Positions 1-37,024 of a stretch of 37,024 nucleotides of DNA are shown here, piece after piece. The stretch's first letter is position 1. Each line of letters opens with the position of its first letter. The notes below the pieces were generated by a model. The model was not told where the DNA came from, searched no databases, and worked only from the letters and a program-made list of their open reading frames with translations. The stretch comes from Eubacterium sp. TM05-53. Its GTDB lineage: Bacteria > Bacillota_I > Bacilli_A > Erysipelotrichales > Erysipelotrichaceae. Location: contig NZ_QSPK01000019.1 of the NCBI RefSeq assembly GCF_003436425.1, positions 1 through 37,024 on the forward strand, given 5' to 3'. A program made the translations under genes and the position numbers.

Positions 1-126
1 AATATGCCACGGCTAGAGGATTGGTAAATGCCTAGGGTTGTCAGATGGGTACTCACAAAAAACAAATCAATTGTTAATTGTAAATATTTTCAGTAAAACA
101 ATGAAATAAATAAGAATGCGTTTAAA

Positions 127-143
127 TCATCCTCAGTTTGGGC
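127..143. repeat. 17-bp direct repeat of a terminator arm
   Basis: The 17 bases TCATCCTCAGTTTGGGC recur exactly at 3204-3220, where they form one arm of a complete terminator hairpin. Here only the one arm is present, and the bases after it (TTCAC against CCTCAC) are again similar. The two copies bracket the degenerate fic gene and the IS200/IS605 element. It may be the remnant of a terminator split by an insertion, or a related terminator fragment. The rest of 1-167 shows no gene or other clear element. Confidence 0.6.
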
Positions 144-167
144 TTCACACAACATCTATAATAAAAA

Positions 168-212
168 TTTAGGGAACTTTTATGATTTTATTAAGCACAA
201 ATGTTCCCTAAA
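168..212 (-). terminator. AGGGAAC hairpin downstream of the degenerate fic gene
   Basis: The arms TTTAGGGAAC (168-177) and GTTCCCTAAA (203-212) are perfectly complementary around a 25-base loop. Read on the minus strand the hairpin is followed by a T-rich run, so it can terminate the fic transcript ending at 250. The same arm sequence occurs in two further palindromes upstream of fic (1197-1239, 1251-1297), so it may also be a protein-binding site. Confidence 0.6.
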
Positions 213-249
213 CTGTATTCATTAAAATTTTCTTATTGCGAACTACGCT

Positions 250-1185
250 TTAAAAAGTTTTCCAACATTTTTCTTTTAAGAATTCATTTATAACACTGAT
301 ATCTTCACCCTCATAGTATTTAACTAGTAATTTCTTAAAATCTGGCACTTCCTTTTCAGGGATTACAAGCAATCCTTGACCGTGTGCAATTAGATATTGA
401 TTTGCGAATATTACAGATGCACGTTTGTTGCCATCAATAAATATTTGTGTTTTCATACAATACATGCATAGATCAATAGCTATTTCAATAGGTTCTTTAT
501 TTGAATTAACTATATTATCAATAGATTCTTTTACAACACTTTCAATTGGAATAGGTGGAACATAACTACTTCCACCAATTGTGACAGGAACTCCACGAAC
601 TCTTCCACCATCTACATAAAAACCTTCATTTACTAGTTTTGCGATATGGCTAATCATATAATAATTTGAAGTACTCTGAATCACATCTTTGTCCAAAATA
701 AATTCCCAAGCATGTTTTAAATTTAAGATTTTCTGCACATCTGAAGCTTTTACACCATTTACAATTCCATTATTTAAAATCTCTTCTGTTTGTGGAAAAG
801 TTGTCCCAACCCCCTCTAAAACAGCCTGATCATAAATATTAGATTTCATGTTAGCACGTGCAAAATCAATATTTTGCAAAACACGGCTTGATAATTCAGA
901 ATCTTTATACCCTAGAGATGTTAATTCTCTTTCAATCTGTCTTATTCTTTTTCGTAATACCCTTGCATCTTTAGCATTTTTTAACAGTAATTGATACAAT
1001 TCATCGGAATAGGCATCAACATAAGTTGACGTTAATTTTCCTGCAATTCGTTTTCTTACATATAAATAACGAGAACCATTTTGTTCTTTTATTTCAGGAG
1101 AACCTTCATAAGGTAATAAGTTCAAACTAGCTTGACAATCCGCTTTATCTTCTAATAATGCCTGTATTTTAACCAAATCATTCAT
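250..1185 (-). CDS. Fic-fold protein with degenerate active site
   Basis: This 311-residue protein has the Fic fold. Active Fic enzymes carry HPFxxGNGRxxR and usually transfer AMP from ATP to a hydroxyl of a target protein. Here the corresponding stretch, residues 246-255, reads TQIFIDGNKR: the catalytic His is replaced by Gln, while the phosphate-binding DGNKR is kept. Residues 120-125 (QAVLEG) resemble the S/TxxxEG inhibitory helix of class II Fic proteins, with Gln in place of Ser/Thr. The N-terminal 100 residues are a charged helical region not recognised. The start is supported by AAGGAG 8 bases upstream. The gene stands alone between AGGGAACTTTT palindromes and has a TATAAT box inside one of them. 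It may be a pseudo-enzyme or a non-AMPylating Fic; the fold is clear, the activity unknown. Confidence 0.82.
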   Translation of the reverse strand: MNDLVKIQALLEDKADCQASLNLLPYEGSPEIKEQNGSRYLYVRKRIAGKLTSTYVDAYSDELYQLLLKNAKDARVLRKRIRQIERELTSLGYKDSELSSRVLQNIDFARANMKSNIYDQAVLEGVGTTFPQTEEILNNGIVNGVKASDVQKILNLKHAWEFILDKDVIQSTSNYYMISHIAKLVNEGFYVDGGRVRGVPVTIGGSSYVPPIPIESVVKESIDNIVNSNKEPIEIAIDLCMYCMKTQIFIDGNKRASVIFANQYLIAHGQGLLVIPEKEVPDFKKLLVKYYEGEDISVINEFLKEKCWKTF

Positions 1186-1196
1186 AATTTCACTCC

Positions 1197-1239
1197 TTAG
1201 GGAACTTTTTCTTTATATATTATATCAAAAGTTCCCTAA
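1197..1239 (-). promoter_or_regulatory. fic promoter enclosed by a 13-bp operator-like palindrome
   Basis: TTAGGGAACTTTT (1197-1209) and AAAAGTTCCCTAA (1227-1239) are perfect inverted repeats separated by 17 bases. The spacer, read on the minus strand, contains TATAAT (about 1221-1226), a likely -10 box for the fic gene. The proximal arm abuts the AAGGAG ribosome binding site. A protein binding the arms would block both the promoter and translation start; the binding protein is unknown. Confidence 0.65.
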
Positions 1240-1250
1240 TCAATAAATAC

Positions 1251-1297
1251 AAATAGGGAACTTTTATCACACATAGTGCTTAATAAGTTCCCTATTT
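1251..1297. promoter_or_regulatory. Second AGGGAACTT palindrome
   Basis: AAATAGGGAACTT (1251-1263) and AAGTTCCCTATTT (1285-1297) are perfect 13-bp arms around a 21-base loop, followed on the plus strand by further T residues. It shares TAGGGAACTTTTAT and GTTCCCTA at the same spacing with the hairpin at 168-212, and its loop holds the 11-mer GTGCTTAATAA, which occurs in the opposite orientation in that other loop. It can be an extra operator or a terminator for transcripts leaving the adjacent IS element. Confidence 0.6.
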
Positions 1298-1349
1298 TTT
1301 TCTTGTGTTTAAATCATACAAGAATCCTTTTGACATCTTATTTGTATGT

Positions 1350-1560
1350 GAACTACTCGGCAACAAGTTACCGAGCTTCCTGCTTCACCCACTACTGCAT
1401 TAGCTGCGATGTTACGCAGCTCAATGTCTTACGCAATGTCCACAGGCGTATAAGTTTGGGCTATTCCATCCCTACTGTATATGTTTTGTTTATGCTACTT
1501 CACTAAGCAGACGTAACCCTTCGTTTCGAATGTTGATGGCAGCATTTTGGTCTCGGTCAA
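1350..1560 (-). ncRNA. Predicted omega RNA region of the TnpB system
   Basis: TnpB nucleases use an RNA made from the 3' end of tnpB and the right end of the element, whose last bases act as guide copied from flanking DNA. The stretch from the tnpB 3' end to the right-end hairpin at 1356-1375 is in the expected place and is conserved-looking and structured (GCTCGGTAACTTG pairing with GCCGAG). The guide would be the flank reading ATACAAATAAGATGTC on the minus strand from 1347 down. Limits are approximate and inferred from position only. Confidence 0.4.
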
Positions 1561-2626
1561 TATGCAAACCACAGTCACAATCCATAACACGGATTTTAAG
1601 GTCTTTCATCTCAGGATGCTGGCTGCCACACTTATGACATATCTGACTTGATGGAAACCATTTGTCGACCTTGACAAAATATTTGCCCCTGTCCGCAAGT
1701 TTATAATCCAACATTTTTAGAAACATCCCATATCCGTTATCTAGAGTAGCTTTGCCGTTGCCAAAACCTTTGTTAGACATGGAACACATATTTAAGGATT
1801 CCACACAAACAACATCATACTGATTGGCTATCTCAGTAGATATTTTATGCAGATTGTCCAAACGCTGGTTTGCAATATGTCTATGAATTTTGTTTACTTT
1901 ACGTAACTGTTTCCAATAATTGTTGGACTTCTCCTCTCCTTTTCTGGAGCTTTGTATATGGGAAAGTTTACGCTGTGCTTTGGCAAGTTTATCATGGCTT
2001 TCACGGTAGTACTTATGATTCGTACCCACATTACCGTTGTTGTCCACATACAAGCCATCAGAAGCGTAATCTAACCCAATGGCGTTAGTTTTATCGGCTA
2101 TATAAGTATTTTCAGCTTCATCAAACTCAAAAAGCACAGAAACATAATACTTTCCATCTGATTCCTGTGATACAATGGCCGATTTGATAGTCCAATTATC
2201 ATTAGGAATGCGATGGATAACAGCCTTCACCTTACCAGCTTTAGGAAGCTTTATATATCTGTTATCTATAATGGCTACTGTGCCCTTTTGATTGTTTGTC
2301 GTGTAAGACTTACGGCTACGCTTTGCAGATTTGAACTGAGGGAAGCCGTTCTTCTTTTTGCGGGACTTGCTAAAACAGTTGCGAAAAGCTTCCTGCAAAT
2401 CTATCTGTTTATTGGCAAGTGCAAGGCTGTCTACTTCTTTAAGATATGGATAATCTTTCTTATATTTTGCAGGCGTTAAGGCAGGAAATTTTCCAGTTGC
2501 TTTATACTCCTCAATCTTATCAGAAAGCATGAGGTTATAGACCTTGCGGCAACAGCCAAAGGTCTTGGCGAATAGTACACATTGTTTAGTTGTAGGATAT
2601 ACTCTGTACTTAATTGCCTTATTCAT
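1490..2626 (-). CDS. tnpB: TnpB RNA-guided nuclease (OrfB)
   Basis: This 378-residue protein is a TnpB of IS200/IS605 type, the ancestor family of Cas12. It is an RNA-guided DNA endonuclease that favours retention of the element at its donor site. The RuvC-like catalytic residues are visible: GLDYASDG (Asp), VCVESLNM (Glu) and HIDRDQNAAINI (Asp), with a CxxC zinc-finger pair (CHKCG and CDCG) between the last two. The N-terminal helix-turn-helix segment (NKAIKYRVYPTTKQ) is typical. Length matches full-size family members, so the protein is probably active. Its start overlaps the tnpA stop by 4 bases, so translation is likely coupled. Confidence 0.92.
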   Translation of the reverse strand: MNKAIKYRVYPTTKQCVLFAKTFGCCRKVYNLMLSDKIEEYKATGKFPALTPAKYKKDYPYLKEVDSLALANKQIDLQEAFRNCFSKSRKKKNGFPQFKSAKRSRKSYTTNNQKGTVAIIDNRYIKLPKAGKVKAVIHRIPNDNWTIKSAIVSQESDGKYYVSVLFEFDEAENTYIADKTNAIGLDYASDGLYVDNNGNVGTNHKYYRESHDKLAKAQRKLSHIQSSRKGEEKSNNYWKQLRKVNKIHRHIANQRLDNLHKISTEIANQYDVVCVESLNMCSMSNKGFGNGKATLDNGYGMFLKMLDYKLADRGKYFVKVDKWFPSSQICHKCGSQHPEMKDLKIRVMDCDCGLHIDRDQNAAINIRNEGLRLLSEVA

Positions 2627-3036
2627 AGTTGACAGTCCTTTTGCCTTTCTATATAGCGAAGAATATTTTCTTCCGATGTAGAGCCAATAGTTTCACAGAA
2701 ATACGAGCCATTCCATAGCTGACCTTTCCATAGAGACTTGCGAAGCTGTGGGTACTCTCTGAATAGTTGGTTACCCGAGATACCCTTCAGATATTTGACT
2801 ATCTGAGTAACAGATATCTTTGGCGGGGCTGATACGAAACAATGAACGTGGTCGTTCTCACCGACTTTGCATTCAACTACGCTAAAACCTTTTTCATTGC
2901 CAACAGCCTTGAGCAGTTCGATAAGTCTATTGCTTATATCAGCAGATAAAACCTTTCTGCGATACTTGACGCACCATACTATATGATAATTGATGTTATA
3001 TACGCATGTTCTTGCGTGAGTGTATTTATTTTCCAT
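2623..3036 (-). CDS. tnpA: IS200-type Y1 transposase TnpA
   Basis: TnpA is the single-strand DNA transposase of the element. It acts as a dimer: the HUH motif binds metal and one Tyr attacks the DNA. The HUH motif is HVHCF, and the catalytic Tyr lies in YIERQK close to the C terminus. The opening HARTCVYNINYHIVWCVKYRRKVL is the family signature. An in-frame ATG lies further upstream at 3084, but the conserved protein begins at MENKYTHART, so the start is placed at 3036 (137 residues, the normal length). Nothing in it looks broken. Confidence 0.9.
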   Translation of the reverse strand: MENKYTHARTCVYNINYHIVWCVKYRRKVLSADISNRLIELLKAVGNEKGFSVVECKVGENDHVHCFVSAPPKISVTQIVKYLKGISGNQLFREYPQLRKSLWKGQLWNGSYFCETIGSTSEENILRYIERQKDCQL

Positions 3037-3134
3037 ACATATAGTATAACAAATAACGCCATATAATACAAGTAAATGATACATTTATATTATACATATA
3101 GTGTATCTAAACTACCTTACAGACGGGCTTTCAT

Positions 3135-3154
3135 CTCGGCTACAAGTAACCGAG
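3135..3154 (-). repeat. Left-end hairpin of the IS200/IS605 element
   Basis: CTCGGTTACTTGTAGCCGAG (minus strand) forms a hairpin with CTCGG/CCGAG stems; it is the likely TnpA binding site at the left end. The right-end partner, CTCGGTAACTTGTTGCCGAG at 1356-1375, differs at two positions. Confidence 0.75.
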
Positions 3155-3182
3155 AATTCCCACCTGATTTCTTAAATCAAAA

Positions 3183-3216
3183 AAACTGAGGATGATTTCT
3201 AAGTCATCCTCAGTTT
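3183..3216 (-). terminator. Rho-independent terminator of the fic/ATP-grasp operon
   Basis: AAACTGAGGATGA (3183-3195) and TCATCCTCAGTTT (3204-3216) form a perfect 13-bp stem with an 8-base loop, followed on the minus strand by seven T residues. It lies about 155 bases beyond the stop of the ATP-grasp gene, with no other minus-strand gene between. The IS200/IS605 element sits immediately after the T run. One arm is repeated at 127-143. The rest of 3217-3371 shows nothing recognisable. Confidence 0.75.
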
Positions 3217-3371
3217 GGGCCCTCACCCTGCATTTTAGTTTAAATTGAATTTAGCTTCTCGCCATTCAAGAGTCATCGCTCATTTGTATTATACCAGAAG
3301 TCATCTAAAAGGCTCAACATATAATTGAAGCCTTGTTAGCCAATCGTGCATATTCAATATTCATAATTCTT

Positions 3372-4148
3372 TTATTGATATTTACGATAATCAAAAACAT
3401 CTTCTCTTTCTAACAATTGAGACCATCTTGCAGATAATAATTTGGCGTATTTATAATCTACTAATCCATAAGCCCCTAAAGAATATGCATCATTACATTC
3501 AATCAATAATGTTCTACCATCTTTGGTAACCCCAATATCAATAGAACATGCCATTGGTCTTTTATCCCATTCGATAAATTGATCCATAATTTCATCCAAT
3601 ACTTCTGCATCATAATTATAGTGCCAATCTCCCTTATATGGTCGAACATCTATAATTTGATCATAGTATACAAAGCAACGCCATTCACGCATAAATTCAA
3701 TGGGTTCACTGCATAAGACCTCAAAATCTTCATTATAGGCACCACATCCAATTAAATCCTTAATACTTGAAATCACTTTTCCAGTGAATTTCTTACTTTC
3801 TACAGGCTTAACAAACCAACCTGCAGACCATTTACCCTCATCTGTAGAAATAGCATTTATGGTATCTCTCCATATTTTTCTGCCAAGAAACTTTCGAAGA
3901 CATTCTGGATAATCATCTACATGTGGGTTTAAAACATTAAATTTGGCGAAAACATTTTCGCATTGTTGAATGTAATCAACGACTATATCTTCTTTTGTGA
4001 TTTGATTATATACATCATCAAGAGAAAAATAAGGCACAACTTCACATGCCAATTCATTAAAACCAGAAATGGCTTTTTGCATATTCTGACTATGTCCAAC
4101 TACTAATCCTGAATTATAGTCTTTTTTGACCTTGATATAAGCTTTCAT
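3372..4148 (-). CDS. ATP-grasp domain protein (R2K-clade-like)
   Basis: This 258-residue protein resembles small ATP-grasp enzymes of the R2K type (formerly DUF4343). ATP-grasp enzymes activate a carboxylate with ATP and join it to an amine or thiol. Visible family features are FVKPVESKKFTG (about 112-123; nucleotide-binding Lys), EFMREWRCFV (substrate-side Arg) and the metal-binding IECNDAYSLGAYGL near residues 217-230. The start follows the upstream fic stop by 13 bases, so both are probably one transcript. Related proteins are common in phage and accessory regions and have been proposed to ligate peptides or modify proteins; the substrate here is unknown. Fold assignment is good, the function open. 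Confidence 0.75.
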   Translation of the reverse strand: MKAYIKVKKDYNSGLVVGHSQNMQKAISGFNELACEVVPYFSLDDVYNQITKEDIVVDYIQQCENVFAKFNVLNPHVDDYPECLRKFLGRKIWRDTINAISTDEGKWSAGWFVKPVESKKFTGKVISSIKDLIGCGAYNEDFEVLCSEPIEFMREWRCFVYYDQIIDVRPYKGDWHYNYDAEVLDEIMDQFIEWDKRPMACSIDIGVTKDGRTLLIECNDAYSLGAYGLVDYKYAKLLSARWSQLLEREDVFDYRKYQ

Positions 4149-4161
4149 TTTAATTTTCCTT

Positions 4162-5055
4162 CTAATCTTGCAACATATTTAAATACATATCCAATCTTTC
4201 ATTTATATATCCCGCAAACAAATTTTCCATTGTAAAAAGATTATGCTTTACATGATATTCATCAAACGCATTATAATAGGCAAGTCGATCCGTAAATTTA
4301 ATATCAATAGGCGGATAACCAGCCTTCATCAATTCTAAATTCACTAATAATCTTCCCGTTCTACCATTTCCATCAATAAAAGGATGAATCGATTCAAACT
4401 CAATATGGAAACGAGCTAATTTCGTTACAATATGCTCCTTACTATTCGCAAAATCCATTAATAATTGTTCCATTTTCGGTGCAATCAAATAAGGTTGTAC
4501 TGGCTCATTCTGCGCGCCCATAATATAAACAGGAATTCTACGATATGCGCCTCGGTCTTCTTTCTTATCCGCAAGAACAAGATAATGAATTTGTTTGATG
4601 ACACTCTCACTAATGGGAACATTATTTTTGACTAGTTCTCTTACAAAATCAAAAGCTTCCTTATGTCCAACAGCTTCCATATGATCTTTTAGAGGCTTTT
4701 TATCAATTGTGAGACCACGAAGAACTAAATCCGTTTCACGCAAAGTCAGTGTATTTCCTTCAATCGCATTTGAATTGTAGGTATACTCCACAATAAATTC
4801 TTCATTCAACCTAGCAACTTCACCTTCTGTTAATGGTCTTCTAGAATCTAATTCCATCTTTTTTCGATCAATCTGCCGCAAAAGATTCTCTTTTGACTTT
4901 AAACGACCATCTACCGGTTTCTTTGCATCCACAGGAATTTTCCAACTTCGCCCCTCATGATAAGCACCTAAAATTTTTCCCTGAGCACAAAGAACTCGAA
5001 TTCTTCGATCTGAAATACCCCATTTTTCAGAAGCCTGTTTTACAGTCATAAACAT
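4162..5055 (-). CDS. HTH-Fic protein, probable AMP transferase
   Basis: The 297-residue protein has three parts. Residues 1-45 form a MerR/excisionase-like HTH (MTVKQASEKWGISDRRIRVL). Residues about 80-110 are the Fic N-terminal region with the inhibitory motif SNAIEG (95-100), a class II autoinhibited arrangement. The core holds the intact active site HPFIDGNGRTGR (224-235). Such enzymes attach AMP to Tyr, Ser or Thr of target proteins and may also remove it; the Glu of the inhibitory motif blocks ATP binding until released. The start is set by AGGAG 9 bases upstream. It heads an operon with the ATP-grasp gene. Three direct repeats overlap its promoter, and its own HTH domain is the natural candidate to bind them. 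The target protein is unknown. Confidence 0.9.
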   Translation of the reverse strand: MFMTVKQASEKWGISDRRIRVLCAQGKILGAYHEGRSWKIPVDAKKPVDGRLKSKENLLRQIDRKKMELDSRRPLTEGEVARLNEEFIVEYTYNSNAIEGNTLTLRETDLVLRGLTIDKKPLKDHMEAVGHKEAFDFVRELVKNNVPISESVIKQIHYLVLADKKEDRGAYRRIPVYIMGAQNEPVQPYLIAPKMEQLLMDFANSKEHIVTKLARFHIEFESIHPFIDGNGRTGRLLVNLELMKAGYPPIDIKFTDRLAYYNAFDEYHVKHNLFTMENLFAGYINERLDMYLNMLQD

Positions 5056-5080
5056 GGATCATCACTCCTAATCTAGAAGT

Positions 5081-5144
5081 ATTATATCATTTTATCGGCA
5101 CAATAGACATCTATCGGAATAATCCAAAGCCGTTTATCGGAACA
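5081..5144 (-). promoter_or_regulatory. fic/ATP-grasp promoter with three TATCGG direct repeats
   Basis: On the minus strand a TATAAT box lies at 5086-5081. Upstream, TTATCGGCACA (5092-5102), CTATCGGAATA (5111-5121) and TTATCGGAACA (5134-5144) are direct repeats spaced 19 and 23 bases apart, roughly two helical turns. They cover the -35 region, which itself is weak. This looks like an operator array for autoregulation by the HTH-Fic protein. The remainder, 5145-5300, has no gene or clear signal. Confidence 0.55.
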
Positions 5145-5322
5145 TTATAAGTTCTTACCAAGCATATACGCTTATTTCATCTTCTGTTGCCCTTGCGATC
5201 ATGTAGATATCTCGAAATATATATTCACTTGCATACACGATAATTTCTACACCTTTAATACACAACAACCAATACAATACTGAATTGTGCATCAATGACA
5301 CCTCTTTGACATCTTAACCTTA

Positions 5323-5372
5323 TTGACACAATTACCTACTGATATTAGTATAATATCTAAAGCTGACTTTAG
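5323..5372 (+). promoter_or_regulatory. merR promoter with 20-bp spacer and palindrome
   Basis: TTGACA (5323-5328) and TATAAT (5349-5354) are separated by 20 bases, longer than the usual 17 and typical of promoters that MerR proteins untwist. Just downstream is the inverted repeat CTAAAG-ctga-CTTTAG (5357-5372), resembling the TTTAAAGT-type sites of MerR regulators. The site lies over the expected transcription start, so it could also repress. Confidence 0.6.
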
Positions 5373-5390
5373 GTCAAGAAAGGAATCATT

Positions 5391-5828
5391 ATGTATACAA
5401 TTGGTCAAGTATCTGAAATGTTTGATTTACCCATTTCTACCCTTCGATATTATGATAAAGAGGGATTTTTCCCTCATTTAGTTCGCAAAGGCAATATTCG
5501 CTATTTCAGCAATCATGAAATTGAAGCTTTACATCTCATCGAGTGTTTAAAGAAATCTGGTCTTGGCATTAAAGAAATCAATCAATTCTTTAGTTGGGTT
5601 TCTGAAGGAAGTGCAAGTTTTGAAAAGAGAAAAGAGTTGTTTGAGGCTCGAAAAGAGGCTGTAGAAGCTGAAATCAAAAGTCTTCAAGAAACACTATCTT
5701 TATTAGAATTTAAATGTTGGTACTACTCAAAAGCTATGGAGGATGGTACAGAAGAATACCTTCAAGCAATGCTTCCAGACAAGCTTCCAAGTGACATTCA
5801 AAAATTATATGATGCAAGTCATAAATAA
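5391..5828 (+). CDS. MerR-family transcriptional regulator
   Basis: The 145-residue protein begins with a classic MerR winged HTH, YTIGQVSEMFDLPISTLRYYDKEGFFP, followed by RYFSNHEIEALHLIECLKKSGLGIKEI and a coiled-coil dimerisation helix (about residues 80-115). There are no Cys clusters of metal-sensing members; the single Cys residues at the centre do not form a motif. The C-terminal 30 residues are not recognised as a ligand domain. It belongs to the group that often controls a divergent or adjacent oxidoreductase or stress gene, but its only neighbours are convergent (sugar operon) and divergent (fic operon). Start supported by AAAGGA 7 bases before ATG. Its promoter has the long spacer of MerR autoregulation. 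Confidence 0.9.
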   Translation: MYTIGQVSEMFDLPISTLRYYDKEGFFPHLVRKGNIRYFSNHEIEALHLIECLKKSGLGIKEINQFFSWVSEGSASFEKRKELFEARKEAVEAEIKSLQETLSLLEFKCWYYSKAMEDGTEEYLQAMLPDKLPSDIQKLYDASHK

Positions 5829-5833
5829 GAAAA

Positions 5834-5855
5834 TGGAGCAGATATATTCTGCTCC
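5834..5855. terminator. Bidirectional terminator between merR and lnpA
   Basis: TGGAGCAG and CTGCTCCA arms pair around a short AT-rich loop. Followed on the minus strand by ATTTTC it can end the sugar operon that stops at 5905, and it lies 6 bases after the merR stop on the plus strand. The T-run is modest in both directions. Confidence 0.55.
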
Positions 5856-5904
5856 AAAGCTATTCAAAACCAGCTGGCTCGTTCTGATTTTGATTGACTG
5901 ATTC

Positions 5905-8049
5905 CTAAATTTCAAACCATTTGATTTCACAAGCATCCAATTCAACTTCGAAACTTGTTCCATCACCCTTATACACGGTAGTTGTCTGTGGTTCATATGT
6001 ATTATTGACAACACAGAAACTATTTGTAGAAGGATATACGTTGATATCCACATTGTAGTTGTCGGAATACCAGCGTTTCATTTCTTCTTCTTTGTGCGCT
6101 GCAAAGAAGATTGCACGATACAATAGTCTTACGTTCTCAAAACTAAATGGAAGACCATTCATATACACACCGCGACCTTTTCCATACTCATTTACAGCTA
6201 AATTGACATGTAGATCTTTTTCAGCCAAGATTTCGGTTTCAGGAAGAGCATATACATCATTTACACATTCTCCCCAATCTTCATGTTCTAATTGTTCTGT
6301 TATGAAGTGGTTTGGATGTACTTTCCAATTGTATTTGTCTGTGTGCATTGTGAAACCTAATTCTTTATCCACACCTAATACATCGTATAAAGTGAAGAAT
6401 TTACCGTTGCGGTTGATTGCTGTTGGCTCACCAACACCGATAAATCCACCGCCCTGGTCTACATAACGACGAAGAGCTGTAATCACTGGTTCATCAAATT
6501 CAGCTCCACCACTAAAGCTTGTGTATGCAGAACCAATGTTCATCACAACGTCCATATCATCTAAGATGGTTGGATCTTTACGAATATCATCAAAACTAAT
6601 GAAATGAACATCAAATGGGAAACCACTCAACGCCTCCATTACACCTGTATATGAATAGATTTGTTTGTACCAAATGGCATGGTGAACCAAGTGTGTTCCC
6701 CAACGACGAAGTTCTCCCCAACTATTAATTACACCCACTTTTAATAAGTTTAATGGAACTTGTTGATTTACATGAGAATATAGCGTACGGAATTCGTCAC
6801 ATACCTTTTCAATATAATCAATGAATTCAGGGAAATCCAATGCCAATTTTAAATATCCACCATAACCAATACGATCGACTGGACTACGTAAAATAGCTCT
6901 ACGAGCTGTTACCCAGTTGACCTTAGCTTCTTTTAATGGATCTCCATTTTCATGGAAAACATCTGGGAAGAAGTATGGTAAAAATCTTCCTTCTGTATAC
7001 TTAACACCCTTAATATCGGAAATTAAACGAAGTGTTGTACCAGAACCAACCGATCCTACAACCGCATCCAATCCAATGGATTCAAAATATTTACCAAATG
7101 GCTCTGTACCAATCCAGTGATCCCCTAAGAACATCATGGCTTCTTTTCCATATTCATGACAAATATCCACAAATTTCTTCGCTAATTTACTTACTTCACG
7201 CTGTTGGAAATCCATGAAATCACGATATTCCTTAGTTGGAACACAGAAAGTTGAGTTATTAAATCCTTTGTTGATAATATATTCCGCTCTAAATGGATAG
7301 CCCACTTCTTTTTCAAACTGTTCCAAAATATATGGAGATACAGAAGCACTATATCCAAACCAGTCTACAAATTTTTCGCGTGCAAATTCATCAAATTGAA
7401 GAGTGAATTGGTGGAAGAACGTTGTAAAACGAACAACGTCTACATCATCTCTTTCTTCACAGAATTTTCTAAATTTATCCAATACATACTTTTGTGTTTT
7501 AGGTTGTCGAACGTCAAAAGTCATTTGATGTTCTTCACCCTGCCAATCATTCGTTAAAGCATTATACATATGTACAGGATCCCAAATCACAAATGCCAAG
7601 AAGCTTACTGTATACGCATGATACGGAATTGTATCATGAATAATCACTTCACCCGTTTCTTCATCATAATCCCAATTTGTGATGACTTCATCCGTCGTAC
7701 GATCAATAACTTCCCACCATCTGTGATTGTCTTTTGTGTTTGGCTTTAATTGATCTTTATAGAAATGCTGCATGATTTGAATTTTTAATTCGGTTGACTT
7801 TGCGGTCACAAAATCGCTCATCAAATACATCTGTTGGATTTCATCTGGATTTGCCTTTGCCCACTCATTATCTTTTCTTGTCGTATAGTAAGTCGCATAT
7901 TGCTTAATATCCATCTTACGCAATTCTTCTGGCATATCCGTTCCGTCACAGTCACGGATGGCATCGGCTTTCCATCGATTAATAATCTCAATTGTTGCAT
8001 CAATTACATCAACATCTGTCGGTACAGTTACTCTGCCTGTTTCAATCAT
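5905..8049 (-). CDS. lnpA: 1,3-beta-galactosyl-N-acetylhexosamine phosphorylase (GH112)
   Basis: The enzyme phosphorolyses lacto-N-biose I (Gal-beta-1,3-GlcNAc) and galacto-N-biose (Gal-beta-1,3-GalNAc), giving alpha-galactose 1-phosphate and the free N-acetylhexosamine in the cytoplasm. The protein matches GH112 along its whole 714 residues: the opening MIETGRVTVPTDVD, the TIM-barrel segment with FLGDHWIGTEPFGKYFESIG containing the proposed catalytic Asp, and the C-terminal Rossmann-like and beta domains. The start at 8049 is chosen because GGGAG precedes this ATG by 7 bases and the family begins there; a further ATG lies 48 bases upstream inside the preceding gene's end region. It is the last gene of the ABC transporter operon, 16 bases after the ATPase. 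Kinase and epimerase partners (lnpBCD of bifidobacteria) are not in this window. Confidence 0.96.
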   Translation of the reverse strand: MIETGRVTVPTDVDVIDATIEIINRWKADAIRDCDGTDMPEELRKMDIKQYATYYTTRKDNEWAKANPDEIQQMYLMSDFVTAKSTELKIQIMQHFYKDQLKPNTKDNHRWWEVIDRTTDEVITNWDYDEETGEVIIHDTIPYHAYTVSFLAFVIWDPVHMYNALTNDWQGEEHQMTFDVRQPKTQKYVLDKFRKFCEERDDVDVVRFTTFFHQFTLQFDEFAREKFVDWFGYSASVSPYILEQFEKEVGYPFRAEYIINKGFNNSTFCVPTKEYRDFMDFQQREVSKLAKKFVDICHEYGKEAMMFLGDHWIGTEPFGKYFESIGLDAVVGSVGSGTTLRLISDIKGVKYTEGRFLPYFFPDVFHENGDPLKEAKVNWVTARRAILRSPVDRIGYGGYLKLALDFPEFIDYIEKVCDEFRTLYSHVNQQVPLNLLKVGVINSWGELRRWGTHLVHHAIWYKQIYSYTGVMEALSGFPFDVHFISFDDIRKDPTILDDMDVVMNIGSAYTSFSGGAEFDEPVITALRRYVDQGGGFIGVGEPTAINRNGKFFTLYDVLGVDKELGFTMHTDKYNWKVHPNHFITEQLEHEDWGECVNDVYALPETEILAEKDLHVNLAVNEYGKGRGVYMNGLPFSFENVRLLYRAIFFAAHKEEEMKRWYSDNYNVDINVYPSTNSFCVVNNTYEPQTTTVYKGDGTSFEVELDACEIKWFEI

Positions 8050-8065
8050 TTTATTTTCTCCCAAA

Positions 8066-9157
8066 CTAGTCAATTCTATTTTCAGTTTCCATATCAAAGA
8101 AATGTACTTTTGATAAGTCCATTGTTAATTTAATTGTTGAATGTGCTTCTGGTTCCAAACGAGAATTTACTTTGGCACACATTTTTTGTCCATTTAAATC
8201 ACCATGCAAAATATATTCATGGCCCAATAATTCGGCCACTTCAATTTCAAAATCAAAGTTAGCACTCGGATATGTATCAGCGACAATTCCCTCACCATGT
8301 AAATCTTCTGGACGAATACCCATGATAACTTCTTTTCCTTCGTAGCTAGAAAGTTTTTCTCTATACATCAAAGGAATTTCAATCTTCATGTCCTTTACAT
8401 GGAAGAAACCATTTGTATACGTACCCTTCACAAAGTTTGTTGCAGGCGCACCCAAGAATCCAGCTACGAATAAGTTTGCCGGATTATTATATATTTCTTT
8501 TGGTGTACCAATCTGCTGGATATATCCACCCTTCATCACAACAATACGATCAGCCATAGTCATGGCTTCGGTTTGATCGTGTGTTACATAAATGGTAGTA
8601 GCTCCAATACGTTCGTGAAGCTGAATGATTTCCGAACGCATTTGTACACGCAATTTCGCATCCAAGTTTGATAGTGGCTCATCCATTAAGAATACCTTCG
8701 CATTACGAACGATAGCACGACCCAAGGCAACACGCTGTCTTTGACCACCTGATAAAGCTTTTGGCTTACGATCCAAATAAGGCTCAATCTCTAAAATACG
8801 AGCTGCTTCATGCACACGCTTATCAATCTCTTCCTTACTATACTTACGTAATTTCAAACCAAAGGCCATATTCTCATATACACTCATATGAGGGTATAAC
8901 GCATAAGACTGGAATACCATCGCAATATCACGATCTTTTGGTTCCACATCATTCATTCTTTTTCCATCAATGTAGAAATCACCGGCACTAATCTCTTCCA
9001 AACCAGCAATCATACGAAGTGTTGTAGATTTACCACATCCACTTGGTCCTACAAACACAATAAACTCTTTATCTTTCACTTCTAAATTAAAGTCAAATAC
9101 AGCCTGAACATTGTTGTCATATATTTTATCAACATGCTGCAATGATAATTCTGCCAT
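8066..9157 (-). CDS. msmX: Sugar ABC transporter ATPase, MsmX/UgpC type
   Basis: This 363-residue ATPase powers a CUT1-class sugar importer. It has Walker A GPSGCGKSTT, the Q-loop, the signature LSGGQRQRVALGRA, Walker B VFLMDEPLSNLDAKLR and the switch His in VTHDQTEA, followed by a TOBE-type C-terminal domain of about 120 residues. All catalytic residues are present. In many Firmicutes one MsmX serves several importers from elsewhere in the genome; here it is embedded in the lacto-N-biose operon and may be dedicated to it or shared. It is preceded by a good ribosome site (AGGAGGAAG) and followed closely by lnpA. The gene name is by family resemblance. Confidence 0.93.
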   Translation of the reverse strand: MAELSLQHVDKIYDNNVQAVFDFNLEVKDKEFIVFVGPSGCGKSTTLRMIAGLEEISAGDFYIDGKRMNDVEPKDRDIAMVFQSYALYPHMSVYENMAFGLKLRKYSKEEIDKRVHEAARILEIEPYLDRKPKALSGGQRQRVALGRAIVRNAKVFLMDEPLSNLDAKLRVQMRSEIIQLHERIGATTIYVTHDQTEAMTMADRIVVMKGGYIQQIGTPKEIYNNPANLFVAGFLGAPATNFVKGTYTNGFFHVKDMKIEIPLMYREKLSSYEGKEVIMGIRPEDLHGEGIVADTYPSANFDFEIEVAELLGHEYILHGDLNGQKMCAKVNSRLEPEAHSTIKLTMDLSKVHFFDMETENRID

Positions 9158-9168
9158 ACTTCTTCCTC

Positions 9169-9342
9169 CTATTTATGTTTTCGATTGTATAGAAACAATA
9201 ATGTTAGTAAGCCTGTCAATCCAACGATTTCAATCATTAGATTACGAACACTTACCGTCTTCTGTGCCCAAATGATCATACCTAAGAACACAAAGAATAA
9301 TACGATCATAATTATGTTCATTCCTTTATTTTCATCTCTCAT
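9169..9342 (-). CDS. Small two-helix membrane protein (DUF6903-like)
   Basis: A 57-residue protein with two hydrophobic helices: NIIMIVLFFVFLGMIIWAQ and LMIEIVGLTGLLTLLFLYN, joined by KTVSVRN, and a basic tail NRKHK. Short proteins of this pattern, with QKTV...NL and a C-terminal LYNRKxK, recur between permease and ATPase genes of sugar operons in Firmicutes and are grouped as DUF6903. The ATG at 9342 is preferred over a GTG at 9351 because AAGG lies 8 bases before it. It sits 10 bases after the permease stop, in the operon. It may be an accessory of the transporter; function not known. Confidence 0.75.
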   Translation of the reverse strand: MRDENKGMNIIMIVLFFVFLGMIIWAQKTVSVRNLMIEIVGLTGLLTLLFLYNRKHK

Positions 9343-9352
9343 ATTAGACACC

Positions 9353-10213
9353 TTACTCTTTCATTCCACCAATACTCATGCCCTGTGTAATCTTCTTTTG
9401 AACACAAATATAAAGAACTAACGTTGGAATCATAACAATTACCAACCCAGCATACATGACACCAAAGTTTGCCTGTGACTTCGCATCCGCCATTAAGTAT
9501 TTAACACCAACGGCCAACGTAGCATTTTCTTTATCCATAAAAGTAAATGCGATAATATATTCATTCCAGAAAGCCAAGAATTGAAATAGGACAACCGTAA
9601 TAATACTTGGTCTTGCCATGGGAATCATAATCTTAGTCATTGTCTTAAAGTAGCCACAACCATCAATGCGAGCCGCCTCTTCATACGCCTTAGGCAACGT
9701 TTTAAAATAACCTGTCAACAAATAGATTGTGAAAGGTAGGGCCGTTGCCGCATACACGACAGAAAGCCAAAACTTACTATTTAAGAAAAAGTCAATTCCA
9801 AGCTTAATATCCGCATTAAATAACATTAAGAAAATTGGCAAAACAATATAGTTCACATTTACGAAAAGTCCGGCCATGAAAAGTCCATTAAAGAATTTCT
9901 TTCCCACAAAGTCAAATCGTGCCAAAACATACGATGCAGGAAGAGCAACCACCAATAGAATGACTAATGATAGTGCTGTTACAATGATTGTATTTAATAA
10001 ATAATCACCCATTCTTGCCTTCACAAAGGCATCCGCAAAGTTTGACCACAATATTTGTTTTGGAAGATCAAATGGATTTCCACTCACCAATTCCAATTGC
10101 GATTTTAAAGATGCAAGGAATACCCATGCGATGGGTACAATAATCGAAATAGCTAATGTGATCAGTGCCACATAAACAAAGATCTTGTATAAAGGAAAAT
10201 TATGTTTCTTCAT
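9353..10213 (-). CDS. Sugar ABC transporter permease, MalG type
   Basis: A 286-residue inner permease subunit of a CUT1 importer with six predicted membrane helices, starting with FVYVALITLAISIIVPIAWVF. The EAA loop that docks on the ATPase is EEAARIDGCGYFKTMTKIMIPMARP (about 197-221 in outline). The C terminus KKITQGMSIGGMKE is typical of MalG-like proteins. It pairs with the MalF-type permease just upstream (11-base gap) and with the lipoprotein to import the disaccharide that lnpA cleaves. Start supported by AGGA 7 bases upstream. Confidence 0.93.
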   Translation of the reverse strand: MKKHNFPLYKIFVYVALITLAISIIVPIAWVFLASLKSQLELVSGNPFDLPKQILWSNFADAFVKARMGDYLLNTIIVTALSLVILLVVALPASYVLARFDFVGKKFFNGLFMAGLFVNVNYIVLPIFLMLFNADIKLGIDFFLNSKFWLSVVYAATALPFTIYLLTGYFKTLPKAYEEAARIDGCGYFKTMTKIMIPMARPSIITVVLFQFLAFWNEYIIAFTFMDKENATLAVGVKYLMADAKSQANFGVMYAGLVIVMIPTLVLYICVQKKITQGMSIGGMKE

Positions 10214-10224
10214 ATCTCATCCTC

Positions 10225-11106
10225 CTAATACTGTAATACATCACGTTCAGTGATCTTATTTATGATGGCTGATAAGGCAAATGAGAATACGAAGATACAT
10301 ACTCCAACGGCCATACCAAATCCGTATTTACCAGCGAACGCATTGTTATACATATAGTTCAATGCCACTTCACTTCCTAGATTTCCCTCACTTGTCAATT
10401 GAACGAACATAAATGATAAGTTGATTGTAGAAATTACGAAGAAAGTTAAAGTTGTACGAATGTTATCCCAAATCAAAGGTAAAGTAATCATAAAGAACTG
10501 TCTGACTTTACTAGCCCCCTCAAGGCTTGCAGCCTCATATAGGTTTTCTGGAATACTCGACATACTCGACATATACATAACCATATAATAACCAATGGCC
10601 TGCCATACAAGGGCACCAATTATAGAATAGTTAATAACATCTGGATTTCCCATCCATTGTTGTTGTAAAGACGAAAGTCCAATCATACCAAAGAACGTAT
10701 TTAAAATACCATTCGTAGGTTGATAAATAGCTGAGAAAATACCTGCAATAACAACAATACTCAAAATATTTGGAATGTAGAAAATAACACGGAAGAAGTT
10801 TTTTCCAACAAACTCTTCACGAGTTAATAATGTCGCAAACAATACGGCCAACACCAAAGTGATGATCGTGATCAATACAACATACAAGATTGTATTTTGC
10901 ATAGCCTCAATAAAACGCATGTCGTTAAAAAGAACCTTAAAGTTGAAGAACCCAGCAAAAGTGGCATCACTTACGAAATTGCTCTTTTTAAAGAATGCTG
11001 TCTTAAATACATCAATCGTTGGAATCACCATAAAAATGAAGACTAGAATAACGGCTGGTGCAAGACACGCAAATACGAAACGATTTTGTGCTTTCTTTTT
11101 ATTCAT
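10225..11106 (-). CDS. Sugar ABC transporter permease, MalF type
   Basis: A 293-residue permease with about six membrane helices, the first being FVFACLAPAVILVFIFMVIPTIDVF. The EAA motif is YEAASLEGASKVRQFFMITLPLIWD. It is the shorter MalF type without the large periplasmic P2 loop, as usual in Firmicutes. GGGAGG lies 8 bases before the ATG. It follows the substrate-binding protein gene after a hairpin that probably lowers its expression relative to that protein. Specificity for lacto-N-biose or galacto-N-biose is inferred from the operon. Confidence 0.93.
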   Translation of the reverse strand: MNKKKAQNRFVFACLAPAVILVFIFMVIPTIDVFKTAFFKKSNFVSDATFAGFFNFKVLFNDMRFIEAMQNTILYVVLITIITLVLAVLFATLLTREEFVGKNFFRVIFYIPNILSIVVIAGIFSAIYQPTNGILNTFFGMIGLSSLQQQWMGNPDVINYSIIGALVWQAIGYYMVMYMSSMSSIPENLYEAASLEGASKVRQFFMITLPLIWDNIRTTLTFFVISTINLSFMFVQLTSEGNLGSEVALNYMYNNAFAGKYGFGMAVGVCIFVFSFALSAIINKITERDVLQY

Positions 11107-11125
11107 GAGTTACCTCCCATCTCTT

Positions 11126-11160
11126 AAAAAGCGACGAGCAACAATTTGCTCATCGCTTTA
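11126..11160 (-). terminator. Intercistronic attenuator hairpin after the substrate-binding gene
   Basis: AAAGCGACGAGCAA (11128-11141) and TTGCTCATCGCTTT (11146-11159) pair with one mismatch around a 4-base loop, followed on the minus strand by TTTTTAA. Its place between binding protein and permease genes is typical of partial terminators or mRNA-stabilising hairpins that give more binding protein than permease. Confidence 0.7.
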
Positions 11161-11167
11161 AGTTTAA

Positions 11168-12496
11168 TTATTCAGTTACAGCTTTGTTTTTAGATAATTT
11201 AACCCAAGCATCTGCTAATTTGCTTTGGTAATCTTTTGCAGTTAATTCACCAGTAGCTAAAGAGTCAATTGAACCAAATACTGTTGCAGCACGGTCAAAG
11301 TCTGGTAAGTTATCTGTATTGTAAGGAGCAAATGCACCTAATGCAGCAGAAGCAGTGTCATATACAGAGAAGAATTCTTTTGTATATCCATCTTCCATAG
11401 CCGCAATTGTGTCTGACATAGTTTCAGTTGGAACAATGTTTCCACCTTCAGCCATAATCTTAACGCCTTCATCCGAATAGATAAACTTCAAGAATGCTTT
11501 CGCATCATCTACGTTTTTAGCTTGAGCAGGAATCCATACTTGTTCAGTCATAGAACCAACGAAACGTTCACCATCTTTTTCTAATGCAGGCAATGGAAGT
11601 AATCCCCAGTGATAATCTTCAGGAGTTGTATCTGCCATTTCATTAACTACCCAGTCACCATTAGGCATGAATAATGCTTTTCCATCAATTACAGCCTGTT
11701 GGTTCATTGTGAAACCATCTTTCGCATTCGCATTTGCGACTGTATCAGAATATAAATAATCAGGACTTACTAATTTAGTTAAAATATCGATAGTTTGTTT
11801 AGCACCATCAGTATTCCAAGCATCCTTGTCATAATTTAATACATTAGTTAATAATTCTTCTCCACCAGTTTCTTTCAACAATGCATTTAATGTGTTGTCA
11901 AAGTAACCATTTGTTGGATACGTAAATAATGCGATACCATCTTTCTTAGCTTGATCACCTAAAGCCCAGAATTCTTCCCAAGTTGTTGGAAGTTCATATT
12001 TCTTTCCTTCTCCAACTAGTTCTGTATTATAGAAGAATCCAGCAGGAGTTGTCTTAAGTGGCATCAAATAAGATTTTCCATCACCATAATATTGTACGAT
12101 ACTACTATTTGCGTAGTTTTCATCCATACCAACTTCTTTAACTACATCTGAAATATCCAATACTTCATGAGTATTTAATTGAGTTTCAGTATATCCAGAA
12201 GGCTGACCTAAGTTATAGTAAACAACATCCGAATATTCACCCTTCGCATTTTCTTTATTCAATACATCAGGCAATTCTTTTTCAAAACGCAATTGAACAT
12301 CTACATCCGGATTTGCCTTTTCAAAAGCCTTAGCCAATTTTGTGAATACTTCTTCACCATTACCACCAGAGAAAGAATCAAATTTTAATACTCGCTTATC
12401 TCCAGAATCAGAATTTTCAGCTGGTTTGCTAGAACATCCTGCTAACATAGATGCTGCCATCGCAAATGATAATCCAGCAGTAATAATTTTTTTCAT
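11168..12496 (-). CDS. Sugar-binding lipoprotein of the lacto-N-biose importer
   Basis: A 442-residue extracytoplasmic solute-binding protein (family 1 type). Residues 1-20 are a lipoprotein signal peptide with lipobox MLAGC; Cys21 is the lipidated residue, tethering the protein to the membrane outer face. The mature part shows the bilobed pattern with LKFDSFSGGNGEEVFTKLAKAFEKANPDV at the start and GSMTEQVWIPAQAKNVDDAKAFLKFI late in the protein. AGGAGG precedes the ATG by 6 bases. It is the first gene of the operon. Binding of lacto-N-biose or galacto-N-biose is inferred from the GH112 gene in the same operon, not from motifs. Confidence 0.93.
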   Translation of the reverse strand: MKKIITAGLSFAMAASMLAGCSSKPAENSDSGDKRVLKFDSFSGGNGEEVFTKLAKAFEKANPDVDVQLRFEKELPDVLNKENAKGEYSDVVYYNLGQPSGYTETQLNTHEVLDISDVVKEVGMDENYANSSIVQYYGDGKSYLMPLKTTPAGFFYNTELVGEGKKYELPTTWEEFWALGDQAKKDGIALFTYPTNGYFDNTLNALLKETGGEELLTNVLNYDKDAWNTDGAKQTIDILTKLVSPDYLYSDTVANANAKDGFTMNQQAVIDGKALFMPNGDWVVNEMADTTPEDYHWGLLPLPALEKDGERFVGSMTEQVWIPAQAKNVDDAKAFLKFIYSDEGVKIMAEGGNIVPTETMSDTIAAMEDGYTKEFFSVYDTASAALGAFAPYNTDNLPDFDRAATVFGSIDSLATGELTAKDYQSKLADAWVKLSKNKAVTE

Positions 12497-12541
12497 ACTT
12501 TACCTCCTCATAAATTCGTATGAACCTCTTTTGACATGCCT

Positions 12542-12570
12542 AGTATAGCCTATTTGAAAGCGCTTTATCA
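12542..12570 (-). promoter_or_regulatory. Sugar-operon promoter with cre site
   Basis: TGAAAGCGCTTTAT (12555-12568) is a near-perfect CcpA operator (cre). It overlaps the spacer of a promoter read on the minus strand: TATACT at 12547-12542 as -10 and a poor -35 (TGATAA) at 12570-12565. CcpA bound there would shut the operon when preferred sugars are present. The weak -35 suits activation by the adjacent AraC protein. Confidence 0.75.
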
Positions 12571-12627
12571 TAAAAATATAGCTCTATATTTTAGATATAT
12601 TGTGGTTTAGTAATTTTGACAACAAAA

Positions 12628-12656
12628 TTGATAAACAATAGAAAACAATATATAAT
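12628..12656 (+). promoter_or_regulatory. Promoter of the AraC regulator
   Basis: TTGATA (12628-12633) and TATAAT (12651-12656) are 17 bases apart, a good vegetative promoter, about 20 bases before the start codon. AAGAGG gives the ribosome site. Confidence 0.7.
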
Positions 12657-12677
12657 AATACAAAAAGAGGTGTTTTT

Positions 12678-13514
12678 ATGAGTACACAACGCTTTCAAAT
12701 TGACCAAGTTGACTTCAATAAAGCCCGACCAAAACTACTATATATAACTGAATCCAAGTTCGATCACGAATGGAATTCCACCCTACATACCCATTTATAT
12801 ACAGAAATATTCTATGTGACAAAAGGCCATGGACTTTTAAGTTTAGACAACAAAAACTATCCCGTAAAAGAAGACGATCTCGTTATTGTCAATCCACTTA
12901 TCTCACATACCGAGCGTGGTATTGAAAATATCAACTTCGAATACATTGTTATGGGAATTGAAGGCGTCACCTTCTTTTCAAAAGAAGAGGACGAAGAAAA
13001 AGGATGTAGTATTGCCAACTATTATGAATACAAACACGAAGTATTATTCTATCTAAAAACCATTCTAATGGAAGTTAAGGCTAGAGATGCTGAATATCAA
13101 TCCTTATGCCAAAACTTATTAGAAGTATTACTGATCAACCTGATGCGTAGGGCCAACATTAGTTTAAAATCTTCACCCGTTAATAAAGCCAACAAAGACT
13201 GTGTCTATATTGAAAAATATATAGATGCTCACTTTAAAGAAGATATTACACTAGACACTTTAAGTGAACTCACTTTCTTAAATAAATATCACATTGTACA
13301 TGCCTTTAAACAATATAAGGGAATCTCTCCCATTAACTACATGATTCAAAAGCGTATTCAAGAAGCTAAAGTTCTACTTTCTACAACCAATCTTCAAATC
13401 TCAGAAATATCCATCATCATAGGATTTACGAGCCAATCCTATTTTGCCCAAGCCTTCAAAAAAGCAACGGGCATTTCACCTATTCAATTTAGAAAAAATC
13501 ATAGTGAACAATAG
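12678..13514 (+). CDS. AraC-family regulator of the lacto-N-biose operon
   Basis: A 278-residue activator. The N-terminal half (about 25-110) is a cupin-like sugar-sensing domain: HTHLYTEIFYVTKGHGLLSLDN followed by VKEDDLVIVNPLISHTE. The C-terminal hundred residues hold the two HTH motifs of AraC proteins, with FLNKYHIVHAFKQYKGISPINYM and the hallmark IGFTSQSYFAQAFKKATGISPIQFR. It is transcribed divergently from the sugar operon, with the shared intergenic region holding a weak operon promoter, so it is the likely disaccharide-responsive activator of that operon. Ligand unproven. Confidence 0.92.
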   Translation: MSTQRFQIDQVDFNKARPKLLYITESKFDHEWNSTLHTHLYTEIFYVTKGHGLLSLDNKNYPVKEDDLVIVNPLISHTERGIENINFEYIVMGIEGVTFFSKEEDEEKGCSIANYYEYKHEVLFYLKTILMEVKARDAEYQSLCQNLLEVLLINLMRRANISLKSSPVNKANKDCVYIEKYIDAHFKEDITLDTLSELTFLNKYHIVHAFKQYKGISPINYMIQKRIQEAKVLLSTTNLQISEISIIIGFTSQSYFAQAFKKATGISPIQFRKNHSEQ

Positions 13515-13658
13515 AAAACATATTATCACATTTATCTCTTTACACATTATACATCTACGAATACTAGTTTCTACCAGTAAAACACTGAATGAAAATAGTA
13601 TAGAATAAACAAGAATAGTACATATAATATCTTTCTAACAACCATATTTTTTCTCCTT

Positions 13659-14033
13659 CTAGAATCCATTACTCATCTGTACTTGTTGATCAAACATTTG
13701 TTGCTGCTGATCAAATTGTTGTTGTGCCATGTCATTTTGTTGATTAACCTGCTGCTGATTAAACGCATCCACCTGTTCATTGAATAACCGCATTTGTTCT
13801 CTAAAATATTCATGGTCTTGTAATGCGATTTGGCGGATATATTCCAATTCTTGATTGGTGCAATCCGTATAGTATTGAATAATGGATAATTCTTCCTCTA
13901 CCCAATCTTCATATGACGTATAGTTTTCTTCTTGTATTGAATAAGGATCGTTATAATCCACTGCACTTGTTGATTGAGCTGCACAACCCGTAAATAACAC
14001 TAACAATATTAATAAACTTATAATTTTATCCAT
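13659..14033 (-). CDS. Gln-rich lipoprotein
   Basis: A 124-residue secreted lipoprotein. Residues 1-17 form the signal peptide, with lipobox LFTGC; the mature Cys is followed by a short Ser/Ala segment. The C-terminal third is very rich in Gln (NQQQVNQQNDMAQQQFDQQ and more), with a repeating QQ-x-FDQQ pattern of coiled-coil or low-complexity type. It follows the membrane metallopeptidase gene by 16 bases, so both are likely one operon; it could be a partner or substrate. No known family is recognised. Ribosome site AAAGGA supports the start. Confidence 0.75.
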   Translation of the reverse strand: MDKIISLLILLVLFTGCAAQSTSAVDYNDPYSIQEENYTSYEDWVEEELSIIQYYTDCTNQELEYIRQIALQDHEYFREQMRLFNEQVDAFNQQQVNQQNDMAQQQFDQQQQMFDQQVQMSNGF

Positions 14034-14049
14034 TTTTCTATTTCCTTTC

Positions 14050-15138
14050 TCATTCGTACATTTGATATAAATTATTCAAATAATTATAGATATCTATATT
14101 CAATTCCTCTAATTCTTCTGGATCATTCACATACAATTCAGATGCTTCGGCAAAGAATTCACCTGGATTCGTAGTCCCATAATCGCCTAAGCAATCAGGA
14201 TTACTTTTATACAGACCAATCCATTCCGAATTATATGCAGGAGATCTTTTCTCACTACGCGAGAAATGTGTATAGTCATAAATATGTGCCAGTTCGTGTG
14301 TGACATGACTTTTTTGATCGTTGTATTCATCTGGATCCACTTGTAGAGTAATAGATTTATCTTCAAATGAGGCATAACCATATACTCCAAAGCCATGGTT
14401 ATCCATATCCACACCATCTTCACGAGCATATTTTTTAAACTTTTTTGGTGAACACAAATTGATTTGTTGACAATTATCCAACATAAACTGTGGCTGTGTC
14501 TTCACAAATTCATTTAAATATCTTTGTACATCCCCCACTTTCAATTTACTTCCGGCAACAATATGAATTTTCGGAAGATTTTGAACTGCAAAATACTCTT
14601 CCTCAATAATCTGATTGTATGTATCTTCAATTACAGCATATTCTTCTTTCTCTATACTTTTAACTACACGATACTGTATCCAAATTGGAGATAGTGTGAT
14701 AGCTAAAGCAATCGTAGTTAATACTAAAAGCACCTTCCTTTTAACTCCATTTGACTTAGACACATTGTCCTGCATATATTGAAGGCAATCCTGATTTTGT
14801 TCATATGTAAAATTCTGGATACGCTCCTGATAAAAATCATGCTTACTCGTCGCATCTAATAAATCAACACTTTCCAATGTGCCTTGGCTCAATCTGGAAC
14901 GAACATATTCTTCTTGAAGCTTATCTAGATCTACTTTCTTGCGATACAAAAGCAATAAAACAAGTAATGCGATTAATCCAGCCACAAGAATGCAGTAAGG
15001 CATTTTTAAATTATTAATCCAAACAAGTTCCATTCCCTTTGGATGGTTTAAACACATTAGCTTCTTTCGATAGCTTTGTAAAAAATCAACTACAACAAAA
15101 AATACAACTCCTGAAAAAAATAATTTAACCTTACTCAT
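14050..15138 (-). CDS. Membrane-anchored zinc metallopeptidase
   Basis: This 362-residue protein has three hydrophobic segments (about 6-20, 48-65 and 136-155) and a C-terminal domain with the zinc site HELAH at 281-285, followed by a Glu ligand candidate in NPGEFFAEA (324-332). HExxH plus a downstream E-F-F-A-E is the gluzincin arrangement, as in the lethal-factor-like peptidases. With three membrane spans and a cytoplasmic start, the catalytic domain would face outside. Residues 66-135 would then be a cytoplasmic loop. Operon partner is the Gln-rich lipoprotein. Substrate unknown. Neighbouring defence-type genes do not by themselves imply a role there. Confidence 0.8.
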   Translation of the reverse strand: MSKVKLFFSGVVFFVVVDFLQSYRKKLMCLNHPKGMELVWINNLKMPYCILVAGLIALLVLLLLYRKKVDLDKLQEEYVRSRLSQGTLESVDLLDATSKHDFYQERIQNFTYEQNQDCLQYMQDNVSKSNGVKRKVLLVLTTIALAITLSPIWIQYRVVKSIEKEEYAVIEDTYNQIIEEEYFAVQNLPKIHIVAGSKLKVGDVQRYLNEFVKTQPQFMLDNCQQINLCSPKKFKKYAREDGVDMDNHGFGVYGYASFEDKSITLQVDPDEYNDQKSHVTHELAHIYDYTHFSRSEKRSPAYNSEWIGLYKSNPDCLGDYGTTNPGEFFAEASELYVNDPEELEELNIDIYNYLNNLYQMYE

Positions 15139-15166
15139 TTTTATATCTTCCTTTCCTTTACATGAA

Positions 15167-15331
15167 TTAATAATTTAAGACTTCCTTTCGATAATCAAAT
15201 TTTGCCTTTCCCTTTCTCGTATACTTCTTCTTATTGCGATAAATATTCCCTCCTTGTCTACAAGCATCTAAATGCATTGGGTTCGGTAACTTTAAACTTC
15301 TTTCTTCAAATTTATATGTCTGTTTTTTCAT
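15167..15331 (-). CDS. Unannotated 54-residue basic small protein
   Basis: A short reading frame with a strong AGGAGG ribosome site 8 bases before the ATG. The protein starts MKKQTYKFEERSLKLPNP, has a central MHLDACRQGG and a very basic second half (NKKKYTRKGKAKF); about a third of residues are Lys or Arg. There is no hydrophobic segment or signal peptide. A single Cys lies in DACRQGG. It is 28 bases upstream of the metallopeptidase gene in the same direction and can be the first gene of that operon. A large palindrome lies upstream. The basic, aromatic composition suggests nucleic-acid or ribosome contact, but no family is recognised. Confidence 0.7.
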   Translation of the reverse strand: MKKQTYKFEERSLKLPNPMHLDACRQGGNIYRNKKKYTRKGKAKFDYRKEVLNY

Positions 15332-15370
15332 ATTCATTTCCTCCTGTTTGATTACACATTAAATATACTA

Positions 15371-15415
15371 TTCATAAAATGAATTAAAAATAGTTCATTT
15401 TAATTATTTTATGAA
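15371..15415 (-). promoter_or_regulatory. Long palindrome upstream of the 54-residue gene
   Basis: TTCATAAAAT (15371-15380) pairs with ATTTTATGAA (15406-15415), extended inward by AATTAAAA (15382-15389) against TTTTAATT (15398-15405), giving an almost continuous 18-bp stem with an 8-base loop. A third half-site, GTTCATTTT, lies in the middle. It sits 40 bases upstream of the small gene's start and is a probable operator or a stem controlling its mRNA. Confidence 0.55.
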
Positions 15416-15492
15416 CCCTTATTTAAATTTAATATAATATTATAATTAATTAACACTATTTTTTTACGAACACTATTTAGATAACATAATAA

Positions 15493-15521
15493 AAAGATGA
15501 TAATTTCAAACTATCATCTTT
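15493..15521 (-). terminator. Terminator of the CARF-HEPN gene
   Basis: AAAGATGATA (15493-15502) and TATCATCTTT (15512-15521) are a perfect 10-bp stem with a 9-base loop, followed on the minus strand by TTT and AT-rich DNA, 20 bases beyond the stop at 15543. Confidence 0.8.
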
Positions 15522-15542
15522 CTTATTCAACACTATGAAAAT

Positions 15543-18500
15543 CTAATTACCATGGATTTTTTTAGCCGTTTGAATCAATTGCTCCAATTGCTCTAAATAG
15601 AAGCGAACCCAATTTGCAACATCTTCGCTTGTATTTGTATATTTACCTAAGCTATGAACAGTGTCATTACGTATTAGTTTTAAAACCTTATAAACATAAC
15701 AAACTCTATAGAATCGTTCCAAAAAATCCGGATCGTTTCTTAATTTTTCTCTAACAAACAAATCTTGTTCTATATAAGGAGAACCATTATATTCTATTTT
15801 ATCGTATTTAGAATAATTAGAACCTAAAATCTTATTACGAAGGGCCTTATTTTTTTCTTCTATTCCATGCCATTTATTTTTATCTCTCCAATTTTTAGGA
15901 TTACCATAATAACAGTAATACTTTTCCGGATTTACTTTTTTATTTTTATGTTTTCGAATATTTTTAATGACTTTTTCTTCATTTGTAAAAATCTGGGTTT
16001 GTTGTTGGTTCATTTGCTTAAAATACACAGAAAACAAATCATTACTTGATATATCTTGTCCTTTATAATTCTTCCAGTCTTCACGATTTGAGAATAACGA
16101 TTTGTTAATAAAAGTCACAAATTGATTAATACACAATTTATTCTCATCTTCATCTGGACATTCGGCTTTTCGCCATGCTTCTACTTCAATGATTCCACTA
16201 TTTTTTAATTGACAGGCTGTTTTCGTCTCAACCAAAACCAAAGCTTGCTGCAAAAGATTTTTATCCAAACACCACTGCAATTGAGCAGGTAAATAATCTG
16301 AATTCTCTCCCAACAAATCATACATTTTGTTACTTATATTTACCTTATAATTATTTAATACTAAATCCTTTACAGTTCCATAATATCCCTTTAAATCTTT
16401 ATTCTCATCTAGAGTTTTTGCCAACTCTTTTAAATTAGCTGAAAAATTATCCATTCGATTCAATGATATGCTATTCGATATATTATTAATGGCATCAACC
16501 AGTCCATTCTCATTTTCATTTTCCACACTTTCATTAAATCGTACTAATCCATTTGAACGTCCAAAAGACAAGAATTCATGCATACCACCTACAAAATCAT
16601 AAACATAGAACACATCATCTAATAACTTAATAGAAGATTTGTGAGTTTTAGGAGAATAACCAGGAGTATAGATACCCTTTAATTCAACATTATCGATATT
16701 CTTAATTAAAGTTAAAATGGAATCTACAACCACACCAAACTCTCGTTGTCCGCCATTGATATCCACATATAAATTCACTTTGGCATTTTCAGAATGTGTA
16801 ATTAAACTTTTAGTAAACTCATTCAATGCTTTACTAATATTTACCTTTTCTTCTTCGTTTTCTAACATTACACCAACGATTCTAGATTCATCCTCAACTA
16901 AGCCACCAATTCTTTCTTTAAAATACTCAAAAGTTGTATATGTTTTATCACTACCTGTAAATTTCAAATTATATTTCATTGCTTCCTCAGGATTAACAAC
17001 TGCATATGTATTGAACACATAAATATAATCTAATTTTTCATCTTGATCAGCTAACATTTCAGCCAACATTTTAGGTATTGGTTCTTGTTGTGAAATATAT
17101 TTTCCCTCAAATTTTCTTTCGTCTGAACCATATTTTTTTTGAATGGAATAAAAATAATCTGAAAATCTTACACCAGCTAAGTAACTCATAGACAACAACA
17201 GAACATTTATTTCTCCAGAATTACCTTTTACGCTTTTTACCAAGTTCTTCAATTCTTCTTCTTTTTTCAACACTGCATCAAAATCAGGATTCCTTTTAAA
17301 TTCTTCCTCTACATTGACACTACCTTCCAATACAGTAATACATTCTCTCGAATCAATTGCTTGAATACTATATTTTAATACACCATGATTTTTCAAAACA
17401 CCCGTAGTGAACTCTTCTCCGGTATATATTTCACCATCAAAAGAAGTCATAATCCCTTTTATTTTTGTACCATTAGGTTCACTCACATTTATCTTGAAAC
17501 ATAATTGTGATTTATTTTCCACCAATTTAGCTTTCTCTAGACCCACACCATTTTCATCTGTAATAGAAAGAATCTCAATCATTGGTTTATATGATTCTGG
17601 AACCACTATCTTAATATCTTTTGTATAAGAAGATCCTATAAATTCATCCCCATAATACGTATTTAATTTAAAAGATACAAAACCTTCATTTTTATCCTTC
17701 ATCCATTCTTCTGGAATTTTAAAGATATATTCAAACGTTTTGCTTCCTGCGTCTATAGAAGCAATCTTTTCTTCTTTATTATCCAAAACTACATAGATTT
17801 CGTGAGAGAATTCTTCTCTTTGACTTACACAATTCATTCTAATGGAATCTTCAATTGTATATTCTTGTTTATCCGTTTCAATTGTAGAAGCAATTTTTTC
17901 AATAAATTCAAAAGAGGCAAATTTATTTTGGATATCTTTACCTAAATCACCATTCTCTGTATAGACAATCCAAACAAGATCACTATTCTTATCTGAAATA
18001 ACTGACAATAAGTTTTCAATAATTTCACTATTAGAGTCCTTATTATTTTCATCTAATTCATCTAAGCCTTTAACTAAGATTAATCCATGCTTATTTTGAT
18101 ATTCATCTACGTCAATCAATTCTTCAACGTTAATAATTTCAACGATTTTCGAATAAATAACATTATAATTTTTTGAATTCAACAATCTCGCATAATCTCT
18201 CGAAAATTGTTTAACAACAAAAAAATCGTCTGCCTTTAAGATTAAATTATATTCTTTTCTTCCAACCTTTTTTCCGATATTATTCTGTGCAAATCGTAAA
18301 ATATCTTGAATGCATGTATAATTTGAAAACTTATCTTCAATATCATTTTGGACAACATCGCTTGATTCTTTTTTCCAATATCTTGGAATTGTATTTGCAC
18401 CAAACACATAGGGTTCTCCCAAAATCTTAGATTGTTTAATCAAACGATCTTTCAATCCGAACACAAAGTCTTTTCCCTTTTTGTCCGCTCTTCCATAGAC

Positions 18501-19100
18501 TGTATCAATCCATTGTTCTAATGCAGGATAAAAGTCATCCTTCAATTTAATTTCACCTAGACATTGCCATTCATCAAAATAATAATGTGCACCATCCATA
18601 ATATTTTGTATTGTATATGGTTTTAAAGTGATTCTACTCTCAAATAATTTGTAGTAATCTTCTTTAAAAAATGCCTTATATTGTTCAGTTCTTTCTTTTG
18701 TCGTGTAAAAAATTGTCACCATATTCAATCGATCATTAAATGGTGAGCGCACTATTCTTTTCGATATAATATCTAGGCTATTTTTATCTACTGACTTATT
18801 ATCAAAATCATTAACAAGCACACAATCAAAGTTATCACTGATTGGTTTATCCCATAAGAAAGAAGGTCGGTTTACATAATATGATATTAAACCTTCTTTT
18901 TTTAATATATTAGCTACACCTTGCGCAAACAATGTAGCTTGCTCTTCATCTTGAGCAACCACCAACATTGTTGGATACACCTTTTTTAGATCATCTTTCA
19001 AATCATTTTTTACATAATTAATAAATCCAATTAATTCCTGTTCAATTGGATCCATGTCTATAAACCCATTAAACACTAAACCCCATTCGTTTTCTTTCAT
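15543..19100 (-). CDS. Large CARF-HEPN protein with degenerate AAA-like modules
   Basis: A 1185-residue protein. The part at about 630-840 resembles the CARF domain of the TM1812/Csm6/Csx1 group: it opens with INVLLLSMSYL (631-641) and has the ligand-loop motif DINGGQR at 780-786. The C-terminal helical region holds RNDTVH (1144-1149), the R-x4-H motif of HEPN ribonucleases. So a nucleotide-activated RNase is likely. Residues 1-170 and about 255-400 each look like an AAA fold (KGLDELDE in place of Walker B, then WIVYTENG, as in CbbX-type AAA) but neither has a GxxxxGKT loop. About 500-600 is beta-rich and Ig-like. No Cas10, Cas6 or CRISPR array is in the window. GAGGA lies 7 bases before the ATG, with TATAAT at about 19129. 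Function is inferred from motifs; the modules 1-630 are judged by pattern only. Confidence 0.75.
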   Translation of the reverse strand: MKENEWGLVFNGFIDMDPIEQELIGFINYVKNDLKDDLKKVYPTMLVVAQDEEQATLFAQGVANILKKEGLISYYVNRPSFLWDKPISDNFDCVLVNDFDNKSVDKNSLDIISKRIVRSPFNDRLNMVTIFYTTKERTEQYKAFFKEDYYKLFESRITLKPYTIQNIMDGAHYYFDEWQCLGEIKLKDDFYPALEQWIDTVYGRADKKGKDFVFGLKDRLIKQSKILGEPYVFGANTIPRYWKKESSDVVQNDIEDKFSNYTCIQDILRFAQNNIGKKVGRKEYNLILKADDFFVVKQFSRDYARLLNSKNYNVIYSKIVEIINVEELIDVDEYQNKHGLILVKGLDELDENNKDSNSEIIENLLSVISDKNSDLVWIVYTENGDLGKDIQNKFASFEFIEKIASTIETDKQEYTIEDSIRMNCVSQREEFSHEIYVVLDNKEEKIASIDAGSKTFEYIFKIPEEWMKDKNEGFVSFKLNTYYGDEFIGSSYTKDIKIVVPESYKPMIEILSITDENGVGLEKAKLVENKSQLCFKINVSEPNGTKIKGIMTSFDGEIYTGEEFTTGVLKNHGVLKYSIQAIDSRECITVLEGSVNVEEEFKRNPDFDAVLKKEEELKNLVKSVKGNSGEINVLLLSMSYLAGVRFSDYFYSIQKKYGSDERKFEGKYISQQEPIPKMLAEMLADQDEKLDYIYVFNTYAVVNPEEAMKYNLKFTGSDKTYTTFEYFKERIGGLVEDESRIVGVMLENEEEKVNISKALNEFTKSLITHSENAKVNLYVDINGGQREFGVVVDSILTLIKNIDNVELKGIYTPGYSPKTHKSSIKLLDDVFYVYDFVGGMHEFLSFGRSNGLVRFNESVENENENGLVDAINNISNSISLNRMDNFSANLKELAKTLDENKDLKGYYGTVKDLVLNNYKVNISNKMYDLLGENSDYLPAQLQWCLDKNLLQQALVLVETKTACQLKNSGIIEVEAWRKAECPDEDENKLCINQFVTFINKSLFSNREDWKNYKGQDISSNDLFSVYFKQMNQQQTQIFTNEEKVIKNIRKHKNKKVNPEKYYCYYGNPKNWRDKNKWHGIEEKNKALRNKILGSNYSKYDKIEYNGSPYIEQDLFVREKLRNDPDFLERFYRVCYVYKVLKLIRNDTVHSLGKYTNTSEDVANWVRFYLEQLEQLIQTAKKIHGN

Positions 19101-19229
19101 TTCAAAATCCTCATTATCTATAGATAGATTATATTCTAAAAAGAGAATTCAGTCTAATACAATCCCATTATATCTAAATCAGTATTGCCATAATGCCTAA
19201 AAATCATTGAACTTCGCTTTATCATTTTA

Positions 19230-20018
19230 TTAGCCTATACATTCTAATAATTCGGGACAATTTGTTCTATAAAAGTCATGGATCATTTGACTCACTTCCC
19301 TTACATCAATGCCATATGCTTTTATAACACGACACAATTCATCAAAGTTCACACGAACTCGATTTTTTTTCATAACAATCGAATTTAATTTTTCCACTCC
19401 ATTCAATACTTCATTCATTTCTACATTTACTTCTAAAGCCGATGGAAATACAACTAACCCATTAATAGGTACAGATAATCGTTTCGATTTATTTATGCCA
19501 AACAATATCCTTTTTTGATTATGCATCTGGCGAATTGGATTACGCATAGTCTTATCAAAACCATTATTTTTATATTGTTTCCAAACTCTATCACCTACAT
19601 CCCCTTCAATTACGCCCTTATGATTTTTAACTTCTACTACATACATTCCATAAGGGCTCATGACTAAAGCATCTACTTCTGATCTATTTCCGTTACATGA
19701 AATAGGAACATTTGTCGCAACAACGTATTCTTCAGGTAAATATTTTAATGTGTCAAACACCTCATTTTCTCCACTTACTCCACTCTCTAAAATATTTGCC
19801 TCACTCATTAAATTTCCATGTTTATACATCAGATAAATCATAACCACTATACTTATCCCTTCAACAAACAACCAAAGTTTTGAAACTGGCACAAATATAG
19901 AAAAGGCAATCAATTCTATAATCATACCAATTCCTACATTTCTTACTTTATTCGCCTGATTCATTAAATCATTATATTTATCTTCATTTTCATTTCTATT
20001 ATGAAATACATAAGCCAT
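19230..20018 (-). CDS. Membrane NERD-domain protein
   Basis: A 262-residue protein. Two hydrophobic helices (about 28-75, NVGIGMIIELIAFSIFV and LFVEGISIVVMIYLMY) precede a NERD (nuclease-related) domain: SGENEVFDTLKYLP, then EVDALVMSPYGMYVVEVKNHKG with the Glu-x-Lys of PD-(D/E)xK-like folds. NERD domains are predicted nucleases, often with DNA-processing partners. The start is placed at 20018 because AAAGGAGTG lies 8 bases before it; an upstream in-frame ATG at 20075 has no such site. The C-terminal 70 residues (from about 195) are not recognised. Same strand as the CARF-HEPN gene 129 bases downstream, which has its own promoter. Role unknown; possibly defence. Confidence 0.8.
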   Translation of the reverse strand: MAYVFHNRNENEDKYNDLMNQANKVRNVGIGMIIELIAFSIFVPVSKLWLFVEGISIVVMIYLMYKHGNLMSEANILESGVSGENEVFDTLKYLPEEYVVATNVPISCNGNRSEVDALVMSPYGMYVVEVKNHKGVIEGDVGDRVWKQYKNNGFDKTMRNPIRQMHNQKRILFGINKSKRLSVPINGLVVFPSALEVNVEMNEVLNGVEKLNSIVMKKNRVRVNFDELCRVIKAYGIDVREVSQMIHDFYRTNCPELLECIG

Positions 20019-20078
20019 TTTTATCACTCCTTTACTACACAAATACATGTATGCAAAGTAATAAAAATTAACCAAAAG

Positions 20079-20104
20079 AAAAAGATATCCGAAGATATCT
20101 CTTT
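20079..20104 (-). terminator. Terminator after the P-loop/CYTH gene
   Basis: AAAGATATC (20081-20089) and GATATCTCTTT (20094-20104) form a stem with a UUCG-type tetraloop, followed on the minus strand by TTTTTC. It ends 4 bases from the stop of the CYTH gene, so the NERD gene that follows needs its own start of transcription. Confidence 0.75.
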
Positions 20105-20107
20105 AAA

Positions 20108-21199
20108 CTATTTAATTTTAGCAAGTGAAGAATTCTTATATTGAATATCATCCGTTACTTCTTTTAACACCTTAATAATTTTAGGAAAACGAATTTCTTC
20201 ATTTGGATCTGACAATTCAATTTCCATAATTGCCTTATCTTTCCAAAATGGATATACATCAATTTCAAAATATTGATTACCATCCATCAGACAATAACGA
20301 TTCTTTCGAACAGGTCTTTTAGAAGTATCCGCATCCATTAATTTTTCTAGATATTCATCTTTAGAAAGTCTTTTTTCTATTTCAATACGCTTCAAACCAG
20401 TAATCGCAATCTTACACGTTTCAAAATAGATATAATTCCCCTTACTGCCACGCTGACGAATACGTCTTTCTTCTCCTTCAGCCGAATTCAAATAGGTTTG
20501 AATAATCTCTACCTTTTCACAATTTGGAATTGATTCCAACATATCAATATCTGGATATTCAATCAAAAACTTCTTTTCAATCTCAAAAGGTTCAGGTTCT
20601 CCTAAGAAAGTAGAAATCTCTTTAATCAAATGCTTCATCTTTTCTTCAAAGCCAGACGCATTATCAATCACTCTAAAATGTGGATGGCCTGTCCAAGCTG
20701 AAATCAACTTATCATCCAAAGCAGCCGCTTCTTCTACCGTTTCTGTACGAGCTGTATTATTTGCTGTTGTATAGAACTTTTCAGCTCCCTTTGCAGCTGT
20801 CACCAAATGAAAAACCGCATCATAATTGTCTCTTAATTCAATTTCATTATCACCAAAACAATCTAGGATATTCTCAAATTCTTTATCTGTCATGTATGCC
20901 TTACTATCTAACATACCTCGATCACAAACAATTAGAATCTTTTCAGCATCCATTGACTGAGCTGCTCTTTCAAATACAGCCTCCTTTTCCTTTTGAAGTT
21001 GCATCAAACACTTTTGGTATTCATAATTACACGAACAAGTCCATGGAGCTACTCCACCTGTAATTAATTCCGTAGATGTTTCAGGAACAAATAATACAAC
21101 ATACCCTCGTTGCGTTAATGTATTTTGAATCCAACTCATTCCTGTTGTCTTACCTGCACAAGGGCCTCCTGTAATTACAATTTTAGAAATAGTTTTCAT
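20108..21199 (-). CDS. P-loop NTPase fused to a CYTH (triphosphate tunnel) domain
   Basis: A 363-residue protein. Residues 1-185 form a P-loop kinase-like domain with Walker A GGPCAGKTT (11-19) and ILIVCDRGMLDSKAYM in the Walker B place. Residues about 200-363 are a CYTH domain opening with FEIEKKFLI, the ExExK metal-binding motif of triphosphate tunnel enzymes, and containing RIRQRG and IEKRL Arg/Lys strands of the tunnel. CYTH enzymes hydrolyse tripolyphosphate or thiamine triphosphate, or cyclise ATP. The fusion resembles the layout of plant TTM1/2 proteins (kinase-like plus CYTH). Substrate unknown. RBS AAAGGA supports the start. IS66 lies only 28 bases upstream, so its natural promoter is cut off and it may be read from the IS. 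Confidence 0.85.
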   Translation of the reverse strand: MKTISKIVITGGPCAGKTTGMSWIQNTLTQRGYVVLFVPETSTELITGGVAPWTCSCNYEYQKCLMQLQKEKEAVFERAAQSMDAEKILIVCDRGMLDSKAYMTDKEFENILDCFGDNEIELRDNYDAVFHLVTAAKGAEKFYTTANNTARTETVEEAAALDDKLISAWTGHPHFRVIDNASGFEEKMKHLIKEISTFLGEPEPFEIEKKFLIEYPDIDMLESIPNCEKVEIIQTYLNSAEGEERRIRQRGSKGNYIYFETCKIAITGLKRIEIEKRLSKDEYLEKLMDADTSKRPVRKNRYCLMDGNQYFEIDVYPFWKDKAIMEIELSDPNEEIRFPKIIKVLKEVTDDIQYKNSSLAKIK

Positions 21200-21301
21200 A
21201 TCTCATTATCCTTTCCTTAATAAAAAGGTAAGCGTCAAATAGGGCCCATATTAAAAGATCCGATTTGAAATGATACAATGTCATTGTCAATCGGATCTGT
21301 T

Positions 21302-22996
21302 CTATTTTACATATAGATTCTTTGGCAGCTGTTTAGAGTACGGCAATACACTATTTATGATTTCGTTTGATAATCCTTTGGTGCTCAATGTATCCAACAC
21401 ATATTCCAGATATTTATATGGATTTAGTTTATTCATTTTTGCGGATTCTATTAAACTGAAATATATAGTACTTGCTTTGGCTCCGTTCTTTGTGTTTGAA
21501 AATAAGAAGTTCTTTCTGGCTATTACGAATGGTTTGATTCTTTGTTCAGCTAGATTGTTGCTTAATTCGCAGCGACCATCTTTAAAGAAATTTCTTAGAT
21601 ACTCTTCTTCATGGAATGTATAACTGATTGCTGATCCCATTTTTCCTTTTGGCAGGTATTGGCCTTCTATTTCATGAAGGTACGCAAAAAACTCATTGAA
21701 TATAGGCAATGACTCTTCCTGACGTCTCTTATAGCGTTCGGATGGTGTTGCACATTCTTTTTTCAATGTTTCTTCAATTTTAAACAGTTTGTTTATATAA
21801 TGGATCGCTACCAGAATATTTTTATATCCAGGATGGCTGTCAAGATATTCGATTCGTTCTTCTCTTGTAGAAAGCTTTCGAATTTCTTTTTCTCCAACGG
21901 ATGCTTTCTGGGCTTCTACGAATTTCCTTCGTACATGTGCCATGCATCCAACAACCATCAAACAAATATCCTTATGATATGCTTCGTATCCATCACTGTG
22001 GGCTATGGCGTGGCTGTCTTCTCCAAGTATCATTGTCGCATTTTCGTATTTGCGATTTCCTGGACTAAAGTACAGTGCCATCTGATTGGTTTCGAATGTT
22101 CCGCTCATTCCCATCCACACATATCCCTTTTTTCGACCGTCCTTACAGTCTTCAATGATTTGCAGTGGTGTTTCATCCAAATGTACAATCTCCAGCTTTT
22201 TAAAGTCTTCACACATCTGATCGAATACATATTCCAGATAATCATTTGAACACTGCATCATCCAGTTGCTCATATTTTGACGGTTGATGCATATATTCTG
22301 TCTGTTCAGATCCTGTTCTTGTCTATATAGTGGTGTTCCCAATACATATTTATTATATGCCAAACCTGCAACAGCACTTGATGTTACAACGCTGCCTTCA
22401 ATAAGACGAACTGGTTTATCTTTAGGTTCTACACAAACAATTCCATCACTTTCCTTTGAACATTCAGGACACACATAGTTATGGATTACATGTTTGATCA
22501 AGAACCATTCTGCTGGTTTGTATTTTAATTCATACGAAATCGTTGGCTTTAACTCTTTCATCAAAGAACCACACTCTGGACATGATCTGTCTTTTAATGA
22601 ATGATGGATTGTTTCTTTTATTTCCAAATCTGAATAATCATTCTCTTTCGCTTTTGGTTTTCTCTTTTTGCCTTTTTTTGTATCCTTGACCTCAGGCTCC
22701 AATAAATCTACCGGATTCACATTATCAAGTGTCTTTTCGATTTCATTGAATAAAGGAAGCATTTCCAGACTTGTCTTTTCAGAAGTTGAGCCAAACTTGC
22801 TTCTTTTCATGGATGCAAGCTGATCCAAATATGTCATTTTAGAAATCGTTTCTCCAATCGCATATTCCATCAGCTCTTCACGGTCCATTTTTTCAAGCTT
22901 TTCTTGTAATTTATTAATTTCTTCAACATTTATCATACGCATAATATTATACCACAAACATGCATAAAAAGCCCGTAAATAAAGCGTTTTATGCAT
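21302..22996 (-). CDS. tnpC: IS66 transposase (TnpC)
   Basis: The 564-residue protein is the catalytic transposase of IS66. It has the N-terminal coiled coil (INKLQEKLEKMDREELMEY), the zinc-finger CPECGSLMKELKP, a helix-turn-helix and the DDE core (HLDETPLQI, HSDGYEAYH, and E in NNLAEQRIKPF). The start ATG overlaps the tnpB stop by 8 bases, typical of IS66 coupling; alternative starts are MRM/MIN at 22942 and 22936. Length is normal (about 520-560), so it is probably active. Confidence 0.95.
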   Translation of the reverse strand: MHKTLYLRAFYACLWYNIMRMINVEEINKLQEKLEKMDREELMEYAIGETISKMTYLDQLASMKRSKFGSTSEKTSLEMLPLFNEIEKTLDNVNPVDLLEPEVKDTKKGKKRKPKAKENDYSDLEIKETIHHSLKDRSCPECGSLMKELKPTISYELKYKPAEWFLIKHVIHNYVCPECSKESDGIVCVEPKDKPVRLIEGSVVTSSAVAGLAYNKYVLGTPLYRQEQDLNRQNICINRQNMSNWMMQCSNDYLEYVFDQMCEDFKKLEIVHLDETPLQIIEDCKDGRKKGYVWMGMSGTFETNQMALYFSPGNRKYENATMILGEDSHAIAHSDGYEAYHKDICLMVVGCMAHVRRKFVEAQKASVGEKEIRKLSTREERIEYLDSHPGYKNILVAIHYINKLFKIEETLKKECATPSERYKRRQEESLPIFNEFFAYLHEIEGQYLPKGKMGSAISYTFHEEEYLRNFFKDGRCELSNNLAEQRIKPFVIARKNFLFSNTKNGAKASTIYFSLIESAKMNKLNPYKYLEYVLDTLSTKGLSNEIINSVLPYSKQLPKNLYVK

Positions 22997-23339
22997 ATTT
23001 ATATGATTTATTTTCGAAAGCTTTTTTCTGTTCCATCTTCAAGCCTTCAAGAAGCCATCTCAACTGCTGCTTCGTTATTGTAGCTATGCCATCATCACGA
23101 ACTGGAAACTGAAAATGGCCCTTTTCTAGTCTTTTATACAAAAGCCAGAATCCATTTCCGTCCCAGTACAGACACTTTATTTTATTCCTGTGTTTGTTGC
23201 AGAATATGAACAACGCATCCTGAAATGGATTTATCTGGTACAGATCCTGAACGATAGATGCATATCCATCAATTCCTTTTCTCAGATCTGTAACATTCTT
23301 TACAATATAAATCTCTGGAATATCATCAAAACTAATCAT
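22989..23339 (-). CDS. tnpB: IS66 accessory protein TnpB
   Basis: A 116-residue accessory protein of IS66 (Orf2 type). It is needed with tnpA and tnpC for transposition, though its action is not understood. The signature ISFDDIPEIYIVKNVTDLRKGIDG and the downstream FCNKHRNKIKCLYWDGNGFWLLYKRLEKG are classic. The conserved start MISFDD is at 23339; an upstream ATG at 23351 adds four residues. Confidence 0.95.
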   Translation of the reverse strand: MISFDDIPEIYIVKNVTDLRKGIDGYASIVQDLYQINPFQDALFIFCNKHRNKIKCLYWDGNGFWLLYKRLEKGHFQFPVRDDGIATITKQQLRWLLEGLKMEQKKAFENKSYKYA

Positions 23340-23638
23340 AATGCCAAACATATTTTTATGATCCTTTGTATATCATTGTCCGGAGCAGATTCATCAAATT
23401 CAAAACTCATTCCATTTAATTTAAAACTGATGCACCCAGTGTTTGCAGATCCAACATCATCGTTCACTTCAACAGCTACAAGAGAAGGTGTTTCAACAGT
23501 CTTTTTATATCTGCTTCTTGCATTATAGAATGCTTTGTCAGATATACCATGAAGCTTACAGTACTGAGAAATACTCAAATTACTAGATTCTTGTTCTTCG
23601 AACATATGCATCCAATCCACTTTTGAAGTACCTGGCAT
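23336..23638 (-). CDS. tnpA: IS66 accessory protein TnpA-like
   Basis: A 100-residue protein, the first IS66 gene. An HTH-like part SISQYCKLHGISDKAFYNARSRYKK lies at residues about 22-46, with a beta-rich tail containing ISFKLNGMSFEF. It matches the small HTH-containing IS66 Orf1. It overlaps tnpB by a few bases, as expected. The start at MPGTSKVDW follows AGGAGG. Confidence 0.9.
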   Translation of the reverse strand: MPGTSKVDWMHMFEEQESSNLSISQYCKLHGISDKAFYNARSRYKKTVETPSLVAVEVNDDVGSANTGCISFKLNGMSFEFDESAPDNDIQRIIKICLAL

Positions 23639-23715
23639 AAAAATACGACCTCCTTGTGGCTCTATTATTTCACAAAGAGATCGTTCTTTTAATATGGGTC
23701 CTATTTGACGCTTAC

Positions 23716-23858
23716 CTTCGATTGGTGTTTTTTATCAACATTGATGTATTAATTTTCTAATGTATTATACCAAAAAAGACCGATATTCAGATTTTTAAAT
23801 CTTGAATATTCGGTCCTTTTTTATTAAGCTGAAACTTCTTTATCCGTTACAGCTCCTT
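23716..23858. repeat. 143-bp direct repeat, copy 1, with terminator
   Basis: All 143 bases match 32764-32906 exactly. It holds a strong bidirectional hairpin (AAGACCGATATTCAGATTT region, 23773-23822, flanked by A and T runs), which ends the reductase transcript. The match stops at the second base of the reductase stop codon. The left edge coincides exactly with the IS66 end. An ATTGGTGTTTT half-hairpin (23721-23731) has no partner here but has one in copy 2. Confidence 0.9.
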
Positions 23859-25380
23859 AAATGTATTTTTGTGCAATTTTTTCAATACCATCTGGATTTT
23901 TTTGAATCCATTCATTAAATGTGCAATGGTCATTTGTGATGATCGTACCTAGTTCTACTAAGAATTTAGGAATTTTATCCTGAAGGATGGCACCCACTTC
24001 TTTTCCCATTGTTTCTTCACCTTGTCTGTCGTTTCCACAAATATATAACATAAAAGCAGACGCTGGTTTTTTATCCACCAGTTTTGTATGTCCTCTAAAT
24101 CCAATTTGTCCAATCTGATGGGTTCCACAAGAAGATGGACAGCCAGAAATATGAATCTGACATAACGATTGACAAGGAATATTGGCTTGACGCACGGCTT
24201 GTATACAATTCTGTAGAAGAGCCTGTGAATCTCTTAAACCAACCTGACAAGTGCTGGCACCGATACAGGAAACAGAGGTTTCAAATATAGATTGTGCATT
24301 GTCACTGGAAATGACATCCTGTACCAGTTTGGCTTCTTTGGCAGTTAAATTAATGATGTAACAAGATTCATCTGGGGATAAACGAAGCTGTACGTCTTCC
24401 ATATTCTGAATGGTTTCATTTAAAGCAATTAATGTATTTAAATCTGGAGAACCACCAATTGGATGGTAAAGTACAGAATACAGTCCATCCTGTTTCTGAG
24501 GAAGAATTGTATATCCTTCTATAGAACCTTCTCCTTTTTTTGAAACAATGGAAGGATAAACTTCAATTTTTAAATCTTCTTTGAAAGCTTCATCAAGGTT
24601 TTTATTAAAGATTTCAATGAAGGCGTCATTTCCACCAACAGCTTCAATCATATAACGAGTACGTGCTTTTGCTCGATTGGTATAATTTCCATGTTGAAGG
24701 AAAGTGTCACGCATCGCTTTAATATAATATAGAATGTTTTCCGGATTTACCTTTGTTGCGACCTGCAGACCAAAACGTGGATTGTTTCCTAAACCTCCAG
24801 CACAATAGACATCAAATGTACCATCCTGGCAAGCAACAAATCCCAGATCTCTAAAAGTGGCATGTGTTACATTGTCTTTTGAATTTGAAAAGCCCACCTT
24901 TAATTTACGAGGCATTTTTTCTGCTTTGATTAAAGTCAATAAATAGTCACTGGCTTTTTTCGCATATGGTAAAACATCAAAACATTCATCTTTTTGAACA
25001 CCGGATAATGGAGAACACATGACATTTCTAGGAAAATCACCTCCACCGCCTAATGGAACAATACCAAAGTCCAGTACATTTTCATAAATCGGATACAGTT
25101 GTTCTTTTGTCAGATCATGCAACTGAATGGTTTGACAAGTTGTAAAGTGAGCACGGGAAACATTGTATTCTTTCATTGTATTTACTACAAAATTAAATGT
25201 TTCTTTTGAAATCACACCACCTGGCATACGTAAACGAAGCATACTGGCTTTTCCACCTTTTTGAGAATAGGATCCATAAAATCCAGAAAATCCTTTGTAT
25301 TCTTTCATATTCATCTGTCCAGAATAGAATAAATCTGTTTTTTCAATAAATTCAGGTAATTCATTTTTATATTGATTCAT
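23857..25380 (-). CDS. Ferredoxin-type sulfite/nitrite reductase
   Basis: The 507-residue enzyme belongs to the siroheme and [4Fe-4S] reductase family that gives sulfide from sulfite or ammonia from nitrite in six-electron steps. The cluster and siroheme ligands are present as CIGASTC and CPSSC (C-x5-C, then C-x3-C, about residues 375-425), with Arg/Lys-rich NTRAKARTRY. Length matches the single-chain type. The start is put at 25380 (MNQYKNEL) because an AAAAGGA site precedes it by 12 bases; an ATG at 25392 is too close to that site. It diverges from the siroheme genes, which make its cofactor. Sulfite and nitrite cannot be told apart by sight. Confidence 0.9.
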   Translation of the reverse strand: MNQYKNELPEFIEKTDLFYSGQMNMKEYKGFSGFYGSYSQKGGKASMLRLRMPGGVISKETFNFVVNTMKEYNVSRAHFTTCQTIQLHDLTKEQLYPIYENVLDFGIVPLGGGGDFPRNVMCSPLSGVQKDECFDVLPYAKKASDYLLTLIKAEKMPRKLKVGFSNSKDNVTHATFRDLGFVACQDGTFDVYCAGGLGNNPRFGLQVATKVNPENILYYIKAMRDTFLQHGNYTNRAKARTRYMIEAVGGNDAFIEIFNKNLDEAFKEDLKIEVYPSIVSKKGEGSIEGYTILPQKQDGLYSVLYHPIGGSPDLNTLIALNETIQNMEDVQLRLSPDESCYIINLTAKEAKLVQDVISSDNAQSIFETSVSCIGASTCQVGLRDSQALLQNCIQAVRQANIPCQSLCQIHISGCPSSCGTHQIGQIGFRGHTKLVDKKPASAFMLYICGNDRQGEETMGKEVGAILQDKIPKFLVELGTIITNDHCTFNEWIQKNPDGIEKIAQKYI

Positions 25381-25443
25381 AATGTATACCATTCCTTTTC
25401 TTTAATGATACACTAATTAAAAAGATTATGCTACAATATTTTC

Positions 25444-25971
25444 ATGGCATATTTTCCTTTTTTTATAGATATCACAGATTGTAAAGCACTGGTTGTTGGC
25501 TCAGGTCCTATTGCCCAAAATAAAATAAAAATATTAAAGGAATTTGGAGCAAAGGTAACAGTCCTTTCAAAACAGGAAAACAGTGATGTGACTAAAGAAT
25601 TTGAAATAGAGGATCTGGATGGATTTAACATTGTTGTGGCAGCTACCAACGATTCACAATTGAATCATAAAATATCATTGGAATGTAAAAAAAGAAACAT
25701 TTTAGTCAATGCAGTGGATCAGAAAGAAGACTGTACATTTATATTTCCATCTTATATTAAACAGAAAGATGTAGTAGCAGCTTTTTCCTCTTCTGGTAAA
25801 AATCCTGTTCTTTGTCAGTATTTAAAAAAAGAAAATGAATCGATTGTAACCCGTCAATTAGGGGAAATAAATGATAGAATGGAAATGATTCGTAAAGAAT
25901 TAAAAAGTGTAGATGGACAGACTCGTAAAGAAATATTGAAAGAGTTTTTATATAATCAATTAGAAAAATAG
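25444..25971 (+). CDS. Precorrin-2 dehydrogenase / siroheme synthase N-terminal domain
   Basis: A 175-residue Met8/SirC/CysG-N protein. It oxidises precorrin-2 with NAD to sirohydrochlorin, and in bifunctional members inserts iron. Rossmann motif VGSGPIAQNK is at about residues 18-27; ALVV precedes it. VDQKEDCTFIFPSYIKQKDVVAAFSSSGKNPVLC contains the conserved family segment. It lacks the methyltransferase half, which is in the next gene. The next gene starts 8 bases after its stop. No Shine-Dalgarno is visible before the ATG, and TACAAT lies only 7 bases upstream, suggesting a leaderless message. Confidence 0.9.
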   Translation: MAYFPFFIDITDCKALVVGSGPIAQNKIKILKEFGAKVTVLSKQENSDVTKEFEIEDLDGFNIVVAATNDSQLNHKISLECKKRNILVNAVDQKEDCTFIFPSYIKQKDVVAAFSSSGKNPVLCQYLKKENESIVTRQLGEINDRMEMIRKELKSVDGQTRKEILKEFLYNQLEK

Positions 25972-25978
25972 GTGATTT

Positions 25979-28237
25979 ATGCATATAAAAGTTGGAACTA
26001 GAGGATCTAAACTGGCTTTGATACAAACGCATACGGTTGTGGATGTTTTAGAAAAAGCATATCCGGAACATCAATTTGAAATTGTTGTGATTCATACCCA
26101 GGGAGATTCGAATTTAAAACCATTGTCGCAAATTGGAGGGAATGGATTGTTTATCAATGAAATTGAACAGCAATTACTGGATGGAACAATCCAGATGGCT
26201 GTACATTCTATGAAAGATCTTCCTTGTCAGTTAAAACATGGATTGGTTTTATCAAAAACATGGAAACGAGCCGATAATCATGATGTATTGATCTTGAATC
26301 ATGAGAACTTTAATGAAAAAGGTGTAGTAGCTACAGGAAGCATTCGCCGAAAGAAACAGATCCAGCATCTCTATAAAGACATAGAAGTGGTGGATATAAG
26401 AGGAAATGTAGATACTCGTCTTAAAAAGATGAAAGAACAGGACCTGGAAGGTCTGATTCTGGCAAAGGCGGGAATTGAAAGATTGAATCTGGATGTGAAT
26501 TATAAAGAATTGCCTTACCAGCAAATGATTCCTTCCTGCTGTCAGGGGGCTTTAGCAATTGAATTAAGAGAAGATAATATAGAATTACTGGAAATGGTGA
26601 ATGTCTTTTGTGATGAAACAAGTGATCTGGAAATACAGACAGAAAGAGCTTTTTTAAAGGAGATGAACAGCTCCTGTCAGAATCCTATAGGAGGGTATGC
26701 AAAAGTAGAAAAAGGACAGATTACTTTTCATGGATTATTTGGTTTAGATCATTTATATACAGCTTGTTGTACCGGAAAAGATCCTGAACAGGTTGCCAGA
26801 CAAGTGGCCAAAGACATACGCAAACAGATGTCTGGAATGGTTTACATAACGGGAGCAGGACCTGGAAATATTGGAAATGTTACTTTAAAAGCATTGGAAG
26901 TGGTAAAAAAAGCGGACTGTATATTATACGATCGATTGATTCCTCAGGAATTGTTAAAATATACAAAAGAAAATTGTGAATGTATATATGTTGGAAAAGC
27001 CAGTCATAATCATACGTTAAAACAGAATCAGATTAATGAATTAATGGTCCAAAAAGCGTTACAATATAACATTGTAGTTCGCTTAAAGGGCGGAGATCCT
27101 TTTGTCTTTGGAAGAGGATATGAAGAAGTACAGTATCTAAGATCAAAAGGAATTCCATATGAAATCATATCTGGTTTATCCTCTTCAATTGCAGGTCCTG
27201 GATCGATTCAGATTCCTTTAACACATCGAAACGTATCCAATGGATTTCATGTGATTACGGCTCATAATTCGAAAGGAGAATATATGGACATTGATTTTGA
27301 ATCTTTATCAAAATCAAAAGAAACACTTGTGTTTTTAATGGGATTAAAAAAAGTTAAAGAAATCGCAAGGAATTTAATGCGATATGGTATGGATGAAAAT
27401 ATGCCTATTGGCATATTGTCTAATGTTTGTATGGAATCCAATCAGAATCAATTTTCAACTTTAAAAGATATTCAGAATGAACCTATTTCTGTTTCTTCTC
27501 CTGCTATTATTATTGTAGGAAAATGCGTTTCTTATCATCAGGAAAATTCAAAGCTTTATTCAGGAAAAACAGAATTGGTTCTTCCTAAAATTGGAAAACA
27601 GAAATCCAGATTAGCGGCTTTACTGGATTCTTATATTGTTCATGAAATAATGGTTTCTCAAATTGAAATGATTCCATATAAAATAAAGGAAATTCCAGAT
27701 ATAATACTTTTTACAAGTCAGTATGGAATAGATGGTTTCTTTAAATATATAGAGGACATACGAAAATATTCGCATACAAAATTTGCAGTAGTAGGAAAGA
27801 AAAGTGCACAGCATTTAAAATCCTATGGCATTCAGGCCGATTTTATTCCATCTATTTATAATGCGGATACATTGTTGAATGAATTAATAATAAATTCAGA
27901 CCAGACAGTGTATTATTTTTCATCCGATAAAAAAGATGAAATCGATCAGTTAATAGATAAATGCAACTATCATAAAGTGAGTGTATATCGTAACGACCCT
28001 TGTTTGATTCCATCGATGAATGTAAAGTATCCTGTTATTTTTACATGTGCTAACAATGTATCTTTGTTTTTAAATTCGATTTCAAATTTAGAAGAATTTA
28101 AAGAAAAGGGAGTGGCCTATTCTATAGGAAAGAAAACAACAGAACGTTTAAAGGAATTTGGAGTAAAACATATATATGAAGCAAAACAGGCCAGTTATGA
28201 ATCATTAAAGGAGCTTATTTGTCATCATGAAAACTAA
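25979..28237 (+). CDS. Fusion of HemC, CobA methyltransferase and HemD
   Basis: A 752-residue trifunctional protein. Residues 1-285 are hydroxymethylbilane synthase: HSMKDLP with Asp80 and SSCQNPIGGYA with Cys233, the dipyrromethane cofactor residue. Residues 288-520 are uroporphyrinogen-III C-methyltransferase: VYITGAGPGN and VRLKGGDPFVFGRG bind S-adenosylmethionine. Residues about 531-752 are a diverged uroporphyrinogen-III synthase (SQYGIDGFFKY, then FAVVGKKSAQHL, VIFTCANNVSLFL). The order takes four porphobilinogen molecules to hydroxymethylbilane, then uroporphyrinogen III, then precorrin-2. Downstream the Met8-like protein finishes siroheme. In most bacteria these are separate genes. 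The bioY-like gene overlaps its end by 11 bases. The HemD part is the least certain. Confidence 0.9.
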   Translation: MHIKVGTRGSKLALIQTHTVVDVLEKAYPEHQFEIVVIHTQGDSNLKPLSQIGGNGLFINEIEQQLLDGTIQMAVHSMKDLPCQLKHGLVLSKTWKRADNHDVLILNHENFNEKGVVATGSIRRKKQIQHLYKDIEVVDIRGNVDTRLKKMKEQDLEGLILAKAGIERLNLDVNYKELPYQQMIPSCCQGALAIELREDNIELLEMVNVFCDETSDLEIQTERAFLKEMNSSCQNPIGGYAKVEKGQITFHGLFGLDHLYTACCTGKDPEQVARQVAKDIRKQMSGMVYITGAGPGNIGNVTLKALEVVKKADCILYDRLIPQELLKYTKENCECIYVGKASHNHTLKQNQINELMVQKALQYNIVVRLKGGDPFVFGRGYEEVQYLRSKGIPYEIISGLSSSIAGPGSIQIPLTHRNVSNGFHVITAHNSKGEYMDIDFESLSKSKETLVFLMGLKKVKEIARNLMRYGMDENMPIGILSNVCMESNQNQFSTLKDIQNEPISVSSPAIIIVGKCVSYHQENSKLYSGKTELVLPKIGKQKSRLAALLDSYIVHEIMVSQIEMIPYKIKEIPDIILFTSQYGIDGFFKYIEDIRKYSHTKFAVVGKKSAQHLKSYGIQADFIPSIYNADTLLNELIINSDQTVYYFSSDKKDEIDQLIDKCNYHKVSVYRNDPCLIPSMNVKYPVIFTCANNVSLFLNSISNLEEFKEKGVAYSIGKKTTERLKEFGVKHIYEAKQASYESLKELICHHEN

Positions 28238-28736
28238 AGATGTGACATATATGGCTTTGTTTACCGCTTTAATTGCGATTGGTTCTAAAATTCAGGTTCC
28301 TTTGGATTTTATAGGAATGCATTTTACTTTACAATGGCTGTTTGTTTTACTATGTGCTCTTTTACTGAACAGAAAACATGCCTGTCTTACTTTAATGACT
28401 TATTTATGTTTAGGATTATCAGGAGCACCTGTTTTTGCTTCTGGAGGAGGAATTGGATATCTACTAAAACCAACTTTCGGTTTTCTTTTCGGTTTTCTGG
28501 TGGCCGTTTATGTGATGAATTCCATACAGACAACTACCATAAAGAAAACCATAGCCGGTTTATTATCCTATTATTTCTGTGGTTTTTTCTATTATTGTTT
28601 TATGATGTATATTTTTTATCAGCAGCCTATTGGAATTATAATGGCATTTATCAACTGTTTCCTTACAATCTTTCCTGATTTCCTTTTATGTTTATTCTCA
28701 TGTGAAATTTATAAAAGATTAAACAAGGGGCTGTAA
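28227..28736 (+). CDS. bioY: BioY-family ECF transporter S component
   Basis: A 169-residue membrane protein with about six helices. It shows the BioY pattern: GLSGAPVFASGGGIGYLLKPTFGFLFGF at residues about 64-91, where biotin contacts occur in known members, after ALFTALIAIGSKIQVPL. Energy-coupling-factor transporters use an S component with shared EcfA/T subunits, here elsewhere in the genome. The start overlaps the HemD end by 11 bases, with AAAGGAG 13 bases before it. In this operon its substrate could be biotin or something tied to tetrapyrroles; the gene symbol is by family. Confidence 0.85.
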   Translation: MKTKDVTYMALFTALIAIGSKIQVPLDFIGMHFTLQWLFVLLCALLLNRKHACLTLMTYLCLGLSGAPVFASGGGIGYLLKPTFGFLFGFLVAVYVMNSIQTTTIKKTIAGLLSYYFCGFFYYCFMMYIFYQQPIGIIMAFINCFLTIFPDFLLCLFSCEIYKRLNKGL

Positions 28737-28785
28737 CGAATAAGTAAATTTTATTACTTATGGAGTTCAGCTCCTCTCTTTTTGT
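28727..28785 (+). terminator. Nested terminator after bioY
   Basis: ATAAGTAA (28740-28747) pairs with TTACTTAT (28754-28761), enclosed by GGGGCTG (28727-28733) and CAGCTCC (28768-28774), then TCTCTTTTTG. The start of this structure (AAGGGGCTGTAACGAATAA) is close to the sequence after the reductase stop in the 143-bp repeat (AAGGAGCTGTAACGGATAA), so the two share a common 3'-end element. Confidence 0.65.
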
Positions 28786-28810
28786 TTGATTAGCTTTTAC
28801 ATAAATAAAA

Positions 28811-28884
28811 AATGAAAATACACATCTAACCTTACCGCCTTTTTGGGTGCACTAAAAAAAGATGTCTATTTTCATTATTTTTTT
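28811..28884. terminator. 17-bp hairpin, IS1182 side
   Basis: AATGAAAATACACATCT (28811-28827) and AGATGTCTATTTTCATT (28860-28876) match at 16 of 17 bases around a 32-base loop, with eight Ts on the plus side and As on the other. It can terminate transcription from both sides and may mark the downstream end of the IS1182-type element. Nothing else is seen in 28786-28896. Confidence 0.55.
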
Positions 28885-28896
28885 ACTCTTAGAGAC

Positions 28897-30489
28897 TTAG
28901 TTTATTTTGTTGTTTTTCTGGAATTCTAGTTTTCGAGTGTGATATCTTCTTAGATTATGACCGATACATACGAGTAGTATCTCCAGTTTTACACCAGATA
29001 TTCCGCGACGACGTAATTTATCATAATGATTGTCTTCTTTGATCTGTCCAAAGATTCCTTCACTCCAGATACTTCGTTGTGTCATATACTTTTTATCTTG
29101 TTCAGTCGAAAGATTTTCTTTGACTTCTTTTTTGTAGGATTCAAGTTCTCGACACCTTTGTATCGTTCGTCCTGTTTTTGACTTCGTACATTGAGATTTG
29201 AATGGACAGCCTTCACAATGTTCATTCTGATACATTTCGATTTCTCGTGGATACACGCCTCGTCGTTCTATTCGTGTATCTACCAATATAAATTCATGGT
29301 TCGCTGGACAAATGATCTTATCCTCTTCATTCGGATTCATCTGTGCTCGGGTAAACTGATTCTTAGTCGTTTTCTTTTCAGCTTCTTTACGCATTCCGCT
29401 GTATTTCATATACAATTGAATTCCATGTTCCTTGTCATATTTATAGTTGTCAAAACTTCCGTATCCTGCATCTGCTGGTGTGGCATGTGGATAGCTTCCA
29501 TAAGCCATATGATAGCCTTCCATAAATGGAATATATGTTCTAAGATCATTGACGTCACTTGATACATATACGTGTCTTATATATCCGTCACTGCTTCCAA
29601 CCTGTACATTATATCCAGGCTTGAATACATTGGTATGGTTATAGTAATCGTATTTCATGTGCATGAACGTTGCATCTGGATCCGTCTTCGAAAAACTGTT
29701 TCGATCTCCTGCAATATCAGAATATATGGTGTATTTAAACATCTTCAACGCATCTTCTTTAAATGCTTCCTGATACCTTTGCAGTTCATGCTTCTTTTTA
29801 CCTTTTCCATGCACAACTTGGATTGAATTCTTCGCCATCAGCTGTTCTATTACAGAAACTACTTCAAACAAATAATCGAAATTAATTTCTCGTACAATTG
29901 AAAAACGAATATTCAAATTGTTTTTTGAACAATATTTATTAAATGCAGAAAGCCTGTCCATAACTTTGATCCAACGCTTTTCTCTGAATTTTTTTGTGGC
30001 TTTCATCCATACAAAAGTCATCTTATTGGCATTGGCCTCAAATTTGGTTCCATCAATATATAATACTTCTGTATCTATGACATCATGAGCTTCAATATAC
30101 TTGTTGATATCCACAAATATATCTTCGATAGGCATAGTAAGCTTATCTTTGATAAACCTTTCAAAAGCCATATGAGAAGGGGTTTTCCCATCCATAATGA
30201 ATTTGAAGCGAATGTCATATTTACACAATTTTTCTAAATCACGAAGAGAAGCATAACCGTTTATCGCAAATGCAAGGATGACTGCTTCAAACATTTGGAT
30301 TGCATCATATCCATGAGCGTTATTCTGTGAGAAATCGATATATTTAAAAATGTTGACCTCTTCTACGACTTCCTTCACAGTTCTTGAGATATCGTCTTTT
30401 TCAATGACATCTTCGTAAGAAAAACACAAAGGGAATTGAAATGATGGCTGATATGCATTACAATTAACTAGGTATTTTGGCACAAACAT
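28897..30489 (-). CDS. IS1182-family transposase
   Basis: The 530-residue protein is a DDE transposase of IS1182 type. The C-terminal region has YDKLRRRGISGVKLEILLVCIGHNLRRY and the middle CPFKSQCTKSKTGRTIQ cysteine group typical of the family; the N-terminal YASLRDLEKLCKYDIRFKFIMDG is the DUF772-type region. DDE candidates are YIDGTKFEANA (Asp), TPADAGYGSFDNYK (Asp) and SIWSEGIFGQIKED (Glu). It looks intact. No Shine-Dalgarno precedes the ATG, and the ATG itself overlaps the 15-bp inverted end of the next element, so that element may have inserted right at its upstream edge. Confidence 0.88.
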   Translation of the reverse strand: MFVPKYLVNCNAYQPSFQFPLCFSYEDVIEKDDISRTVKEVVEEVNIFKYIDFSQNNAHGYDAIQMFEAVILAFAINGYASLRDLEKLCKYDIRFKFIMDGKTPSHMAFERFIKDKLTMPIEDIFVDINKYIEAHDVIDTEVLYIDGTKFEANANKMTFVWMKATKKFREKRWIKVMDRLSAFNKYCSKNNLNIRFSIVREINFDYLFEVVSVIEQLMAKNSIQVVHGKGKKKHELQRYQEAFKEDALKMFKYTIYSDIAGDRNSFSKTDPDATFMHMKYDYYNHTNVFKPGYNVQVGSSDGYIRHVYVSSDVNDLRTYIPFMEGYHMAYGSYPHATPADAGYGSFDNYKYDKEHGIQLYMKYSGMRKEAEKKTTKNQFTRAQMNPNEEDKIICPANHEFILVDTRIERRGVYPREIEMYQNEHCEGCPFKSQCTKSKTGRTIQRCRELESYKKEVKENLSTEQDKKYMTQRSIWSEGIFGQIKEDNHYDKLRRRGISGVKLEILLVCIGHNLRRYHTRKLEFQKNNKIN

Positions 30490-30600
30490 ATTGAACTAAC
30501 ACACTCTAACGAGTGTGGGCTTTTTTTAATATAGCCTAGTTCTTCTCCTGTTTCTTATTCTATCATAGTTTTGTCTTTATTTTTGAAAGGATGTGTTGTT

Positions 30601-31458
30601 ATGAATAAAGATGAAGCTTTAAACAAATTTACTTTTATGATGGAATATAGAAATCTTTCATCAAATACCATTCACATGTATCAATGGTATCTTTCCCAAA
30701 TGTTTGATTTTTATCATTTGGAAGATGTATCTATTCTTAATGTTTCAATGGCGCAGAACTATGTCGTACATATGAAAAAGACTTATGCACCTACTTCTTT
30801 AAATGCAATTATCAGTGCTATCCGTTACTTCTTTGATGTTGTTTTAGAAAGCCCATTATCTAGAAGACAGTTCCCCAACATTTTATATGATCCCGTAGAA
30901 ATCACAGTTTTTACAGATGAACAGATTCATTTGTTGCTCGATACAAAAGATATACGACTTCGTGCTTTTCTACTTCTTGGCTTGGATGCCGGACTTAGAG
31001 TTGGTGAAGTGGCTCGTTTAAAAGTTAGCGACATCGATTCTAAGAATATGTTGCTTTATATTCGTAACTCAAAGCGTGGTAAATCTCGCAAAGTACCTTT
31101 ATCTAACACATTGTTAAAGGCTCTTCGTGAATATTGGATTGTTTATAGACCGGATAAGAATGGCTATTTATTTCCGGCTGGTCATTCTTGTTCTAAAAAT
31201 CCATACATCAATCAGAATTACATCAATATGCTTTTCAAAAACCACATTAAAAATTTTTCTTTCTATGTTCCAACCATGCGTTTCCATAATCTTAGAGACA
31301 CATATGCTACACTTATGCTCAAAAACGAATGTAATATATTCACTTTAAAGAAATTATTGGGACATTCAAACTTTTCTTCTACATCACGCTATATCAAGTT
31401 CGATATTTCTGATTTAGCACAAGCGCCAGTTCTTTCTTCTTTAATGGAGATTGAGTAA
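30601..31458 (+). CDS. Tyrosine recombinase of the IS91-like element
   Basis: A 285-residue integrase/XerC-like recombinase. The N-terminal SAM-like domain (residues 1-90) binds the core; the catalytic domain has Arg in GLDAGLRVGEVARLKVSD, HNLRDTYATLML (H-x-L-R), LGHSNFSSTSRYIKF (His and Tyr). All catalytic residues are present. An in-frame TTG at 30571 is possible, but the ATG at 30601 has GAAAGGA 9 bases upstream. It shares one base with the following gene; such pairs occur in Firmicute IS91-type elements, where the recombinase presumably resolves or integrates the element. Confidence 0.9.
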   Translation: MNKDEALNKFTFMMEYRNLSSNTIHMYQWYLSQMFDFYHLEDVSILNVSMAQNYVVHMKKTYAPTSLNAIISAIRYFFDVVLESPLSRRQFPNILYDPVEITVFTDEQIHLLLDTKDIRLRAFLLLGLDAGLRVGEVARLKVSDIDSKNMLLYIRNSKRGKSRKVPLSNTLLKALREYWIVYRPDKNGYLFPAGHSCSKNPYINQNYINMLFKNHIKNFSFYVPTMRFHNLRDTYATLMLKNECNIFTLKKLLGHSNFSSTSRYIKFDISDLAQAPVLSSLMEIE

Positions 31459-32555
31459 TGGTACATATTCAAGACATATTCAAATCCATGGATATCGAAG
31501 GTAAAATCGATTATTCAAAATTGAATCACAAACAGAAAAAAGCTCTTCGTAATATCATTGAATGTAAAACAGAAGCTATGGGTTTCAATACGGATGTTTG
31601 TGAATGCTGCGGTCATACTGAGATTCACTACAATTCATGTAAAAATCCAAACTGCCCTGAATGTGGATCTGTAGACAAGGAAATATGGATACATAAACAG
31701 GAGCGTTTTACTTTGAATGTGAATTATTTTCACGTTGTATTTACAATCCCCAATGAATTAAATGTACTTTGTCTAATAGATCCAAAATTCATGTATAAAG
31801 TTTTGTTTGATATTTCTGCAGAAACCATCAAAGAACTGTCAAAAGACAAAAAGTATTTAGGAGCTAAAATTGGATTTACTTCCGTACTTCATACTTGGGG
31901 ACAAAATCTTTCTTTACATCCGCATATCCATATGATCGTTCCTGGTGGTGGAATTGATTCAAATGGAAAATGGAAAAATTCAAAAAAGAAATTCTTTCTT
32001 CCAGTAAAAGTAGTATCTAAATTATTTAAAGGAAAATTCCTAAGCTATACTAAAAAGAATTTTGATCAAAGAAAAATCAAAGACAAAGAGCAATTTCAAG
32101 AAATCATAAATAGCTGCTATTCCAAAGACTGGGTGGTATATACTAAAAAGCCAATGAAAAGTGCAAAACATGTTGTTAAATATCTTGGAAGATATACACA
32201 TAGAATTGCGATAAGTAATGCACGTATCAAAAAGTATGAAGATAATAAAGTGACATTTTCGTACAAAGATTATTCAGATCATAATCAAATAAAGGAAATG
32301 ACTTTAGACGACACAGAATTTTTTCGTAGATATATGATGCATGTACTTCCACCAAATTTTATGAAGATCCGCCATTATGGATTTCTAGGAAACCGTAATA
32401 AAGAAGAAAGAATAAAAGCTGTACGAACTGCTACAAACACGAAAAATCCAGGACCATTACTAATTGACTATGAACAGATTATTTCGGATATATTAAAAAG
32501 AGACGTTTCCATCTGCATCAAATGCGGACAAAAACGCCACTATCAATTGGAATAA
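31458..32555 (+). CDS. IS91-family transposase
   Basis: A 365-residue HUH transposase of the IS91 group. The N-terminal zinc-binding region has CECCG and CKNPNCPECG; the HUH motif is HPHIH in LSLHPHIHMIV; the catalytic Tyr residues are in YLGRYTHRIAISNARI (Y-x3-Y). Such enzymes nick a terminal origin and replicate the element by rolling circle. The C-terminal CIKCG may bind zinc. Overlaps the recombinase stop by one base; probably co-translated. Length is usual. No frame disruption. Confidence 0.9.
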   Translation: MVHIQDIFKSMDIEGKIDYSKLNHKQKKALRNIIECKTEAMGFNTDVCECCGHTEIHYNSCKNPNCPECGSVDKEIWIHKQERFTLNVNYFHVVFTIPNELNVLCLIDPKFMYKVLFDISAETIKELSKDKKYLGAKIGFTSVLHTWGQNLSLHPHIHMIVPGGGIDSNGKWKNSKKKFFLPVKVVSKLFKGKFLSYTKKNFDQRKIKDKEQFQEIINSCYSKDWVVYTKKPMKSAKHVVKYLGRYTHRIAISNARIKKYEDNKVTFSYKDYSDHNQIKEMTLDDTEFFRRYMMHVLPPNFMKIRHYGFLGNRNKEERIKAVRTATNTKNPGPLLIDYEQIISDILKRDVSICIKCGQKRHYQLE

Positions 32556-32578
32556 TCCCACAAATTCCAAAGTCACCA

Positions 32579-32598
32579 ACCCAATGAAATCATTGGGT
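32579..32598 (+). repeat. 3' hairpin of the IS91-type element
   Basis: ACCCAATGA (32579-32587) and TCATTGGGT (32590-32598) make a perfect 9-bp stem with a 2-base loop, about 23 bases after the transposase stop. IS91-type elements have such a hairpin near the replication-origin end. The remaining 32599-32716 holds no gene. Confidence 0.6.
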
Positions 32599-32736
32599 AA
32601 GGGGACCATACCCAATATACAGAAAAATCGTGAAAAATGGAACCTTTAAATCAAATATTTCGATAGAAACTAAAATTTTTGGAGGATAAGCAATTATACT
32701 TTTATCCATACAGAGATGTGTTAGTTCAATAAAATT

Positions 32737-32779
32737 AAAACACCAATGTTGTACAATAATGTGCTTCGATTGGTGTTTT
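32737..32779 (+). terminator. Terminator hairpin spanning the edge of repeat copy 2
   Basis: AAAACACCAAT (32737-32747) and ATTGGTGTTTT (32769-32779) form a perfect 11-bp stem with a 21-base loop, followed by further Ts. The right arm lies inside the 143-bp repeat, the left arm outside. Copy 1 retains only the right arm. Confidence 0.7.
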
Positions 32780-32906
32780 TTATCAACATTGATGTATTAA
32801 TTTTCTAATGTATTATACCAAAAAAGACCGATATTCAGATTTTTAAATCTTGAATATTCGGTCCTTTTTTATTAAGCTGAAACTTCTTTATCCGTTACAG
32901 CTCCTT
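32764..32906. repeat. 143-bp direct repeat, copy 2
   Basis: Identical to 23716-23858. It carries the GACCGATATTC hairpin with A and T runs. Here it separates the IS91-type element from the type I restriction genes, and no gene runs into it on the minus strand, so its terminator has no current client. Recombination between copies would excise about 9 kb. Confidence 0.9.
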
Positions 32907-32916
32907 TTTTATAAGA

Positions 32917-32958
32917 TCGATTCATGTAATCGAAAATATCGTGAATATGTAGTATAAT
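32917..32958 (+). promoter_or_regulatory. Promoter and operator of the xre-hsdMS operon
   Basis: TATAAT at 32953-32958 is the -10 box, with no good -35. TCGATT-catgt-AATCGA (32917-32933) is an inverted repeat ending at the expected -35 position, the natural place for a small XRE controller protein to bind. GGAG lies before the start of xre. Confidence 0.55.
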
Positions 32959-32999
32959 AACGCTATATTAATGGTACATAAAAGAGAAGGAGATGCAAC

Positions 33000-33227
33000 A
33001 TGGAATTTCCAGAAGAAATTAAAAGAATTAGACAAAGATGTTTTTTAACACAACAGGAATTTGCTAAAGAAGTACAAGTGGCATTTTCTACTGTTAATAG
33101 ATGGGAAGGTGGTAAAGCAAAACCAAACTTTACCGCAATGAAAAATATAAAAAAATTCTGCCTTAAGAATAATATCGACTCTGCTAGTGTCGAGGAGGCG
33201 TGGCTTGATTATAAGGTGGAGGAATAA
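33000..33227 (+). CDS. Small XRE-family DNA-binding protein
   Basis: A 75-residue protein that is nearly all HTH: EIKRIRQRCFLTQQEFAKEVQVAFSTVNRWEGGKAKPN is a typical Cro/C1 HTH. It lies upstream of and is likely cotranscribed with hsdM; its stop is 5 bases before the hsdM ATG, and the hsdM ribosome site GGAGG is inside its end. By place and size it resembles controller proteins that time modification genes, but could be a general repressor. Confidence 0.85.
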   Translation: MEFPEEIKRIRQRCFLTQQEFAKEVQVAFSTVNRWEGGKAKPNFTAMKNIKKFCLKNNIDSASVEEAWLDYKVEE

Positions 33228-33232
33228 TTGAA

Positions 33233-35059
33233 ATGATTAATATAAGAAAACTTGAATCAGAATTATGGGAATCTGCAGATTTGTTGCGTGCAGAGTCAAA
33301 ATTAACGTCAAATCAATATTGTATGCCAGTACTTGGACTTATTTTCCTACGTTATGCATACAGTAGATATAAAATGGTTGAAGCAGAAATTTTAAAAGGA
33401 CGTCCATCTCGTGGTGGACGAGTAATGCCGGTTGAGGCTAGTGATTTTGCTGCCAAAAGTGCACTATATTTACCTAAGGAAGCACAATATGATTACTTGT
33501 TAAATCTTCTAGATGACATTGCTTCTGCTGGACTTATTAATAAAGATGGCCACAAGATGAATAGTTTAGGGGAAGTAGTCAATAATGCTATGCAATTAAT
33601 TGAAGATCAGAGTGAACAATTGGTTGGTGTACTTCCTAAAAGTTATACTGATTTTTCAGGGGATTTGTTAGCTGAATTATTAAGAATATTTAATAATAAA
33701 GCATTTGATGAAGTTGGTGGTGATATTCTTGGGCAGATTTATGAATTCTTCCTTAATAAGTTTGCTCCGCAGGTTGCTTCAGATGATGGTGTGTTTTTCA
33801 CACCTAAGTCTTTAGTAAAGATGATTGTTAATATTATTGAACCTACTAGTGGTGTATTGCTTGATCCGGCTTGTGGTTCAGGTGGTATGTTTGTTCAATC
33901 TGGAGATTTTGTAAATGCGTCAGGAATGAATGCAAATAGTGCTATGACATTCTATGGTCAAGAAAAAACAGAATATAATGCTCAACTTTGTCTTATGAAC
34001 ATGGCTGTGCATGGACTTACAGGCGTCATTAAATCAGGTGACGAAGCCAATACATTCTATCATGATGCTCACAATCTTGATGGTTGCTGCGACTATGTTA
34101 TGGCAAATCCGCCTTTTAATGTGGATAAAGTGAAAGCTGAACCGTGTGAAAATGCAAGACGTCTCCCTTTTGGCATGCCTTCTGTTAATGATAAGAAAGA
34201 AGTAAGTAACGCTAACTATTTGTGGATTTCATATTTTTATAGTTATCTTAATGAAACTGGACGTGCCGGTTTTGTTATGGCTGCATCTGCAACAGATAGT
34301 CAAAATAAGGATAAAGATATTAGAGAAAAACTAATTAAAACGGGACATATGGATGTTGTGATTAGTGTTGCAAACAAGTTTTTCTACACTTCAAAAAAAT
34401 CATTGCCTTGTTCATTGTGGTTCATGAATAAAGGGAAAAACGAAAATATTAAAGATAAAGTTCTTTTCATTGATGCTAGAAATTATTACACAATGGTAGA
34501 TAAAACATGGAATGAATGGTCTGAATGGCAAATGAAAAACTTGAACGCGATAGTATGGTTATATCGTGGAGAAACTGATAAATACGCTGCTCTTATTGAT
34601 GAATATAGAAATACTCTAGGATGTACTCTTTCATTTGAAGAATTGATATGTATTATAAATGATGAATTAAAGGAATTAAAAAGACGTGCAAAGATTGAAG
34701 TTGATAATGCTGGTAGAAAGGACAAAAAGAGAATTCAAGCCGAATATGACGATATGATAGCTTCAAAGAATGAAGAATTAACGATTGCAAAAGAAGCAAA
34801 TTGGCTATATGAAAAATTTGGTGAAGGCGAATATCAAGATGTTTTAGGGCTTTGTAAGATAGCAACTATTTCAGAAATTGAAGAGAAAAATTGGTCGCTT
34901 ACACCAGGTGTTTATGTAGGAGTAGCACCAGTTGAAGATGATGGAGTAAATTTTGAAGAACGTATGGCTGAAATTCATAGGGAGCTGTTATATTTACAGA
35001 AAGAATCAAACAATCTAATGAATACCATTTCAAAGAATATGAAGGAGATGGGATTGTGA
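33233..35059 (+). CDS. hsdM: Type I restriction-modification methyltransferase subunit
   Basis: The 608-residue HsdM transfers methyl groups from S-adenosylmethionine to adenine N6 within the sequence read by HsdS. Motif I is LLDPACGSGGMFVQS (about 206-220) and motif IV is ANPPFN (about 289-294), the (N/D)PPY/F group of N6-adenine enzymes. The N-terminal helical HsdM_N region (residues 10-150) and C-terminal coiled coil that binds HsdS are present. It overlaps hsdS by 4 bases (GTGA). It looks intact. Without an hsdR in this window the system may be modification-only, or hsdR may lie beyond the edge. Confidence 0.95.
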   Translation: MINIRKLESELWESADLLRAESKLTSNQYCMPVLGLIFLRYAYSRYKMVEAEILKGRPSRGGRVMPVEASDFAAKSALYLPKEAQYDYLLNLLDDIASAGLINKDGHKMNSLGEVVNNAMQLIEDQSEQLVGVLPKSYTDFSGDLLAELLRIFNNKAFDEVGGDILGQIYEFFLNKFAPQVASDDGVFFTPKSLVKMIVNIIEPTSGVLLDPACGSGGMFVQSGDFVNASGMNANSAMTFYGQEKTEYNAQLCLMNMAVHGLTGVIKSGDEANTFYHDAHNLDGCCDYVMANPPFNVDKVKAEPCENARRLPFGMPSVNDKKEVSNANYLWISYFYSYLNETGRAGFVMAASATDSQNKDKDIREKLIKTGHMDVVISVANKFFYTSKKSLPCSLWFMNKGKNENIKDKVLFIDARNYYTMVDKTWNEWSEWQMKNLNAIVWLYRGETDKYAALIDEYRNTLGCTLSFEELICIINDELKELKRRAKIEVDNAGRKDKKRIQAEYDDMIASKNEELTIAKEANWLYEKFGEGEYQDVLGLCKIATISEIEEKNWSLTPGVYVGVAPVEDDGVNFEERMAEIHRELLYLQKESNNLMNTISKNMKEMGL

Positions 35060-36264
35060 TAAAGGTCAAATTAAAAGATATAGCCATTAACATCACTGAT
35101 GGAAAACACGGGGATTGCGAAAACGAGGAACATTCGGGATTTTATTTTGTTAGTTGCAAAGATGTACATGATGGTGCAATTTATTATGATAATGCAAGGC
35201 AGATAACTGAGAAAGATTTTATTGATACACATAAAAGAACTATGTTAGAGCCAAATGATATTTTAATCACTAATAGCGGTACTATAGGACGAATGGCTCT
35301 GGTTAAAGATATCCCTCAAACTTACAAAACTACTTTTCAAAAAAGTGTTGCTATTATAAAACCAAACCAAGAAATAGTTAGACCTAGATATCTTTACTAT
35401 TCTTTGATTAATTATGTTTCTCAGTTTATAAATGAATCAAATGGCTCTGCACAAAAGAATCTTCTGTTGGGGACTATGAGGGAATTCAAAATTAATATTG
35501 AGGATAATTTTGATAAACAGGATAAAATAGCTTATATTTTGTACTCGTATGATGACCTTATTGAAAACAATAAAAATCAAATCAAACTTCTTGAAGAAGC
35601 CACACAACGACTTTATAAAGAATGGTTTGTGGATTTGCATTTTCCTGGTTATGAAGATGTAGAGATTGTTGACGGTGTTCCAAAAGGGTGGACATATAAA
35701 TTAGTTAGTGAATTTGGAGAAGTTATAACAGGGAAAACACCTACTACATCGAAGCCTGAGTATTATGGGGGGAATATACCATTTATTACAATTCCAGATA
35801 TGCATGGAAAAGTGTTTCCTTTAGTAACCGAAAAGACTCTAACTGAAGCTGGTGCAGATACTCAGAAGAATAAGTATTTACCTGCAAATTCAGTGATTGT
35901 TTCATGTATTGCTACAGTTGGTTTAGTAAATATAGCTGTGGAACCTTGTCAGACTAATCAACAGATTAATTCTGTTGTTTTATATGATGATAATAATCTT
36001 TATTTTTTCTATGAATCTATGAAAAGAATTAAAGCATTGCTCGATGGTGTAGGCAGTAATGGTGCAACAATGACGAATGTAAACAAAACTAAATTTTGCA
36101 ATATAAAAGTTTTGTATCCTACCGAAGATTTGGTCTTGAAATACAATGAATTTTGCCAACCGATTTTTGATAATATATTAACTTTGTCAAAGAGTATTCT
36201 TATGTCCGAACAGGCGCGAGATCGCTTATTACCTAAACTAATGAGTGGAGAAATTGAGGTATAG
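35056..36264 (+). CDS. hsdS: Type I restriction-modification specificity subunit
   Basis: A 402-residue HsdS with two target-recognition domains: residues 1-150 and about 205-360. Each is followed by a conserved helix (LLEEATQRLYKEWFVDLHFPG in the middle, and the C-terminal ARDRLLPKLMSGEIEV). The two domains each read half of a bipartite DNA site. The start is a GTG overlapping the hsdM stop, so translation is coupled. The recognition sequence cannot be told from the sequence. Confidence 0.93.
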   Translation: MIKVKLKDIAINITDGKHGDCENEEHSGFYFVSCKDVHDGAIYYDNARQITEKDFIDTHKRTMLEPNDILITNSGTIGRMALVKDIPQTYKTTFQKSVAIIKPNQEIVRPRYLYYSLINYVSQFINESNGSAQKNLLLGTMREFKINIEDNFDKQDKIAYILYSYDDLIENNKNQIKLLEEATQRLYKEWFVDLHFPGYEDVEIVDGVPKGWTYKLVSEFGEVITGKTPTTSKPEYYGGNIPFITIPDMHGKVFPLVTEKTLTEAGADTQKNKYLPANSVIVSCIATVGLVNIAVEPCQTNQQINSVVLYDDNNLYFFYESMKRIKALLDGVGSNGATMTNVNKTKFCNIKVLYPTEDLVLKYNEFCQPIFDNILTLSKSILMSEQARDRLLPKLMSGEIEV

Positions 36265-36266
36265 TT

Positions 36267-36998
36267 ATGACTAAAATCAGTGTTGAAGACATAAAGAATG
36301 CGGTGTTTAAAAGGAATGGTATTTCACCTTTTGAAGAAGAAATGACCTTTTATTATGATGAAAGTGGAAATTGTAGAAAGTTTTGTCTTACTAAAACAGG
36401 TTTTAATAGTGATGATGCTTTAAAGGGGGACTTTGTATTAGCTGGAGTCGCACACGAAGGTAAGTCTTTCAACATTGATATTCCTGCATTATATGCAGCG
36501 CTTGATTTTAAAGAGGGTCAGAAAGAATTAAAGTTTAAACATTTGTTTCTCAATTCAAAAGATTTTATGACATTCATAGGTAGTAAAAGAGCTACAGGAT
36601 TCTTAAATTGGTTAAATAAAAGTGGGTTATACATTCATTATAGTGCAGTAAATAATCTCTTTTATTCGGTGGTAGATATCGTGGACTCTTTGTGGGAAAC
36701 GTTCCCTCAATGCTTTGATTATATGTGGGATATTTAGAATGCTTTGTATGATTTTGTGATCGAACATCAAGATGAAATGATAGATATCTTTATAAAATAT
36801 ACATATCCTGATGTTAAAGATGTACTAGCATTCTGTAATGAATTGTGTTCTTTAATTTGGGAATATAATGATGATAGTGAACATGATCCAGGATTCTTTT
36901 TAGAAATGCTAAGACAAATGTTAAATTTTGCTGGTAAGCAAGATAAAATGGCTTTTATTCAAAATCGTCAACTTCTCGTGATTTATAAACATCTATAA
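36267..36998 (+). pseudogene. DUF3800-like gene broken by an in-frame amber stop
   Basis: Reading in one frame from 36267, a TAG at 36735-36737 interrupts the gene, and the frame then continues for 86 more residues to a TAA at 36998. The first part, FYYDESGNCRKFCLTK, has the D-E-S-G of DUF3800 proteins (an RNase H-like fold). The second part, YDFVIEHQDEMIDIFIKYTYPDV, continues the same domain, so a nonsense mutation or sequencing error is likely. It lies 2 bases after hsdS and may ride in the operon. Such genes often accompany type I systems. The far end may also be shortened; family members are usually 250-300 residues. Confidence 0.7.
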
Positions 36999-37024
36999 TT
37001 TCAAATGATTAAAAATAGTCTAAA

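Follow-up and report, generated by a model that had tools for sequence, protein, structure and literature searches.

The locus lies in a window of 37,024 bp, which is the whole stretch of DNA analyzed (contig NZ_QSPK01000019.1 of Eubacterium sp. TM05-53). Its central feature is a giant CARF-HEPN gene on the minus strand (15543..19100) encoding a protein of 1185 residues, P0001, with an ATG start at 19100 and a stop after 1185 codons. Going from the N to the C terminus, the protein consists of an AAA+-like module 1 with a lid (residues 1–245, 18366..19100), the core of an AAA+-like module 2 (residues 246–401, 17898..18365), both without Walker A, a β-sandwich region (residues 402–598, 17307..17897), a CARF domain (residues 630–850, 16551..17213), and a helical linker followed by the HEPN domain (residues 851–1185, 15546..16550), all read on the minus strand. 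Three motifs quoted in a sequence-only reading are found exactly where it had placed them, namely the CARF strand-1 motif INVLLLSMSYL (residues 631–641, 17178..17210), the CARF motif DINGGQR (residues 780–786, 16743..16763), and the predicted HEPN catalytic motif RNDTVH (residues 1144–1149, 15654..15671), again on the minus strand; its coordinates for the gene are correct as well, and the strand is newly supplied here. The reading frame is not a product of chance, since two protein searches, each scoring about 7,990 candidates, returned at least 162 and at least 158 matches at E ≤ 1e-3.

The assignment of the C-terminal half to CARF and HEPN holds. CARF/HEPN profiles of PADLOC match within residues 657–1170 (CARF2--CARF_HEPN, 5.7e-25; Csx1/Csm6, 2.2e-19), and residues 630–1185 of the predicted model are spanned by a fold match to 8y7g in the Csx1-Crn2 alignment. 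A CARF domain followed by a HEPN domain, the latter with a conserved R-x4-6-H motif, is the arrangement of the Csx1/Csm6 CARF-HEPN effectors. In an alignment of 12 sequences, V633–L636, D780, G783, G784, R786, R1144, N1145, and H1149 are invariant (12/12), and the RN...H motif of the HEPN domain is present in 142 of 145 family proteins, many of which are near-identical and three of which are shorter than 1000 residues. Against the TIGR02221 profile (cas_TM1812), P0001 scores 23.0 bits, under the curated cut-off of 76.25 bits. The full-length model is middling (pLDDT 67, pTM 0.38), which counts against the type III reading set out below, and its residues 1003–1057 and 1063–1110 have a pLDDT below 50. 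Effectors of the Csx1 and Csm6 type are compact sensor-plus-toxin proteins. The giant resembles Csx1, for example Marinitoga Csx1-Crn2, by profile and fold match in the CARF domain and the subsequent helical/HEPN part with RN...H. It differs in its size, 1185 residues as opposed to 493 for an ordinary CARF-HEPN protein of Holdemanella biformis, with about 600 extra residues at the N terminus.

The N-terminal half is indeed unlike Csx1/Csm6, being built of a β-sandwich and two AAA-like modules that lack ATP sites. Structure prediction agrees with the two modules, as the N-terminal model has a pLDDT of 83.2 and its best fold matches are tandem AAA+ unfoldases. Residues 1–404 share the predicted fold of the tandem AAA+ unfoldases ClpC and p97/Cdc48, of CbbX, and of RuvB, with two modules in tandem. 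Unlike in the AAA+ unfoldases, Walker A is missing, as had been stated earlier, G-x4-GK[ST] occurring in the first 480 residues of 0/145 family proteins. Nor does the sequence match a solved AAA+ protein; among solved structures, the P0001 query gave one unrelated weak match (E 0.19) and the alignment query none. As modeled, the N-terminal half is a pseudo-ATPase, its two AAA+-like modules being predicted unable to bind ATP via a P-loop, and it may act as a noncatalytic scaffold, determining the effector's oligomeric state or tethering the effector to a partner. A tandem duplication as the origin of the two modules is not claimed, the profile comparison giving a probability of 25% (E 7.8e-4).

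The segment described earlier as Ig-like is a β-sandwich in the model and is better specified as tail-protein-like. The tail protein profile PHROG 372 matches P0001 at 2.9e-16, with residues 404–597 aligned to positions 131–332 of 743. Pfam DUF859 is above its cut-off in 3/3 long-form homologues scanned (P0010, P0017, and the protein of locus L006; 52.6–55.5 vs 28.8 bits); P0001 itself does not reach the gathering score and has no Pfam family listed. PF27248 is printed for P0001 and several relatives by the protein database and is absent from the local Pfam scans. Of the siphovirus tail protein DUF859/PHROG 372, the giant has just a single internal segment, set within a CARF-HEPN protein. Further matches to this segment lie in loci L003, L005, L033–L036, and L038–L040. 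Carriage by phages or plasmids was considered and set aside, as tblastn against 50,697 phage records gave one match, confined to the tail-like segment, and tblastn against 72,556 plasmid records gave no match. None of 47 pattern matches in a scan of viral contigs is a relative.

Besides this long form, a short form exists. A search with residues 1–430 returned 27 proteins, including short forms of 1050–1088 residues (P0009, P0139–P0143), which keep module 1 (61–95% identity in the four measured), the module 2 core, CARF, and HEPN. The module 2 cores of both forms are homologous (hhalign probability 99.3, E 2e-20). The short forms are without the β-sandwich and carry instead a different, shorter segment after module 2, which by eye may be an AAA lid. 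Clustering of each module at 60% identity over the 142 proteins of at least 1000 residues gives 10 combinations, with 120 proteins in one. In P0006, identity to the window protein stays at or above 89% up to and including CARF and drops to 51% and 26% thereafter. Judged from these sequences, modules are reshuffled between alleles, where individual rows could reflect assembly errors.

Directly upstream of the giant gene lies a gene for a NERD-domain protein (19230..20018, minus strand; Pfam NERD, 1.5e-25), a conserved neighbor in H. biformis with 67% identity. Its called reading frame begins with a TTG at 20075; the ATG at 20018 agrees better with the homologue. On the other side, a basic ORF of 56 residues (15167..15337, minus strand) lies between the giant and a peptidase gene. 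It is conserved in H. biformis (L006 13774–13941, 55 residues), along with the AGGAGG before its start. The peptidase (14050..15138, minus strand) is an M90/ATLF-type metallopeptidase with a HELAH motif (Pfam Peptidase_M90, 31.1 vs 26.2 bits) and hydrophobic stretches that by eye look like membrane anchors; it is likewise a conserved neighbor. The conserved block ends with a small gene that by eye is lipoprotein-like (13659..14033, minus strand) and has no Pfam family. M90/ATLF-like peptidases are found on one side of the giant in the window and on both sides in H. biformis, where the two flanking it (L006 8876–9916 and 13955–15043) score 20.0 and 25.0 bits, just under the cut-off. An A+T-rich hairpin after the stop codon of the giant is visible by eye; a terminator scan over 13500–21400 gave none, and RNA families in the window gave none at gathering score.

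Upstream of the NERD gene, 20108–21199 codes for a protein with an AAA_28 domain (3.5e-26), whose C-terminal part matches the solved NE1496 (2fbl, 1.2e-06), which we take to be a triphosphate-tunnel (CYTH-type) enzyme. Among the neighbors, this gene alone might conceivably act on a nucleotide, and a figure legend of PMC10910872 names CYTH among CRISPR-linked CARF/SAVED genes. As a signal-making partner it is not counted, because it occurs in 5/60 relatives, none of which has the full giant, and is absent from H. biformis.

The earlier statement that no cas gene is present here stands for the window, in which 11 cas-protein queries from relatives have no match at E ≤ 1e-3. Two repeat patterns from the H. 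biformis arrays gave 0 matches in the window, and no array-like repeats were seen. These negative results for cas genes and repeats count against the type III reading. Pfam lists no cyclase among the 16 window proteins scanned. Positions 5515–13522 are 98.8% identical over 8 kb to contig C52 of the nearest genome examined (G001), and the similarity ends at 13522; hence, the block of the giant is cargo at a variable site. Beyond this breakpoint, G001 has genes for a methyltransferase and a helicase (L027 9013–12092). The variable site, from 13523 onward, begins just after an AraC-type regulator gene. G001 is without the giant, Csm1, Cas10d, and Csx20, which counts against the type III reading; its Cas1 match is below the cut-off (56 vs 71.7 bits), and repeats of the H. 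biformis type occur in it at chance level (2 matches vs 3 for the control). Farther along the window, identical direct repeats of 143 bp (23716–23858 and 32764–32906) lie on either side of a siroheme/heme gene group and two transposase units. One protein of 752 residues (25979–28237) is a fusion of porphobilinogen deaminase, tetrapyrrole methylase, and HemD domains. Type I restriction-modification genes HsdM and HsdS lie near the right edge (33233–36264).

A full-length giant is found in 1 of 272 genomes of the family, and the same one is found among 60 relatives; a scan of genome contigs gave H. biformis DSM 3989 only (NZ_DS996841.1, contig C39 of G002). Among the protein matches listed, one is named Holdemanella biformis and one Erysipelotrichaceae. 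In H. biformis, the giant has a NERD gene and an M90/ATLF-like peptidase on its 5′ side and a small ORF, a second peptidase, and a lipoprotein-like gene on its 3′ side. DNA similarity to the window sets in at the NERD gene and continues, in pieces, across the giant, reaching into the genes for the second peptidase and the lipoprotein-like protein. A CRISPR array of 14 repeat copies (L015 316–1258) ends about 100 bp before the start codon of the NERD gene. Beyond the array follow a gene that by eye is amylase-like and then a III-D operon with Csx20, Cas7, Csx19, Cas7-III-D, Cas5-III-D, Cas10d, Cas2, Cas1, Cas6, a second Csx20, and a second array. The III-D subunit names derive mainly from PADLOC (Csx20, 2.2e-34; Cas10d, 3.3e-113; second Csx20, 5.1e-29). 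The Cas7 matches TIGR03986 at 1.7e-113. NCBIfam cut-offs are passed by Cas6, Cas1, Cas2, Csx7, and TIGR03986, and Cas10d (to Csm1), Cas5/Csx10, Csx19, and the Csx20 scanned remain below the curated ones. More repeats of the III-D type lie distant from the cas operon (C39 322394–326277). Elsewhere on the same contig, a separate III-A locus has a Csm1 over the cut-off, the CARF-HEPN protein of 493 residues, and its own Csx20.

As the block of the giant in H. biformis adjoins a type III-D array, "outside any CRISPR locus" and "stand-alone" are not supported as general statements. With about 10.7 kb between the giant gene and that for Cas10d, the situation comes close to one that the sequence-only reading had set against itself, in which the gene is the ordinary effector of a type III locus in the genome. 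Against the type III reading stand the amylase gene and the array between the cas operon and the block, the NCBIfam scores of several III-D subunits below the curated cut-offs, and a linkage seen in a single genome. By a rough hand estimate, a random gene would lie this near a CRISPR locus with a chance of a few per cent, estimate and linkage both referring to one genome (n = 1). In the 272 family genomes and 60 relatives, 8 genes are matched in the CARF part, and for 5 of them, the giant and those of L016, L018, L043, and L044, a Cas10 lies in the fetched stretch. L041, on a contig of 8.7 kb, has Csx20 only and no Cas10 in its stretch. L042 and L045, whose contigs measure 10.6 and 16.7 kb, have neither Cas10 nor Csx20 among nine ORFs scanned in PADLOC, one of which is the CARF-HEPN gene itself, and these two cases also count against the type III reading. 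In the III-D locus L018, a CARF-HEPN gene of ordinary size (3960–5492) is interrupted by a stop codon, leaving ORFs of 206 and 298 residues, and adjoins the Csx20 and Cas10d genes.

With a probability of about 0.72, the giant serves a type III, III-D-linked cyclic-oligoadenylate pathway as an ancillary CARF-HEPN effector of the Csx1 type; rather than a new stand-alone system, it would then probably be a CRISPR effector with decorations. The neighborhood in H. biformis, with Csx20 and III-D genes, adds to its likeness to Csx1; according to the part of PMC12409355 at hand, Csx20 degrades cA4 and is strongly associated with Csx1. In the proposed mechanism, the CARF domain would bind the cyclic oligoadenylate (most likely cA4) made by a Cas10 and switch on the predicted C-terminal HEPN RNase (R1144, N1145, and H1149), which would cut RNA nonspecifically, so that the infected cell stalls. 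The AAA+-like modules, together with the tail-protein-like β-sandwich in the long form, would serve as a scaffold. We infer this cA4-activated RNase with a non-catalytic AAA+ scaffold from the literature on Csx20 and III-D and from the fold. As the block in the window lies away from any visible CRISPR locus, the effector would need to be driven in trans, by a type III signal presumably present in the genome of the strain. Excerpts of PMC11229360 note that III-D Cas10s seldom carry HD, suggesting that III-D acts mainly by signaling, and raise inter-locus signaling for loci without effectors.

Foremost among the alternatives, albeit unlikely, is the one that the sequence-only reading had proposed, a stand-alone CARF-HEPN RNase that responds to a nucleotide not made by a CRISPR Cas10. 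The lack of cas matches in the window, the strain-variable, non-CRISPR site at which synteny with the nearest genome ends, and the neighboring fusion of AAA_28 to an NE1496-like part would all suit it, and CARF-nuclease genes of such a kind are in print in the portion of PMC3710099 consulted. Against it, the sole other genome found has the giant next to a III-D array accompanied by two Csx20 genes, a Cas10 accompanies five of the eight CARF-matched genes, the AAA_28 gene is no fixed partner, and no cyclase is listed among the 16 window proteins scanned. This reading is weaker than that of a type III effector, and of the earlier interpretation, a CARF-HEPN effector with a distinct N-terminal half is what stands. 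Ranking after it, and improbable too, is an effector block that has moved off its CRISPR locus, lacks a signal in the window strain, and is kept transiently. The differing chromosomal sites in the window and H. biformis, IS66 and other transposases nearby, and the near-species genome without Cas10d are compatible with such an orphan; its ORF would hardly be expected to be intact with the catalytic motif retained, as it is, or its close homologues, at 90–94% identity, to be full length. Least probable is an effector whose AAA/β-sandwich half senses a phage component, such as a tail protein, and whose HEPN is released only when a cyclic nucleotide is present too: the homology of residues 404–597 to phage tail proteins and the reshuffled modules and diverging HEPN parts, suggestive of an arms race, favor it, yet the short form without the tail-like module still has CARF and HEPN, a partner is not known, and the β-sandwich could be a passive spacer.

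The anatomy given in the sequence-only reading is correct and somewhat richer than described there. Csm6-2 reportedly has cA5 as its activator according to a 2026 paper, PMC13187428. The sections of PMC11229360 at hand give cA6 and describe Csm6-2 as a fused CARF-HEPN-CARF-HEPN protein of type III-D, also an enlarged CARF-HEPN protein with III-D; it repeats CARF-HEPN, whereas the giant joins one CARF-HEPN to an unrelated N-terminal half. AAA+ and CARF also occur in one protein in the kinase-AAA-CARF-wHTH and RtcR proteins, which the part of PMC4012209 consulted presents as AAA+ ATPases, one P-loop and one NtrC-like, with HTH, where the giant has HEPN instead. An AAA-AAA-CARF-HEPN protein is not described in the portions at hand of PMC4012209, PMC12669027, PMC12409355, PMC9704534, PMC3710099, PMC10910872, and PMC11229360, and one could be in print.

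Taken further, and doubtful as it stands, the captured tail domain and the nucleotide-free AAA+ modules might provide a second input, so that firing would require both cyclic nucleotide and a phage structural component, or form a ring-shaped pseudo-unfoldase that gathers several CARF-HEPN units into a higher-order RNase assembly. The giant extends a core of the Csx1/Csm6 type by a phage-tail-like domain and a putative pseudo-ATPase scaffold that is large and conserved, of which at least two swappable versions exist. Should this scaffold determine how large the assembly becomes, or supply a second input, collateral RNA cutting in gut bacteria would be under a new layer of control, and the driving in trans of effectors parked off CRISPR loci would become testable as well.
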